DNA from: Pseudomonas sp. BN411
GTDB taxonomy: Bacteria > Pseudomonadota > Gammaproteobacteria > Pseudomonadales > Pseudomonadaceae
Assembly (NCBI RefSeq): GCF_029871235.1
Contig: NZ_SSOM01000067.1
Location: forward strand, 434,001-498,000
DNA length: 64,000 nucleotides
Direction of reading: 5' to 3'
Shown here: one piece after another, positions 1-64,000 of the stretch
Numbering within the stretch: the first letter of the stretch is position 1
Layout: every line of letters starts with the position of its first letter
Program-made: the position numbers and the translations under genes
The notes under the pieces: generated by a model
The model's input: the letters and a program-made list of their open reading frames with translations, nothing else
What the model was told of the DNA's origin: nothing
Database searches by the model: none

Positions 1-51
1 CACTTCCACCGCCTGGTGTTCAAGGGCATCCATGGCGAGGAGCGGGCCTGA
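1..51 (+). CDS. C-terminal end of an unidentified protein (partial)
   Basis: The window opens inside a reading frame that gives 16 residues, ending FKGIHGEERA, before a TGA stop. The stop is 22 bases before the start of the GMC oxidoreductase and on the same strand, so the two are probably co-transcribed. Sixteen residues are too few to assign a family. Confidence 0.5.
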   Translation, partial: HFHRLVFKGIHGEERA

Positions 52-73
52 GCCCGCTTCCGGAGGACGTGCC

Positions 74-1729
74 ATGTCCGAGTTCGATTACCTGATTGTC
101 GGCGCCGGCTCGGCCGGCTGCGTGCTGGCCAACCGCCTGGGCGCCGAGCCCGGTGTGAAGGTGTTGGTGCTGGAAGCCGGGCCGCTGGACCAGAGCTGGA
201 CCATCGACATGCCTTCGGCCGTGGGCATCGTCGTTGGCGGCAGTCGCTACAACTGGAGCTACAGCACTGAGCCCGAGCCCTGGCTGGACAACCGCCGCAT
301 CGGCACGCCGCGCGGGCGTACCCTGGGTGGCTCCTCGTCCATCAACGGCATGGTCTACATCCGTGGCCATGCCCGCGATTACGACAGCTGGGCCGAGCAG
401 GGCTGCGACGGCTGGAGCTACCAGGAAGTGCTGCCCTATTTCATCCGCGCGGAGAACCACGAGCACGGCGCCGACGCCTACCACGGCGACGCCGGTCACC
501 TGCACGTGACCGCGGGCAACATCGACACGCCACTCTGTTCCGCCTTCGTCCAGGCCGGCGTGGAAGCGGGCTATGGGCAGAGCCGCGACCTCAACGGCTT
601 CCGCCAGGAAGGCTTCGGTCCGGTGGATCGAACCACCCGCAAGGGCAAGCGCTGGAGCACCGCCCGTGGCTACCTGACCGAGGCGTTGCAACGCGGCAAT
701 GTCACGGTCGCCACCGGTGCTTTGAGCCTGCGCATTCTCTTCGAGGGGCGCCGCGCCTGCGGTATCGAGTACGAGCAGAACGGCGAGGTGCACCAGGCCC
801 GCGCCCGCCGCGAAGTGATCCTCGCCGCCGGGGCGATCAACTCGCCGCAATTGCTGTTGCTATCGGGCGTCGGTCCGGCGGAGGAAATTCGCGCCCATGG
901 CCTTCCGGTCGTGCATGACCTGCCCGGCGTCGGCCGGCGCCTCAACGATCATCCGGACACCGTGGTGCAGTACCTGTGCAAGCAGCCGGTGTCGATCTAC
1001 CCCTGGACCCGCGCGCCGGGCAAATGGTGGATCGGCGCGCGCTGGTTCGTCAGCCACGACGGCCTGGCCGCGAGCAACCATTTCGAGGCCGGGGCCTTCA
1101 TCCGTTCGAGGGCGGGCGTCGAGCACCCGGACCTGCAACTCACCTTCATGCCGCTCGCGGTACAGCCGGGCAGCGTTGACCTCGTGCCATCGCACGCCTT
1201 CCAGATTCATATCGACCTGATGCGCCCCACCAGCCTCGGCAGCGTCACCCTGCGCGGCGCCGATCCACGGCTGTCGCCGCGCATCCAGTTCAATTACCTG
1301 AAGACCGAGCAGGACCGCGCCGACATGCGCGCCGGTGCGCGACTGGTGCGGGAGATCATCGAGCAGCCGGCCATGCGCGGGCTGAAAGGCAAGGAGCTGG
1401 TGCCGGGGCCGGATAACCTCAGTGACCAGGCCCTGGATGCCTGGGCCCGGCGTGTGACCGAAACCGGCTACCACGCCAGTGGCACCTGCAAGATGGGGCC
1501 GGCCAGCGACCCGGAAGCGGTGGTCGATCCCGAACTGCGGGTGCACGGGCTGGAAGGCCTACGGGTGGTGGATGCGTCGATCATGCCGATCATCGTCAGT
1601 GGCAACACCAATGCGCCAACCGTGATGATCGCGGAGAAGGCCAGCGATATGATCCGGGGCCAGTCACCCCTGCCTGCGGCCCAGGTCCCGGTATGGACCC
1701 ATCCGGACTGGCGTGGACAACAACGATAA
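74..1729 (+). CDS. GMC-family FAD-dependent oxidoreductase (choline dehydrogenase-like)
   Basis: The 551-residue product is a soluble FAD enzyme expected to oxidise an alcohol to an aldehyde. The N-terminal dinucleotide-binding motif GAGSAG lies at residues 10-15. The first GMC signature (RGRTLGGSSSING) follows near residues 79-91, and the second (GAINSPQLLLLSG) near 252-264. The catalytic His-Asn pair is most likely His467 in YHASGTCKMG and Asn511 in SGNTNAP. Length fits BetA-like enzymes (about 550). The ATG at 74 is chosen because a GGAGGA ribosome site lies 6 bases upstream; an in-frame start at 32 lacks one. An aldehyde dehydrogenase 2.5 kb downstream could take the product further. The substrate is not determinable; choline is only one option in this broad family. 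Confidence 0.88.
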   Translation: MSEFDYLIVGAGSAGCVLANRLGAEPGVKVLVLEAGPLDQSWTIDMPSAVGIVVGGSRYNWSYSTEPEPWLDNRRIGTPRGRTLGGSSSINGMVYIRGHARDYDSWAEQGCDGWSYQEVLPYFIRAENHEHGADAYHGDAGHLHVTAGNIDTPLCSAFVQAGVEAGYGQSRDLNGFRQEGFGPVDRTTRKGKRWSTARGYLTEALQRGNVTVATGALSLRILFEGRRACGIEYEQNGEVHQARARREVILAAGAINSPQLLLLSGVGPAEEIRAHGLPVVHDLPGVGRRLNDHPDTVVQYLCKQPVSIYPWTRAPGKWWIGARWFVSHDGLAASNHFEAGAFIRSRAGVEHPDLQLTFMPLAVQPGSVDLVPSHAFQIHIDLMRPTSLGSVTLRGADPRLSPRIQFNYLKTEQDRADMRAGARLVREIIEQPAMRGLKGKELVPGPDNLSDQALDAWARRVTETGYHASGTCKMGPASDPEAVVDPELRVHGLEGLRVVDASIMPIIVSGNTNAPTVMIAEKASDMIRGQSPLPAAQVPVWTHPDWRGQQR

Positions 1730-1747
1730 CCAGAGCACTGACGAGAG

Positions 1748-2788
1748 GTGCCGAACGTGGAAGGCCTGAACTCCCGGGAACGCCCGCTGGGCGGCGACAG
1801 CACGCTGCGCGTTGGCCTGTTGGTGTTGCCGTCATTCCCCAGCCTGGGGCTGGCGGCGGTGGCCGAACCGCTGGCCATCGCCAATTGGCTGAGCCAGAAG
1901 CCGCTGTTCCAGTGGACCGTGCTGTCGCTGGACGGTCAGCCGGTACAGGCCAGTAATGGCCTGTCCAGCCAGGTGGAGGCAGGCATCAGCCCGGAGCAGG
2001 AATTCGACCTCTGCTTCGTCATCGCCAGCTTCGATGTGCACCGGCACTGCCGCAACAACCTGCTGAAGAGCTGGCTGCGCAAGCAGGCGTTGTTCGGTGC
2101 CGTGCTGGTAGGGGTGGAAACCGGCACCGAACTGCTGGCTGCGGCTGGTGTACTGGACGGCTACGACGCCGCGGTGCACTGGGACAACCTGCCGGGTTTC
2201 CAGGAGAGTTATCCCAAGGTGCGCTCCCGCGCCCAGCTCTACTGCCTCGACCGCCAGCGCCTGACTTGCGCTGGTGCCGCCGCCATCCTGGACATGATGC
2301 TCACCTGGCTGGGCAGCCGGATCGACGCTGACCTGGCCCGGGAAATCGGCATGCACCTGCTGGTGGGGCAGGTGCGCGCGCCGACGGAGAGCCAACTGGA
2401 CGATGGCCAGAAGGGTGAACCGCTGCACGAAGGCAAGTTGCGTCGGGCTGTGCGCTTGATGGAGCAGACCCTGGAAGAACCCCTGGACTGCGAGGCCATC
2501 GCCAGCCGCGTCGGCCTGTCGCGCCGGCAACTGGAACGCCAGTTCAAGCAGCACACCGGGTTGTCGCCGCTGAAGTACTACATCGCCCTGCGCCTGGCCC
2601 GTGCCCACAACCTGCTGCAACAGACCAACCTCAGCGTCGCCCAGGTGGCCGCCAGTTCCGGCTTCGGTTCCCTGGAACACTTCTCCCGCGCCTACCGCGC
2701 CCGCTTCGGCTGCCCGCCCAGCGAGGACCGCAGCCAGACCTGGACCGCCCCGGTGATGCGTCAGCCGCTGACCAGGCAGGGGGCGTAG
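1748..2788 (+). CDS. GlxA-family transcriptional regulator (DJ-1/PfpI domain + AraC HTH)
   Basis: The 346-residue protein has an N-terminal amidase-like DJ-1/PfpI domain (about residues 15-200, beginning LRVGLLVLPSFPSLGLAAVAEPL) and a C-terminal AraC-type double helix-turn-helix (about 230-330), including LSRRQLERQFKQHTGLSPLKYY and VAASSGFGSLEHFSRAYRARFG. This architecture is that of GlxA, CdhR and GbdR, which activate amine and betaine catabolism in Pseudomonas. The start is GTG at 1748, or GTG at 1757 three codons on. It begins 18 bases after the GMC oxidoreductase stop and probably controls that operon, the aldehyde dehydrogenase, or both. The inducer cannot be told from sequence. Confidence 0.85.
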   Translation: MPNVEGLNSRERPLGGDSTLRVGLLVLPSFPSLGLAAVAEPLAIANWLSQKPLFQWTVLSLDGQPVQASNGLSSQVEAGISPEQEFDLCFVIASFDVHRHCRNNLLKSWLRKQALFGAVLVGVETGTELLAAAGVLDGYDAAVHWDNLPGFQESYPKVRSRAQLYCLDRQRLTCAGAAAILDMMLTWLGSRIDADLAREIGMHLLVGQVRAPTESQLDDGQKGEPLHEGKLRRAVRLMEQTLEEPLDCEAIASRVGLSRRQLERQFKQHTGLSPLKYYIALRLARAHNLLQQTNLSVAQVAASSGFGSLEHFSRAYRARFGCPPSEDRSQTWTAPVMRQPLTRQGA

Positions 2789-2793
2789 GAAGG

Positions 2794-3348
2794 GCGGATC
2801 TGCGATCCGCTTTAGCGATTGAAATCGCCCCCACAGAGATTCCAATCCGAGCGCGGACAGCTCCCTCTCCCTCTGGGGCGAAGAGGCACGCTTTCGAAAG
2901 CACTGCTTTCGGTGCCGATGAGCGCCTGGGCGCGAAGCGAGCTGGCCGGGGCGCAGAGCGGGGTTGGGGTGAGGGGAGTAGGCCCCGCTCGAACTCCCAA
3001 GGGCAGACCTTCGGCCTGCTTGGCGAATGAATTCGCCCCTACAGGAAAGGTGCCTACCGGATGGCACCGAATGGCCGGCGCGAGTCACCCCTCGCCCGCT
3101 TGCGGGAGAGGGGCCGGGGCGGGCCGCGTTCGGATGAGGGTGGTGGGCCGGCTCGAGTTTCCAATGGCAAATCTGCGATCTGCCTTCGCGACTGAAGTCG
3201 CCCCCACAGGGAAAAGCCCCGAGCTAGGGATAGCGATTTTCCTGCTCGATGTTTCCGTAGGTTGGGCAGAGCGAAGCGAAGCCCAACAATCCTGGGCACA
3301 TTCCCCGTTGGGCTTCGCGGAGCTCAGCCACAACCTACGGCAAGACCG
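2794..3348. repeat. Composite block of intergenic palindromic repeats (no gene)
   Basis: The 565 bases between the GlxA regulator and the aldolase hold no credible gene and are almost wholly repeats. Family A (short palindrome ending GGCGAATGAATTCGCCCC or a variant) occurs at 2794-2837, 3001-3046 and 3168-3211. A family C element of about 116 bp is at 2861-2976. A family D element (GTCACCCCT...GGGAGAGGGGCCGGGG) is at 3083-3144. A family B inverted pair (TAGGTTGGGCAGAGCGAAG ... CAACCTACGG) is at 3256-3348. The block lies between convergent genes, so some of these hairpins may end transcription. Confidence 0.8.
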
Positions 3349-3353
3349 CTGGG

Positions 3354-4085
3354 CTACAACCGATACTCCACCTCTTCCCGATCGAGCATCCGCCTGAGCG
3401 CCGCAAAGTGCTTCTCGGCGAAGTCCGGATACTCCAGCCACTGTCGAGCCGTCTTGCGCGCCACCTCATCGCTGGCGATGCGCAGCGGTCGGCCGGTGGC
3501 CAGTGCGGTGATGTAGGTCTCGCAGGCGCGTTCGAAGTAGTAGAGGTCGTCGAAGGCCTGGGCCACGCTGGTGGCGGCGACCATCACGCCGTGGTTGCCC
3601 ATCAGCAGCACCGGCTTGCCATCCAGCAGGCGGCTGACCCGTTCCGCTTCATCACCCAGCCCCATGCCGTCGAAACCTTCGTCTATCGCCACCCGCTCGA
3701 AAAAGCGCATGCAGTTCTGCTCGATGGGCGGCAGCCGCGAGTCGGCCAGGCAGGCCAGGGCGGTGGCGTATTTCGAGTGGGTGTGCAGCACGCAGCGGGC
3801 CTGGGGCTGGTTGCGGTGCAGGGCGCCGTGCAGGGCCCAGGCGGTGATGTCCGGGGCATCAGGGCGGTCGAGGGTGCTCGGGTCGTCGGCGTCCACCAGG
3901 ATCAGGTCGCTGGCGCGGATTTCCGAGAAGTGCTTGCCGTAGGGGTTGATCAGGAACTGCCGGCCATCGGCGGATACCGCCAGGCTGAAGTGGTTGGCGA
4001 TGGCCTCGTGCAGCCCCAGGCGGGCGGCCCAGCGGAAGGCGCAGGCGAGGTCGACCCGCGCCTGCCAGTGATCGAGTTTGTCCAT
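3354..4085 (-). CDS. Class II aldolase/adducin-family protein
   Basis: The 243-residue product matches the class II aldolase/adducin fold, whose members (fuculose-phosphate aldolase, ribulose-phosphate epimerase and others) use a divalent metal to cleave or rearrange sugar-like substrates. The zinc ligands expected for the family are visible: His101 and His103 in HTHSKYA, and His165 in NHGVMV. A fourth ligand or acid (near Glu74 in aldolases) is not obvious. It is divergent from the aldehyde dehydrogenase, with about 195 bases between starts that probably hold both promoters. The reaction is unknown; many such genes sit in catabolic operons without an assigned substrate. Confidence 0.8.
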   Translation of the reverse strand: MDKLDHWQARVDLACAFRWAARLGLHEAIANHFSLAVSADGRQFLINPYGKHFSEIRASDLILVDADDPSTLDRPDAPDITAWALHGALHRNQPQARCVLHTHSKYATALACLADSRLPPIEQNCMRFFERVAIDEGFDGMGLGDEAERVSRLLDGKPVLLMGNHGVMVAATSVAQAFDDLYYFERACETYITALATGRPLRIASDEVARKTARQWLEYPDFAEKHFAALRRMLDREEVEYRL

Positions 4086-4280
4086 GGGGACTCCATGCGG
4101 GGTGGGTTGTTGGATTCGAGTCTAGGGAGCCGAGGTCGGGCGACTTGATGTGGAGCGACCTTCCCTGGCGCGTTCGTTCAACCGACGCAATGCGCCAGCG
4201 ATTCGCCGCAATCCATCAACCGCACGCCAGTGGGGTGGCCGACAGTGACGCCACCTTCAATCCGAACCCAGGAGATGCCC

Positions 4281-5753
4281 ATGGCGACCCACCAACTCTT
4301 CATCGACGGCCAATGGCGTGACCCGGTCGAACCCCGGCTGCGGCCGGTGATCAACCCGGCCAATGAGGACGTGCTGGTGCAGGTGGCGGTCGCCGCTGCG
4401 GCGGATGCCGACCTGGCGATCGATGCTGCGCGCCGCGCCTTCGACCAGGGTGAATGGCCCTGGCTGGGTGTCTGCGAGCGGGCCGCAGTTCTGCGGCGCA
4501 TCGCCGACGCCATCGAGGTCGATGGCGAGCACCTGGCGCGGCTGGAAACCCTCAACGCCGGCAAGACCCTCGGCGAGAGCCAGGGCGATGTGGCCAATGT
4601 GGTGGCGACCTTCCGTTTCTACGCCGCCTTGCTGGAAGCCGAGGGCGGGACCGTCAACACCCATGCGCCGGCCCATGTCATCAGCCTCAACCAGCGTGAG
4701 CCGGTGGGCGTTTGTGCACTGATCGCGCCCTGGAACTATCCGTTGCTGCAACTGGCCTGGAAGGTCGCCCCGGCGCTGGCGGCGGGTAACACCCTGGTGG
4801 TCAAGCCGAGCAGCCTGACGCCACTGACGGCCCTGCGCCTGTGTGAGCTGATCGAGCAGGTGGGATTGCCGGCAGGCGTGTTCAACCTGCTCACAGGACC
4901 AGGTGAGATCGGCGAGCGTCTGGCCGCCAGCCCGGATATCGACCTGGTGTCCCTGACCGGAGGCGCAACGGCGGGAGGCAAGGTGATGCGCGCGGCCAGT
5001 GGCAACTTCAAGCGGGTGGCGCTGGAGCTGGGAGGCAAGAACCCCAACATCGTCTTCTCCGATGCCGATTTCGAGGTGGCACTGGATCAGGCGCTCAACG
5101 CCGTTTATTTCAATGCCGGCCAGGTCTGCTCGGCGGGCTCGCGGCTGCTGGTGGAAGCGGACATCCATGACGATTTCGTCCAGGCGCTGGCGGAACGGGT
5201 GCGGCGCATCCGCCTGGGTGCCGGGTTGGCCGACGGCACGCAGATGGGGCCGGTGATCTCCGCCAGCCAGCGCGACCAGGTTCTGGACATGGTGAACGGT
5301 GCGCTGGAGGAAGGCGCCCAGCTCCTGGCCGGTGGACAGATTCCCCAGGGCGAGGGATTCGAGCGGGGCTTCTGGCTGGAGCCGACCCTGCTGGGCAACG
5401 TGCGTGCATCCATGCGCATCGCCCGCGAAGAAATCTTCGGCCCGGTGATCACCGTCGAGCGCTTCGAGGGTGAGACCGAGGCGCTGCAACTGGCCAACGG
5501 CACGCCCTTCGGCCTGGCTGCCGGTGTCTGGACCCGCGATCTCGCCAAGGCCCATCGCGTGGCTCGCCGGCTGCGGGCCGGTACGGTGTGGATCAACGAC
5601 TACAACGCCGCCTTCCCCCAGGCACCCTGGGGCGGCTACAAGTCCAGCGGGATCGGTCGCGAGCTGTCGCGGGCCGGGCTGGAGGAGTTCAGCGAGATCA
5701 AGCATCTCTACCTGAACACCAGCCCGGCCGCCCTGAACTGGTTTGGCGTATGA
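4281..5753 (+). CDS. NAD(P)-dependent aldehyde dehydrogenase (betaine-aldehyde dehydrogenase-like)
   Basis: The 490-residue protein has the full aldehyde dehydrogenase set. ALIAPWNYPLLQ and VVKPSSLTP form the cofactor pocket, Glu249 in LELGGKNPN is the general base, and Cys283 in FNAGQVCSAG is the nucleophile. EEIFGPV and PWGGYKSSGIGRE are also present. Length is normal for the BetB/AldA group. The ATG at 4281 is chosen because AGGAG lies 6 bases before it; the ATG at 4275 is too close to that site. It ends 3 bases from the convergent transporter gene. With the GMC oxidoreductase it could complete an alcohol-to-acid conversion, but the substrate is not known. Confidence 0.9.
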   Translation: MATHQLFIDGQWRDPVEPRLRPVINPANEDVLVQVAVAAAADADLAIDAARRAFDQGEWPWLGVCERAAVLRRIADAIEVDGEHLARLETLNAGKTLGESQGDVANVVATFRFYAALLEAEGGTVNTHAPAHVISLNQREPVGVCALIAPWNYPLLQLAWKVAPALAAGNTLVVKPSSLTPLTALRLCELIEQVGLPAGVFNLLTGPGEIGERLAASPDIDLVSLTGGATAGGKVMRAASGNFKRVALELGGKNPNIVFSDADFEVALDQALNAVYFNAGQVCSAGSRLLVEADIHDDFVQALAERVRRIRLGAGLADGTQMGPVISASQRDQVLDMVNGALEEGAQLLAGGQIPQGEGFERGFWLEPTLLGNVRASMRIAREEIFGPVITVERFEGETEALQLANGTPFGLAAGVWTRDLAKAHRVARRLRAGTVWINDYNAAFPQAPWGGYKSSGIGRELSRAGLEEFSEIKHLYLNTSPAALNWFGV

Positions 5754-5756
5754 GCC

Positions 5757-7028
5757 TCAGCCGGTCAGCGCCGCCCGCCGTCCACGCTCCAGGCGCACGC
5801 TGGCGAGCAGCAGCAGGCCGATCACGAAGTAGCTGCCGGTGATCAGCATGGCCAGTCGGTGGTCGCCGCCGGATAGCCAACTGGCCAGGCCGTAGGTCAT
5901 GGGGCCGAGGATGGCGGAGAGCTTCACCGCTTGGCCCCAGAGGCCGAAGAACTCCGCCAGCCGCGTGGGCGGGGCGAGCAGGCCGACGATGGCGCGCCCC
6001 GCCGACTGGCTGGCGCCCATGCACAGGCCGGCGATGTTGGCGGCGGCCCAGAACAGGGTCGGGCCGCTGGCCAGCCAGATCATGCCGACCATGGCCAGCC
6101 AGCCCAGCAGGGTCAGCGCCAGGGTCGGGCGGTGGCCGATGCGGTCCTGCAGCCAGCCGAACAGCACTGCGCCGACGGAGGCGGTGATGTTGACGATGAA
6201 GATCAGCATCAGCGTGTCCTGGGTGGTGAAGCCCATCACCTGGTCGGCGTAGATGGCCGCCAGGCTGATCACTGCGGCAATGCCGGCCTGGTAGCAGACG
6301 GTGCAGGCGAGGAAACGCATCAGGTCGCGGTAGTGTCTGGCTTCGCGCATGGTCCGGGCGAAACGCGCCCAGGCGCCGCCCGCCACGGCCGGTTGCGGCT
6401 GGCTGCGTTCCTTCAGGTAGAGGAAGGTCGGGGTACTGGCGAGGGCGAAGAGCAGGGCGGTGATGACCACGCAGACCGGCACGAACTGCGCGGCAGTCTG
6501 GCCCTGCCCCTGGGCCCAGCTCACATAACCCAGGCAGGCGCCCAGGCTGACCAGGCCGCCGATGTAGCCCAGCCCCCAGCCCCAACCGGAGACACGGCCC
6601 AGTGCGTCATCGCGGGCGAGCTCCGGGAGGAAGGCGGCGATCAGGTTTTCCCCGGTGCCGAAGCAGAAGTTCGACAGCACCACGAAGAGCACCGCCAGTG
6701 CCATGGCGCCCGGTCCGGCCAAGGCCAGCGCGGCGGTGAAGATCACGCAGCCGAGGGTGCTGAACAACAGCAGGCGTTTCTTGCGTGCGGTGGCGTCGGC
6801 ATAGGCGCCGATCAGTGGCGCGGTGAGGATCACCAGGGCGTAGGAGAGGGCGAGGGTACTGGTCCAGGCCAGGGTGCCCCAGGATTTCCCTTCGGCCACC
6901 ACGGCGACGAAGTAGGCGTTGAAGACGGCGGTGATGATCACCGTGGTGTAGCCGGAGTTGGCGAAGTCGAACATCGCCCAGGCCCAGATTTCCCGGCGCG
7001 TCACGCCGGAGGCAAGGCTGGATCGCAT
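5757..7028 (-). CDS. MFS transporter of the Atg22/UMF1 family
   Basis: The 423-residue integral membrane protein has about twelve hydrophobic segments. Features of the UMF1 (Atg22-like) branch of the major facilitator superfamily include the N-terminal WAMFDFANSGY, the loop ADATARKKRLLL after the second helix pair, and SQSAGRAIVGLLAP late in the second half. It sits in the inner membrane. Bacterial members are mostly uncharacterised; yeast Atg22 exports amino acids from the vacuole. It is convergent with the aldehyde dehydrogenase. A role in importing or exporting that block's substrate is only a guess. Confidence 0.82.
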   Translation of the reverse strand: MRSSLASGVTRREIWAWAMFDFANSGYTTVIITAVFNAYFVAVVAEGKSWGTLAWTSTLALSYALVILTAPLIGAYADATARKKRLLLFSTLGCVIFTAALALAGPGAMALAVLFVVLSNFCFGTGENLIAAFLPELARDDALGRVSGWGWGLGYIGGLVSLGACLGYVSWAQGQGQTAAQFVPVCVVITALLFALASTPTFLYLKERSQPQPAVAGGAWARFARTMREARHYRDLMRFLACTVCYQAGIAAVISLAAIYADQVMGFTTQDTLMLIFIVNITASVGAVLFGWLQDRIGHRPTLALTLLGWLAMVGMIWLASGPTLFWAAANIAGLCMGASQSAGRAIVGLLAPPTRLAEFFGLWGQAVKLSAILGPMTYGLASWLSGGDHRLAMLITGSYFVIGLLLLASVRLERGRRAALTG

Positions 7029-7170
7029 GGCGCTTTATTCCCCCTGTCGAGCGTCCCGGAGAGACTAGCCCCGAGCGGGCCATCTCGCGACCGGAGTGCC
7101 TCGTGTCACGTCCTGGGGTGAATGATGGGGGCCACCATTTGGGGGCCCGGAATAGCGCCGATGGCTTTTC

Positions 7171-7266
7171 CTGTAGGGGCGAATTCATTCGCCAAGCAGG
7201 CCAACGGCCTGCCCAATGGAGTCAGGGGCAACTGCGTTGCCCTTGGCGAATAAATTCGCCCCTACA
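7171..7266. repeat. Family A palindromic repeat pair
   Basis: Two inverted family A units face each other: TGTAGGGGCGAATTCATTC at the left and GGCGAATAAATTCGCCCCTA at the right, with smaller palindromes (AGGCCAACGGCCT, GGCAACTGCGTTGCC) between. The element lies between the transporter start and the ppnN stop, so it may form a large hairpin at the 3' end of the ppnN transcript. Confidence 0.8.
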
Positions 7267-7307
7267 AGATTGCGGACCGAATCCGCAATTGTGTTTCCGT
7301 GGGAACT

Positions 7308-8705
7308 TCAGCCCACCAGCTCCGCCACGTGGCTCTGCACCACCCGATAGCAGGGCACATACGCTGCGCCGCCGGGCAGTTTCATCCGGTGCTGGCGGAC
7401 GAAGGCCTTGAGCAGCTCGTCCAGCGGCTGCATCACCGCCGCGTCGCCGTGGATCTCGTAGGGGCCGTGCTGCTCAATCAGGCGAATGCCCTTGTCCTTC
7501 ACGTTGCCGGCCACGATGCCGGAGAACGCCCGGCGCAGGTTGGCGGCCAGCTCGTGTGGCGGCAGGTCGCGGCGCAGTTCGAGGCTGGCCATGTTCTCGT
7601 GGGAAGGCTCGAACGGGTGCTGGAAGCTTTCGTCGATCTTCAGCAGCCAGTTGAAGTGGAAGGCATCCGCGCGTTCGCGGCGGTACTGCTTCACCGCCTT
7701 GAGGCCCTGGGCCATCTCGATGGCCACTGCTGCCGGGTCGTCGATGATGATCTTGTAGCGGCCCTGTGCGGCTTCGCCCAGGGTTGCGCCGACGAAGGCG
7801 TGCAATTGCTCCAGATAAGCCGCTGCACTCTTCGGCCCGGTGAGCACCAGGGGGAAGGGCAGGTCCTGGTTGTCCGGGTGCATCAGGATGCCCAGCAGGT
7901 AGAGGAATTCCTCCGCCGTACCGGCGCCGCCCGGGAAGATGATGATGCCGTGGCCCACGCGAACGAAGGCTTCCAGGCGCTTCTCGATGTCCGGGAGGAT
8001 CACCAGTTCGTTGACGATGGGGTTGGGTGCCTCGGCGGCGATGATGCCCGGCTCGGTCAGGCCCAGGTAGCGACCGCCGTGGGTGCGCTGCTTGGCGTGG
8101 CCGATGGTGGCGCCCTTCATCGGACCCTTCATCACGCCCGGCCCGCAGCCGGTGCAGACGTCCAGGCTGCGTAGGCCCAGTTCGTGGCCGACCTTCTTGG
8201 TGTACTTGTATTCGTCAGTGCTGATGGAGTGGCCGCCCCAGCACACGACGATCTTCGGCTCGACGCCGGCGCGCAGGGTGCGGGCGTTGCGCAGCAGTTG
8301 GAAAACGTAGTCGGTGATGCCTTCGGAGCTTTCCAGGTCGAAGCGGCGGCTTTTGAGTTCGTTCTCGGTGTGGACGATGTCGCGCAGGGCGCTGAACAGC
8401 ATCTCGCGGGTGCCGGCGATCATCTCGCCGTCGACGAAGGCGTCGGCCGGGGCGTTGATCAGTTCCAGGCGCACACCACGGTCCTGCTGGTGAATGCGAA
8501 CTTCGAAGTCCTTGTAGGCGTCGAGGATGGTCTTGGCGTTGTCGCTGTGCGCGCCGGTGTTGAGGATGGCCAGGGCGCACTGGCGGAAGAGCTGGTACAT
8601 GCGGCCGGAACCGGCTTCGCTGAGCTGCTGCACTTCGAATTGGGAGAGGGTGTCGAGGGCGCCCTTGGGGCTGACCTGGGCATTGATGACTTGTCTTCTG
8701 TGCAT
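7308..8705 (-). CDS. ppnN: Nucleotide 5'-monophosphate nucleosidase PpnN
   Basis: The 465-residue protein is the PpnN (YgdH) type of LOG-fold nucleosidase, which splits purine and pyrimidine monophosphates into base and ribose 5-phosphate and responds to (p)ppGpp in E. coli. The LOG signature PGGAGTAEE lies at residues 258-266. Upstream are the Rossmann-like VVCWGGHS and TGCGPGVMKGPMKGA segments. The extra N-terminal (about 1-145) and C-terminal (about 350-465) regions distinguish PpnN from short LOG proteins. Length matches the E. coli protein (about 454). It is a monocistronic cytoplasmic gene with no link to the catabolic island. Confidence 0.93.
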   Translation of the reverse strand: MHRRQVINAQVSPKGALDTLSQFEVQQLSEAGSGRMYQLFRQCALAILNTGAHSDNAKTILDAYKDFEVRIHQQDRGVRLELINAPADAFVDGEMIAGTREMLFSALRDIVHTENELKSRRFDLESSEGITDYVFQLLRNARTLRAGVEPKIVVCWGGHSISTDEYKYTKKVGHELGLRSLDVCTGCGPGVMKGPMKGATIGHAKQRTHGGRYLGLTEPGIIAAEAPNPIVNELVILPDIEKRLEAFVRVGHGIIIFPGGAGTAEEFLYLLGILMHPDNQDLPFPLVLTGPKSAAAYLEQLHAFVGATLGEAAQGRYKIIIDDPAAVAIEMAQGLKAVKQYRRERADAFHFNWLLKIDESFQHPFEPSHENMASLELRRDLPPHELAANLRRAFSGIVAGNVKDKGIRLIEQHGPYEIHGDAAVMQPLDELLKAFVRQHRMKLPGGAAYVPCYRVVQSHVAELVG

Positions 8706-8924
8706 TCGGAATTTCCTTGCAACGATGCCGGAGGGCCGGTCGACCCAACGCGGCGGAATGCTGGGCGCCGATTTCCATGGCGCAGGTTGAGGCGGTGTTT
8801 CTTATCTGGGCACTACTAAGTTACGGATTTATTGCGGGAAAGTTTTGGCGGTCATGGATCAGCGTAATAGCGAGATTACTCCCTGTCTGACAAGGACTTT
8901 CTTGGAGATGTTCAAGGCGGTGGG

Positions 8925-8953
8925 CGGTGGGCGGTTCGAACTCCGCCCACCGG
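8925..8953 (-). other. Strong hairpin after the methyltransferase gene
   Basis: GGTGGGCGG pairs with CCGCCCACC across an 8-base loop, starting 6 bases beyond the methyltransferase stop on its strand. No T-tract follows on that strand, so it may stabilise the message end rather than be a classic intrinsic terminator. Confidence 0.4.
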
Positions 8954-8958
8954 TTGCT

Positions 8959-10005
8959 TCACTTGCGTGCTTCGAGGATCAGGTTGAACGGCGTTTCCGT
9001 GGCTCGGCGGAAGCTGGTGAAGCCGGCCTCCTCGAACACCTTGCGCAGGCGTGCTTCGCCGGCCTGGGCGCCGAGGCCGAGTCCGACTTCCTGAGACAGG
9101 GAATTGGGTGTGCAGATGAAGGTTGAGGCCGAGTAGAACAGGCGCCCCACCGGCGTCATGTTGTCGTCGAGATGATCGTGGGCGAAGGGTTCGACCAGAA
9201 GCACGGTGCCGTCGGGTTTCAACGTCTGATAGGCATGCCGGGCGGCACCCACCGGGTCGCCCATGTCGTGCAGGCAGTCGAAGTAGCAGATCAGGTCGAA
9301 CCCGTCGCCGGGGTAGTCCTTGGCGCTGGCCTGGACGAAGGTCGCGCGGTCCGCCACACCGCCATCCTGGGCCCGCCGGTTGGCGGTCTCGATGGAGGGG
9401 CCGTGGTAGTCGAAACCGATGAAGCGCGAGGCGGGAAAGGCCTGGGCCAGGATCACGGTGGATGCGCCGTGGCCGCAGCCGACGTCGGCGACCTTGGCGC
9501 CAGCCTGGAGCTTGTCCACCACACCATCCAGTGACGGTAGCCACTCGGCTACAAGGTGGGCGCGGTAGCCGGGGCGGAAGAAGCGCTCGGTGCCGCTGAA
9601 CATGCAGGGGTGGTGATCGCCCCAGGCGAGGGCGCCATCGCCGCGCATGGCTTTCACCAGCTTGTCCTTGTCGTGGAAGAGCGCCGCGATGACCGAAGCA
9701 CCGCCGGCCACGTACACCGGCGAGTCTTCCACGGCCAGGGCGAGCGCCTGTTCTTCCGGCAGGCGGAAGCGCCCGTTGTCGTGCTCCATGTAGCCGGAAG
9801 CGGCGTGGGCGCTCAGCCATTCGCGCAGCAGGCGCGCGTTGCAACCGGTGCGGCTGGCCAACTCGTCCGGGCTTACCGGCTGGCTGTCGGCCATGGCGCG
9901 ATACAGGCCGAGTTCGTCGCCGACGATGATATTGGCGAGCATCGCTGCGCCACCCATGTCGGAGACCAGCTTGCCCATGAACTCGTTGAGCCTGGATTCG
10001 TCCAT
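8959..10005 (-). CDS. Class I SAM-dependent methyltransferase with N-terminal winged-helix domain
   Basis: The 348-residue product has an N-terminal winged-helix-like segment (about residues 5-90, including ELASRTGCNARLLREWLSA) and a C-terminal Rossmann methyltransferase domain with the SAM loop VADVGCGHGAS and the acidic motif FDLICYFDCLHDM. This layout is seen in O- and C-methyltransferases of the plant-type dimerisation group. The start at 10005 is chosen for a GGAGG site immediately upstream; a longer frame would add 41 low-complexity residues without support. The substrate is unknown. Its neighbours (ppnN and a hypothetical gene) give no metabolic hint. Confidence 0.82.
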   Translation of the reverse strand: MDESRLNEFMGKLVSDMGGAAMLANIIVGDELGLYRAMADSQPVSPDELASRTGCNARLLREWLSAHAASGYMEHDNGRFRLPEEQALALAVEDSPVYVAGGASVIAALFHDKDKLVKAMRGDGALAWGDHHPCMFSGTERFFRPGYRAHLVAEWLPSLDGVVDKLQAGAKVADVGCGHGASTVILAQAFPASRFIGFDYHGPSIETANRRAQDGGVADRATFVQASAKDYPGDGFDLICYFDCLHDMGDPVGAARHAYQTLKPDGTVLLVEPFAHDHLDDNMTPVGRLFYSASTFICTPNSLSQEVGLGLGAQAGEARLRKVFEEAGFTSFRRATETPFNLILEARK

Positions 10006-10220
10006 TGCCTGTCCTCCTTCGATGAGCGGGCAGCTAGCGAAAAGCGGCGGGGAGCGTGGAGAGACTGTGGAAGGAGCCGCGGCAGCCGAGTCGTGTGTAG
10101 CTGGAGTGGCCCCCTCCGTGTCCCGCAATCACGGGACACTTTCAGTTTAGTGGCCAGCCAATGGCTTATTGCCGGCCGGTCAGGCCAGCCGATGAGTGGC
10201 CGGCGGTCGGCAGCCAGCGG

Positions 10221-10715
10221 TCAGACGTAGATGCTGACCCCGCCCTTGGCCTGCAGCCAGTCGCGGTAGGTGGTCAGGGAGTTCGTTTTCTTGTCGCCGT
10301 CGTAGCCGACGAAACCGAGGCCGCTGTCCTTCTCGTCGAAGCCGGCGTCGATCAGCTTCTGCACCTTGTCCTTGAGCTTCAGGGCTTCGTCGCGGTCCAG
10401 CTCGGCGACATCCGGCAGCTGGATCTTGTCGGCGCCGCCAGTTGATGGGGTCGTCTTCGTGGGCTGGGTGCCGCTGAAATGGCTGCCGCCGATGGCATTG
10501 CCACCGCCGCTCATGGCGCGGAACAGGCCGCCACGGCTCTGGGCGATCAGGGCGTTGGCATAGCGGCGCAGGTCGGCCACCGGGTCCTGGGTGGCGGTCG
10601 ATTTGTCTGCGGCCTTGGACTCGGTCTTATCTGTGCCGGTGCTGTTGCTGCTGTTGCTCCGGGAGGCGAGACCGAGGTAGCTGGAAATGGCCGAATTGGT
10701 GGAAATGGTGGTCAT
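10221..10715 (-). CDS. Hypothetical protein, Ser/Thr-rich N-terminus
   Basis: The 164-residue protein is not one I can assign. Residues 1-50 are rich in Ser, Thr, Asn and Lys (SNSSNSTGTDKTESKAADKS) and probably disordered. A helical stretch ADLRRYANALIAQSRGG follows, then a charged helix (ELDRDEALKLKDKVQKLIDAGF) and the end GGVSIYV. There is no signal peptide or membrane segment. GAGGAAC upstream supports the start at 10715. It is divergent from lhr with about 200 bases between starts. Codon use looks like its neighbours, so it is probably real. Confidence 0.6.
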   Translation of the reverse strand: MTTISTNSAISSYLGLASRSNSSNSTGTDKTESKAADKSTATQDPVADLRRYANALIAQSRGGLFRAMSGGGNAIGGSHFSGTQPTKTTPSTGGADKIQLPDVAELDRDEALKLKDKVQKLIDAGFDEKDSGLGFVGYDGDKKTNSLTTYRDWLQAKGGVSIYV

Positions 10716-10922
10716 GGCAGTTCCTCTGCGCGATCTGACCACCTGATCAGCATTATTCGGGCCAGTTTGCTGAAAGGCCCGTGGCTGCTGGGACTTTGAG
10801 TACTAGCGTGCCAATACTGCGGCAGGGGCTTGCCGTCGACAGGCAACAGTCTGCCGGATAGGGCGGCGACCATCGGTCCGTCTCCCTTGAGCGGTGGTTG
10901 CGGGCCAACCATAGTGGGAGCC

Positions 10923-15414
<4,492 letters not shown>

Positions 15415-15441
15415 GGGGAGAATTCGGGGCTGGGCCAACTT

Positions 15442-15631
15442 CCCTCACCCCAACCCCGCTCTGCGCCCCGGCCAGCTCGCTTCGCTCCCAGGCGCTCATC
15501 GGCACCGAAAGCAGTGCTTTCGAAAGCGTGCCTCTTCGCCCCAGAGGGAGAGGGGGCTGTCCGTGCCTCGGGATGACCGGCATGTGTCACCCCTCTCCCT
15601 TCGGGAGAGGGGCCGGGGGTGAGGGGTGTAT
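15442..15631. repeat. Family C plus family D repeats downstream of lhr (no gene in 15415-15773)
   Basis: A full family C element (15442-15561) is followed by a family D element (15585-15631; GTCACCCCTCTCCCTTCGGG, then GAGAGGGGCCGGGGGTGAG). The same two families occur in the 2.8-3.15 kb block. The CTCTCCCTTCGGGAGAG core is a perfect hairpin and could act at the 3' end of the lhr transcript. The rest of this 359-base gap shows no gene, only the DnaA-box pair described separately. Confidence 0.8.
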
Positions 15632-15731
15632 CAGCCGGCGCGGACGTCCTTAACCACTTGAAACCGCTCAGAAATTGACCCGAGGCGCGCAGCCCCGCGC
15701 GACATCTGGCCCCTGGCCATCTCCCGACAGG

Positions 15732-15798
15732 TTATCCACAGCTTCATCCACCGTTTTTGTGGGTAGACGCCGATCAGGCTTCGTTGGATTTATCCACA
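15732..15798 (+). other. Two perfect DnaA-box sequences 58 bases apart
   Basis: TTATCCACA occurs at 15732-15740 and again at 15790-15798, the second inside the 3' end of the Mut7-C gene. A partial reverse box (TGTGGGTA) lies between. Two boxes do not make an origin, and no dnaA, dnaN or AT-rich unwinding element is near. They could be a minor DnaA-binding site or coincidence. Confidence 0.3.
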
Positions 15799-16532
15799 AC
15801 CATCAAGGGCGCGAGCAGCGTACACATGCTTCGCCAGTGGGAGCCTTCCCAGTACAGGCGATCACAGGCGGCGCAACTGAGGAAGCGTGAGTAGAGCGAG
15901 CCGATGCGCGGCGGCAGGCGCGGGCGGGCCAGTTCCGGGGCGATTTCCTGCAGCGGGTGGTTGCAGTGCAGGCAGCGGCTGAAGGGGTTGGCGCTGCGGG
16001 CCAGGTCCAGACGCTCGAACAGCTCGCGCAGTTGCAGCGAGGGTTTCAGGGCATGCACGTAACAGCCGTGAGTGATGATGCGGCGCTTGAGCAGCTCGCG
16101 GTCGCGGGTCAGCACGATGCGCCCTTCATGGGCCGAGATCTCGGCGATCTGGCCGTCTTCGAAGCCGTTGTCGTAGAGCGTGTCGAAGCCGCACATGCGC
16201 AGCAGGCTGGCCAAGCCGCCGAGGTGCGCGTCGGCGACGAAGCGCAGCACCCGCAGCGGGCGAGCGCGGACCATGAGCAGCGGGCTGATGTCCAGCGTCT
16301 CGAACTTGGGATAGACCGCCACCCGGTCGCCGTCGAGGATTACCCGCTCGAAGCCCACCGACTCGCCGTTGAGCAGCACCAGTTCGACTTCGGTGTGCGG
16401 CACGCCCAGTGCCTCGATCATGTGCTTGACGGTGGCCGCCCGGGCGCAGGCGCAGGTGAAGGCCTGTCGGCGCCGTCCGGCCGGCAGAAAGTCGTTGAGC
16501 TCTTCGTAGAAACGGAATGTTGCCCTGACCAT
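15774..16532 (-). CDS. Mut7-C ubiquitin-like/RNase domain protein with zinc ribbon
   Basis: The 252-residue protein has three parts. Residues 1-80 form a ubiquitin-like Mut7-C domain (RATFRFYEELNDFLP ... GDRVAVYPKFE). Residues about 90-180 form the Mut7-C RNase (PIN-like) domain with acidic residues in FVADAHLGGLASLLRMCGFD and ILTRDRELLKRR. A C-terminal zinc ribbon has CLHCNHPL and CAACDRLYW. The family is predicted to cut RNA and is widespread but little studied. The start at 16532 has only a weak ribosome site; an upstream in-frame start at 16589 would overlap the peroxiredoxin stop. It lies 54 bases beyond the peroxiredoxin on the same strand. Confidence 0.82.
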   Translation of the reverse strand: MVRATFRFYEELNDFLPAGRRRQAFTCACARAATVKHMIEALGVPHTEVELVLLNGESVGFERVILDGDRVAVYPKFETLDISPLLMVRARPLRVLRFVADAHLGGLASLLRMCGFDTLYDNGFEDGQIAEISAHEGRIVLTRDRELLKRRIITHGCYVHALKPSLQLRELFERLDLARSANPFSRCLHCNHPLQEIAPELARPRLPPRIGSLYSRFLSCAACDRLYWEGSHWRSMCTLLAPLMVVDKSNEA

Positions 16533-16556
16533 GCAGGACAGTATGGCAGGCCGTGG

Positions 16557-16578
16557 CGCGCCCTCCGTGGAGGGCGCG
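16557..16578 (-). other. GC-rich hairpin between the peroxiredoxin and Mut7-C genes
   Basis: CGCGCCCTCC and GGAGGGCGCG pair perfectly around a GT loop 7 bases past the peroxiredoxin stop. No T-run follows on the minus strand, so this may be a processing or partial-termination hairpin that lowers expression of the downstream gene. Confidence 0.5.
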
Positions 16579-16585
16579 CGAGCGG

Positions 16586-17239
16586 TCATTTCGGCTGGGC
16601 GACGACCCGCAGGTAGGGCTTCAGGGTCTTGTAGCCATCGGGGTACTTCTTCTTCGCGTCTTCGTCGGACACCGAGGTGGGGATGATCACGTCGTCACCC
16701 GGACGCCAGTTCACCGGCGTCGCCACCGTGTGCTTGGCGTTGAGCTGCAGCGAGTCCAGCAGGCGCAGCACCTCGTCGAAGTTGCGGCCGGCGCTCATGG
16801 GGTAGATGAGCATGGCCTTGACCTTCTTGTCCGGGCCGATGATGAACACCGAACGCACCGTGGCGTTGTCCACGGCGGTGCGCGGGCCGGCGCTGGCGTT
16901 GGGGTGGATCATGTCGTAGAGCTTGGCCACCACCAGGTTGTCGTCGCCGATCATCGGGTAGTTGACCGCGTGCCCCTGGGTTTCCTCGATATCACCCACC
17001 CATTTGCGGTGGTCGCTGACCGGGTCCACGGAGAGGCCGATCACCTTGGTATTGCGCTTGTCGAATTCGGGTTTGAGCTTGGCCATGTAGCCCAGCTCAG
17101 TGGTGCAGACCGGGGTGAAGTCCTTCGGGTGGGAGAACAGGATGGCCCACTGGTCACCGATCCACTGGTGGAAATTGATGGTGCCTTCGGTGCTGTCCAC
17201 GGTGAAATCGGGCGCTTCATCACCAATGCGGATTGCCAT
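16586..17239 (-). CDS. 1-Cys peroxiredoxin (Prx6 family)
   Basis: The 217-residue cytoplasmic peroxidase reduces hydrogen peroxide and organic hydroperoxides. The peroxidatic Cys45 lies in the signature HPKDFTPVCTTE, with Thr42 as partner. The conserved Arg is in the NATVRSVFIIGPDKKV region. The long C-terminal domain (VATPVNWRPGDDVIIP ... YLRVVAQPK) is typical of Prx6 rather than AhpC. A strong AAAGGAGG ribosome site precedes the ATG. It is followed after a hairpin by the Mut7-C gene and is divergent from the GYD gene. No OxyR site was recognised. Confidence 0.93.
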   Translation of the reverse strand: MAIRIGDEAPDFTVDSTEGTINFHQWIGDQWAILFSHPKDFTPVCTTELGYMAKLKPEFDKRNTKVIGLSVDPVSDHRKWVGDIEETQGHAVNYPMIGDDNLVVAKLYDMIHPNASAGPRTAVDNATVRSVFIIGPDKKVKAMLIYPMSAGRNFDEVLRLLDSLQLNAKHTVATPVNWRPGDDVIIPTSVSDEDAKKKYPDGYKTLKPYLRVVAQPK

Positions 17240-17557
17240 GTACGTCCTCCTTTGTGTCTGGCTGTCGGGGGCTACCGCGAGGGCAGCACAGATCGCGGCG
17301 AGCCTTGTGGCCTGCCGGGGCTAACAGTATAGGTCGGGGTTTCGAGGCTGCCCGGAAGGCGGAAGATCAGCGGTCATGCACCGATTCCCGGGGGTGCTAT
17401 TCCTACCCGAAGGAGGTCGTCGGAAGCATGTTTGTCGACAGGGCCCGTGGCGGGTCGCGCCTGGTGGGCATGCATGGCCGGGAGAATGTCGGCCTTCTTC
17501 CGATGCAGTGGCTTCCGTAATCGGACCGTCGCTCTGCAACGCAACTGGAGCGAAGAC
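17240..17557. other. Intergenic region between divergent peroxiredoxin and GYD genes
   Basis: This 318-base gap must hold the promoters of both divergent genes. I see no repeats of the window's families and no clear terminator. A sequence at about 17513-17531 (TTCCGTAATCGGACCG) has a partial likeness to the island's 18-bp motif but lacks the CTAGTCC half, so I do not call it a site. Confidence 0.4.
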
Positions 17558-17845
17558 ATGGCTACCTTCATCACGCTGGCGACTTTCACCGATCAGGGCA
17601 TTCGCAACGTCAAGGATTCCCCGGACCGCTTCGTAGCTTTCAAAGGGTTGGCCGAGCAGCTTGGCCTTTCGGTCAAGACCGCCTACTGGACAGTGGGCAG
17701 CTACGACCTGGTGCTGATTGTCGAAGGGGACGAGGCGGCGGCGACCACCTTGCTGCTCAAGACGGGCCAGTTGGGCAATGTCAGGACGCAGACACTGCGC
17801 GGCTACTCGGAGCAGGAGTTCCGGCGCCTGCTCGGCGGCCTGTAG
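17558..17845 (+). CDS. GYD domain-containing protein
   Basis: The 95-residue protein matches the GYD family (ATFITLATFTDQGIRNVKDS ... YWTVGSYDLVLIVEGDD-type core), small dimeric alpha/beta-barrel proteins with unknown role, often beside catabolic or regulatory genes. The family-naming motif appears as GSYD at about residues 47-50. The start at 17558 has GGAGCGAAG upstream; a longer frame from 17432 would add implausible sequence. It ends 50 bases from the convergent EthD-like gene. Confidence 0.8.
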   Translation: MATFITLATFTDQGIRNVKDSPDRFVAFKGLAEQLGLSVKTAYWTVGSYDLVLIVEGDEAAATTLLLKTGQLGNVRTQTLRGYSEQEFRRLLGGL

Positions 17846-17895
17846 CAGGACCTGCCCACGAACGGGGAGCAGCCGGACGGCCGCTCCCCTTGGGC

Positions 17896-18615
17896 TCAAA
17901 GCGAGGCCGCGGTCTTGAGCACGTACTGGCTGGTGGGGAGTACGTCGAGTTTGTCGAAGTCGATGAAGCGATTGCAGCTGTCCATCATCGCCGCGAGGTT
18001 CTGCTGGAACTTCGCCTCGTCTCCCGGTGCATCGAAGAAGGCCATGGGATCGGTCATGGCGGCCGGCGGGAAGGCTTCCTCGACTATCGCGTCCACCGGT
18101 GCGGCGCCGTGGGTAAGGGCGCGCACCACCAGGTTCTGCACGTAGAGGAAATTGTCCTGGGTGTCGATGGCGACCCGCGTGTGGTGGTTGCGCCAGATAT
18201 CCAGCCAGGCGTCGCGGGTCAGGCGCGGCGGGCAGCTGAGGAAGGCGATCTGCGAGAAACCGTGGGTGCGCTGGCCGACGTGGGCGGGGAAGCGGGTATT
18301 GCGAATCACCACCGATTCGCTCACCAGGTAGGCCGCCAGGCGGCTGGAAACCGCCTTCAGGACGTCATCGAAGGGGCGGCGCACGTCGGTGTTGGCGCTG
18401 TCGGCCCAGAGCGACAGGGTAGCGTCCGGCAGCGGCCGGTTGTTTTCCTGGCGCAGGCCGGCGGCGGGAGCGACGTCGGCGTCGGCCAGGTTCACCTGCA
18501 GGCCACGGGCGCCCAGGGTGAAGAGCTGCTCGGCGACTGCACCACGCAGGCGCTGGGAGAAGCTGTCGAGGCTGTCCTGCGGGTCGCGCCACAGGGTGTA
18601 GATGATCTTTTCCAC
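17896..18615 (-). CDS. EthD-like dimeric alpha/beta-barrel protein
   Basis: The 239-residue protein contains two ferredoxin-like halves of the EthD type. The second is clear in QIAFLSCPPRLTRDAWLDIW followed by RNHHTRVAIDTQ, with the W-x3-H-x3-A pattern of the family. EthD proteins accompany oxygenase and steroid-type catabolic genes; their chemistry is mostly unknown. Translation starts at GTG 18615, preceded by AACAACAAGGA, which serves as both CA motif and ribosome site. An 18-bp island motif lies 59 bases upstream. These two signals make it the left-most member of the island's regulon. It is divergent from the EF-G gene. Confidence 0.8.
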   Translation of the reverse strand: MEKIIYTLWRDPQDSLDSFSQRLRGAVAEQLFTLGARGLQVNLADADVAPAAGLRQENNRPLPDATLSLWADSANTDVRRPFDDVLKAVSSRLAAYLVSESVVIRNTRFPAHVGQRTHGFSQIAFLSCPPRLTRDAWLDIWRNHHTRVAIDTQDNFLYVQNLVVRALTHGAAPVDAIVEEAFPPAAMTDPMAFFDAPGDEAKFQQNLAAMMDSCNRFIDFDKLDVLPTSQYVLKTAASL

Positions 18616-18625
18616 GGCAAGGTCC

Positions 18626-18633
18626 TTGTTGTT
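18626..18633 (-). promoter_or_regulatory. CA motif (Hfq/Crc target) before the EthD-like gene
   Basis: On the minus strand this reads AACAACAA, ending 10 bases before the GTG start and running into AAGGA. AAnAAnAA is the established Hfq/Crc translational-repression motif of Pseudomonas. Confidence 0.65.
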
Positions 18634-18674
18634 ATGGGTGCGCCCAGACCATGCGGCCTGGCGCGCGGTCCGGC

Positions 18675-18692
18675 ATCGTCCGCCCGGACTAG
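18675..18692 (-). promoter_or_regulatory. Island 18-bp motif upstream of the EthD-like gene
   Basis: On the minus strand: CTAGTCCGGGCGGACGAT. It matches every defined position of the consensus CTAGTCCnnnCGGACGAT and lies 59 bases before the start codon, in the gene's orientation. It contains the dyad GTCC-N4-GGAC. Confidence 0.7.
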
Positions 18693-18882
18693 CGGATGAG
18701 TGGCCGGTGGTGTGGTCGAGGCGGTGCTAGCGTTAGGGGAGGGGACGTGCGGTCTTGGGGACTGTCATTCCCTTGCAGCAGGCCATTTGCCCACAACCCT
18801 TGTACTCGAACCCGGTGCCGGTGGCACCGCCGGTGTGCGTGCGGCCCTGCCATAACTCATAACCCGCACGGAGGTGATTGCC

Positions 18883-20985
<2,103 letters not shown>

Positions 20986-20986
20986 G

Positions 20987-21283
20987 TAGGTTGTGGCGGG
21001 CGGCGTTCCGCTAGAGCGAAGCGAAACCCAACGATCGAAGCCGCAACGTTGGGCCTCGTTCCTCGGACCAACCTACGGCAGATCTTCGATCTGCATGGCG
21101 AATGAATTCGCCCCTACAGGTGATGTGCTCCCACATCCCACAGGAGCGACGGACCTTGCGTAGGTTGTGGTAGAGCGAAGCGAAACCCAACGATCGAGAC
21201 CGCAATGTTGGGCCTCGTTCCTCGGACCAACCTACGGCAGATCTTCGATCTGCATTAGCGAATGAATTCGCCCCCACAGGAAG
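20987..21283. repeat. Tandem pair of family B + family A repeats
   Basis: Two near-identical modules follow the EF-G stop. Each has a family B inverted pair (TAGGTTGTGG ... GCGAAACCCAACGATCGA ... CCAACCTACGG) running directly into family A (GCAGATCTTCGATCTGCAT, then GCGAATGAATTCGCCCC). They occupy 20987-21120 and 21159-21283. Duplication of the whole B+A module shows that the two families can move or amplify as a unit. Confidence 0.8.
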
Positions 21284-21312
21284 AGCCCCTGCCGTTGTGC
21301 CATCCAAAAAAG

Positions 21313-21336
21313 AAAACGGGCCCGAAGGCCCGTTTT
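21313..21336 (-). terminator. Rho-independent terminator of the luciferase-like gene
   Basis: AAAACGGGCC and GGCCCGTTTT form a perfect stem around a short loop. On the minus strand a TTTTCTTTTTT tract follows. It lies about 25 bases past the stop of the luciferase-like gene; it may also work on the plus strand. Confidence 0.85.
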
Positions 21337-21360
21337 CCATTCCTCACTCCGCTGCTCAGG

Positions 21361-22488
21361 TCAGTCCTTCTGTTTGCGGAAGTAGGGAATCACGTGTTCG
21401 CCGATGTTCTTCAGCGTCTCGAGCTGTGCCCACTGGGGCACGGTGCCCATCTGGCAGATGAAGAGGATTTCGTCGGCGCCGGCGTCGATCAGGCGCTGCA
21501 CATAGCCGATGCAGTCGCTCACGGTGCCGTAGGCATGGTTGGGGTTCATCATCGCCATGGTCGGGTCGGAGAAGTCGACCTTGACCTCCTCGGAGGCGAA
21601 GCGCGACTTGATCACCGCCTGGCCGTTGCCGTCGACGAAGGTGTCGTCCTTCCACTTCTCCGGGTCCGGACGTTCGCCGCCGGCGTACCAGTAGGCCAGG
21701 GATTCCATGAAGTAGCGCTGGCCACGAATGCCGATGTGGCGGGCCTTCTCGTTGTCTTCCAGAACGATGGCCGGGCACAGGGCGGCGATGTGGCGATTCG
21801 GGCGGAAACCAACCTGGTTCTTCTCGTCACGGTTGTCCCAGGCTTCGTGATACACGGCCACTTTCTTGGCGATTTCCTCCGGGCCGCCGAAGCCCAGCAC
21901 CAGGGCGCCCATGCCGCGGCCGCCAGCGTTCTTCAGCGACTCGGTGTTGGTGCAGGCCAGGTACATCGGCGGATGCGGGTCCTGGTAGGGCTTGGGATGG
22001 ATCGGGCGCTTGGGGATCTTCACGAAGTCGCCGTTATGTTCGATCTCGTCCTGCACGAACATCTTCGGGATCAGGTACATGGCTTCGTCGATCTGCGGTT
22101 GCAGGGTGGCCAGGTCGTAGCCGAAGGTGCCGGCTTCCTGCTGGGTACCGCCCTTGCCCACGCCGAAATGCACACGGCCCTTGGACAGCAGGTCGAGGGT
22201 GGCGATGCGCTCAGCCACTTTCACCGGGTGGTTCATGGCCGGCGGCAGGCAGACCACGCCGTGGCCGATGCCGATGCGCTCGGTTTTGCCGGCGACGAAG
22301 GCCAGCATGGTTTCCGGCGCCGACATGTGGGAGTAGTTGGTCAGCGCGGTGTGTTCCACGCACCAGAAGTTGTCGAAACCGAGCTTGTCGGCGAGCACGG
22401 CCTGCTCGACGGTTTCGTCGAAGATGCGACGGTCGCCTTCGCGGCTGCTGTCGATCGTCTGTGCCTCGTAGATCAGGGAGAATTTCAT
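21361..22488 (-). CDS. Luciferase-like (LLM class) flavin-dependent oxidoreductase
   Basis: The 375-residue protein is a TIM-barrel luciferase-like monooxygenase that would use reduced FMN and oxygen to hydroxylate or lactonise a substrate. Family features include FWCVEHTALTNYSHMSAPETMLAFVAGKT cut as EHTAL, then IGIGHGVVCLP, HPVKVAERIATLDLLSKGR and VHFGVGKGG. The flavin reductase 1.8 kb away could supply FMNH2. The start at 22488 (MKFSLIYE) is preceded by a CA motif and, 85 bases up, an island 18-bp motif, so it is a single-gene unit of the regulon. It ends at a strong terminator. Substrate unknown; Baeyer-Villiger-type oxidation of a cyclic ketone is one possibility. Confidence 0.85.
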   Translation of the reverse strand: MKFSLIYEAQTIDSSREGDRRIFDETVEQAVLADKLGFDNFWCVEHTALTNYSHMSAPETMLAFVAGKTERIGIGHGVVCLPPAMNHPVKVAERIATLDLLSKGRVHFGVGKGGTQQEAGTFGYDLATLQPQIDEAMYLIPKMFVQDEIEHNGDFVKIPKRPIHPKPYQDPHPPMYLACTNTESLKNAGGRGMGALVLGFGGPEEIAKKVAVYHEAWDNRDEKNQVGFRPNRHIAALCPAIVLEDNEKARHIGIRGQRYFMESLAYWYAGGERPDPEKWKDDTFVDGNGQAVIKSRFASEEVKVDFSDPTMAMMNPNHAYGTVSDCIGYVQRLIDAGADEILFICQMGTVPQWAQLETLKNIGEHVIPYFRKQKD

Positions 22489-22499
22489 GCGCTTGGCCC

Positions 22500-22507
22500 T
22501 TGTTGTT
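22500..22507 (-). promoter_or_regulatory. CA motif before the luciferase-like gene
   Basis: Minus strand AACAACAA, 11 bases before the ATG at 22488 and followed by AGGGCC. It fits an Hfq/Crc site covering the ribosome-binding region. Confidence 0.65.
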
Positions 22508-22573
22508 CTTCGATCGGTCAACCCGGAGATGTCGGGTCTTGAGCGCATGGTGTGGGATCGAAAACCGCGCTGA

Positions 22574-22591
22574 ATCCCCCAAAGAGACTAG
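22574..22591 (-). promoter_or_regulatory. Island 18-bp motif upstream of the luciferase-like gene
   Basis: Minus strand CTAGTCTCTTTGGGGGAT. The left half matches 6 of 7 and the right half 5 of 8. It lies 85 bases before the start codon in gene orientation. Confidence 0.5.
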
Positions 22592-22648
22592 TCATCTTGA
22601 TGCCCCGCACAGCACGACGCCCGCGCGGGGCGGGCGTCGTGGCGAGGC

Positions 22649-22789
22649 GGGTTCGCCAGCAAGCTGGCTCCTACGTAGGAGCGAGCTTGCTCGCGAATCG
22701 CGATCTCAGGACCGTAGGATGTGGTGGAGCGGAGCGATACCCATCACCGCGGATTGATGGGTATCGCAAGCTCCACCCATCCTACAGAA
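22649..22789. repeat. Family E and family F palindromic repeats
   Basis: 22649-22708 is family E: two inverted units built on AGCAAGCTGGCTCCTAC and GTAGGAGCGAGCTTGCTCGC. 22713-22789 is family F: GTAGGATGTGGTGGAGC paired with GCTCCACCCATCCTAC. They fill the gap between the luciferase-like promoter region and the 3' end of the HsaA-like gene. The 322-base gap holds no gene. Confidence 0.75.
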
Positions 22790-22810
22790 GCTAGCTCTTG
22801 CGCAAAGGGA

Positions 22811-23995
22811 TCAGAGGAAGAAGTCAGTGCTGTCCAACCCCATTTCCACGCCGCCCAGGTTAAGGGCGTACTTGCCCGGGCAGTTGGCCACGTGGGCGCG
22901 GCCGGTGTGGATGTCGCGGAAGGCGCGGTTGATCCCGTGCTGGCGGAAGATGGTGGAGGCGCCGCTGTTGTACATCAGGGCCTTCACCGCCTCGGCGCAC
23001 TTGTCCGGGACGATGGCCGAGTCGTAGCGCATCTTCACCCGCTCGGCCATGGTCAGCGGTTCTCCGGCCTTGGCGCGATCCATCATCAGTTCGAAATTGC
23101 GCAGCAGCACGGTGCGGCACTCGTCCACCGTGACCATGGCGTTGGCCAGGGCGGTCTGGGCGCCGGGGTCCTGGATGATCTTGCGGCCATCGTTGACCCC
23201 GACGCGGCCCTTGTTGGCCTGGACAAAGAGCTCTATGGCCCCTTGCAACGCACCGATGGTGGAGGACGACACCGCGCGCACGAAGATCTGCCCGAACGGC
23301 AGGCGGAACAGCGGCGAGGTGTTTACCGCGTTGCCCGGGCTGTTCTGCATGAAACCGTCGATGGAGCGGTGGGTGTGGTACTCGGGCACGAATACGTCTT
23401 CCACCAGGACGTCATGGGAGCCGGTGGCTTCCAGGCCCATCACGTCCCAGTTGTCAATGATGCTGTAGTTGCTGCGCGGAACCAGGAAGGTGCGGTAGTC
23501 CGGGCCGTCGCCTTCCTTCTCCGGGGGCACCATGGCGCCGAGGAAGGCCCACTGGCAGTGCTTGCTGCCGGAGGAGAAACCCCAGCGGCCGCTGAGGCGG
23601 AAGCCGCCCTCGACGCGGGTGACCTTGCCCACCGGCATATAGGACGAGGAGATCAGCACGCTCGAATCCTGGCCCCAGACGTCTTGCGCGGCACGGTCGT
23701 CGAACAGCGCCAGCTGCCAGTTGTGGATGGCCACCACACCCAGCACCCAGGCCGAGGACATGCAGCCTTCAGCGAGGGTCATCTGCACCTCGAAGAAGTC
23801 CTTGGGCTCCAGCTCATAACCTTCCCAGCGCGCGGGCTGGAGGATGCGGAAGAAGCCCGCTTCCTGGAAGTCACGGATCGTCTCTTCGGGCAACTGGCCG
23901 TTCTTCGCGGCCAGGGGCGCGCGTTCGCGCAGCACGGGCACCAGCTCTTTGGCACGTTGTTTCAGGCGTTGGCGGATCAGGTCTTGGTCGAGCAT
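22811..23995 (-). CDS. HsaA-like flavin-dependent monooxygenase, oxygenase component (acyl-CoA dehydrogenase fold)
   Basis: The 394-residue protein has the acyl-CoA dehydrogenase fold but matches the two-component oxygenase branch that includes HsaA/TesA2, which hydroxylates 3-hydroxy-9,10-secoandrostatrienedione in steroid degradation. Resemblance is strongest in LISSSYMPVGKVTRVEGGFR and SGRWGFSSGSKHCQWAFLGA, and in VMGLEATGSHDVLVEDVFVP. It needs FMNH2 from a partner; the divergent flavin reductase is the obvious one. The start at 23995 directly follows AACAACAAC, with AGGAG before that. A weaker 18-bp motif lies 70 bases upstream. It could instead act on another phenol or cyclic substrate, as related enzymes do. 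Confidence 0.82.
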   Translation of the reverse strand: MLDQDLIRQRLKQRAKELVPVLRERAPLAAKNGQLPEETIRDFQEAGFFRILQPARWEGYELEPKDFFEVQMTLAEGCMSSAWVLGVVAIHNWQLALFDDRAAQDVWGQDSSVLISSSYMPVGKVTRVEGGFRLSGRWGFSSGSKHCQWAFLGAMVPPEKEGDGPDYRTFLVPRSNYSIIDNWDVMGLEATGSHDVLVEDVFVPEYHTHRSIDGFMQNSPGNAVNTSPLFRLPFGQIFVRAVSSSTIGALQGAIELFVQANKGRVGVNDGRKIIQDPGAQTALANAMVTVDECRTVLLRNFELMMDRAKAGEPLTMAERVKMRYDSAIVPDKCAEAVKALMYNSGASTIFRQHGINRAFRDIHTGRAHVANCPGKYALNLGGVEMGLDSTDFFL

Positions 23996-23996
23996 G

Positions 23997-24004
23997 TTGT
24001 TGTT
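23997..24004 (-). promoter_or_regulatory. CA motif touching the start of the HsaA-like gene
   Basis: Minus strand AACAACAA, one base before the ATG and directly after the AGGAG ribosome site. Hfq bound here would block initiation. Confidence 0.65.
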
Positions 24005-24065
24005 CTCCTGTTGAAGGCTTTTCCACCTATCGCCGGGCATTCAAACAACGGGCAAGCGGGGCGGC

Positions 24066-24083
24066 ATCCTTCAAACGGACCAT
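24066..24083 (-). promoter_or_regulatory. Probable island 18-bp motif upstream of the HsaA-like gene
   Basis: Minus strand ATGGTCCGTTTGAAGGAT; five of seven and five of eight positions agree with the consensus halves. It lies 70 bases before the start, the same distance as better sites. It is the weakest-supported of the set. Confidence 0.4.
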
Positions 24084-24125
24084 ATGCACGAGCGCGGAGT
24101 TGCCTGCTTGCATGGACTGCTCTTT

Positions 24126-24224
24126 TGTGGGGGCGAATTCATTCGCTATGCAGGCCGAAGGTCTGCCCTTCGGCCCAACAGGTGGCAGCTGCGCTGCCAT
24201 TAGCGAATGAATTCGCCCCCACAG
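24126..24224. repeat. Family A palindromic repeat pair in a divergent promoter region
   Basis: Facing family A units (TGTGGGGGCGAATTCATTCG at the left; GCGAATGAATTCGCCCCCAC at the right) enclose smaller palindromes (GGCAGCTGCGCTGCC and GAAGG..CCTTC). It sits between the two 18-bp motifs of the divergent HsaA-like and HsaB-like units and would insulate them. Confidence 0.8.
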
Positions 24225-24253
24225 GTAAAGAGCCCCACGTACCGGCGTTCTGA

Positions 24254-24271
24254 CTAGTCCCCTCGGACGAT
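24254..24271 (+). promoter_or_regulatory. Island 18-bp motif upstream of the flavin reductase operon
   Basis: CTAGTCCCCTCGGACGAT matches every defined consensus position and lies 62 bases before the start codon. An AAGAAT hexamer about 21 bases downstream could be the -10 element. Confidence 0.7.
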
Positions 24272-24313
24272 GTTGCAGGGCGGGTCAAGGCGAAGAATCG
24301 GCACCACTGTTAG

Positions 24314-24321
24314 AACAACAA
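24314..24321 (+). promoter_or_regulatory. CA motif before the flavin reductase gene
   Basis: AACAACAA followed directly by GAGGG and then the ATG at 24334. The arrangement AACAACAAGAGG is like the known amiE target of Hfq/Crc in P. aeruginosa. Confidence 0.7.
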
Positions 24322-24333
24322 GAGGGCAGTGCG

Positions 24334-24840
24334 ATGAGCCAGGCCGATCTGAAAGGCGAGATGCTCCAGGCGATGCGTCGTCTGGCCAAGTCCGTGACCA
24401 TCATTACCACCAGCAATGGCAGCGAGCGTTTCGCCATGTCCGCCACGGCGGTGGATTCGCTTTCCACCGAGCCGCCGTCGCTGCTCATCTGCGTGAACAA
24501 GACCGCGTCGCTGCACGCCGTGCTGGATGCGGGCGCGGACTTCTGCGTCAACATCCTCGGCCTGGAACAGGAAGAGCTGTCCCACCTGTGCAGCGGCCCG
24601 GTGAAGGGCGAAGCGCGCTTCCAGCGCGGTGACTGGCGCAACAGCGAAGGTGGCATTCCCTACCTGGGCGATGCCCAGTCGGCCATCCTCTGCCAGCAGG
24701 ACGGCAAGTTCAGCTACGGCACCCACACCATCTTCATCGGCCGCATCGTGGAGATCCACAACAGCGCCGAGATCAGTCCTCTGGTCTATCTGAACGGCGC
24801 GTATACCACCACTGCGCCGTCGCTGGCCGTTGCGAGCTGA
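24334..24840 (+). CDS. Flavin reductase (HsaB-like; reductase partner of a flavin monooxygenase)
   Basis: The 168-residue protein belongs to the flavin reductase-like (DIM6/NTAB) family, which uses NAD(P)H to make free FMNH2 or FADH2. The N-terminal MLQAMRRLAKSVTIITT, central MSATAVDSLSTEPPSLLICV and DFCVNILGLEQEELS are diagnostic. Such short reductases pair with HsaA, and the divergent neighbour is HsaA-like. It is the first gene of a four-gene operon (reductase, ketosteroid-dehydrogenase-like flavoprotein, short-chain dehydrogenase, KshB-like reductase) ending at a strong terminator. It may also serve the luciferase-like enzyme. Confidence 0.85.
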   Translation: MSQADLKGEMLQAMRRLAKSVTIITTSNGSERFAMSATAVDSLSTEPPSLLICVNKTASLHAVLDAGADFCVNILGLEQEELSHLCSGPVKGEARFQRGDWRNSEGGIPYLGDAQSAILCQQDGKFSYGTHTIFIGRIVEIHNSAEISPLVYLNGAYTTTAPSLAVAS

Positions 24841-24849
24841 GGGCTGCCC

Positions 24850-26526
24850 ATGACCGCCATGGAGCAGGGGCTCGACAGTCCACTGCAGGTCGCCGACGCC
24901 GCCCAGCTCAGCTGGGATGACAGTGCCGACCTGCTGGTCGTGGGCCTTGGCGGCGCGGGTGTCTGCGCCGCCCTGGAGGCGCGCGGCCAAGGCGTGTCCG
25001 TGCTGGCGCTGGAGCGCTTCGCCGGTGGCGGCGCCACGGCCCGCAGCGGCGGCGTGGTCTATGCCGGCGGCGGCACTCCGCACCAGGCCGAAGCTGGGGT
25101 CGAGGACTCACCTCAGGCGATGTTCGATTACCTCCGTCAGGAGGTCGGCGATGCGGTGTCTGAAGAGACGCTGCGGGACTTCTGCGAGCGCAGTCGCGAC
25201 AACCTGGCCTGGCTGGAACGGCAAGGTGCCGGCTTCCAGGGCAGCGTGCCGCCGATGAAGACGTCCTATCCGAGCGACAAGTACTTCCTCTATTACTCCG
25301 GCAACGAAGCCGTGCCGAGCTATGCCGCCACGGCCCGGCCAGCGCCGCGTGGGCACCGTGCCCTGGGCTCCGGGATGTCCGGTTACAACCTCTACAACCC
25401 ACTCAAGGCCAGTGCGCTGCGCCAGGGTGTGCGCCTGCGCAGCCAGTGCGAAGTACGCCGTCTGGTGATGGATGCCAGTGGCCGGGTGATTGGCGTCGAG
25501 GCCTGGGAAATTCCCGCTGGCAGCCGGGCTGCGCGACGCCATGCGCGACTGGCACGCTGGACCGACGCGCTGCATCCCTACGCGCCGCCCCTGGCTGAGC
25601 GCCTGCGGCGCAGGGTTCGGGAGCTGGAACTGGCCCATGGGGAGCGCCGACTGATCCGTGCTCTGCACGGCGTGGTGCTCTCCGCCGGTGGTTTCGTGTT
25701 CAACCGCGCGATGCTGACCGTGCATGCGCCGCGCTATCTGGATGGCCTGCCCCTTGGCACCAGCGGCTGCAACGGCAGTGGCATGCGCCTGGGGCGTAGC
25801 GCCGGTGGTGAGCTGCAGCGCATGGAGAAGGTCAGTGCCTGGCGCTTTCTCAACCCCCCGCTGGCCTGGGCCAGGGGCATCGTCGTCAACGCCGCCGGGC
25901 AGCGCTACTGCAACGAAGAGGTCTATGGCGCCAAGCTGGGTCACGCCATGGTGGAAGAGCAGGGCGGCCGCGCCATCCTGATCATCAACCGGGCGCTGTA
26001 CCGCGAAGCCTTCGCACAGATCGGGCCGGGCAAGGTCTGGTCCTTCCAGCGCATGCCGGCCTTGCTCAACCTGCTGTTCAACGCCCGGCGCGGCAACAGC
26101 GTCGGCCAACTGGCCGGCCGTATGGGCCTTCCCCGCGAGGCCCTGGAGCAGACGATGGCGGCCTACAACGCCGCTGCCCGGGGTGATCGCGAAGATGCTC
26201 TGGGCAAGTCGCGCGGCTTTCTCGCGCCGCTGGATGAAGGCCCGTGGTATGCCCTGGACCTGTCATTCGCCAGCAAGCTTTACCCCTGTGCGGTGATCAC
26301 CCTCGGCGGGCTGCGGGTCTGCGAACGCAGCGGCCAGGTGCTCGATCACCAGGGCCAGCCGGTTCCCGGCCTGTTCAGCGCCGGCCGCAATGCGGTGGGC
26401 GTCGCTTCCAATTTCTATGTATCCGGCCTGTCCCTGGCTGACTGCGTTTACTCAGGGCGCCGCGCCGGCGCTCACGTCGCCGGTCTGGTTCGGGCTGCCA
26501 AGGCTTCCAAAGGAGAACAACAATGA
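24850..26526 (+). CDS. FAD-dependent oxidoreductase, 3-ketosteroid dehydrogenase-like
   Basis: The 558-residue flavoprotein is of the fumarate reductase/KstD superfamily. The FAD loop is VVGLGGAGVCAALEA near residue 27. SGGVVYAGGGTPHQ resembles the Gly-rich segment of 3-ketosteroid Delta4-(5alpha)-dehydrogenases more than that of Delta1-dehydrogenases. The C-terminal ITLGGLRVC, GLFSAGRNAVGVASN and FYVSGLSLADCVYSGRRAG complete the flavin site. Such enzymes put a double bond into a ring ketone and pass electrons to a quinone. It starts 9 bases after the flavin reductase and overlaps the next gene by 4 bases (ATGA). Steroid specificity is inferred from family and neighbours; an alpha,beta-desaturase for another cyclic ketone is equally possible. 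Confidence 0.8.
   Translation: MTAMEQGLDSPLQVADAAQLSWDDSADLLVVGLGGAGVCAALEARGQGVSVLALERFAGGGATARSGGVVYAGGGTPHQAEAGVEDSPQAMFDYLRQEVGDAVSEETLRDFCERSRDNLAWLERQGAGFQGSVPPMKTSYPSDKYFLYYSGNEAVPSYAATARPAPRGHRALGSGMSGYNLYNPLKASALRQGVRLRSQCEVRRLVMDASGRVIGVEAWEIPAGSRAARRHARLARWTDALHPYAPPLAERLRRRVRELELAHGERRLIRALHGVVLSAGGFVFNRAMLTVHAPRYLDGLPLGTSGCNGSGMRLGRSAGGELQRMEKVSAWRFLNPPLAWARGIVVNAAGQRYCNEEVYGAKLGHAMVEEQGGRAILIINRALYREAFAQIGPGKVWSFQRMPALLNLLFNARRGNSVGQLAGRMGLPREALEQTMAAYNAAARGDREDALGKSRGFLAPLDEGPWYALDLSFASKLYPCAVITLGGLRVCERSGQVLDHQGQPVPGLFSAGRNAVGVASNFYVSGLSLADCVYSGRRAGAHVAGLVRAAKASKGEQQ
26516..26523 (+). promoter_or_regulatory. CA motif overlapping the start of the first short-chain dehydrogenase
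   Basis: AACAACAA follows AGGAG and shares its final A with the ATG at 26523. It is an internal operon site, so repression would act on this gene separately from transcription of the whole operon. Confidence 0.6.
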
Positions 26527-27281
26527 AACGAGTCGAAGGCAAGGTCTGCATCGTCACCGGCGCCGCCAGTGGTGCGGGGCGCGACGACGCGCTGCTGCTG
26601 GCCAGCGAAGGGGCGAAAGTGGTGCTCACCGACCTCAATGACGAGGCCGGCCGCCAGGTAGCTGCGGAGATCGGCGCGAACGCGGTGTTCGTCCGCCAGG
26701 ACATTTCCAGCGAAGCCGATTGGCAGAACGTCATCAAGGTCACCCTGGAAACCTTCGGCCGCCTCGATGTGCTGGTGAACAACGCCGGTATCCTCGCCCT
26801 GGCCAGCATCGAGGACACCAGCCTTGAGCTCTGGCAGAAGATCCAGCGGATCAACAGCGACGGCTACTTCCTCGGCTGCAAGCACGCCATCGCGGCGATG
26901 AAGGACAGCGGCGGCGGCTCGATCATCAACATGTCGTCGGTTGCCGCCCTGGGTGGCATGCCGGCCTTCTGCGCCTACTCCGCCTCCAAGGGCGCGGTGG
27001 CCGCACTGACCCGCTCCGTCGCGCTGCACTGCAAGCAGCAGGGCTACCGCATCCGTTGCAACAGCGTGCACCCGGACGGCATCAACACACCGATGACCCA
27101 GCCGCTGACGGGCCTGCAGAACGTGCCGCAAGAGGTGCTGGACCAGGACCCGAAGAACCGCATGTGCGCCCCGCGCGACATCGCCAACCTGGTGCTGTTC
27201 CTCGCCTCGGACGAGTCGCGCTTCATCAACGGCAGCGAGCTGCGCATCGACAATGCGCAGACCATCAGCGGCCTGATTTGA
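26523..27281 (+). CDS. Short-chain dehydrogenase, resembling 3beta/17beta-hydroxysteroid dehydrogenase
   Basis: The 252-residue NAD(P) enzyme has the SDR motif TGAASGAG, NNAG, and the catalytic YSASK. Beyond the generic motifs, SEADW, GCKHAIAAMKDSGGGSIINM and especially CNSVHPDGINTPM with NGSELRIDN agree, from memory, with the 3beta/17beta-hydroxysteroid dehydrogenase of Comamonas testosteroni, which oxidises steroid hydroxyls. It overlaps the flavoprotein gene by 4 bases and carries a CA motif at its start. Of the island's six short-chain dehydrogenases, this one gives the best specific hint of a steroid-like substrate. Specificity in this superfamily is hard to call, so that part is moderate. 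Confidence 0.85.
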   Translation: MKRVEGKVCIVTGAASGAGRDDALLLASEGAKVVLTDLNDEAGRQVAAEIGANAVFVRQDISSEADWQNVIKVTLETFGRLDVLVNNAGILALASIEDTSLELWQKIQRINSDGYFLGCKHAIAAMKDSGGGSIINMSSVAALGGMPAFCAYSASKGAVAALTRSVALHCKQQGYRIRCNSVHPDGINTPMTQPLTGLQNVPQEVLDQDPKNRMCAPRDIANLVLFLASDESRFINGSELRIDNAQTISGLI

Positions 27282-27294
27282 CCCGGAGATGGAC

Positions 27295-28353
27295 ATGGGC
27301 AGCGCGCAGCCAATCGTGATCGAAAACCAGCAGTCCGGTGCCTTCCAACTGGAAGTGGCCGAGGTGATCGCCGAAACACACGACAGCCGTTCCGTCGTGC
27401 TGCGGATTCCGGCGGGGCAGGAGGAACGCTTCCGCTACAAGGCGGGGCAGTTCCTCAGCTTCCGCGTGATGGTCGGCGGCAAGCGGCTGACGCGCTGCTA
27501 TTCCATGTCCAGTTCGCCGGACTGCGACACCCTGCCGAAGGTCACCATCAAGCGGGTGGACGGTGGCCGGGTGTCCAACTGGTTCAACGACCAGGTCCGT
27601 GCCGGCGACCTGCTGGAAGTCCTGCCGCCGGCCGGGCATTTCCATCTGAGTGCCGGCGAGCATGACCTGGTGCTGTTCGGTGGCGGCTCGGGGATCACCC
27701 CGGTGTTCTCCATCCTCAAGTCGGCGCTGAAGACCAGCCAGCGCCGCATCAAGCTGGTGTACGCGAACCGAGACGAGTCCTCGGTGATCTTCCGCGATGA
27801 ACTGAAGGCGCTGGCCAAGGCCCACGTCGACCAGCTGGAAGTGATCCATGTGCTGGATTCGGTGCAGGGCTTCCTCACGGACGGCGAAGTTCGCCAACTG
27901 GTGCGTGGTCACGCCGGTGCGGAGTTCTACATCTGCGGGCCGGGGCCTTTCATGGACACCGTGGCGCGCGCCCTGCTGGCGGCCGGTGAGAGCACGGATC
28001 GCATCCATGTGGAGCGCTTCGTCTCGCCGCCCGATCCGGATGCCCAGGAAGCCGTTCCGGCTGTCGCTGGCGTTGAGGCGGAGCAACTGCTGGTGGAACT
28101 CGACGGCCAGCTCAGCGAAGTGCCCGTGCAATCAGGTGAGACCCTGCTGCAGAGCATGCGCAATGCGGGCCTCGACGCGCCTTACTCCTGTGAAGAAGGC
28201 TTCTGTGGCGCCTGCATGTGCAAGGTGGAGGAGGGCGAAGTGGTGCTCTCCCGCAACGATATTCTCAGCCCCGCGGAACTCGCCGAAGGCTGGACCCTGG
28301 CATGCCAGGGCCGCCCGGGCAGTGCGCGGCTGAAACTCAAGTTTCCGGGGTGA
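27295..28353 (+). CDS. Ferredoxin reductase with C-terminal 2Fe-2S domain (KshB-like)
   Basis: The 352-residue electron-transfer protein passes electrons from NAD(P)H through FAD and a plant-type 2Fe-2S cluster to an oxygenase. The FAD motif RCYSMSSSP begins at residue 67, the NAD domain has FGGGSGITP and YICGPGPFM, and the C-terminal cluster has SCEEGFCGAC with a later Cys in LACQG. The layout and the segments LVYANRDESSVIFRDEL and VLDSVQGF resemble KshB, the reductase of 3-ketosteroid 9alpha-hydroxylase. The matching oxygenase is a KshA-like gene 14 kb away under the same 18-bp motif. The start at 27295 is preferred because CGGAG lies 7 bases upstream; 27289 is too close. Confidence 0.87.
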   Translation: MGSAQPIVIENQQSGAFQLEVAEVIAETHDSRSVVLRIPAGQEERFRYKAGQFLSFRVMVGGKRLTRCYSMSSSPDCDTLPKVTIKRVDGGRVSNWFNDQVRAGDLLEVLPPAGHFHLSAGEHDLVLFGGGSGITPVFSILKSALKTSQRRIKLVYANRDESSVIFRDELKALAKAHVDQLEVIHVLDSVQGFLTDGEVRQLVRGHAGAEFYICGPGPFMDTVARALLAAGESTDRIHVERFVSPPDPDAQEAVPAVAGVEAEQLLVELDGQLSEVPVQSGETLLQSMRNAGLDAPYSCEEGFCGACMCKVEEGEVVLSRNDILSPAELAEGWTLACQGRPGSARLKLKFPG

Positions 28354-28410
28354 CAGCCGGGGGCTACCGCCCTCACCGGTGGTATTGAGCGTGTATGTCT
28401 GTGCCTTTAC

Positions 28411-28437
28411 ACCCGGCTTCGGCCGGGTTTTTTATTT
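28411..28437 (+). terminator. Rho-independent terminator of the flavin reductase operon
   Basis: ACCCGGC and GCCGGGT pair around a TTCG tetraloop, followed by TTTTTTATTTT. It is 58 bases past the KshB-like stop. Confidence 0.92.
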
Positions 28438-28443
28438 TGAAGA

Positions 28444-28632
28444 TGTAGGTTGGGCAGAGCGCAGCGAAGCCCGACTGGGTGTTGGGCTTCGCGTAGTTCA
28501 GCCACAACCTACGGTGGGGGCCGGGCGACGTCTGTGGGGGCGATTTCAATCGCTATGCGGACCGAAGGTTCGCCCGGTGGCCTCGAAGGGGGCAGCTGCG
28601 CTCCCCTTTGCGAATGAATTCGCCCCCACAGC
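28444..28632. repeat. Family B and family A repeats
   Basis: 28444-28515 is a family B inverted pair (GTAGGTTGGGCAGAGCGCAG ... CACAACCTACGG). 28532-28632 is a family A pair (CTGTGGGGGCGATTTCAATC ... GCGAATGAATTCGCCCCCAC). Together with the terminator before and the 18-bp and CA motifs after, they fill the 393-base gap, which holds no gene. Confidence 0.8.
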
Positions 28633-28658
28633 GATCGGTGTGATAGTCATTCCGCCGC

Positions 28659-28676
28659 GTAGTCTCAACGGACGAT
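28659..28676 (+). promoter_or_regulatory. Island 18-bp motif upstream of the SDR-CoA ligase operon
   Basis: GTAGTCTCAACGGACGAT: perfect right half, 5 of 7 in the left. It is 70 bases before the start. A GTAGAC hexamer about 21 bases downstream may be the -10. Confidence 0.65.
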
Positions 28677-28722
28677 CACTCCTGCCCACTCCGGCGGTAG
28701 ACTCCGCCGAAAGCCCCATTCC

Positions 28723-28730
28723 AACAACAA
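28723..28730 (+). promoter_or_regulatory. CA motif before the second short-chain dehydrogenase
   Basis: AACAACAA, 16 bases before the ATG at 28747, with CGAGG between them as the probable ribosome site. Confidence 0.6.
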
Positions 28731-28746
28731 GACATCGAGGTTTGCC

Positions 28747-29520
28747 ATGGCGCGTCTGTCCAACAAGGTTGCGGTCATCACCGGTGCCGCTTCGGGTATC
28801 GGTCTGGCCTGCATCCGCCGTTTTGCCGAGGAAGGCGCACAGGTGGTCGGGCTGGATATGGGCGAGCCGCGCCCTGAGGCTGCCGCAAGCCTGGAAGGGC
28901 TGCAGCCGGCGCCGCTGTTCATGACCCTGGACGTGCGTGACGAGGACCGGGTGCAGGCCGTGATGGACGAAGTGGTGAAGCGCTTCGGCCGCATCGACGC
29001 GCTGGTCAACGCCGCCGGCATCTCCAGCCGTGGCAGCATCACCGAGACCAGCACCGAGGAATGGCGCCGAGTGCTGGAAATCCATCTCACCGGCAGCATG
29101 CTCACCAGCAAGTACGCCCTGCCGCAGATGATCGCCCAGCGCAGCGGCTCGATCATCAACTTCGGCTCGATCTTCGGCCTCCAGGGCTGCGACGGCAACG
29201 CCGCCTACAACACCGCCAAGGGCGGTATCAGCCAGCTCACCCGCTCCATGTCCATCGACTACGGTTACGCCAACATCCGCGTCAACGGCCTGTGCCCGGG
29301 GCTGATCGACACCCCCATGACGCAGATGGTCAAGGAGCAGAAGGAGTTCCACGCCTACTTCTCCTCCCAGCACATGCTGTGCCGTGCCGGGCAGCCGGTG
29401 GAAGTGGCTAATGTGGCGCTGTTCCTGGCGTCCGATGAGTCCTCCTTCGTCAGCGGCCAGATGATCGCCGTGGACGGCGGTTTCTCCGCCGGCCGACGCT
29501 TCGCACCACCGCAAGCCTGA
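28747..29520 (+). CDS. Short-chain dehydrogenase/reductase
   Basis: The 257-residue SDR has TGAASGIG, a DVRDED acidic cofactor region, NAAG, and the catalytic YNTAK, all standard for NAD-dependent alcohol oxidation or ketone reduction. FIDTPM-type ending appears as LIDTPMTQM. It is first in a two-gene operon with a FadD3-like CoA ligase and has both island regulatory motifs. The substrate is not known. NAAG with YNTAK rather than NNAG with YSASK sets it apart from the other five in the island. Confidence 0.85.
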   Translation: MARLSNKVAVITGAASGIGLACIRRFAEEGAQVVGLDMGEPRPEAAASLEGLQPAPLFMTLDVRDEDRVQAVMDEVVKRFGRIDALVNAAGISSRGSITETSTEEWRRVLEIHLTGSMLTSKYALPQMIAQRSGSIINFGSIFGLQGCDGNAAYNTAKGGISQLTRSMSIDYGYANIRVNGLCPGLIDTPMTQMVKEQKEFHAYFSSQHMLCRAGQPVEVANVALFLASDESSFVSGQMIAVDGGFSAGRRFAPPQA

Positions 29521-29534
29521 TTCCAACCTCCCTG

Positions 29535-29559
29535 CAACGGCCGGTCTTTCCGGCCGTTG
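29535..29559 (+). other. Perfect hairpin between SDR and CoA ligase genes
   Basis: CAACGGCCGG and CCGGCCGTTG form a 10-base-pair stem with a TCTTT loop, 15 bases after the SDR stop and 25 before the ligase start. No T-run follows, so it looks like an attenuator or mRNA-processing element that sets relative expression. Confidence 0.55.
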
Positions 29560-29583
29560 CCCCGTCGCGCCCGAGAAAAGCCC

Positions 29584-31152
29584 ATGACCGACCTGGAAAG
29601 CGCCCTGACCATTCCTGAACTGCTGGCCGCCGCCGCGACCCGTTACGGCGAGTCCATGGCCATCGAGGACGACAGCACCAGCATCAGCTATCACCGGCTC
29701 GACGAGCTGCGCCGCCAGGCCGCCCGCGCCCTGCTGGCGCTGGAAGTACAGGCCGGCGAACGGGTGGCTGTCTGGGCGCCGAACATCCATGAATGGATCG
29801 TCGCTGCCATCGCCCTGCAGAGCGTGGGCGCCGTGCTGGTGCCGCTGAATACCCGCATGAAGGGCGCCGAAGCCGGATTCATCCTGCGCGAAAGCGGCGC
29901 CAGCCTGCTGTTCGTGGTCAGCGAATTCCTCGGCACCGACTACCCGGCATTGCTGGCCGGCGAGGCGCTGCCAGAGCTGCGCACGCGCGTTTGCCTGCGT
30001 GGGGATTCGCCGGGCTGCCTGGGCTGGGACGCGTTCCTGGCCCTGGGCAAGGACGTCTCGCCAGCGGAACTCGCGGTGCGCGAAGACGAAGTGGGCCAGG
30101 ACAGCCTGTCCGACCTGCTGTTCACGTCCGGCACCACCGGCAAGCCCAAGGGCGTGATGACCGCCCACGGCCAGAACCTGCGCATCGTCCGTGACTGGAG
30201 CGCCATGGTCGGCCTGCGCCAGGGCGACCGCTACCTGATCGTCAATCCGTTCTTCCACAGCTTCGGCTACAAGGCCGGCTGGCTGGCGGCGCTGATGCGC
30301 GGCTGCTGCATCCTGCCGCAGCAGGTGTTCGACGTGCCGGTGATGCTGGAGCGTGTCGCACGCGAACGCATTACCGTGCTGCCCGGCCCGCCGACGTTGT
30401 ACCAGTCGATCCTCAGCCACCCCGATCGCCAGAAATACGACCTTTCCAGCCTGCGTGTAGCGGTGACGGGCGCCGCTTCAGTGCCGGTTGAAATGGTGCG
30501 GCGCATGGCCAGCGAACTGGGCTTCGAGACCATCGTCACCGCCTACGGCCTGACCGAGGCTTGCGGCTTTGTCACCATCTGCCGTCCGGGGGATTCCGCA
30601 GAGCGGATCGCAACCACCTCGGGCCGCGCTTTCCCGGATGTGGAAGTGCGCTGCGTCGATGGCGCCGGCAACCCGGTGCCGACCGGCGAACCCGGAGAGC
30701 TGCTGGTGCGCGGCTACAACCTGATGAAGGGCTACTTCAACAACCCCGAGGCCACGGCCGAAGCCATCGATGCCGATGGCTGGCTGCACACGGGCGATGT
30801 CGGCGTGCTCGACGAGGACGGTTATCTGCGCATCACCGACCGCCTCAAGGACATGTTCATCACCGGTGGCTTCAACGTGTATCCGGCGGAAATCGAGCAG
30901 GTCATCCTGCGCTATCCGGGGGTGGCCCAGGCTGCGGTCATCGGCATTCCCGACGAGCGCCTGGGGGAGGTGGCCATGGCCTTCCTGCTGCCCGCCGCCG
31001 GCAAGCCGGTGGACACCCAGGCCTTCCTCGCCTGGTGCCGCGAACAGATGGCCAACTACAAGGTGCCGCGCCGTGCCTTGCTGGTCGATGCCATGCCGCT
31101 CAATGCGGCCGGCAAGGTGACCAAGGACGCCCTGCGCAAGATGGCGGTGTAA
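29584..31152 (+). CDS. AMP-forming acyl-CoA synthetase, FadD3-like
   Basis: The 522-residue ligase activates a carboxylic acid to its CoA ester using ATP. The P-loop SGTTGKPKG, the adenylate motif YGLTEAC, WLHTGDVG, and the Lys of AAGKVTKDAL are intact. NPFFHSFGYKAGWLAALMRG and VLPGPPTLYQSILSHP closely resemble FadD3, the ligase for the bicyclic C/D-ring propanoate (HIP) of steroid degradation. The start at 29584 is the first plausible one after the hairpin. A second FadD3-like ligase lies at 47.4 kb, so two acids may be activated. HIP itself is not proven, because no downstream HIP beta-oxidation genes are in the window. Confidence 0.87.
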   Translation: MTDLESALTIPELLAAAATRYGESMAIEDDSTSISYHRLDELRRQAARALLALEVQAGERVAVWAPNIHEWIVAAIALQSVGAVLVPLNTRMKGAEAGFILRESGASLLFVVSEFLGTDYPALLAGEALPELRTRVCLRGDSPGCLGWDAFLALGKDVSPAELAVREDEVGQDSLSDLLFTSGTTGKPKGVMTAHGQNLRIVRDWSAMVGLRQGDRYLIVNPFFHSFGYKAGWLAALMRGCCILPQQVFDVPVMLERVARERITVLPGPPTLYQSILSHPDRQKYDLSSLRVAVTGAASVPVEMVRRMASELGFETIVTAYGLTEACGFVTICRPGDSAERIATTSGRAFPDVEVRCVDGAGNPVPTGEPGELLVRGYNLMKGYFNNPEATAEAIDADGWLHTGDVGVLDEDGYLRITDRLKDMFITGGFNVYPAEIEQVILRYPGVAQAAVIGIPDERLGEVAMAFLLPAAGKPVDTQAFLAWCREQMANYKVPRRALLVDAMPLNAAGKVTKDALRKMAV

Positions 31153-31181
31153 GGCGAAAGGCCTGGCATCGAACGGCTTTT

Positions 31182-31212
31182 CTGTGGGGGCGAATAAATT
31201 CGCCCCCACAAC
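31182..31212. repeat. Single family A palindrome
   Basis: TGTGGGGGCGAATAAATTCG runs into CCCCCACA, a near-perfect palindrome between the convergent CoA ligase and first LuxR genes. With only 64 bases between the stops, it probably serves as the transcript end for one or both. Confidence 0.75.
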
Positions 31213-31216
31213 CGAA

Positions 31217-32383
31217 CTACAGGCTTCTGGTGCTTTCCGCACCCGCGACACTGCCGCCCAGCACGGCCACGCTGTTGTGCAGGACATAGGCCAGTTCGCT
31301 CTGACGGGTAACCCCGGCCTTGGAGAAGATCGCCCGCAAGTGCGCCTTCACCGTGTTGCGGCGGATGTTCAGTTGGACGCCGGCTTCGTCCAGTGTGTTG
31401 CCATGGGCCAGCTGGATCGCCAGGGCGGCTTCGGCGGGGGTGAAGCCGAACAGCTGGCGTAGCGGCTGCTGTTGCACGTCTGCCCGGCGTTCCGGATCAC
31501 GCAGGAAAACCGCCACGGCCGGATGCCGGCCTTCCAGGCTTTCCTCGCGGGGCAGGCTTTGCACCACCACCCCCAGGCTGCTGCGGCCGGAGGGGCGCTG
31601 CAGGGTGATGGCTTCGGCGATTCGCGGGCCCTCCGACACGCGCTGCTCCAAGGCTTGCTTGATCACGCGCTGCAAGGCCTGGTTGTCGCTCCGATAGGCT
31701 GCACCGAGACGGTCTCCGGCGACGTTCAGGCCATCACCCTCGCCTAGCATTTCATTGGCGGCCTGATTGGTTTCCATGACCTGCAGATGGTTGTCGAGAA
31801 TGATGGTGCCGATCTGCATGCGCTCGACCGCCGAGGCATACAGCTGGCGTTCGACTTCACTGCGCTTGAGCTGGCCATACAGGTTTACCGCACGCCGCAG
31901 ATGCGGCAGCAGGCGTGCGCAGAACGCCTTGTCCTGCGCAGTGAAACTGCTGTCCTGGTGCGGGCGGCAGACACGCAGGCGGCACTCGATGCCGTTGGCG
32001 GTGTACAGGTCGGCACCCATGATGTGGAACACATCCAGCGGTGCATTGAAACTCAGGTAGAAATCCGATTTCAGCCAGCGCTCCTCGCCCAGCAGTTCGG
32101 CCACCGTGTGGACTTCGCCAGCGGGCAGGCCGACGAAGGGGTCGAGGGCGTAATAGGTTTCGCTGTATGCGGAGACTGCCCAGGTCTCGACCGGGCCGGC
32201 GTTGACCATGAAGCCGGGATCACCTGGCGCACTGGGGCGCAGGATCAGGGTGACGTAGTTGGCGCCCAGCGCAGTCCGCAGCTGTTCGAGGCTTCGCTGC
32301 CAGGGCAGCTCTTCGCTGGCGCCTTCGTAGATCTGCTCGATGAGCTGGCTGAGTTGATCCAGAGAGATGTCGGATGGATTCAT
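31217..32383 (-). CDS. LuxR-family transcriptional regulator (first of a pair)
   Basis: The 388-residue protein has a C-terminal LuxR/FixJ helix-turn-helix (about residues 318-375: FGFTPAEAALAIQLAHG, then LNIRRNTVKAHLRAIFSKAG) and a long N-terminal region with no receiver domain or autoinducer pocket that I can recognise. Residues about 195-250 look PAS-like (IILDNHLQVMETNQAANEML). Size and layout recall TeiR, a steroid-responsive LuxR activator of Comamonas (about 390 residues). It is paralogous to the next gene. An 18-bp motif lies 97 bases upstream, suggesting autoregulation or cross-regulation. I propose it binds that motif; the ligand is unknown. Confidence 0.85.
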   Translation of the reverse strand: MNPSDISLDQLSQLIEQIYEGASEELPWQRSLEQLRTALGANYVTLILRPSAPGDPGFMVNAGPVETWAVSAYSETYYALDPFVGLPAGEVHTVAELLGEERWLKSDFYLSFNAPLDVFHIMGADLYTANGIECRLRVCRPHQDSSFTAQDKAFCARLLPHLRRAVNLYGQLKRSEVERQLYASAVERMQIGTIILDNHLQVMETNQAANEMLGEGDGLNVAGDRLGAAYRSDNQALQRVIKQALEQRVSEGPRIAEAITLQRPSGRSSLGVVVQSLPREESLEGRHPAVAVFLRDPERRADVQQQPLRQLFGFTPAEAALAIQLAHGNTLDEAGVQLNIRRNTVKAHLRAIFSKAGVTRQSELAYVLHNSVAVLGGSVAGAESTRSL

Positions 32384-32480
32384 AATTCTTATTCACCCCG
32401 CAGGCGTCGCGAAAATCATGGCAGTCGCGCGGTATCAACTGGTCCGGGAATACAGCGTTACCCGGATGATTGACCCGTTC

Positions 32481-32498
32481 ATCGTTCGAACGAGCTAG
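32481..32498 (-). promoter_or_regulatory. Island 18-bp motif upstream of the first luxR gene
   Basis: Minus strand CTAGCTCGTTCGAACGAT. It includes a perfect 12-base palindrome, TCGTTCGAACGA. It lies 97 bases before the start, the longest spacing of the set. Confidence 0.5.
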
Positions 32499-32580
32499 GC
32501 GTTTTATCACGTGGTCCCCAGGGCAGCCGCCGCTGACAGACCGGCTGCACCGAGGGGACCGATTACCGAACGAAATCTGC

Positions 32581-33744
32581 TCAAGCCAGCGAAGCGACGC
32601 TGTTCAGCAGGGTCTTCACCAGTTGCGCCTGGCGGGTCGCGCCGGTCTTGGCGAACACGCCGCGCAGGTGCGCCCGCACAGTATTGCGCGTGACCCCGAG
32701 GCGCTCGGCGCTTTCGTCAAGGGTCAGGCCGTCCATGATCAGCATCGCCACCTCGGTTTCCGTGCGGGTCAGCTGGAACAGGCTGCGCAACAGGCGCCGG
32801 GAGGCTTGGGGCGAGTCGCTGGGGTCGCGGATGAACACCGCCACCGCCGGTCTCCGGGCTGCCCCACGGCTTTCGTGGTCCAGGGCGATGGGACGCAGCA
32901 GTACGTTCAACGGCACTTCGCCAGTGGGGCGGGTCAGAGTCAGCACTTCGACACAGTCTTCCCGGCCGTGCTGGTGATGCTGCAGCGCGGCGAGGATCGC
33001 CCGTTGCAGGTTGCGGTTGTCCTGGCCAGAGAACGCGCTGAGCTTTTCCTGTCGGCATTCGAGGCCGTCATGGCTGTCGAACAGCTGCTGGGCGGCCTGG
33101 TTGCTGCGCATCACCTTGCCGGTTTCGTCGAGGATGGCAGTGCCCACCAGCAGGCGGTCAATGGTGGCGGCATAGAGCAGGCGCTCGGAGTCCAGTTGGT
33201 CCACCGTGGAGTGCAAGTCCACGGCCTGCTGCAGGTGTGGCAGCAGCAGGCGCACCAGGGCGATTTCACTATCGTCGAAGTCCCGGCTGGCGTGCTCGCG
33301 GCAGGCGAACAGCGCGCAATGCATGCCTGCCGTCGTGCGCATGTTGGCCACCAGTACGTAGCGCAGGTCCAGCGGCTGGAGGTAGTTCTGGTAGAAGTCG
33401 TGCGCCAGCCAGTGGTCGCTGCCCATCACCTGGTCAGCGCTGGCCACCTGGTCGGCGGACCAGTGGAGGAAGGGGCAGATCGAGTAGTAGTGCTCGCTGT
33501 AGGACGGCTCGCCCGGCAGGTGCGGCCCGTGGATCGAGGCGTTGACGATCAGCCCCGGCCGTTCGTGGGCGGGGTTGCGCAATACCAGGGTCAGGAAGCT
33601 GGCCTCGAAACGCAGGCGCAGCGCTTCCAGCAGGCCGGCCCAGGGTGTGGGTTCCAGGGGGCCCTGGTAGGTCAATGCCAGCAGCTCGCTGAGTTCCGCC
33701 GAGCTGATGGCTGCAAGTTCATGGGCGTGTCGGTAGTCGTTCAT
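32581..33744 (-). CDS. LuxR-family transcriptional regulator (second of a pair)
   Basis: The 387-residue paralogue of the preceding regulator has the same plan: helix-turn-helix at the C-terminus (FQLTRTETEVAMLIMDG ... LGVTRNTVRAHLRGVFAKTG), a PAS-like central segment (AILDETGKVMRSNQAAQQL), and a variable N-terminal region. Shared anchors with its twin (LLPHLRRAV/LLPHLQQAV; PAVAVFLRDP/PAVAVFIRDP) show gene duplication. The N-terminal halves differ more, so the two may sense different intermediates. It has its own 18-bp motif 67 bases upstream. Its leader has a near-CA sequence (ACAACAAG) that falls short of the motif. Confidence 0.85.
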   Translation of the reverse strand: MNDYRHAHELAAISSAELSELLALTYQGPLEPTPWAGLLEALRLRFEASFLTLVLRNPAHERPGLIVNASIHGPHLPGEPSYSEHYYSICPFLHWSADQVASADQVMGSDHWLAHDFYQNYLQPLDLRYVLVANMRTTAGMHCALFACREHASRDFDDSEIALVRLLLPHLQQAVDLHSTVDQLDSERLLYAATIDRLLVGTAILDETGKVMRSNQAAQQLFDSHDGLECRQEKLSAFSGQDNRNLQRAILAALQHHQHGREDCVEVLTLTRPTGEVPLNVLLRPIALDHESRGAARRPAVAVFIRDPSDSPQASRRLLRSLFQLTRTETEVAMLIMDGLTLDESAERLGVTRNTVRAHLRGVFAKTGATRQAQLVKTLLNSVASLA

Positions 33745-33811
33745 CCTCGCCTCGCTTGTTGTGGTTGTCGGGCTGGATGGGCCGAGTATTGGCGCGCCGG
33801 ACTGTGGATAA

Positions 33812-33829
33812 ATCGTCCGTTTGGCCTAG
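33812..33829 (-). promoter_or_regulatory. Island 18-bp motif upstream of the second luxR gene
   Basis: Minus strand CTAGGCCAAACGGACGAT: perfect right half, 6 of 7 in the left, 67 bases before the start. An AATACT hexamer about 21 bases downstream is a reasonable -10. A reverse DnaA-box sequence abuts it, probably by chance. Confidence 0.68.
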
Positions 33830-33864
33830 TGGCGGTAGGGGATCGATTTGGTTGGCTGGGAAAT

Positions 33865-33945
33865 GTAGGAGCGAGCTCTGCTCGCGAACGTCCGAGTACA
33901 GGACATTCGCGAGCAAGAACTCGGCGTCCCCCTCGCTCCTACGGG
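33865..33945. repeat. Family E palindromic repeat
   Basis: TGTAGGAGCGAGCTCTGCTC and its inverted partner ending CCTCGCTCCTACGG enclose ACATTCGCGAGCAAG. It lies between the second luxR promoter and the end of cysNC. Confidence 0.7.
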
Positions 33946-33968
33946 TCAGCCCCGTCGAGGGAGCGGGC

Positions 33969-35846
33969 TTAGAGCGCCAACAGGTGCTCGACGATGCGCT
34001 CGGCGGCGGCTTCGGCCGATTCGCTCGCCGTATCGATGCGCAGGTCCGGTGCCAGCGGCGGCTCGTAGGGCGAATCGATGCCGGTGAAGTTCTTCAGTTC
34101 ACCGCGCCGGGCTTTCTGGTAGAGGCCCTTGGGGTCGCGGCTCTCGGCCAGCTCCAGCGATGCGTCGATGAAGATCTCCAGGAAGGCCCCTTCGCCCGCC
34201 AGGCTGCGTGCCAGGTCGCGCTCGGCACGGAATGGCGAGATGAAGGACACCAGCGTGATCAGCCCGGCATCCAGCATCAGCCGCGCCACTTCCGCTACGC
34301 GGCGGATGTTCTCCACCCGGTCCGCCTCGCTGAAGCCCAGGTCGCGGTTCAGGCCGTGGCGCACGTTGTCACCGTCCAGCAGGTAGGTGTGACGGCCCAG
34401 GGCGTGCAGCTTGCGCTCCACCAGATTGGCGATGGTCGACTTGCCAGCGCCGGAAAGCCCGGTGAACCAGAGGATGCGCGGCGTCTGGCCCTTCAGGGTG
34501 GCACGGGCCGCACCGTTCACGTCGATGGCCTGCCAGTGCACGTTCTGCGCGCGGCGCAGGGCGAAGTGCAGCATGCCGGCGCCGACGGTCTGGTTGGTCA
34601 GGCGGTCGATGATGATGAAGCCGCCGGTATCGCGGTTATCCGCATAGGCATCGAAGGGGATCGGCTGGTCCAGGCTCAGGTCGCAGACGCCGATCTCGTT
34701 CAGCTCCAGGGTCCGGGCCGCCAGCTGTTGCAGGCTGTTCACGTCCACCTTGTGCTTGAGGGTGGTGCAGCTCATGCCCAAGGTGCGGCAGCCGATTTTC
34801 AGCAGGTAGGGGCGGCCAGGCAGCATCGGCTCTTCGCCCATCCAGACCAGGGTGGATTCGAACTGGTCGGCCACCGCTGGCGGCGCGTCGGCCAGGGCGA
34901 TGAGGTCGCCACGGCTGATGTCGATCTCGTCTTCCAGGGTCAGGGTCACCGCCTGGCCGCAGACCGCTTCCTGCTGCTCGCCGGCGAGGCCAAGGATGCC
35001 GCTCACCCGGCTCTGCTTGCCCGACGGCAGCACGCGGATGCGCTCGCCGACACGGATGCTGCCCGCCGCCACGTTGCCCGAGTAGCCACGGAAATCGAGG
35101 TTGGGGCGGTTCACCCACTGCACCGGCAGGCGGAACGGCGCGTGGCTCGCACGGTCGTCGTCCAGGGGCACGGTTTCGAGGTGCTGCAGCAGGCTGGGGC
35201 CCTGGTACCAGGGCATGCTGGTGCTGCGCTCGATGAGGTTGTCGCCTTTGAGCGCTGACAGCGGGATGCACTGGATATCGCTCAGGCCGAGCTGTTCGGC
35301 AAACGCGCGGTAGTCGGCTTCGATTCGGGCGAAGACCTCTTCGGAATAGCCCATCAGGTCCATCTTGTTCACCGCCACCAGCACCCGGCGGATGCCCAGC
35401 AGGGACACCAGGTAGCTGTGCCGGCGGGTCTGCGGCAGCAGGCCCTGGCGCGCGTCGACCAGAATCACCGCCACGTCGGCGGTGGAGGCGCCGGTGACCA
35501 TGTTGCGGGTGTACTGCTCGTGGCCGGGGGTGTCGGCGACGATGAATTTGCGCTTGTCGGTGGCGAAGAACCGGTAGGCCACGTCGATGGTGATGCCTTG
35601 TTCACGCTCGGCGGCCAGGCCGTCCACCAGCAGGGCGAAGTCCAGCTCGCCGCCCTGGGTGCCGAGTTTCTTCGAGTCCGCTTCCAGTTGGCCGAGCTGG
35701 TCCTCGAAGAGCACTTTGGTTTCGTAGAGCAGGCGCCCGATCAGGGTGCTCTTGCCGTCGTCGACGCTGCCGCAGGTGATGAAGCGCAGCAGGTCCTTGC
35801 GCTGTTGTTGCTGCAGGTACTGGTCCAGGTTCGAAATGGCGTTCAT
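33969..35846 (-). CDS. cysN: Bifunctional sulfate adenylyltransferase GTPase subunit/APS kinase (CysNC)
   Basis: The 625-residue fusion regulates ATP sulfurylase and then phosphorylates APS to PAPS. The GTPase half has G1 ([16 protein letters not shown]), G3 ([12 protein letters not shown]) and G4 (NKMDLMGY). The APS kinase half begins near residue 450, with P-loop [15 protein letters not shown] and [18 protein letters not shown]. Length fits pseudomonad CysNC. Its ATG overlaps the cysD stop by one base (TGATG), so the two are translated together. The unit has an island 18-bp motif upstream and sits among catabolic genes next to the sulfotransferase operon. This suggests dedicated PAPS supply rather than, or as well as, general sulfate assimilation. 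Confidence 0.93.
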
Positions 35847-36742
35847 CAGAAGTACCCCTCTTGCTTCTTCTTCTCCATGGAACCGGATGAATCGCTGTCG
35901 ATCAGTCGGCCCTGGCGTTCGGAGGTTCGGCTCACCAGCATTTCCTGGATGATCGCCGGGAGGCTGTCGGCCTCGCTGTCGATGGCACCGGTCAGCGGGT
36001 AGCAGCCGAGGGTGCGGAAGCGCACCTTGCGCAGTTCCGGCGTTTCGCCGGGCAGCAGCGGCAGGCGCTCGTCATCGACCATGATCAGGGTGCCGTCCCG
36101 GCGTACCACCGGACGCTCTTGGGCGAAGTACAGGGGTACGATCGGGATGCCTTCGAGGTAGATGTATTGCCAGATATCCAGCTCGGTCCAGTTGGAGAGC
36201 GGGAACACGCGCAGGCTCTCGCCCTTGCGCTTGCGGGTGTTGTACAGGCGCCAGAGTTCGGGGCGCTGTTGCTTGGGATCCCAGCGGTGCTGCTCGGAGC
36301 GGATCGAGAACACCCGCTCCTTGGCGCGGGACTTCTCCTCATCGCGGCGGGCACCGCCGAAGGCCGCGTCGAAGCCGTACAGGTCCAGGGCCTGCTTCAG
36401 CCCTTGGGTCTTCCAGATATCGGTGTGCAGCGCCGAGCCGTGGGTGAAGGGGTTGATCCCACGTTCCTGGCCTTCCGGGTTGATGTGCACCAGCAGTTCC
36501 AGGCCCAGGCGCTCGGCGGTCTGGTCGCGGAAAGCGATCATTTCGCGGAATTTCCAGGTGGTGTCCACGTGCAGCAGGGGGAAGGGTGGCTTGCCCGGGG
36601 CAAAAGCCTTCATCGCCAGGTGCAGCATGACCGCGCTGTCCTTGCCGATGGAGTAGAGCATCACCGGGTTTTCACACTCGGCGACGACTTCCCGGATGAT
36701 CTGGACGCTCTCCGCTTCCAGTCGTTGTAGGTGTGTCAGCAT
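35846..36742 (-). CDS. cysD: Sulfate adenylyltransferase small subunit (CysD)
   Basis: The 298-residue subunit makes APS from ATP and sulfate with CysN. The PP-loop motif [14 protein letters not shown] is near residue 30; [30 protein letters not shown] and [15 protein letters not shown] are family hallmarks. The start at 36742 has CGGAGG upstream. The 5' leader contains a GC hairpin and, 83 bases from the start, an island 18-bp motif just past the SRPBCC stop codon. Whether a second cysD exists elsewhere in this genome decides if this is the housekeeping copy. Confidence 0.93.
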
Positions 36743-36762
36743 CGCTTGCCTCCGTTGGATGG

Positions 36763-36796
36763 AGCCGGCGCCGCATGGGGCGGGCCGGCTTTTTTC
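36763..36796 (+). terminator. Terminator-like hairpin facing the plus strand in the cysD leader
   Basis: AGCCGGC and GCCGGCT form a stem followed by TTTTTT on the plus strand. No plus-strand gene ends here, so it would stop antisense transcription. As minus-strand RNA it is an A-run followed by a hairpin in the cysD leader. Its role is unclear. Confidence 0.4.
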
Positions 36797-36825
36797 CACG
36801 GTAGGGAATGCGTCGCTGCAGGTTC

Positions 36826-36843
36826 TTCGTCTGACCGGACAAG
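36826..36843 (-). promoter_or_regulatory. Island 18-bp motif upstream of cysD-cysNC
   Basis: Minus strand CTTGTCCGGTCAGACGAA: 6 of 7 in the left half, 6 of 8 in the right. The right half is identical to that of the DUF1214 site (CAGACGAA). It lies 83 bases before the cysD start. Confidence 0.6.
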
Positions 36844-36846
36844 GTT

Positions 36847-37317
36847 TCAGCGGCGGGTGCCAATCAGGGATTCGGCCCGTGCCTTCACCGCCAGGGCGAC
36901 CGCATCGAAGCCCTGCTTGACCCAGGGGCCATGCAGCTCCATCACCTGATCGGCGGTAGGACCGAGGAACAGGTCGGTGGTGTAGTAACGGCAACTGTCG
37001 GGGCCTGTGGCTTCGATCACCTGGTCGCGACGGGCGGCGTCCGGGTTGTCGGCGCTGGCGAACATCTCCCACGAGAGCAGGCGGTGCGGTTCGAAGGCCA
37101 CCAGTTGCTCGATCACATGCACCAACTCGCCGGGGCTGGCGGGGTTGGGCAGGTACAGGTTCACCGGCTCGCCCATTCGCAGACTGGACTCTACCTTGAC
37201 GGTGAAGGGGTTCCACTGCGGGTAGCGTTCCAGATCGACCAGCACCGACCAGACCAGCTCGGCGGGGGCGGCGATATCCACGGTCAGCGACCGCACCAGG
37301 TTCTTTTCTTCAGCCAT
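36847..37317 (-). CDS. SRPBCC (START-like) family protein
   Basis: The 156-residue protein has the SRPBCC/polyketide-cyclase-like pattern: [26 protein letters not shown], a curved-sheet core with LLSWEMFA, and a long C-terminal helix ([14 protein letters not shown]). The fold encloses a hydrophobic pocket and often binds lipids, sterols or aromatic molecules. Its job here might be binding or carrying a hydrophobic intermediate. It has its own 18-bp motif 78 bases upstream and ends just before the cysD motif. GAGGA supports the start at 37317. Confidence 0.8.
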
Positions 37318-37395
37318 CGGGGATTCCTCGGGAAACAGGCGCCGCACCGCGCGGCGCCGATCCGGCCGATGCTCCGCGCACGCCGCTGCCGCTTC

Positions 37396-37413
37396 CTCGT
37401 CCGGGTGGACTAG
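37396..37413 (-). promoter_or_regulatory. Island 18-bp motif upstream of the SRPBCC gene
   Basis: Minus strand CTAGTCCACCCGGACGAG: 14 of 15 defined positions, 78 bases before the start. Confidence 0.7.
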
Positions 37414-37433
37414 GTTCCCGCTCATTGCCTCGC

Positions 37434-37526
37434 TGTAGGAGCCAGCTTGCCGGCGAATGATGCGCCCGCTTTCGCGAGCAAGCTCGCACCTACATCCAGA
37501 TCGTAGGATGGGTGGAGCTACATCCA
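37434..37526. repeat. Family E repeat and half of a family F repeat
   Basis: 37434-37497 is a family E pair (TGTAGGAGCCAGCTTGCC ... GCGAGCAAGCTCGCACCTAC). 37501-37526 is a single family F arm (GTAGGATGGGTGGAGCTAC). They separate the 18-bp motifs of the divergent SRPBCC and DUF1214 units; this 317-base gap holds no gene. Confidence 0.65.
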
Positions 37527-37546
37527 GCAGCGAGCCAGCCGGTGAT

Positions 37547-37564
37547 TTAGTCCGCCCAGACGAA
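37547..37564 (+). promoter_or_regulatory. Island 18-bp motif upstream of the DUF1214-sulfotransferase operon
   Basis: TTAGTCCGCCCAGACGAA: 6 of 7 and 6 of 8, 70 bases before the start. CCCTAAGG about 21 bases downstream may hold the -10. Confidence 0.6.
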
Positions 37565-37634
37565 GAATCCGCCCCGCCCATCTCCCTAAGGTTTCCGCAG
37601 TGGCGGGCCATCCGCCGGACCAGAGGAGACCGAG

Positions 37635-38747
37635 ATGACGACCGAGAACATCGAGCAACAGGTGTGCAGCGGGCAGGTCTGGAGCGATTTCTGCGACCAG
37701 CTCAAACGTAGTGGCGAGCAGATCCTGCGGAGCGAGGCACCCAGCGATGCGCACACCCGCGCCGAGGGGTTCCGCTACCTCACGCGCCTGCTGCGCATTG
37801 CCCTGGAAATGCACCTGGAGTTCGCTGACCCGGACTTCCCCGGCTTCTTCTCGCCGTCCCACGAGACGGCCAAGATCGGCGCCGACAACCCGGACAACCT
37901 CTACCAATACGCCCGCCTGAACGGCCAGCATCAGTACCGCGTCAGCGGCCGTCGCGGCAGCGTGTCCTACCTCAGCTTCGGCACCCAGAAGGGCGGCTAT
38001 GAAAGCGACGGCAAGATGATCCAGACCGGCTTCATCGACGCCAGCCAGCTGCAACTGGAGGCCGATGGCAGCTTCGAGGTCATCCTCAGCCAGGAGCCAC
38101 CGGCCAAGGGCAACTGGGTGCGCGTGGAACCGGAGAGCAACGCCCTGATCGTGCGCCAGACCTTCCTCGACCGCGCCAGCGAGCAGCCCGCGCAACTGCG
38201 CATCGAGCGGCTGGATAGTCGCCAGCAGCCCGAACCGCTGAGCGCCGCGCGCTTGCAGCAGAGCCTGGGTCGCGCCGCCAGCTTCGTCGAGAACACCGCG
38301 CGCCTGTTCGCGGATTGGGCCGAGGGCTACCAGGCCCACACCAATGGCCTGCCACCGGCGGACCAGGCCCTGTGCCAGTCGGTGGGCGGTGATCCGAACA
38401 TCTTCTACTACCACGGCTATTGGGAGCTGGCCGACGACGAGGCGTTGCTGATCGAAGTCGACCAGGTGCCCGACTGCGACTTCTGGAATCTGCAGATCAA
38501 CAACTACTGGATGGAGTCGCTGGACTACCGCCACCACCGCATCTGCCTGAACAAGCACTCGGCGCAGCTGGACAAGCGCGGCGGCGTGCGCCTGGTGCTG
38601 AGCCACCGTGACCCCGGCCTGCCGAACTGGCTGGAAACCGCCGGCCATGCCAACGGCACCCTCTGTCTGCGTTGGGTCGGCGCCAGCCAGCCGGTCCACC
38701 CCACCACCCGCGTGGTCAAGCTGAACCACCTGAAGGAGCTGCAATGA
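37635..38747 (+). CDS. DUF1214 domain-containing protein
   Basis: The 370-residue cytoplasmic protein has no signal peptide. Its C-terminal third (DDEALLIEVDQVPDCDFWNL, NYWMESLDYRHHRICLNKHS, LVLSHRDPGLPNWLETAGH) matches DUF1214, a beta-rich domain of unknown function common in actinobacterial and proteobacterial lipid or steroid gene clusters. The N-terminal half (LTRLLRIALEMHLEFADPDF; GADNPDNLYQYARLNG) is also typical of these longer proteins. It is first in a four-gene operon and overlaps the sulfotransferase by 4 bases (ATGA), so the two products are probably made together and may act on the same molecule. Confidence 0.8.
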   Translation: MTTENIEQQVCSGQVWSDFCDQLKRSGEQILRSEAPSDAHTRAEGFRYLTRLLRIALEMHLEFADPDFPGFFSPSHETAKIGADNPDNLYQYARLNGQHQYRVSGRRGSVSYLSFGTQKGGYESDGKMIQTGFIDASQLQLEADGSFEVILSQEPPAKGNWVRVEPESNALIVRQTFLDRASEQPAQLRIERLDSRQQPEPLSAARLQQSLGRAASFVENTARLFADWAEGYQAHTNGLPPADQALCQSVGGDPNIFYYHGYWELADDEALLIEVDQVPDCDFWNLQINNYWMESLDYRHHRICLNKHSAQLDKRGGVRLVLSHRDPGLPNWLETAGHANGTLCLRWVGASQPVHPTTRVVKLNHLKELQ

Positions 38748-39928
38748 CCCATTCCATCGCACCGGGCAGCGAATTCGCCCCCGACAGCCTGCTGGCCGAG
38801 GCCAGTGCCCGCGCTGGTGGCCTGGAGGACTTCGGTCCCGGCGACTTCCGCGAGGCCCTTAAGGTCCTTGAGGGCGCCCTGAACCGGGAGGCCCGTCTTT
38901 CCACCCACGGGCGCGGCTTGCTCCGGGAAAAACTGGTGGCGCAACTGGTCAACCGCCTGGTGATCGAAGACCACTGCAAGCGCTTTCCGGAAATCCTCCA
39001 GCAGCCCATCGACGACCCGCTGGTAATCGTCGGCCTGCCGCGCACCGGGACCACGCTGTTGCAGCGCGTGCTGTCGGTGGACCCGCAGTTCAGCAAGGCG
39101 CAATGGTGGGAGACCCGCTACCCGGCGCCGTTGCCCGGGGAGACGCTGGAGCAGCCTGAAGTGCGGATCGGTCGGGCAAAGGCCGAGGTCGCCGCGATGA
39201 TCGAATTCGTGCCGCAAATCCTCACCATCCATCCGTTGGACGCGGAGCAGCCGGACGAAGAGTTCATGCTCATGGAGCACTCCTTCCTCTGCGCCATGGA
39301 TTCCTATGTGAACGTGCCGGCCTACACCGCCTGGCTCGATCGCCAGGACCAGGTCCAGGTCTACGCCTACCTGAAGAAGATGCTGCAGTTCCTGAGCTGG
39401 CAGCAGGCCCGTCGTGGCATCGCACCGGGTCGCCGCTGGCTGCTGAAGAGCCCGCAACACCTGCACACCCTGGAGCTGCTGTTCCAGGTCTTCCCGCGCG
39501 CTCAGGTGGTGCTGACCCATCGCGATCCGGGCAAGACCATCCCCTCCCTGGCGAGCTTTATCCACACCCTCTGGCAGATCTACAGCGAAGAGGCGGACCC
39601 GGCCCAGGTGGGCGAGCAGTGGAACACCCGCATGGCCCGCGCCCTGCGCCATACCATGGCGGTCCGCGAGCCCATGCCGGACGGGGCATTTCTCGACGTG
39701 CACTTCGAGGACACCGTCAGCCAGCCGCTGGACGTGGTGGAGCGGATTTACCGCTTCGCCGGGCTGGAACTCACGGCGGATGTGCGCGCTGCCATGACCG
39801 ACTGGCTGGCCGCCAACGGCCGCGAGAAACGCGCCGCGCATCACTACGACGCTGAGGCGTTCGGCCTCGACGAGGCGCGGCTGCAGCGCGATTACGGCGA
39901 GTACCGCGCCCGCCACCTGGCGCACTGA
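38744..39928 (+). CDS. PAPS-dependent sulfotransferase family protein
   Basis: The 394-residue protein matches the Sulfotransfer_3-type family. The 5'-phosphosulfate loop is GLPRTGTTLLQRVL, beginning at residue 97, and the 3'-phosphate segment is VVLTHRDPGKTIPSLASF. Conserved family blocks include WWETRYPAPLPG, WLLKSPQHLHTLE and HFEDTVSQPLDVVERIY. It would move a sulfuryl group from PAPS to a hydroxyl. Sulfotransferases are unusual in degradative operons. Here the PAPS-making genes cysD-cysNC lie 2 kb away under the same 18-bp motif. The acceptor is unknown. Confidence 0.83.
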   Translation: MTHSIAPGSEFAPDSLLAEASARAGGLEDFGPGDFREALKVLEGALNREARLSTHGRGLLREKLVAQLVNRLVIEDHCKRFPEILQQPIDDPLVIVGLPRTGTTLLQRVLSVDPQFSKAQWWETRYPAPLPGETLEQPEVRIGRAKAEVAAMIEFVPQILTIHPLDAEQPDEEFMLMEHSFLCAMDSYVNVPAYTAWLDRQDQVQVYAYLKKMLQFLSWQQARRGIAPGRRWLLKSPQHLHTLELLFQVFPRAQVVLTHRDPGKTIPSLASFIHTLWQIYSEEADPAQVGEQWNTRMARALRHTMAVREPMPDGAFLDVHFEDTVSQPLDVVERIYRFAGLELTADVRAAMTDWLAANGREKRAAHHYDAEAFGLDEARLQRDYGEYRARHLAH

Positions 39929-39940
39929 GATTCCAAGACC

Positions 39941-39948
39941 AACAACAA
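39941..39948 (+). promoter_or_regulatory. CA motif before the third short-chain dehydrogenase
   Basis: AACAACAA followed by GAGGA, 12 bases before the ATG at 39961. It is the same arrangement as at the flavin reductase gene and lies within the operon. Confidence 0.65.
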
Positions 39949-39960
39949 GAGGAACCGAAC

Positions 39961-40749
39961 ATGTTGCTGAAAGACAAGGTTGTGATGATCTCCGGCATCG
40001 GCCCGGGCATGGGCATCAAGCTCGCCCTGGAAGCCGCCCGTGAAGGCGCTCGCGCCGTCGCCATCTGCGCCCGCAATGAGGCGCGTCTGCGTGACGCGGA
40101 GCAGCGCATCCGCGCCCTGGGCACCGACTGCCAGGTGTTCTGGATGCCCACCGATGTGAGCGACGCCAAGGCCTGCCGGGCCTTTGCCGAGGCCACGCTG
40201 GAGCGCTTCGGGCGCATCGATGCACTGGTCAACAGCGCCTATGCCCATGGCGGCTTCGACTCACTGGAAGGCTGTTCGGACGAGCTGCTGCAGGAGGCCC
40301 TGGACGTCAACCTGTTCGGCTCGCTGCACCTGACCCGCGCCGTGCTGCCGCAGATGAAGGCCCAGCGCGCTGGCGCCATCGTCATGATCAGCACCCTGGG
40401 CGTGCACCAGCCCTATGCCGGCGGTGGTGCCTATGCCGTCTCCAAGGGCACGCTGTCCGTGGCGGTGCGTTACCTGGCATCTGAACTGGCCGAGCATGGC
40501 CTGCGGGTGAACGGCCTGGCCTGCGGCTGGATGTGGGGGGAGCCGGTACAGGCCCATGTACGCGAGGCGGCCGCCGCGCGCGGTGTCAGCGAGGAGCAGG
40601 TGCGAGCCGAATTCAGCGCGGGCATTCCCGGCGGACGTATGCCGGGGGACGAGGAGTGCGCCCGTGCGGCCCTGTTCCTGGCCTCCGACTACGCCAGCGC
40701 CATCAATGGTGTGCAGCTGGACGCCAATGGCGGCGAGCTGATGCGCTGA
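39961..40749 (+). CDS. Short-chain dehydrogenase/reductase, atypical cofactor motif
   Basis: The 262-residue SDR has SGIGPGMG in place of the usual TGxxxGIG, NSAYAHGG in place of NNAG, and catalytic YAVSK. These substitutions are seen in a branch of SDRs common in steroid and lipid clusters. CARNEAR after the second strand suggests NADP preference. Third gene of the DUF1214 operon, with its own CA motif. Substrate unknown. Confidence 0.83.
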   Translation: MLLKDKVVMISGIGPGMGIKLALEAAREGARAVAICARNEARLRDAEQRIRALGTDCQVFWMPTDVSDAKACRAFAEATLERFGRIDALVNSAYAHGGFDSLEGCSDELLQEALDVNLFGSLHLTRAVLPQMKAQRAGAIVMISTLGVHQPYAGGGAYAVSKGTLSVAVRYLASELAEHGLRVNGLACGWMWGEPVQAHVREAAAARGVSEEQVRAEFSAGIPGGRMPGDEECARAALFLASDYASAINGVQLDANGGELMR

Positions 40750-40766
40750 GTGAGGGGGAGACGACG

Positions 40767-41741
40767 ATGCTCGATCATTGTGCTTTCAACGGTGATGCGG
40801 ACGGCCTCTGCGCCCTGCAGCAGCTGCGCCTGGCGGGTGAACTGGCGGCGGATGTGCGCCTGGTCAGCGGGGTGAAGCGTGACATTGCCTTGCTGCAACG
40901 GGTGCAGGCCGGAGCCGGGGAGCGGGTGACGGTGCTCGACGTCTCCCACGAGGAAAACCGCGCCGATGCGGCGCGGTTGCTCGGCGCGGGCGCCCGTGTC
41001 CGCTACTTCGACCACCACTTCGCCGGGGAGCTGCCTGACCATCCTGGCTTCGAGTCGTACATCGACACCGCTGCGGATGTCTGCACCAGTCTGCTGGTGG
41101 ATCGCTTCCTGGAGGGGCGATTCCACCGCTGGGCGGTGGCAGCGGTCTTCGGCGATGGCATGGCTGGCCCGGCGAGGGCGCTGGCCGCGCGTCATGGGCT
41201 GGCGGACGAGGACACTCGCGCGCTCGAAGAGCTGGGCCTGTTGCTGAACTACAACGCCTACGGGGACAGCCTGGCCGACCTGCACTTTGACCCGGTGGCC
41301 CTGGCAGCGGAATTGCTGCCGTATCAGGACCCGCTCGACTTCATCCGGAATAGCCCCAGCTTCGCCCGCCTGCGTGCCGGGCACGCTGCTGACATGGCGC
41401 AGGCAGCCAGCCTGGAGCCCTGGCAGCTGGGGAGTGGCGCGACGCTTTACCGTTTGCCGGCCGAGCCCTGGGCGCGTCGGGTCAGCGGCGTGCTGGCGAA
41501 CCAGCTGGCCGCTCGCGATCCGGGGCGTGCACTCGGTCTGCTGAGCGTCCGGACGGACGGTGACTGGATGTTCAGCCTGCGTGTGCCGGCCACGGCCAGC
41601 CTGGAGGCGGATGCTTTCTGTCGGGGGTTCGCCACCGGGGGAGGGCGCAAGCGCGCCGCCGGTATCAATCGCTTGCCGGCTGGGGCTGTTGAACGCTTCG
41701 CCGGGCAGTTCCTCGAGGCCTATCCCAACCCGGTCCCGTAG
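40767..41741 (+). CDS. DHH-family phosphoesterase (DHH + DHHA1)
   Basis: The 324-residue protein has the DHH metal motifs NGDADGLC (residues 8-15), VLDVSH and FDHHFAG (Asp82-His83-His84), and a DHHA1-like end GGGRKRAAGI. Relatives cut short oligonucleotides or phosphoesters, and NrnA-type members also remove the 3'-phosphate of pAp. A GGGGGAG site precedes the ATG at 40767. It is last in the operon with the sulfotransferase, whose by-product is PAP. Recycling PAP would explain an otherwise odd neighbour. That is inference, and this protein is not a clear NrnA. Confidence 0.8.
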   Translation: MLDHCAFNGDADGLCALQQLRLAGELAADVRLVSGVKRDIALLQRVQAGAGERVTVLDVSHEENRADAARLLGAGARVRYFDHHFAGELPDHPGFESYIDTAADVCTSLLVDRFLEGRFHRWAVAAVFGDGMAGPARALAARHGLADEDTRALEELGLLLNYNAYGDSLADLHFDPVALAAELLPYQDPLDFIRNSPSFARLRAGHAADMAQAASLEPWQLGSGATLYRLPAEPWARRVSGVLANQLAARDPGRALGLLSVRTDGDWMFSLRVPATASLEADAFCRGFATGGGRKRAAGINRLPAGAVERFAGQFLEAYPNPVP

Positions 41742-41786
41742 CTCCGCTCTCGGTGCGCTGTGTGCACCAGTGCTTGGACATCGTGC

Positions 41787-41980
41787 CGTAGGGTGGAAAT
41801 CGCTTTTCATTTCCACCGTCCCTGTCATGCCGCACGCCGATGGTGGACCGGTGAAGCGTGGTCCACCCTACGTCCCTCCGGGTTCATTCGCTCCCACAGC
41901 GCCGTGGGGTGCGCTGTGCGCACCAGTGTTTGGACGTAATGCCATAGCTTGTAGGGTGGGCGGCAGGTCTAACCCGCGTG
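41787..41980. repeat. Family F palindromic repeats before the KshA-like operon
   Basis: 41787-41880 contains GTAGGGTGGAAATCGC with an inner inverted copy (GATTTCCAC-like) and GGTCCACCCTACG at the right end. 41951-41980 begins another arm (GTAGGGTGGGCGGCAGGTC). The phrase GTGCGCTGTGTGCACCAGTG or GGTGCGCTGTGCGCACCAGT occurs twice around them. No gene lies in this 321-base gap. Confidence 0.6.
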
Positions 41981-41982
41981 GG

Positions 41983-42000
41983 CTAGTCCCGGGCAAGGAT
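41983..42000 (+). promoter_or_regulatory. Island 18-bp motif upstream of the KshA-like operon
   Basis: CTAGTCCCGGGCAAGGAT: perfect left half, 4 of 8 in the right. It lies 62 bases before the start, the same spacing as at the flavin reductase operon. AATAGT about 21 bases downstream fits a -10. Confidence 0.55.
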
Positions 42001-42062
42001 GTCCGGGAATCGGGGATGGAGAATAGTTCGAGTTGACATCCATCCCCCTTCAGGAGATCAGC

Positions 42063-43145
42063 ATGGAACGGTCGACTCCCCTTCATGGCGGCGTATCCGC
42101 GCCGCGCTTCGCGCGAGGCTGGCACTGCCTCGGCCTGGTAACCGATTACGCAGACGGCAAGCCTCATCCACTGAACATCTTCGGCACCCGTCTCGTGGCG
42201 TTCCGTGGCGAAGACGGCGCGATGCACATCCTCGACGGCTACTGCCCGCACATGGGCGCGGACCTCGCCGGTGGGCATGTGGAGGGCGATACCGTGGTGT
42301 GCCCCTTCCACCACTGGAAGTGGGGCAGCGACGGCAAGTGCGTGTCGATTCCCTATTGCAAGCGCGTGCCCATGCGGGCGCGGGTCAAGGCGTGGCCGAC
42401 GCTGGAGAAGAACCAGCTGCTGTACGTCTGGAACGACCCCGAAGGCAATGCGCCGGACCCCGAGGTGGAGGCGCCGCGCATCGAGGCCTGTTATTCGGCC
42501 GAGTGGACGGAGTGGATGATGCGCAAGATGGTCATCCAGACCAACTGCCGCGAGCTGGTGGATAACCTCGCCGACTTCGCGCATTTCGGGCCGGTACATG
42601 GCTCGCCGGCCAGCTACTTCTGCAACACCTTCGACGGACACCGGGGCTACCAGATGTTCCAGGGCGAGGACAGCGAGTTGCTGGGCAGCGGCCTGCGCGC
42701 GGACAGCGCCTACTTCGGGCCCGCCTACCACATCACCCGCATGACCGCGCAGGCCGGCGGGCAGACCCTCGACACGCTGCTGCTCAACTGCCACGTGCCC
42801 ATCGACCAGAACAGCTTCGAGCTGCGCTACGCGATCAAGGTCAGGAAGCAGCCGGGACTCTCCGAAGCCGAGAACGAGGCCATCGCCGAGGTCTATGCCG
42901 GGCAGGCGCACAAGTCCTTCTTCCAGGACGTGGAGATCTGGAACAGCAAGACCCGCATCGACAAACCGATCCTCTGCGAAGGGGATGGCCCGGTGTACCA
43001 GCTGCGCGAGTGGTACGAGCAGTTCTACACCGATGTCGCCGACCTGCCTGCGCCGGCCCGGAAGGTATTCGAGTGCAAGGGCGGTGTCTGGCAGCAGCTC
43101 GACGAGGTGCCTGAACAGGCCCGCAGCCAGCTGCACCTGATCTGA
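42063..43145 (+). CDS. Rieske non-heme iron oxygenase, KshA-like
   Basis: The 360-residue oxygenase component has the Rieske ligands Cys61, His63, Cys80 and His83 (CPHMGADLAGG and CPFHHWKW), and a mononuclear iron site Asp171, His174, His179 in VDNLADFAHFGPVH. The start (RFARGWHCLGLVTDY), YVWNDPEGN and TNCRELVDN closely resemble KshA, the 3-ketosteroid 9alpha-hydroxylase that opens ring B. A bile-acid or other cyclic substrate is equally possible. No reductase is in this operon; the KshB-like gene at 27.3 kb is the likely partner. AGGAGATC precedes the ATG. First of seven genes, ending at 48929. Confidence 0.88.
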   Translation: MERSTPLHGGVSAPRFARGWHCLGLVTDYADGKPHPLNIFGTRLVAFRGEDGAMHILDGYCPHMGADLAGGHVEGDTVVCPFHHWKWGSDGKCVSIPYCKRVPMRARVKAWPTLEKNQLLYVWNDPEGNAPDPEVEAPRIEACYSAEWTEWMMRKMVIQTNCRELVDNLADFAHFGPVHGSPASYFCNTFDGHRGYQMFQGEDSELLGSGLRADSAYFGPAYHITRMTAQAGGQTLDTLLLNCHVPIDQNSFELRYAIKVRKQPGLSEAENEAIAEVYAGQAHKSFFQDVEIWNSKTRIDKPILCEGDGPVYQLREWYEQFYTDVADLPAPARKVFECKGGVWQQLDEVPEQARSQLHLI

Positions 43146-43159
43146 GCGCGGCATTTCAG

Positions 43160-43170
43160 AACAACAACAA
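43160..43170 (+). promoter_or_regulatory. Extended CA motif before the fourth short-chain dehydrogenase
   Basis: AACAACAACAA, four A-A-n repeats, 15 bases before the ATG at 43186, with CGGAAGGA between. It is the longest such run in the window. Confidence 0.68.
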
Positions 43171-43185
43171 GCGGAAGGACGGGAC

Positions 43186-44013
43186 ATGAGGCTCGAAGGC
43201 AAGGTCGCGCTGGTTACCGGCGCGGGATCGGGAATGGGGCGTGCCACGGCGGCATTGTTCGCCGCCGAAGGGGCGAGCGTGGTGGTGGTGGATATCGACG
43301 AGGCGGCGGCGCAGCGCACGGTCGCCGAACTGACAACGCGCGAGAGCAGTTTCGCCAGTGCCTGCGACATCGGTGACAGCGCGTCGGTGGCGAGATTGTT
43401 TGCCGAGGTGGACGAGCGCTACGGCTGCCTTGATGTGCTGGTCAACAACGCCGGCGTCGGCCAGGTGCCCGGCGATGGCTTCGACCAGTACCAGCAGCGC
43501 CTGGCCAAGCGCAGCGAGCAATTGGCCGCGGGCGTGGAGCCCGACGTGTTCACCGACATGATCGTCGACCTGACCGATGCCGGTTGGCAGCGAATCGTCG
43601 ATATCAACCTCAATGGCACCTTCTACTGCAGCCGTGCGGCGGTGCGCCTGATGATCGCCAGCGGCCGGATGGGCTCGATCATCAACATCGCCAGCCTGTC
43701 CGCGCTCAGCGGTGAAGGGCCGCTTGCCTACTGCGCGTCCAAGGCCGCCGTGATCGGCCTGGGCAAGTGCCTGGCTCGCGACCTCGGCCCGCGCGGCATC
43801 CGCGTCAACACCATCTGCCCGGGGCCGACCCGCACGCCGATGATGCAGTCGATCTCCCGCGAATGGCAGCAGGCCCTGGAGCGTGCCATTCCCCTCGGCC
43901 GCCTGCTGGAGCCGGAAGAAATCGCGCGGACCTGCCTGTTCCTGGCCAGCGATGAAGCCAGCGCTTTTACCGGACAAACCCTCGCCGCCGCCGGCGGCAT
44001 GATGATGCTCTGA
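43186..44013 (+). CDS. Short-chain dehydrogenase with an insertion before the active site
   Basis: The 275-residue SDR has [16 protein letters not shown] (NAD-type acidic residue), NNAG, and catalytic YCASK. It is longer than the usual 250 because of about 20 extra residues after [10 protein letters not shown] ([20 protein letters not shown]), just where the substrate loop lies. This may reflect a larger substrate. Second gene of the KshA-like operon; 40 bases separate it from the first, and they hold the CA motif. TIDE-type substrate cannot be told. Confidence 0.85.
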
Positions 44014-44024
44014 GAGGACTTCCC

Positions 44025-44846
44025 ATGAGTGGACGACTGCAAGGCAAGGTGGCGCTGATCAGTGGCGCCGGCACGGGAATCGGCGCGGCGGCGGCTCGGC
44101 TGTTCGCGGCCCAGGGCTGCAAGGTGATGGTCTGCGGACGTCGCCAGGCACCGCTGGAGGCGGTGGTGGCGGAGATTCGCGCGCAAGGTGGGGAGGCCGA
44201 TTGGGTGCAGGCCGACGTCACCGATGAGCAGTCGGTGGAAAATGCCGTGAGCAAGACCCTGGAGCGCTTCGGCCGCTTCGACGTCATGGTCAACAACGCG
44301 GTGAATTACACCTGGGGCCCGCTGGTGGGCCTTTCCACCGAGGAGTGGCACAAGAGCCTGCGCGGCAGCCTCGATGTGGCCTTCTTCGGCACCCGTGCGG
44401 CGATGCGGGTGATGCAGGGCAAGGGCGGCTCGATCATCAACATGGGCTCGGTCGCCGGCCTGCTCGGCAGTCCCGGTCTCAGCGCCTACGGCGCGGCCAA
44501 GGCCGGCGTCGTCAACTTCAGTCGCGCGGCGGCCCTGGAAGGCGCGGCCGAGAAAGTCCGCGTCAACGTGGTCATTCCCGGCATCGTCTGGAGCGAAGGC
44601 ACCCGCGAGGCGATGCGCAGTGAGCAGATGATCGCGGGCACAGCGCGGGCCGTGCCGCTGGGGCGCATCGGCCAGCCGGAGGAGGTCGGCAACGCCATCC
44701 TCTTCCTCGCCACGGACGAGTCCTCCTACATCACCGGCCAGACCCTGGTGGTCGATGGCGGCAAGACCTGCGAACTCAACGTCGGCGCCAGCGACTACAC
44801 CTCGGCGACCTCCACTGAAATCAGATCGGCCCTGAGCGAGGCGTGA
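44025..44846 (+). CDS. Short-chain dehydrogenase/reductase
   Basis: The 273-residue SDR has [12 protein letters not shown] in place of NNAG, and catalytic YGAAK. CGRRQAP after the second beta strand suggests NADP use, as in the FabG or DecR-like reductases. It starts 11 bases after the previous gene. The last 25 residues ([20 protein letters not shown]) extend beyond the core fold. It may be a ketone or enoyl reductase within the pathway. Confidence 0.85.
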
Positions 44847-44849
44847 CCC

Positions 44850-45614
44850 ATGGATATCCAACTGAATATTCCCGCCAGCCCGGTGCTGGTGACTGGCGGC
44901 GCCTCCGGTATCGGTGAGGCCACTGCCGAGGCTCTGGCAGCGGTGAAACGCCCTGTCGCCATCTGGGACCTGCAGGCCGACAAGGCCCAGGCCGTGGCGG
45001 CGCGTCTGGCCGAGCAATACGGCGTGCCGTGCCTGGGCCTGGGCATCGACCTGCGCGATCCGGCCGCCATCGCCCCGGCCCTGGGGCAGACCCGTGCTGA
45101 ACTCGGGGCACCGGGCGGCCTGGTGCATGCCGCTGGCGTCGTTGACCAGAGCGGCCTGGAAAATCTGACGGCGGACAGCTGGGACCTGGTGTTGAACGTC
45201 AACCTGCGCGCCATGGCACTGCTGGTGCAGGCCATGCTGCCGGACCTGCGGGCCAATCCGGGCTCTGCGGTGGTCGGCATCGCCTCGATCAACGCCACCC
45301 TGGGTAATGGGTTGATTCCTTCCTACAGCGCCTCCAAGGGCGGGATGCTGTCGATGGTTCGCTCGATGGCCGATGCCCTTGGCGCCGACGGTATCCGCGT
45401 CAACTCGGTGTCGCCGGGGCAGATCCTCACCCCGATGGTGGCGCCAATTGCGGCCGCGCGGCCCGGTCATTTCGAGCGCCGGATCATCCTCGGCCGCCTG
45501 GGCCAGCCTGCGGAGATCGGCCGGGTGGTGCGCTTCCTGCTGTCCGACGAGGCCAGCTACATCAACGCCGCCGAGATCGTCGTCGACGGCGGCAACATTT
45601 CCTCGCAGCGCTGA
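44850..45614 (+). CDS. Short-chain dehydrogenase/reductase
   Basis: The 254-residue SDR has VTGGASGIG, IWDLQADKA (NAD-type Asp), HAAGVV in place of NNAG, and YSASKGG. Three bases separate it from the previous stop, so translation is probably coupled. It is the third consecutive SDR of the operon and the sixth of the island. Such arrays are usual where several ring hydroxyls or ketones must be changed one by one. Confidence 0.85.
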   Translation: MDIQLNIPASPVLVTGGASGIGEATAEALAAVKRPVAIWDLQADKAQAVAARLAEQYGVPCLGLGIDLRDPAAIAPALGQTRAELGAPGGLVHAAGVVDQSGLENLTADSWDLVLNVNLRAMALLVQAMLPDLRANPGSAVVGIASINATLGNGLIPSYSASKGGMLSMVRSMADALGADGIRVNSVSPGQILTPMVAPIAAARPGHFERRIILGRLGQPAEIGRVVRFLLSDEASYINAAEIVVDGGNISSQR

Positions 45615-45628
45615 TCCGGGAGATCGCC

Positions 45629-46254
45629 ATGAACGAGCAAAGCTTGCAGGCGCGGCTGGACCGGCTGGAGTCGCTGGAGGAAATCCGCATGCTGCCAGCC
45701 AAGTACGCGCTGGCCCTGGACATGCGTGACCTGGACGCCTGGGTCGGGTTGTTCCCTGAAGACATCAAGGTCGGTCAGGACAAGGTCGGCCGGGCTCACC
45801 TGAAGGCCTGGATCGACGACACCCTGCGCCTGCAGTTCAGCACCACGTCGCACCACATCGGTGGCCACATCATCGAGTTCAAGGACCCGGATAACGCCTG
45901 TGGCGTGGTCTATTCGAAGAACGAGCATGAGGCCGGCCCCGAGTGGGTGATCATGCAGATGCTCTACTGGGACGACTATCAGCGCATCGATGGGCGCTGG
46001 TACTTCCGCCGGCGCCTGCCGTGCTACCTCTACGCCAGCGACCTGAACCGCCCGCCGATTGGCGAGAAGAAGATGCGTTGGCCAGGTCGCGAGCCCTATG
46101 ACGGCTCCTGGCATGAGCTGTGGCCGAGCTGGAAGACCTTCTGGAGCGAAAAGCCGGGCGATGCCCTGCCGGAAGTGGCCGAGCCCGCACCGCTGGACGC
46201 GTTCCTGGAACGCATGCGGCGCGGTTCGTCTGCACCTCGGGTGAGGGTGCGCTG

Positions 46255-46255
<1 letters not shown>
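45629..46255 (+). CDS. SnoaL-like (NTF2-fold) protein
   Basis: The 208-residue protein has the SnoaL-like cone fold: RLDRLESLEEIRMLPAKYAL, DMRDLDAWVGLF, then HHIGGHIIEF and YWDDYQRIDGRWYFRRR. In steroid and bile-acid gene clusters this family includes dehydratases such as the 7alpha-dehydratase BaiE, whose active site uses Tyr, Asp and His. His in TSHHIGGH and Asp in RDLDAW could serve. About 50 extra C-terminal residues (KMRWPGREPYDGSW onward) go beyond typical members. Its stop overlaps the next start by one base. Dehydratase or isomerase is likely but unproven. Confidence 0.78.
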
Positions 46256-47369
<1,114 letters not shown>

Positions 47370-47373
<4 letters not shown>

Positions 47374-48929
47374 CTCCGCCCGCCGCCATTGCGCGCACCA
47401 TCCCCGCCGCCCTGGCGCTGTCCGCCCGCCGCCATGGGTCGCACATCGCCATTGAAGAAGGCGCGGTACGGATCAGTTATGCAGAGCTGGAGCAGCTCAG
47501 CCGGACTGCCGGCCGGGCATTGCTGGCCCTTGGCGTGGAACCGGGTGACCGCGTCGTGATCTGGGCGCCGAACAGCCATCAGTGGCTGGTGGCGGCGCTG
47601 GGCAGCCTGATGGCTGGCGCAGTGCTGGTGCCCCTGAGCACGCGCATGAAAGGCGGGGAGGCGGCGGATATCCTCAGGCGCAGCGGTGCGCGTGTGCTGT
47701 TCAGCATTGGCGAGTTTCTGGGCAGTTATTACCCGGCGCTGCTGGCGGAGCATTCGCTGGACGGCCTCCGGCACAGGATCGTCTTCGAAGAGGCCCGTGA
47801 AGGCGACCAGACCTGGCAGGACTTTCTTGCCCTGTCCGGGCAAGTGCCGGATGAGGACCTGCAACAGCGGATCGATGGCCTTGACGGCGACAGCCTGTCC
47901 GCCCTGATGTTCACTTCCGGCACCACGGGGTATCCGAAGGGTGTGCTCTGCGCCCACGGGCAGAACCTGCGGTTGTTCGACAGCTGGAGTGAGATCGTCG
48001 GGTTGCACAGCGGTGATCGCTACCTGATCGTCAACCCGTTCTTCCACAGCTTCGGGTTCAAGGCCGGCTGGCTCGCTGCGCTCATCAGGGGAGCAACCAT
48101 CCTGCCGGCGCGGACCTTCGAAGCCGAGGCGGTGCTGCGCTGTATCGAACGCGATCGGGTGAGTTTCCTGCCCGGCCCACCCGCCCTCTACGCCGCCATG
48201 CTGGACCATCCGCGCCGGGGGGAATTCGACCTGTCTTCGCTACGTGTCGCCGTCACCGGAGCGGCCTCTGTGCCGCCGGTCCTGGTGGAGCGAATGCGCG
48301 AGGAGCTGGGGTTTGCCAGCGTGGTCACGGCCTATGGGCTGACCGAAAGCTGTGGTTTGACGACCTTATGCCGGCCCGGCGATGACGCGCTGACGGTCGC
48401 CGGCACCTGTGGGCGGCCACTGGACGGAATCGAGGTGCGTTGCGTGGATGACTGCGGAATTCCGGTGCCAATGGGCGAGCCGGGAGAGGTGCTGATCCGC
48501 GGCTACAACCTGATGCAGGGTTACTTCAACGACCCGGAGGCGACCCGCGAGGCGGTGGATGCGCAGGGCTGGCTGCATACCGGCGACATCGGCGTGCTCG
48601 ACGAGCGCGGCTACCTGCGGATTACCGACCGCCTCAAGGACATGTACATCGTTGGCGGCTTCAACTGCTATCCGGCCGAGGTCGAGCGTCTGCTCATGGA
48701 ACATCCGGCAGTGGCCCAGGCGGCGGTGGTCGGCGTACCGGACGAGCGGCTGGGGGAGGTCGGCAAGGCCTTCGTGATCCCGCGCCAGGGCACTGTGCTC
48801 GCGCCTGATGAGCTGATCGCCTGGAGTCGTGAGCGCATGGCCAACTACAAGGTGCCGCGCTGCGTCGAGGTGGTATTGGCACTGCCGATGAATGCGGCGG
48901 GCAAGGTCCTCAAGGGGGCGCTGCGCTGA
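47370..48929 (+). CDS. AMP-forming acyl-CoA synthetase, FadD3-like (second copy)
   Basis: The 519-residue ligase is a paralogue of the one at 29.6 kb. SGTTGYPKG, NPFFHSFGFKAGWLAALIRG, FLPGPPALYAAMLDHP, YGLTESCG, WLHTGDIG and AAGKVLKGAL are all intact. It ends the seven-gene KshA-like operon by 4-base overlap (ATGA) with the OYE gene. Divergence between the two copies (for example QQVFD versus ARTFE after the hydrophobic helix) suggests different acids. It converges on the LapG-like gene with 5 bases between the stops. Confidence 0.87.
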
Positions 48930-48934
48930 CGGCC

Positions 48935-49663
48935 TCAGCCGCCGGCGGACTGGGATTGCACGCTTGCGAGGTGGAAGCCCTGGCGCTCCATTCGCGTCAG
49001 CACGACCTGCCAGGGCCGTAGTTCAGTGGGTTCGCCGATGCGCTTGAGCGCACCGTGATCCATCGCGTACAGCCCTTGGGCATCGAAGGCGTAGCGCAGG
49101 GCCAGGTCCTTGCGCTGGGAGGCGGGGAGGATGTCGTCTACCAGGTTGTCGAGGACCAGGGGATCGGCGTCCGGGGTTTCGTAGTAGGTCACCACCATGT
49201 GCGCCTGGTTCAGCTTCAGGGCGCGGGCGTAGGTGATGCGCAGCTTCTGCGGATCGACGCCGAGCTGCAGCAGGGTGAAGTACTTGGCCAGGGCGAAGTC
49301 CTCGCAATCACCAGCGCCCTTGGCCAGAGTTTCCACGGGGGTGGCCCAGTAGTCGCGGCGCTGCCACAGCTCGCTGTCGTCGCTGAAGCGGACTTGCCGG
49401 TTGATCTGCTGATTGACCGCCTGCAGTTGCTCTTGCTCGGACTTCCGACGGCTGCCTTCCAGGAGGTCGTGCCAGGCCTGAAGACGGTCGTTGGCCGGGC
49501 CACTGCGACCGTAGCGTTTTTCCGCCTTGCGCAGGACGGGATCGAGGCTCCAGGCGGCCTTGGCGCTGTCGGTACCGAACAGCAGGCTGCCAGCAAAAAG
49601 CAGGAGGGCGAGGAAATGCCAGGACAGGGATACGCCGAAGCGGCGGGAGGCAGGCTTCTGCAA
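48935..49663 (-). CDS. Periplasmic transglutaminase-like cysteine protease (LapG-like)
   Basis: The 242-residue protein has an N-terminal hydrophobic export signal (SWHFLALLLFAGSLLFG, residues about 14-30) and the BTLCP/DUF920 fold of LapG, which clips the adhesin LapA when c-di-GMP is low. The triad is visible: Cys120 in GAGDCEDFALAK, His155 in NQAHMVV, Asp172 in LVLDNL. Conserved WQRRDYWATP precedes the Cys. The usual neighbours, lapD and the giant adhesin, are absent here. It may be a second copy or have another target. It is outside the island's regulon (no 18-bp or CA motif). Confidence 0.83.
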   Translation of the reverse strand: MQKPASRRFGVSLSWHFLALLLFAGSLLFGTDSAKAAWSLDPVLRKAEKRYGRSGPANDRLQAWHDLLEGSRRKSEQEQLQAVNQQINRQVRFSDDSELWQRRDYWATPVETLAKGAGDCEDFALAKYFTLLQLGVDPQKLRITYARALKLNQAHMVVTYYETPDADPLVLDNLVDDILPASQRKDLALRYAFDAQGLYAMDHGALKRIGEPTELRPWQVVLTRMERQGFHLASVQSQSAGG

Positions 49664-49961
49664 CGGGTTGAATCTCCAGGGACGACGGCCGAAGCCGGGT
49701 TCTGCGGTGGATCAATCCGTTGAGCGAATCACCGGCATAGAGGCATGCCTCCGCCAGTTCGAGGATGCGCAAACACTAGGATCGGTGTGCCCAGCGCTGC
49801 AAGAGGCAGGAGACGCGTGGCAGGGGTGCGAGTGGGGTGGGGCGGGCGGAATGGCTCTGGGATGGGCTCCGGCAGGGCGGGCCGATTGTCGGAAAATCTT
49901 CAGAATGCTGCCCGCCGGGTGCGCAGCAATGGGTGCGCATCCGACGGGCGGTCACTTGGGG
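49664..49961. other. Intergenic region upstream of the LapG-like gene
   Basis: This 298-base stretch between the LapG-like start and the stop of the small secreted protein shows no reading frame worth calling and no repeat of the named families. GGCATAGAGGCATGCCTCCGC contains a short palindrome (GAGGCATGCCTC, near 49740-49751) that might be an operator. The LapG-like promoter must be here. Confidence 0.4.
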
Positions 49962-50261
49962 TCACTTTCCGTATTCAAGCCGTTGCTTGTAGATCGGCGA
50001 CTGGTACTGCTGGGTCTGCCGCCCACTGGACCGCATGTCGTCATCCTGGGTTTTTTGCCCGGCGGCGGTCGGCTGTTGCTCGACCATCCGGGTAAAGCTT
50101 TCGCTGGAATCCTCCTTCATCTGAAAGATCTGTTGGTTGCGCGTCCGATACTCGTTCAGGCGATCGCTTCCATTTTCTGCGAAGACCGGGCCTGGTCCCG
50201 CGGTCACTGCGAGGGCCAGAAGCAGGCCGCTGAGGGCCGTCGTGCTGAATGTCGATTTCAT
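49962..50261 (-). CDS. Small secreted/periplasmic protein of unknown function
   Basis: The 99-residue protein has a clear signal peptide (STTALSGLLLALAVTAGPGP, cleavage probably after VFA) and a mature part of about 73 polar residues rich in Gln, Arg and Ser (RTRNQQIFQMKEDSSESF, SSGRQTQQYQ). No Cys and no known domain. GAGGT upstream supports the start at 50261. It lies alone between the LapG-like gene and the efflux operon. Probably real by its signal sequence and ribosome site; function unknown. Confidence 0.6.
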   Translation of the reverse strand: MKSTFSTTALSGLLLALAVTAGPGPVFAENGSDRLNEYRTRNQQIFQMKEDSSESFTRMVEQQPTAAGQKTQDDDMRSSGRQTQQYQSPIYKQRLEYGK

Positions 50262-50568
50262 GATCCGTACCTCTTGTTTCCCCCTCTCGCTCCCCAACGA
50301 GTGGATTTACAGGATCGGCCATTGTTACAGGCAGAGGTGAGGGACTGACGGATGGCAGGAAATTGGACCGGCGGACTAATGCAAGGCATTGACTGGCATG
50401 GATATTTCCGACGTTTCTGCCCGGATTCGAAGCGTCGTTGCGGGTGGAGCTGGAGACGTGGCGGGGTCGCGATGCCGGCCGCACTCATCGCCAGCACAAA
50501 AAAACGCCCCGCCAAAAGGGCGGGGCGCCGCGTGGATTCCTCGTCCGTGAGGATTGGGGAGTCGCGGG
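50262..50568. other. Intergenic region between the small secreted protein and the efflux operon
   Basis: These 307 bases hold the promoter of the small secreted protein and the efflux terminator at 50498-50527. Nothing else is recognisable. Confidence 0.45.
50498..50527 (-). terminator. Rho-independent terminator of ttgABC
   Basis: CGCCCCGCC and GGCGGGGCG form a 9-base-pair stem; on the minus strand seven T follow. It is about 40 bases past the ttgC stop. Confidence 0.93.
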
Positions 50569-52002
50569 TCAAGCGTTCGGGGAGGTTTCCCGCTGTTCTT
50601 TCCAGCCGCCACCGAGTGCCTTGTACAGGTTCACTTCGCTGGCTAGCTGGTTGAGGCGGTCGCCGATCAGTTGCTGGCGTGCGCTGAACAGCTGGCGCTG
50701 GGCGTCCAGCAGGGTCAGGTAGCTGTCGACACCGGTGCGGTAGCGACGCTCGGCGAGGCGGTAGTACTCCTCGGTGGTCTTCACCAGGGAGCGCTGGGAG
50801 CCCAATTGCTGCTGGTAGGTGGTGCGCGCGGCGAGGCCGTCGGCGACTTCCTGGAAGGCCACCTGGATGGCTTTCTCGTACTGCGCCACCTGGATGTCCT
50901 TCTGCAGCTCGGTGTAATCGAGGTTCGCCTTCAGGCGGCCGGCAGTGAAGATCGGCAGGCTGATGCTCGGCTGGAACAGCCAGCTGCCGGAGCCCGCGTC
51001 GAACAGCCCGGACAGCTCGTTGCTCATGCTGCCGGCGTTGGCGGTCAGGCTGACGCTGGGGAAGAAGGCCGCACGTGCCGCGCCGATGTTGGCGTTGGCC
51101 GATTTGAGCAGGTGCTCGGCCTGGACCACGTCGGGGCGGCGTTGCAGCAGGTCGGACGGCAGACCCGGCGGCACTTCGGCCAGCAGGTCGTCGTCCAGCG
51201 CCAGGCCCTTGGGCAGGTCCGCCGGCAAGCCGGTGCCCACCAGTTGGGCCAGGGCGTTGCGGTCCTGGGCCACCAGGCGGGTGTACTGCGCCAGGCTGAC
51301 CTGGGCGCTCTCCACGGCGGTGCGTGCCTGGCTCAGGGCCAGGGCGTCGGCAACGCCCACATCGAAGCTGCGCTTGGTGAGGGCGTAACTCTCCTGGTAG
51401 GTCTTCAGGGTGTCCTGGGTCAGCTGCAGCAGGGCCTGGTCGGCTTGCCAGTCCAGGTACGCGGTGGCCACCGAGGCCACCAGGCTGATCTGGGTGCTGC
51501 GCCGTGCCTGTTCGGTGGCGAAGTACTGTTCCAGGGCCTGTTCGTTGAGGCTGCGCAGGCGCCCGAAGAAGTCCAGCTCCCAGGCGTTGGTGCCGAGTGT
51601 GGCGCTGTACTGGCTGCTGGTGTCGGCCTGGCCGCTCTGGCTCATGATGCCCGGCGTGCGCTGGCGGGTAGCGCCGCCGTCGGCCGAGATAGTGGGGAAC
51701 AGCTCGGAGCGCTGGATGCGGTAGAGCGCGCGGTAGGCCTCGACGTTCAGCGCGGCGGTGCGCAGGTCACGGTTGTTGTCCAGGGCGAGCTGCACCAACT
51801 GGCGCAGCGCCGGGTCCTGGAAGAATGCCTGCCAGTCGAGATCGGCGGCGGTGGTGTTTACCTGGGCCGCGCCCTGGTTGTACGCCTCGCCCTCGGGCCA
51901 GGCGTTTTCCACCGGCGCTTCCGGGCGCTGGTAGTCGGGGATCATGGAGCAGCCACCGAGCAGGGTCGCGGCGATGGCCAGGGACATCAGGGAACGCCTC
52001 AC
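50569..52002 (-). CDS. ttgC: RND efflux outer-membrane channel (TtgC/OprM family)
   Basis: The 477-residue lipoprotein forms the outer-membrane and periplasmic tunnel of a tripartite pump. A lipobox LLGGC near residue 18 marks the acylated Cys. The duplicated OEP repeats are seen in [20 protein letters not shown] and [20 protein letters not shown]. Length fits OprM/TtgC (about 485). It overlaps the pump gene by 4 bases, completing the operon order adaptor, pump, channel. A strong terminator follows. Confidence 0.93.
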
Positions 52003-55000
52003 TGCAGGGCCTCCTTCTTGATCGCAGCCTTGCTCGCCTTGTCCTTGAACAGCGAGCAGACCAGCACGTAGAACAGCGGCACCCAGAAGATGGCCAGGAC
52101 GGTGGCGGTGAGCATGCCGCCGATTACGCCGGTACCGATGGCGTGCTGGCTGCCGGAGCCGGCACCGTTGGAGATGGCCAGGGGCACCACGCCGAGGATG
52201 AATGCCAGCGAGGTCATGATGATCGGGCGCAGGCGCATGCGGCAGGCTTCCACGGCAGCCTCGAACAGGCTCTTGCCCTGTTCGTGCAGCTCCTTGGCGA
52301 ACTCGACGATGAGGATCGCGTTCTTCGCCGAGAGGCCAATGGTGGTGAGCAGTCCGACCTGGAAGAACACATCGTTGGACAGGCCGCGCATGCTGGTGAA
52401 CATCAGCGCGCCGATCACACCCAGCGGCACGACGAGCATCACCGAGAACGGAATCGACCAGCTCTCGTACAGTGCCGCCAGGCAGAGGAACACCACCAGC
52501 AGCGACAGCGCATAGAGGGCCGGGGCCTGGGAGCCGGACAGACGCTCCTCGTAGGAGAGGCCGGTCCAGGAGTAGCCGACGCCGGCCGGCAGCTGCTTGG
52601 CGATTTCTTCCACCGCGGCCATGGCTTCACCCGAGCTGTGGCCCGGAGCCGCCTCGCCGAGGATTTCCACCGCCGGCACGCCGTTGTAGCGGGCCAACTT
52701 GGGCGCGCCGTAGGTCCATTCGCCACTGGCGAAGGCGCTGAACGGCACCATCTGGCCCTGGTCGTTGCGCACGTACCATTTGCTCAGGTCGTCCGGGTTC
52801 ATCCGCGCTTCGGGTTCACCTTGCAGGTAGACCTTCTTCACCCGGCCACGGTCGATGAAGTCGTTGACGTAGCTGGCGCCCCAGGCGATGGAGACGGTGT
52901 TGTTGATGTCGGCGAGGGAGATGCCGTGGGCACGGGCCTTCTCGTCGTCGATCTGCAGCTGGTACTGGGGCTCGTCACGCAGGCCGTTGGCACGCACGCG
53001 GTTGAGCACCGGGTTCTTCGCCGCCAGTTCGAGGAACTGGTCGCGGGCGGCGTTCAGCGCTTCGTGGCCGACGCCAGCGCGGTCCTGCAGGAACAGGTTG
53101 AAGCCGGTGGCGTTACCCAACTCCATCACCGCCGGCGGGGCGAAGGCGAAGACCATCGCATCGCGGAAGCTGAAGAAGTGCTTCTGGGCACGCTGGGCCA
53201 GGTCGAACACGCTCTGGCCTTCGGCCGTACGCTCTTCCCACGGCTTGAGCATGATGAAGGCCATGCCCGAGCTCTGGCCGCGGCCGGCGAAGTTGAAGCC
53301 GGTCACGGTGAACACGGATTTCACCGTGTCCTTTTCCTGGTCCAGCAGGTATTCGCGCATCTGGTCCACGACCACCTGGGTACGCTCGGCGCTGGCGCCG
53401 GACGGAGTCTGCACCTGGGCGAAGAGTACGCCCTGGTCTTCCTCGGGGAGGAAGGCGGTGGGGATGCGGGTGAACAGCCAGCCCATGGCGACGATGATCA
53501 CCAGGTACAGGGCGAGGTAGGGCACCTTGCGCTTGAGCACGCCGCGCACGCCGCGCTCGTAACTCTGCACGCTACGGTCGAAGCTGCGGTTGAACCAGCC
53601 GAAGAAGCCGCGCTTTTCGTGGTGCCCCTTGGCGATGGGCTTGAGCAGGGTGGCGCACAGGGCCGGGGTGAAAATCAGCGCCACCAGCACCGACAGGGCC
53701 ATGGCCGAGACGATGGTGATGGAGAACTGCTTGTAGATCACGCCCGTGGAGCCGCCGAAGAAGGCCATGGGCAGGAACACCGCCGAGAGCACCAGGGCGA
53801 TACCCACCAGCGCGCCCTGGATCTGGCCCATGGACTTGCGGGTGGCTTCCAGCGGCGACAGGCCTTCGTCGGCCATCACCCGCTCGACGTTTTCTACGAC
53901 CACTATGGCGTCGTCCACCAACAGGCCGATGGCCAGCACCATGGCGAACATGGTCAGGGTGTTGATGGTGAAGCCGAACATCGCCAGCACGCCGAAGGTG
54001 CCCAGCAGTACCACGGGTACGGCGAGGGTCGGGATGATGGTGGCGCGGAAGTTCTGCAGGAACAGGTACATCACCAGGAACACCAGGACGATGGCTTCGC
54101 CCAGGGTGTGGATCACGCCTTCGATGGAGGCGGAAACCACCGGAGTGGTGTCATAGGGGAAGACTACTTTCATGCCGGCGGGCATGAAGGGTTCCAGCTC
54201 GGCGACGGTGGCGCGGATCGCCTTGGCGGTATCCAGGGCGTTGGCGCCGGTGGCCAGCTTGATCGCCATGCCGGAGGCCGGCTTGCCGTTGAACTGGGCG
54301 CTGATGCTGTAGTTTTCGCCGCCCAGTTCGATCTTCGCCACGTCGCGCAGGCGTACCTGGGAGCCGTCGCGGTTCACCTTCAGCAGGATGGCGCCGAACT
54401 GCTCGGGGGTCTGCAGGCGGGTCTTGCCGATGATGGTGGCGTTGAGCTGGGTGCCGGGAGACGCGGGCAGGCCGCCGAGCTGGCCGGAGGAAATCTGCAC
54501 GTTCTGCGCCTGGATGGCGGTCTTCACGTCCACCGGGGTCAGCTGGTAGTTGTTCAGCCGCGCCGGGTCCAGCCAGATGCGCATGGCGTACTGGGCGCCG
54601 AATACCTGGAAGTCGCCCACACCCTTGGTCCGCGAGATCGGGTCCTGGATGTTGGAGACGATGTAGTTGGCCAGGTCGTTCTTGTCCATGCTGCCGTCTT
54701 CGGAGACGACGCCGATGACCAGCAGGAAGTTCTTCACTGCCTTGGTCACGCGGATGCCCTGCTGCTGCACTTCCTGCGGAAGCAGCGGGGTGGCCAGCTG
54801 CAGCTTGTTCTGCACCTGCACCTGGGCGATGTCAGGGTTGGTGCCCTGCTCGAAGGTGGCGGTGATGGTCATGCTGCCGTCGGAGTTGCTCTCCGAGGAG
54901 ATGTAGCGCAGGCCGTCGATGCCATTGAGCTGCTGCTCGATGATCTGCACCACGGTGTCCTGCACCGTCTGCGCCGAGGCACCGGGGTAGCTCACCTGGA

Positions 55001-55133
55001 TGCCCACTGCCGGCGCGGCGATGCTGGGGTACTGGTTGATCGGCAACTTGAGGATGGACAGGCCGCCGGCGAGCATGATCACCAGCGCGATCACCCAGGC
55101 GAAGATTGGGCGATCGATGAAGAATCTCGACAT
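51999..55133 (-). CDS. ttgB: RND multidrug efflux pump (TtgB/MexB family)
   Basis: The 1,044-residue inner-membrane proton antiporter has twelve membrane helices and two large periplasmic loops. The opening [20 protein letters not shown] is typical of HAE1 pumps. The proton-relay Asp-Asp pair is in [18 protein letters not shown], and [15 protein letters not shown]-type motif D appears as [18 protein letters not shown]. Sequence is closest, from memory, to P. putida TtgB, which exports solvents, flavonoids and antibiotics. It begins 11 bases after the adaptor stop. Confidence 0.94.
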
Positions 55134-55144
55134 CTATGGGCTCC

Positions 55145-56287
55145 TCAGTGGCTCTTGGCCAGGTTGTCACCCGCAGGTCGCTGGGCTGCCACATTGGTCG
55201 CCGGCGCGGCGTCCACTTCCACGCCCGGCCGCACGAACTGCAGGCCTTCGGTGATCAGGCGGTCGCCGGGGTTGAGGCCTTCGCTGACCAGCCAGCGGTC
55301 GCCGACCGCGCGTTCGGCTTTCAGGTGACGCAGCTCGACCTTGTTTTCGGCATTCACCACCATGGCGGTGGCCTGGCCCTTGAGGTCGCGGGTCACGCCT
55401 TGCTGCGGTGCGAGGATGGCTTCCTGCTTCACCGCCGAGCCCAGGCGGGCGTGGACGAACATGCCCGGCAGCAGGGTGTGTTCCGGGTTCGGGAAGACCG
55501 CGCGCACGGTCACCGAGCCGGTGCCTTCGTCCACGGAAACTTCGGAGAACTCCAGGCTGCCCTTGTGCGGGTACTCGCTGCCGTCTTCCAGCAGCAGGGA
55601 CACCTTGGCGCCGCTGGCGCCGGCCTTTTCGAGCTGACCTTCGGCCATTTCCCGGCGCAGGCGCAGCAGGTCCTTGGTGGATTGGGTGACGTCGACATAG
55701 ATCGGGTCGAGCTGCTGGATGGTGGCCATGGCCAGGGTCTGGCCGTTGCTCACCAGGGCACCTTCGGTGACCGCAGAGCGACCGACGCGGCCGGAAATCG
55801 GCGCCAGTACCTTGGTGTAGCGCACGTCGATGCTGGCCTTCTCCAGCGCGGCCTCGGCCTGCAGGCGGGCAGCCTGGGACTCGTCATAGGCCTGCTTGCT
55901 CACCGCCTGGTCGCTGACCAGGTCCTTGTAGCGCTCCGCCAGGGACTTGGCCGATGCCAGGCTGGCCTGGGCGCTCTTGTAGGTGGCGGTGTAGACGGAC
56001 GGATCGATCTGGTAGAGCTGCTGGCCGGCCTTGACCTCGCTGCCTTCGGTGAACAGGCGCTTCTGGATGATGCCGTCCACTTGCGGACGCACTTCGGCAA
56101 TGCGGAACGCCGCGGTGCGGCCCGGCAGTTCGGTGGTCAGGGTGAAGCTCTGGGGCTGGAGGGTCACGACGCCGACCTTGGGCGTCTGGGCGGGCGGCGG
56201 AGCCGAGGCTTCCTGGCAGCCGGTCAGGGCGAGCGTGGCCAGAGCCATGGCGGAAACCAAGGCGGCAAAGGCTGGCTTCATGGGCAT
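55145..56287 (-). CDS. ttgA: RND efflux periplasmic adaptor (TtgA/MexA family)
   Basis: The 380-residue lipoprotein links the pump to the channel. The lipobox ALTGC is near residue 22. Barrel-sandwich halves are seen in RPQVDGIIQKRLFTEGSEVK and VLAPISGRVGRSAVTEGALV, with a helical hairpin between (ARLQAEAALEKASIDVRY). The start at 56287 (MPMKPAF) is preferred because GAGG lies about 9 bases upstream; 56302 and 56281 are alternatives. First gene of the operon, divergent from ttgR. Confidence 0.92.
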   Translation of the reverse strand: MPMKPAFAALVSAMALATLALTGCQEASAPPPAQTPKVGVVTLQPQSFTLTTELPGRTAAFRIAEVRPQVDGIIQKRLFTEGSEVKAGQQLYQIDPSVYTATYKSAQASLASAKSLAERYKDLVSDQAVSKQAYDESQAARLQAEAALEKASIDVRYTKVLAPISGRVGRSAVTEGALVSNGQTLAMATIQQLDPIYVDVTQSTKDLLRLRREMAEGQLEKAGASGAKVSLLLEDGSEYPHKGSLEFSEVSVDEGTGSVTVRAVFPNPEHTLLPGMFVHARLGSAVKQEAILAPQQGVTRDLKGQATAMVVNAENKVELRHLKAERAVGDRWLVSEGLNPGDRLITEGLQFVRPGVEVDAAPATNVAAQRPAGDNLAKSH

Positions 56288-56372
56288 CTGAAGGGACCTC
56301 ATTTTTTGGGGGTACAGCTTTCTGAAGGAAAGCTGGGCGCAGGGCAGGTTCTGGATTCTTGCGAAGGTGTAC

Positions 56373-56403
56373 GAATATACTTACATGCGTGAATGTTTGT
56401 AAA
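56373..56403 (-). promoter_or_regulatory. TtgR operator in the ttgA-ttgR intergenic region
   Basis: On the minus strand the site reads TTTACAAACATTCACGCATG, then TAAGTATATTC. As I recall it, the P. putida TtgR operator has TTTACAAACA and ATGTAAGTATATTC with the same spacing. It lies between the divergent ttgA and ttgR starts, where it would overlap both promoters. Confidence 0.8.
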
Positions 56404-56490
56404 TTGAATCTTCTGTTTCCGATGTCAGAATTTATTACGGTGCAGAGACGATTTTTCCTTTAAGAGCAAGCAGATAGGTCCCAGCCGCGA

Positions 56491-57132
56491 ATGGCCAGAC
56501 GTACCAAAGAGGAAGCCGAAGAAACGCGCGTGCAGATACTCGACGCCACTGAACGGGTATTTCACGAGAAGGGCGTTTCCCGTGCCTCACTGGCGGAAAT
56601 CGCGGCTGCCGCCGGGGTCAGCCGTGGCGCCATCTACTGGCATTTCGAGAACAAGAACGACCTGTTCCAGGCCATGCTCGAACGCATCCACACGCCACTG
56701 GAGGAGCTGGCCCGCGCCAGCGAGAGCGAGGACGAGCCCGATCCGCTCGGGCGCATGCACCAGTTGATGGTGCGCCTGCTCCGGCGTGTGGAGCTGGACC
56801 CGCAGAGCCGGCGCATCCACGAAATTCTCCGGCACAAGGTGGAATACACCGAGGAACTGGGCGACCTGCGCCAGCAGATGGAAGACCAGAGCGTCGAGTG
56901 CGACCAGCGCATCGCCAAGGCCCTGCGCAATGCGGTAATCCGTGGCCAGTTGCCCGTCGATCTGGATTGCCGCCGCGCCGCCATCAGCGTGCACGCCTAC
57001 CTGGAGGGTATCCAGACCAACTGGCTGCTGGTGCCGGCAAGCTACTCCCTGGCCGACGAGGCCGAAAACCTGGTGAACAGCCTGATGGACATGCTCAAGT
57101 CCAGCCCGGCGCTGCGAGCCAGCGCGAGCTGA
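56491..57132 (+). CDS. ttgR: TetR-family repressor of the efflux operon (TtgR)
   Basis: The 213-residue repressor has the N-terminal TetR helix-turn-helix (LAEIAAAAGVSRGAIYWHFENK, residues about 32-53) and a C-terminal effector domain (ISVHAYLEGIQTNWLLVP) typical of TtgR/AcrR. In P. putida, TtgR leaves its operator on binding flavonoids, chloramphenicol and other drugs. It is divergent from ttgA with the recognisable operator between. Whether it senses the island's substrates is not known. Confidence 0.92.
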   Translation: MARRTKEEAEETRVQILDATERVFHEKGVSRASLAEIAAAAGVSRGAIYWHFENKNDLFQAMLERIHTPLEELARASESEDEPDPLGRMHQLMVRLLRRVELDPQSRRIHEILRHKVEYTEELGDLRQQMEDQSVECDQRIAKALRNAVIRGQLPVDLDCRRAAISVHAYLEGIQTNWLLVPASYSLADEAENLVNSLMDMLKSSPALRASAS

Positions 57133-57649
57133 CCCTGCGGTTGGCTACGCGCGAGGGTGGATCGCGCCGGTAGGGTGCGCCGCGCGCACCAGCGGTGTTG
57201 CCGGATTACGCTCTTCATCCACCTGACACAAAGCCCGGTGCGCAGGGCGCTGCCTACGGTTGGTTGTGGCGCAGGATTCATAGATCGGCGCTATCCAACC
57301 TGCATCGAACCTATCGTCCGCTCTATACGTCATTTATCCGGCGCCAGTTTCGTCCTTTGGGTTCCTTCCCCGCTCGACCAGATTTCCCCAAAAGTGGGTC
57401 AGTCAGCTCTAGAACGGGCATTACGGCCTATATGAGAAGCGCTCTCGCCTGAGTGTCCCGTGTCGCTGGTCGGGGTTAATCCCGCAGCCGTCCGGCAGGT
57501 GGGGTCCGGCTCTGGCGGTGCGTCGGAGTCTTGGCTAAGCATGTCTGTAGGCTTCTGTGGGGGCAGCGGCGTATTGCTCCAGGGGCTCGAACTATAAGAA
57601 GGCGGCCGAGGCACGGCCGAACCCATCACTCAGCCAATGGAGCGCCGAG
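57133..57649. other. Long intergenic region upstream of the type I secretion operon
   Basis: 517 bases without a credible gene. Partial family F/B-like arms are visible: GTAGGGTGCGCCGCGCGCAC at 57171-57190 and GGTTGTGGCGCAGGATTCAT at 57262-57281, with CCAACCTGCA at 57296-57305. TGTGGGGGCAGCGGCG at 57557 resembles a family A arm. A locally lower GC content at 57270-57430 fits promoter DNA for the secretion genes. I see no remnant of a protease or inhibitor gene. Confidence 0.5.
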
Positions 57650-59386
57650 ATGAAGAATTTCTCGCAGCCCCGTACCGAGTTGTCCGAAGCCCTGAATCGC
57701 CTCCGTCATACCTTCTATGTGGTGGGGGGCTTCAGCGGCATCATCAACCTGATGATGCTCGCGCCCGCCCTCTACATGCTGCAGGTCTACGACCGCGTGC
57801 TGGCAAGCAGCAACATCACCACCCTGGCGATGCTGACGGTACTGATGCTCGGGTTGTACGTGCTCATGTCGTTGCTGGAAGTGGTCCGTTCGACCGTACT
57901 GATCCGCCTTGGCAACCGGCTGGACATGAGCCTGAACAAGCGGATCTTCAACGCATCGTTCGAGCGCAACCTGCGCCGCGCCGGCGGCAACCCGGCGCAG
58001 GCGCTGCAAGACCTGTCCATGGTTCGCCAATTCCTTACCGGCAACGGCCTGTTTGCCTTCTTCGATGCGCCCTGGACGCCCATCTACCTGCTGGTGATCT
58101 TTCTCGTGCACCCGTTGCTGGGCGTCATCACCCTGGTCGGTTCGGCGATCCTCTTCTTCCTGGCCCTGCTCACCGAAGTGGTGACCCGCGGCCCGCTGAT
58201 GGAGGCCAACCAGGCGGCCATGGCCTCCAGTTCCTTCGCGAACAACAACCTGCGCAATACCGAAGTGATCGAAGCCATGGGCATGCTGCCGGCGATTCGT
58301 GAGCGCTGGTTCGGCAGCCACCAGCGCATTCTGGAGAAGCAGACCCAGGCTTCTGACCGTGCCGCCTACATCAACGGCGCCAGCCGCTTCGTGCGGGTCA
58401 CCCTGCAATCGGTGATCCTCGGCGCCGGCGCACTGCTGGCGATCAAGGGCGAGATCACCGCGGGGATGATGATCGCCAGTTCCATCCTCAGCGGCCGCGC
58501 CATGGCGCCTGTGGAACAGGCCATCGGTGTCTGGAAGCAGTTGCTCGCGGCCCGCGGCTCCTGGGAACGGCTGTCCAAGCTGCTGCAGGACTTCCCGGCG
58601 CGCAACACCGCCATGGCCTTGCCCAAGCCCCAGGGCGCGCTGTCGGTGGAACAGGCCATGACCGCCGCGCCCGGTGGCGTCGTCACCATCCTGCGCGGGA
58701 TCAACTTCAGTCTCTCGCCCGGTGAAGCCCTCGGCATCATCGGCCCGTCGGCCTCCGGCAAGTCCACCCTGGCGCGCCTGCTGGTAGGCGTGTGGCCGGC
58801 GCAAGCGGGCAAGGTGCGCCTGGACGGTGCCGACATCTTCCAGTGGAACAAGGAGGAACTCGGTCCCTGGATCGGTTACCTGCCGCAGGACGTGGAACTG
58901 TTCGAAGGCACCATTGCCGACAACATCGCCCGCTTCGGCGAGATGAACAGCGAGGAGGTGATCCTCGCCGCCAGGCGTGCCGGGGTGCACGACATGATCC
59001 TGCGCTTCGAGAAGGGCTACGACACGCCGCTCGGCGTGGATGGCAGCCCGCTGTCGGGCGGCCAGAAACAGCGCATCGCCCTGGCTCGGGCCATCTATGG
59101 CGACCCCTCGATGATCGTGCTCGATGAGCCCAACGCCAACCTCGACGACCTGGGCGAAGCGGCGCTGGTGGAAGCGATCCTCGACCTGAAGAAACGTGGC
59201 AAGACACTGGTCCTGATTTCCCATCGTCCCAGCGTGCTCAGCACTGTGGACAAGGTCCTGCTGATGCGCGACGGCGGCGTGCAGTTGTTTGGTCCTCGTG
59301 AAGAGGTCTTCGCAGCATTGCGCCAGGCGAGCGTCATGCCCTCCGTGGGCACGCCAAACCTGGCTTCGATGCGGGCCAAGGAGTAA
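57650..59386 (+). CDS. Type I secretion ABC transporter (AprD/PrtD family)
   Basis: The 578-residue inner-membrane exporter has about six N-terminal helices (IINLMMLAPALYMLQVYDRV) and a C-terminal ATPase with Walker A GPSASGKST, signature LSGGQKQRIALARAI and Walker B MIVLDEPNANLD. It lacks the C39 peptidase-like domain of LapB/HlyB types, placing it with AprD/PrtD, which export metalloproteases and lipases carrying C-terminal RTX signals. The start at 57650 has GGAG upstream. First of three genes; no substrate gene is adjacent. Confidence 0.92.
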   Translation: MKNFSQPRTELSEALNRLRHTFYVVGGFSGIINLMMLAPALYMLQVYDRVLASSNITTLAMLTVLMLGLYVLMSLLEVVRSTVLIRLGNRLDMSLNKRIFNASFERNLRRAGGNPAQALQDLSMVRQFLTGNGLFAFFDAPWTPIYLLVIFLVHPLLGVITLVGSAILFFLALLTEVVTRGPLMEANQAAMASSSFANNNLRNTEVIEAMGMLPAIRERWFGSHQRILEKQTQASDRAAYINGASRFVRVTLQSVILGAGALLAIKGEITAGMMIASSILSGRAMAPVEQAIGVWKQLLAARGSWERLSKLLQDFPARNTAMALPKPQGALSVEQAMTAAPGGVVTILRGINFSLSPGEALGIIGPSASGKSTLARLLVGVWPAQAGKVRLDGADIFQWNKEELGPWIGYLPQDVELFEGTIADNIARFGEMNSEEVILAARRAGVHDMILRFEKGYDTPLGVDGSPLSGGQKQRIALARAIYGDPSMIVLDEPNANLDDLGEAALVEAILDLKKRGKTLVLISHRPSVLSTVDKVLLMRDGGVQLFGPREEVFAALRQASVMPSVGTPNLASMRAKE

Positions 59387-59392
59387 TCGATC

Positions 59393-60736
59393 ATGCAAGC
59401 GGCAAGCGAAAGCAAGGCCCTGGTAAGGGTCGAAAAACCGACGGTGGTGGACCTGGATGACACCCGCCCGGCCCGTTGGGGCGTGTGGATGGTGCTGGCA
59501 GGGTTCGGCGGCTTCCTGGTCTGGGCCGTGCTGGCCCCGCTGGATGCTGGCGTGGTGGCCAACGCCACGGTCAACGTCACCAATGCCCGCAAGACGGTGC
59601 AGCACCTCACTGGCGGCGAGGTGGACGCCATCCTGGTGCGCGAAGGCGACAAGGTGCGCGCCGGCCAGGAGCTGGTGCGCCTGGACCCGACCCAAGCGAT
59701 TGCCGAGCAGGGCGCCCTGAGTTCCCAGTACATCGTCGCCAAGACCGTGGAAGACCGCCTGATGGCCGAACGCGATGGCGCCGACACCGTCACTTTCACC
59801 CCGGGACTGCTGGAGCGCTTCGGCGGTGATCCACGGCTGCAAGAAGCCATCGCCCTGCAGCAACGGCTGTTCCACACCCGGCGCAAGGCCCTGCTGGGGG
59901 AAATCAGCATCCTGCATGAGAACCTCAATGGCGCCGAGGAACAGCTCAAGGGCCTGCGCCAGGTGCAGGCCACCCGTTCCAGCCAGTCGAAGCTCCTGGG
60001 CGAAGAACTCGACGGTGTGCGCAGCCTGGCGGCGGAGGGCTATATCCCGCGCAACCGCATGCTGGAACTGGAACGCAACGCCTCGGAACTGAACGGTTCC
60101 ATGGCGCAGAACATCGCGGACATCGGGCGCACCCGGAATCAGATCGCCGAACTCAAGCTGCGCATCCTCCAGCGCGAGCAGGATTTCCAGAAGGAAGTGG
60201 AATCCCAGCTCACCGATATCCAGAAGGAGACCACTTCCCTGGCCGAGCGCCTGCGTTCGGTGGACTACCAGGTGGAGAACACCGTGATCCGTTCGCCCAT
60301 CGACGGCATCGTCCTCGGCCTGACCATCACCACGGTTGGTGGTGTGATCCAGCCCGGCGCGCGGCTCATGGACGTGGTACCGGACAGCGAGCCCCTGCAG
60401 GTGGACGCCCAGGTGCCGGTGCAGGCGATCGACAAGATGGTGCCGGGCCTGCCCGTGGATATCACCTTCCCGGCCTTCAACCATGCACAGACGCCGAACA
60501 TTCCCGGACGGGTGCTGACGGTCGCCGCCGACCGGCTGGTGGACGAAGCCAGCAAACAGCCCTATTACTTGACGCAGGTGGAAGTGACCGAAGAAGGCAT
60601 GAAGATGCTCGGGCCGAACAATATCCGGGCAGGCATGCCGGCCACCGTAACCATCAAGACCGGTGAGCGCAGCCTGATGAGCTACCTGATGAAACCGCTG
60701 TTGGGCCGCGTCGGTAACGCATTCAAGGAGCAGTGA
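59393..60736 (+). CDS. Type I secretion membrane-fusion protein (HlyD/AprE family)
   Basis: The 447-residue protein has a short cytoplasmic N-terminus, one membrane helix (WMVLAGFGGFLVWAVLAPLD, residues about 30-49), a long coiled-coil periplasmic stretch (about 130-290) and a C-terminal barrel with IRSPIDGIVLGLTITTVGGV and PQVAIDKM-like segment. It links the ABC exporter to the outer-membrane channel. Six bases separate it from the ABC gene. Typical AprE length. Confidence 0.92.
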   Translation: MQAASESKALVRVEKPTVVDLDDTRPARWGVWMVLAGFGGFLVWAVLAPLDAGVVANATVNVTNARKTVQHLTGGEVDAILVREGDKVRAGQELVRLDPTQAIAEQGALSSQYIVAKTVEDRLMAERDGADTVTFTPGLLERFGGDPRLQEAIALQQRLFHTRRKALLGEISILHENLNGAEEQLKGLRQVQATRSSQSKLLGEELDGVRSLAAEGYIPRNRMLELERNASELNGSMAQNIADIGRTRNQIAELKLRILQREQDFQKEVESQLTDIQKETTSLAERLRSVDYQVENTVIRSPIDGIVLGLTITTVGGVIQPGARLMDVVPDSEPLQVDAQVPVQAIDKMVPGLPVDITFPAFNHAQTPNIPGRVLTVAADRLVDEASKQPYYLTQVEVTEEGMKMLGPNNIRAGMPATVTIKTGERSLMSYLMKPLLGRVGNAFKEQ

Positions 60737-60737
60737 A

Positions 60738-62081
60738 ATGAGAGCCCGGATGGCCATAGCCGGTTTTCTCGGAGCTGTCGCCCTGCCCGCGACGGCCATG
60801 GATTTGAACGAAGCCTGGAACGTCTACCAGAACCAGGGACCGACCTATCTGGCTTCGGTGCACGAGCGCCAGGCCGGCCAGGAATTCAAGGAGCTGGGCA
60901 AGGCTGGCCTGCTGCCGAACATCAACGCCACTGCCTACTGGAAACGGGTGGATGGCACCAGCGAGCAGGACAACTTCCTGGGGCGCTCCGTGGAGAGCGA
61001 CCTGGAGTACGACTCAAAGGGGGGGGTGGTGGAGTTGCGCCAACCCCTGTTCAACAAGCAGAGGATGGCCGAGTACCGCCAGGGCAATCAGCGCACCCTG
61101 TTCAGTGACGCGGTGTTCGACGCCAAGACCCAGGAATCGGCGGTCAGCCTAGCCAGCCGTTATTTCTCGGTGCTGCTGGCGCTGGAAACCATCGACCTGG
61201 CCAAGGTGAAGCTGAAGAACCTGGATCAACAGGTGATGGCCGCCAAGCGGCGCTTCCAGCTGGGCGACGGTACCGTGATCGACGTCGACCAGGCCTCCGC
61301 CCGGCGTGACCTGGCCCAGGCCGAGCTGATCGAGGCCGAGGACAGCCTGCTGGTGGCGCGGCGCCTGTTGCAGGAATTACTTGGCGTGCTGCCCGATGAA
61401 ATGTCCACCTTGCGCACCGAGTTCCCCACGCCGCCGCTGGAGCCGCCGACCCTGCAGGACTGGATCAGCGATGCGCGGGCCAACAACCCGACCATCATCG
61501 CTCGCAGCCGCAGCCTGGACATTGCCGACGAAGAGGTGAACCGGGCCAAGGCCGGGCACTGGCCGACCCTGGATTTCGTCGCCGCCTACAACGACTCGGA
61601 AAGCGATTCCGTTTCCACTCAGAACCAGACGAACAAGTACGGCTCGGTGGGAGTGGAATTTCGCATGCCGATCTTCACCGGCGGCGCCACCAACGCCCAG
61701 GTGCGCCAAGCGAGCGCCAACCGGGAACTGGCCAACGACCAGTTGAACTCCAGCCGTGAGGAAGTTTTGTCAGGCACCACCCGCGAATTCCGCGGCGTGC
61801 AGAGCGGCGAACAGCGGGTGAGGGCACTGGAGAAGGCGGTGGTATCCAGCGAGCGAGCCCAGGATTCGGCCCGCAAGGGGTTCCAGGCCGGCACCAGTAC
61901 CAACCTGGATATCCTCAATGCCGAAGAACAAGCCTTCATCGCCCGCCGCGATCTGCTGGAGGCCAAGCTGCGCTACCTGCTGTCGCGCCTACGGCTTGCG
62001 GCTGCGGTGGGGTCGTTGGGGGAGGACGATATCCAGCATGCGAATGAATACCTGGGGCCGTCGCTTTCGATGCATCCGTGA
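60738..62081 (+). CDS. Type I secretion outer-membrane channel (TolC/AprF family)
   Basis: The 447-residue protein has a signal peptide (IAGFLGAVALPATAM, cleaved near residue 20) and the duplicated TolC helical repeats (TYLASVHERQAGQEFKELGK; NPTIIARSRSLDIADEEVNR). Unlike the TtgC channel it has no lipobox, as expected for AprF. AAGGAG lies in the end of the previous gene, and one base separates the reading frames. Last gene of the operon. Confidence 0.92.
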   Translation: MRARMAIAGFLGAVALPATAMDLNEAWNVYQNQGPTYLASVHERQAGQEFKELGKAGLLPNINATAYWKRVDGTSEQDNFLGRSVESDLEYDSKGGVVELRQPLFNKQRMAEYRQGNQRTLFSDAVFDAKTQESAVSLASRYFSVLLALETIDLAKVKLKNLDQQVMAAKRRFQLGDGTVIDVDQASARRDLAQAELIEAEDSLLVARRLLQELLGVLPDEMSTLRTEFPTPPLEPPTLQDWISDARANNPTIIARSRSLDIADEEVNRAKAGHWPTLDFVAAYNDSESDSVSTQNQTNKYGSVGVEFRMPIFTGGATNAQVRQASANRELANDQLNSSREEVLSGTTREFRGVQSGEQRVRALEKAVVSSERAQDSARKGFQAGTSTNLDILNAEEQAFIARRDLLEAKLRYLLSRLRLAAAVGSLGEDDIQHANEYLGPSLSMHP

Positions 62082-62128
62082 GGGTGGGGGAGGGGCTGGT
62101 TCCAGGTTGTACTGTGCCGGGCATGGGC

Positions 62129-62278
62129 ACGTTGGGTTTCGTTCCTCTACCCAACCTACGGCAGAACTGCGTTCTGCTTGGCGATTGAAATCGCCCCTAC
62201 AGGGGATGTGCCCAGGCAGGGCCTGACAGGCGCGAGTCACCCCTCTACCTCTGGGAGAGGGGCCGGGGGTGAGGGTGG
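62129..62278. repeat. Half family B, family A and family D repeats
   Basis: 62129-62163 is the right arm of family B (CGTTGGGTTTCGTTCCTCTA, then CCCAACCTACGG). 62158-62203 is family A (CAGAACTGCGTTCTGCTTGG ... AATCGCCCCTACAGG). 62233-62278 is family D (GTCACCCCTCTACCTCTGGG, then GAGAGGGGCCGGGGGTGAGG). They fill the gap between convergent tolC-like and metR genes. Confidence 0.75.
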
Positions 62279-62279
62279 T

Positions 62280-63197
62280 TCACCGCGCTGCACTCACCCC
62301 TTCGAGCGTCGCAAACGAGGTGTCCTTCGCCGTCAGCAGGAAGTCGCGCATGAACGGCGCGTCCAGCATGTCGGCGCGGATCGCCGCGTAGAGCGTGCAA
62401 TACAACCCTTTCTCCCCCAGGCGCTTGGCAGTGACATAGCCCCGCGAGCTGTATTCATGCAGCGCCCAGTTGGGCAGGCAGCAGACCCCACGGCCGCTGG
62501 CCACCAACTGCATCATCATCACCGTGAGTTCCGAGGTGCGTACCTGGGCCGGTTCCACGTCGGCCGGTTCGAGGAAGCGGGTGAAGACGTCCAGGCGGTC
62601 GCGTTCCACCGGGTAGGTGATCAGGGTCAGGCTGGCCAGGTCTTCGGGCACGATGAAGGGTTTGTTCGCCAGGGCGTGCTGGTTGTCCACCGCCAGCAGT
62701 GCCTCGTAGGTGAACAGCGGTACGTAGGTGATCCCGGCCAGGTCCACCGGGTCGGCAGTTACCACCAGGTCCAGGTCGCCACGGGCCAGGGCGGGCAGGG
62801 GGGCGAAGGAGAAACCCGAAGCCAGGTCCAGCTCCACTTCCGGCCAGGCATCGCGGAACTGGTCGATGGTGGGCATCAGCCACTGGAAGCAGCTATGGCA
62901 CTCGATGGCCATGTGCAGCCGGCCAGCGGTGCCGCCGGCCAGGCGCGCCAGGTCGCGCTCGGCGCTGCGCAGTTGCGGCAGGAGGCTGTCGGCCAGTTGC
63001 AGCAGGCGCAGGCCGGCGCTGGTGAATCGCACGGGCTTGGTCTTGCGCACGAACAGCTGCATGCCGAGGCGTTCTTCCAGTTCCTTGAATTGGTGGGACA
63101 GGGCCGATTGGGTCAGGTGCAGGCGTTCGGCCGCTTCCACCAGGCTGTCGGCTTCGCGCAGGGCGTGCAGGGTCTTGAGATGGCGAAGCTCGAGCAT
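62280..63197 (-). CDS. metR: LysR-type regulator of methionine synthesis, MetR
   Basis: The 305-residue regulator has the LysR helix-turn-helix (SLVEAAERLHLTQSALSHQFKELEERLG, here cut: LHLTQSALSHQFKELE) at residues about 16-45, and a substrate domain with AIECHSCFQWLMPTIDQFR, the segment that marks MetR, which senses homocysteine. It is divergent from metE, as usual. GGAGG precedes the start at 63197. In related bacteria it activates metE and represses itself. Confidence 0.92.
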   Translation of the reverse strand: MLELRHLKTLHALREADSLVEAAERLHLTQSALSHQFKELEERLGMQLFVRKTKPVRFTSAGLRLLQLADSLLPQLRSAERDLARLAGGTAGRLHMAIECHSCFQWLMPTIDQFRDAWPEVELDLASGFSFAPLPALARGDLDLVVTADPVDLAGITYVPLFTYEALLAVDNQHALANKPFIVPEDLASLTLITYPVERDRLDVFTRFLEPADVEPAQVRTSELTVMMMQLVASGRGVCCLPNWALHEYSSRGYVTAKRLGEKGLYCTLYAAIRADMLDAPFMRDFLLTAKDTSFATLEGVSAAR

Positions 63198-63219
63198 GGC
63201 GGCCCTCCATGAGCAGAAT

Positions 63220-63254
63220 TTGAGATCAACGCGAATTTGTTGAGTTTGTCTCAA
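63220..63254 (+). promoter_or_regulatory. Probable MetR operator between metR and metE
   Basis: TTGAGA at 63220 and TCTCAA at 63249 are inverted, and CAAC...GTTG are nested within them. Such LysR-type dyads between divergent metR and metE are expected. The exact footprint cannot be drawn from sequence. Confidence 0.55.
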
Positions 63255-63305
63255 GTGGTGGGGGCTGTCGACAATCGCTCCATCATTTGTATGGAGATTT
63301 TCAAC

Positions 63306-64000
63306 ATGGCCCTGTCCCATTCCCTCGGCTTCCCGCGCATCGGCCGCGACCGTGAACTGAAGAAGGCGCTGGAAGCCTTCTGGAAGGGCGAGCTGGATGA
63401 AGCTGGCCTGCGTGCGGTCGGCCGCCATTTGCGTGCCGAGCACTGGCAACTGCAGAAGGACGCGGGTATCGACCTGCTGCCGGTGGGCGATTTCGCCTGG
63501 TACGACCAGGTGCTGACCCATTCCCTCACGTTCGGCGTCATTCCCGAGCGCTTCCGCCCCCACGACGGCAAACCGGGCCTGCAGACGCTGTTCGCCATGG
63601 CCCGTGGGGTCAGCAAGGGCTGCTGCGGCGGTGCCCATGCCCAGGAAATGACGAAGTGGTTCGACACCAACTACCACTACCTCGTCCCCGAATTCACCGC
63701 TGACCAGCAGTTCGCCCTGAGCTGGGAGCAATTGTTCGAGGAAGTGGATGAGGCCCGCGCCCTTGGCCACAACGTCAAGCCGGTGCTGATCGGTCCGCTG
63801 ACGTACCTCTGGCTGGGCAAGGCCAAGGGAGGCGACTTCGACCGGCTCGACCTGCTGGAACGCCTGCTGCCGGTGTATGGCGAGATTTTCCAGCGCCTGG
63901 CCGCCCAGGGGGTGGAGTGGGTGCAGATCGACGAACCGATCCTGGTGCTGGACCTGCCCCAGGACTGGAAGAACGCCTTCGAACGCGCCTATAACCTGTT
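63306..64000 (+). CDS. metE: Cobalamin-independent methionine synthase MetE (N-terminal part; cut by window end)
   Basis: The first 231 residues of MetE are present, from [20 protein letters not shown] to FERAYNL. GFPRIG is the family opening, and [26 protein letters not shown] and [11 protein letters not shown] are hallmarks of the N-terminal barrel. The enzyme moves a methyl group from methyl-tetrahydrofolate (triglutamate) to homocysteine. The zinc site lies in the C-terminal half, beyond the window. GGAG lies 10 bases upstream of the ATG. Confidence 0.95.

Follow-up and report, generated by a model that had tools for sequence, protein, structure and literature searches.

Bacterial steroid degradation is usually framed as a matter of oxidation, ring cleavage and CoA chemistry. 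Dedicated paralogues of ATP sulfurylase and APS kinase are known beside a single sulfotransferase from other settings, nodPQ-nodH in Sinorhizobium and raxPQ-raxST in Xanthomonas, where they stand under a pathway-specific regulator and serve signal biosynthesis. The window analysed here, a whole stretch of 64,000 nucleotides from Pseudomonas sp. BN411, similarly pairs dedicated PAPS genes with one sulfotransferase and an apparently pathway-specific regulator. Unlike those systems, it carries the sites of a catabolic regulon, a gene predicted to remove PAP, a constant DUF1214 partner and an enzyme of the Sulfotransfer_3 type. Leaving its purpose aside, we consider it probable that these genes form an accessory module for sulfation, with its own PAPS cycle, within a steroid-degradation regulon.

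Two other described systems bear on the comparison. TesR/TeiR of Comamonas testosteroni is a LuxR-type activator of steroid degradation, and sulfation genes were not seen in the accessible parts of its description (PMC6678751, PMC8399759, PMC6895838). MtPAPP, a DHH-family protein of Methanothermococcus (8A8K), was assayed as a PAP phosphatase (PMC10322725); its gene lies near ATP sulfurylase/APS kinase genes and it serves archaeal sulfate assimilation.

The module of the window comprises seven genes, called as open reading frames chosen by codon composition without a gene finder:

33969-35846, minus strand: paralogue of cysNC, a fusion of the ATP sulfurylase large subunit with APS kinase (NF004035, 1058 bits against a cut-off of 715)
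35846-36742, minus strand: cysD paralogue, ATP sulfurylase small subunit (CysD models above their cut-offs)
36847-37317, minus strand: SRPBCC (polyketide cyclase-like) gene (PF10604, E 4e-10, in a longer open frame)
37635-38747, plus strand: DUF1214 gene (PF06742, E 3.9e-10 across 45 residues)
38744-39928, plus strand: predicted PAPS-dependent sulfotransferase, Sulfotransfer_3 (PF13469, E 9e-41)
39961-40749, plus strand: SDR, short-chain dehydrogenase/reductase (PF13561; NF005909 above its cut-off)
40767-41741, plus strand: DHH-fold phosphoesterase, putative PAP phosphatase (predicted fold and motifs)

The SRPBCC gene, between cysD and DUF1214, was absent from the earlier gene list. CysD and CysNC give full-length profile matches above curated cut-offs and retain their nucleotide-binding motifs. 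Among relatives, the GTPase G1 motif is present in 71 of 72 CysNC proteins, the APS-kinase P-loop in 72/72 and the PP-loop in 74 of 78 CysD proteins; the word NKMD, found in the window's CysNC, occurs in 40/72. The sulfotransferase has GLPRTGTT and THRxP...S, which we take to be its 5'- and 3'-phosphosulfate-binding motifs. All 79 relatives share the first, and the second is found in 79/79 in a loose form and 47/79 in a tight one. The solved sulfotransferase relatives 2ZQ5 and 2Z6V are both listed as uncharacterised. The DUF1214 protein was modelled with a mean pLDDT of 85, and its fold neighbours (Foldseek, VIA-align) were led by far by 6ANS and the Vibrio proteins VPA0735 and VPA0106, none with an assigned function. 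6ANS, an uncharacterised protein of Burkholderia cenocepacia that is 69% identical to the window's DUF1214 over the whole length, informs its fold and not its role.

Related loci were taken from the best 80 of 107 sulfotransferase relatives, so distant sulfotransferases are under-represented. Among these 80, module-type loci occur in Pseudomonas, Burkholderia, Cupriavidus, Comamonas and others. Laboratory strains that bear the module include Pseudomonas resinovorans DSM 21078 and Cupriavidus necator A5-1. DUF1214 lies immediately ahead of the sulfotransferase in 79/80; an SDR match is present in 79/80 and an SRPBCC match in 62/80, and the sulfotransferase has cysNC alongside it in 79/80 and cysD in 78/80. 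There are two architectures, 60 divergent loci of the window's type and 18 loci with all genes on one strand (Comamonas and others). A viral origin was considered and rejected, as none of three viral-contig stretches matching a pattern encodes a sulfotransferase relative. More distant likenesses appear in sphingomonads. Plasmid pNL2 of N. aromaticivorans has sulfotransferase, DUF1214, SRPBCC and CysQ genes within 50 kb, which also carry VOC, CoA-transferase and steroid Delta-isomerase genes, and in Novosphingobium KACC 22771 a 35%-identical sulfotransferase adjoins a 43%-identical DUF1214. These clusters and that of Sphingobium TomTYG64 differ from the module in their low identity, their gene order and the lack of annotated cysDNC in the stretches viewed; cysD or cysN was likewise annotated in none of the five sphingomonad or cyanobacterial regions viewed first.

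The sequence-only reading had tied the PAPS makers to the module and proposed a search for another cysD in the genome. That search was positive, with a canonical copy on contig C35 (C35:284645-285538), and the tie is borne out within the genus: the extra cysD is present, at 95-100% identity, in 10/10 genomes with the sulfotransferase (BN411 included) and in 0/8 of those without it. It is therefore very improbable that these genes are a spare, starvation-controlled cysDNC of ordinary sulfur assimilation lying by chance beside a catabolic operon. cysDNC is normally an assimilation gene pair, and one locus (L071) has the sulfotransferase operon with no cysDNC nearby. Against this stand the canonical cysD elsewhere in the genome, the exact co-occurrence of the extra copy with the sulfotransferase in the genus and its presence in 78-79 of the 80 loci, and the island's regulatory site at cysD.

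That site is one of a set of near-palindromic, operator-like sites in the window:

36843-36826, minus strand: site of cysD, CTTGTCCGGTCAGACGAA, one mismatch against the strict core
37396-37413, minus strand: site of the SRPBCC gene, strict core match
37547-37564, plus strand: site of the DUF1214-sulfotransferase operon, TTAGTCCGCCCAGACGAA, strict core match
18675-18692, minus strand: site 60 bp ahead of an EthD-like gene (17896-18615, minus strand), strict match
24254-24271, plus strand: site 63 bp ahead of an HsaB-like flavin reductase gene (24334-24840, plus strand), strict match
28659-28676, plus strand: site 71 bp ahead of an SDR gene (28747-29520, plus strand), strict match

The motif had been reported at both cysD-cysNC and the DUF1214-sulfotransferase-SDR-DHH operon, with a common right half at cysD and DUF1214. 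Both observations were confirmed, the shared half being CAGACGAA, and a further site was found ahead of the SRPBCC gene. From the 16-bp core to the start codon the distance is 71 bp for DUF1214, 84 bp for cysD and 79 bp for the SRPBCC gene.

The strongest evidence for the sites is their conserved position upstream of DUF1214. GTCY-N4-RGAC lies no more than 180 bp upstream of this gene in 58 of the 60 divergent loci, against 171 of 12,000 mononucleotide-shuffled upstream regions, and we rejected a chance repeat on this ground. Counts are less useful. The strict pattern was fixed only after matches had been seen, and genome-wide it is not commoner than its reversed control (12 versus 20), so we did not use its count as evidence and consider only site placement telling. 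The 12 strict sites are distributed as five in the window, five on contig C52 and two on contig C56, where several precede KstD-, HsaC- and HsaD-like steroid genes. When the cysD site is added, 11 of the 13 lie 55-88 bp ahead of a start codon with a ribosome-binding site, including those of KstD-, HsaB-, HsaC- and HsaD-like genes; for the other two a scripted search found no such start within 300 bp. The broader TAGTC-N6-GACGA has 22 exact places in the genome, 10 of these elsewhere. The core GTCYGNNCRGAC has 23 places in the 6.37-Mb genome and four in the 64-kb window, one of them within the DHH coding sequence. The loose form of the motif matches 13 times in the window, where 5.2 matches were expected and none of 100 shuffles reached at least 13. 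The Rieske/KshA-like operon at 42033, which adjoins the module, has no strict site.

The presence of the same site at catabolic genes elsewhere in the genome agrees with the earlier proposal that the module is co-regulated with them, as far as control can be predicted from sites. In the one-strand architecture the DUF1214-proximal site is absent from 17 of 18 loci, which shows that shared control is not general, and a search for a shared palindrome ahead of cysD found nothing convincing. Co-regulation is thus indicated solely for the window's architecture.

Two LuxR-family genes adjoin the module:

32581-33744, minus strand: TesR/TeiR-like LuxR-family protein, putative regulator of the module (GerE domain)
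31217-32383, minus strand: second LuxR-family regulator, a paralogue with 39% identity to the preceding protein (domain and comparison)

Homologues of the first, at 55% identity or more, accompany 57 of the 60 loci with the window's architecture and 0/18 of the others. This co-occurrence of regulator and site makes the TesR/TeiR-like protein the likely regulator of the module. In 4/4 Comamonas genomes searched (L061's was left out), homologues lie 16-18 kb from hsaC/tesB, a position that matches the tesB-tesR distance, and the site precedes hsaC/tesB in both Comamonas genomes searched for the pattern. Identity between the window's regulator and its Comamonas counterpart is low, at 34-36%, the reference here being the Comamonas homologues and not the published TeiR sequence.

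Degradation of steroids or terpenoids had been guessed for the island, and the pathway is steroid-like, the first of the two. The genes are called homologues because their scores fall below equivalog cut-offs: 306.9 bits against 450 for HsaC, 186.9 against 400 for HsaD, 592.2 against 788 for KstD, and for HsaA as follows:

22811-24040, minus strand: HsaA-like flavin monooxygenase within the steroid island (NF045629, 382.7 bits, cut-off 450)

With these scores, steroid specificity rests on the ensemble of genes. The association of sulfation with such genes reaches well beyond the window. In a sample of 398 Pseudomonas-family genomes, all 33 with the sulfotransferase fall among the 68 with an HsaC homologue (hypergeometric 1.5e-29, uncorrected for kinship). 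The other 35 of the 68 have no sulfotransferase at E<=1e-100, which places the module outside the core pathway, as an accessory. The association spans six genera of the family and extends to betaproteobacteria. Loci in Pseudomonas and Halopseudomonas were judged by this sample and not locus by locus; outside these genera, 43 of the 44 genomes behind 44 loci were searched (L048's was left out), and at E<1e-100 an HsaC homologue was found in 41 of them. The site lies just upstream of hsaC in 9 of 12 hsaC loci fetched from this group. In C. necator A5-1 the module adjoins homologues of the window island's steroid genes, and six of eight sites are on the module-bearing contig, at 262-315 kb.

These distributions also bear on whether the product is a sulfated signal, surfactant or lipid that lies outside steroid breakdown and is merely steroid-induced. 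We regard this as improbable. The nodPQ-nodH precedent of dedicated PAPS genes for signal sulfation speaks for it, as do the Burkholderia loci, where the flanking sequence, up to 10 kb in either direction, has no match to the island's other catabolic genes. However, the association with HsaC across six Pseudomonas-family genera and into the betaproteobacteria speaks against it, and the distant sphingomonad relatives are also found in catabolic, partly steroid-type clusters. A search of titles and the beginnings of abstracts in the open-licence literature found no paper on a sulfotransferase in bacterial steroid degradation. For C. testosteroni JLU460ET, a strain that may lack the module, a term search of the main text of a testosterone/estradiol transcriptome study found no sulfotransferase, cysD or cysN named (PMC10637631).

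The sequence-only reading had suggested that the DHH protein could remove PAP and so complete a sulfuryl-transfer cycle. Neither Pfam nor NCBIfam gives the protein a match at E<=0.001, and against solved structures its sequence is only weakly matched, best to NrnA (E 0.023 as a single protein, 0.73 as a profile), so a fold search was needed. Its model (pLDDT 93.4) has a DHH/DHHA1 fold with MtPAPP, the DHH enzyme assayed as a PAP phosphatase (PMC10322725), as the best PDB match (8A8K, TM 0.69), although the two are 13% identical over the alignment and the window protein would serve sulfation rather than assimilation. NGDADG and DHH motifs are present in the protein and in 60/60 relatives. The DHHA1 motif is usually GGGH; here its histidine is replaced by arginine, and GGGR is found in 60/60.

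The distribution of the gene adds to this. The 60 divergent loci have DHH in 59 and CysQ in none, the 18 one-strand loci have CysQ in all 18 and DHH in none, and the two were never together in the loci seen. This exchange of DHH for a CysQ-family PAP phosphatase supports the predicted cycle of PAPS making, PAPS use and PAP removal. From its fold, its context and the mutually exclusive replacement by CysQ, we infer that the DHH protein is a PAP phosphatase. It would not be strictly needed, since the genome has a CysQ of its own on contig C43.

A scheme for the module can be drawn from these results. A LuxR regulator, most likely that at 32581-33744, would bind the sites ahead of cysD, the SRPBCC gene and DUF1214, and would turn the module on jointly with the kstD, hsaB, hsaC and hsaD homologues. 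CysD and CysNC would produce PAPS, which the sulfotransferase would use to sulfate a hydroxyl on a steroid or on a product of steroid breakdown. The by-product PAP would be cleared by the DHH protein, or by CysQ in other lineages, and DUF1214 and the SDR may work immediately before or after the sulfotransferase step.

What the sulfate is for is a more tentative matter. Given the module, our first choice, held at somewhat less than even confidence, is that sulfate is a temporary activating group for removing a hydroxyl that is intractable to the core pathway; the candidate enzyme for releasing the sulfate is DUF1214. A specific form of this, sulfation-driven deoxygenation, is unlikely as it stands: the SDR and sulfotransferase would convert an unwanted oxygen of the steroid to a sulfate ester, from which DUF1214, as a new enzyme family, would expel sulfate to leave a double bond.

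After activation we rank conjugation, known from animal phase-II metabolism, which would give the same module another purpose and to which, within the module hypothesis, we allow a smaller but still appreciable chance. Capping of a hydroxyl or phenol group would render the steroid or intermediate that bears it soluble, lower its toxicity to membranes or keep it from competitors, a reading that in this form is rather unlikely; it is similarly doubtful that DUF1214 would then help in transport or de-conjugation. The accessory distribution (33 of 68 HsaC-bearing genomes) and the dedicated PAPS supply suit a protective role, and a Pfam scan found no sulfatase family among 30 open reading frames of the window. 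On the other hand, the module genes include no exporter, and the constancy of DUF1214 directly ahead of the sulfotransferase and of the SDR match (each in 79/80 loci) suggests successive chemical steps and not just capping. If the deoxygenation reading is correct, a degradative pathway would be consuming PAPS as an activating reagent, and the operon itself would provide for the recycling of PAP.

The regulatory site shared with steroid genes suggests that sulfate is attached to something while these bacteria consume steroids. If so, steroid degradation in several beta- and gammaproteobacterial genera would include a new step or a novel means of protection. DUF1214 proteins would gain a function, a DHH-type PAP phosphatase would be predicted for bacteria, and the TesR/TeiR regulators, studied for many years, would have a candidate operator. 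As sulfated steroids differ in their behaviour in water, the fate of hormone pollutants could also be affected.

The sequence-only reading had proposed that PAPS-making genes, a PAPS-using sulfotransferase and a remover of PAP form a sulfation module that shares an 18-bp motif with the neighbouring catabolic genes. The window spans bases 434001-498000 of contig C37 in a 6.37-Mb Pseudomonas-type genome. All the genes that the reading named are present where it placed them, as judged by NCBIfam and Pfam matches and, for the last gene, by motifs and predicted fold. The minus-strand part of the module, which includes one gene missing from that reading, is as follows.

33969-35846, minus strand: cysNC, NCBIfam model match above cut-off
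35846-36742, minus strand: cysD, NCBIfam model match above cut-off
36847-37317, minus strand: SRPBCC protein gene, between the two operons, the one not listed earlier

Pfam matches back the identities of the DUF1214, sulfotransferase and SDR proteins of the second operon. Its last gene gave no family match at E<=0.001 in Pfam or NCBIfam, and the name DHH is based on the motifs NGDADG and DHH and the predicted fold. Two 40-nt direct repeats, 85% identical (41752-41791 and 41908-41947), lie in the gap that separates the module from the following operon and are possibly REP-like intergenic repeats. The downstream unit running from a KshA-like gene to a CoA-ligase gene (42033-48929, plus strand) is a separable block, as it is present in six of the ten module-bearing genomes of the genus, counting this one, and the stretches fetched for the remaining four lack it.

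The cysD of the module is an extra copy, a canonical one being found on contig C35. The sulfotransferase occurs in 10 of 18 genus genomes, and all ten (our own included) have beside it an extra cysD of 95-100% identity. Seven of the eight genomes without the sulfotransferase have a single cysD; the eighth, G004, has two, the second (C19:10230-11117) being of another kind and 71% identical. We extended the comparison to the 80 nearest of 107 sulfotransferase relatives in the genome_contigs collection. Among these best 80, cysNC is beside the sulfotransferase in 79 loci and cysD in 78, the exceptions being L059, a 9.9-kb contig without cysD, and L071 (Paraburkholderia caffeinitolerans), with neither. 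L071, the sole locus of the 80 without both genes nearby, has LuxR, DUF1214, sulfotransferase, SDR and DHH genes. The gene set and its extra cysD are direct observations.

So too are the shared sites. The DUF1214 and cysD sites do have the half-site CAGACGAA in common, as the sequence-only reading stated. A further site, at 37396-37413, belongs to the SRPBCC gene. The start codons follow the 16-bp cores of the three sites after 71 bp (DUF1214), 84 bp (cysD) and 79 bp (SRPBCC). A loose pattern has 13 matches in the window against 5.2 expected, a number reached by none of 100 shuffles, but conservation is the more telling evidence that the site exceeds chance. cysD and DUF1214 are divergent, as in the window, in 60 of the 80 loci, and 58 of these have GTCY-N4-RGAC at most 180 bp upstream of DUF1214; L047 has no site and L062 has two farther upstream. 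The same motif is within that distance upstream of DUF1214 in 1 of the 18 loci with both genes on one strand and in 1 of the 2 without a cysD match, and it occurred in 171 of 12,000 shuffled upstream regions. The gene for the module's LuxR protein was found, at a minimum of 55% identity, in 57 of the 60 divergent loci and in none of the 18 one-strand loci. As the site and this gene both track the divergent architecture, the site is probably linked to that LuxR protein.

Across the genome TAGTC-N6-GACGA has 22 exact occurrences, and 12 of them fit the stricter TAGTCYNNNNRGACGA: five in the window, five within 24 kb on C52 and two on C56. The choice of the strict form came after inspection of its matches, and the reversed control has 20 occurrences, so that the number of strict sites is not unusual and it is their placement that stands out. 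When the 12 strict sites and the cysD site were tested, 11 of the 13 were followed 55-88 bp later by a start codon preceded by an RBS; two were not. Genes downstream include those for a KstD-like 3-ketosteroid dehydrogenase (592 bits), an HsaC-like dioxygenase (307 bits, with 308 bits for the BphC model), an HsaD-like hydrolase (187 bits) and, in the window, an HsaB-like flavin reductase. A NUDIX-domain gene on C52 (C52:115742-116371; 7743-8372 of the fetched locus L109), with a LuxR paralogue and a KshA-like gene as neighbours, has a strict site at each end.

Both Comamonas genomes in which the pattern was sought have the site ahead of hsaC/tesB, and all four Comamonas genomes searched for homologues of the window's LuxR protein encode one 16-18 kb from hsaC/tesB. 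In an 18-gene cluster that starts with tesB, TesR reportedly sits at the opposite end (the 2004 Horinouchi paper). We call the window's regulator TesR/TeiR-like because its Comamonas homologue, 34-36% identical, has this setting. The shared sites and the type of regulator suggest that the module belongs to a TesR/TeiR-like steroid regulon. The accounts examined describe no sulfation genes in that regulon (among them the available parts of PMC6678751, PMC8399759 and PMC6895838), and a term search of the main text of the C. testosteroni JLU460ET transcriptome study found none named (PMC10637631).

Homologues of KstD, KshA, HsaA-D and a CoA-transferase are present, and the pathway is called steroid-like because the KstD-, HsaC- and HsaD-type scores are under the curated cut-offs. 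This combination is the one found in the 9,10-seco pathway. Among the genomes searched, the module is almost confined to those with an HsaC homologue. In a family sample of 398 genomes, all 33 with the sulfotransferase (E<=1e-100) fall within the 68 with an HsaC homologue (E<=1e-70; hypergeometric 1.5e-29, uncorrected for kinship). The module is nevertheless accessory, as the remaining 35 HsaC genomes have no sulfotransferase at E<=1e-100. Among the sulfotransferase loci from outside Pseudomonas and Halopseudomonas, the raw count for the 43 genomes searched is 41 with an HsaC homologue (E<1e-100); one of the other two has just a 36% match and one has none. Nine of 12 loci fetched from genomes outside these two genera have the site just 5' of hsaC, the exceptions being L128, L131 and L132. 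Directly beyond the module of Cupriavidus necator A5-1 come hsaC and homologues of the island's flavin reductase, FAD dehydrogenase, SDR, KshB-like reductase, CoA ligase, LuxR and EthD-like proteins, and six of the eight sites in that genome are on the module contig, between 262 and 315 kb. The available part of PMC4810484 lists P. resinovorans NBRC 106553 (printed NRBC106553) and C. necator ATCC 17699 as growing on testosterone and not on cholate or cholesterol.

The window also encodes a luciferase-like monooxygenase (21361-22548, minus strand), whose sole match on N. aromaticivorans pNL2 is 63% identical and adjoins a helix-turn-helix regulator. This agrees with the setting given, in the available part of PMC12239570, for a relative of the pdc LLM, the enzyme that converts progesterone to testosterone acetate, so the island may also act on pregnane side chains.

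The model of the DHH protein (mean pLDDT 93.4) has as its best PDB match 8A8K (TM 0.69, 13% identity), the DHH-family PAP phosphatase of Methanothermococcus, for which the available text reports measured PAP hydrolysis and a gene near those for ATP sulfurylase and APS kinase (PMC10322725). As other DHH phosphoesterases rank closely behind, the fold alone is not decisive. The DHH gene is complete in 59 of the 60 divergent loci, with a partial match in L058, an 8.1-kb contig. None of the 18 one-strand loci has it, and all 18 have a CysQ-family gene divergent from cysD (the three proteins scanned scored 289-302 bits, cut-off 228.8); the fetched stretches of the 60 divergent loci gave no match to CysQ of the one-strand type. 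Two unrelated PAP-removing types thus stand in for each other within one module, a directly observed exchange that strongly supports a common role. Fold, module membership and exchange with CysQ all point to the DHH protein as a predicted PAP phosphatase. The Novosphingobium aromaticivorans pNL2 cluster and Novosphingobium ES2-1 likewise have an annotated CysQ at 4-7 kb from DUF1214; as these loci are related, we count them as one hint.

Steroids would be sensed through the LuxR protein, switching on the module; CysD and CysNC would produce PAPS, the sulfotransferase would sulfate a hydroxyl of a steroid-derived compound, and DHH or CysQ would remove PAP. As the purpose of sulfation, conjugation that gives solubility or protection has almost the same likelihood as activation. 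DUF1214 accompanies the sulfotransferase in all 80 loci, immediately before it in 79 (L101 has a gap of about 550 bp). The pair also adjoins in Novosphingobium KACC 22771 (sulfotransferase 35%, DUF1214 43% identical), and in Sphingobium TomTYG64 an annotated sulfotransferase is followed by a 46%-identical DUF1214. The one-strand architecture adds SnoaL- and SRPBCC-type small proteins to the operon and, in many loci, one resembling the window's EthD-like protein. DUF1214 has many invariant polar residues; its solved relative 6ANS, 69% identical, is without assigned function. The constant DUF1214 partner and the small proteins joining the operon favour a chemical sequence with DUF1214, in which sulfate would activate an oxygen for its removal.

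In the open-licence literature we found no paper that describes a sulfotransferase acting when bacteria degrade steroids; subscription journals may hold one. In nodPQ-nodH, a PAPS supply owned by the pathway serves one sulfotransferase. The module resembles it as a pathway's own PAPS supply for one sulfotransferase, but does not belong to that system. As far as genes and sites go, the proposed tie between sulfation and catabolism finds support, and the catabolic partner appears to be steroid-type degradation.
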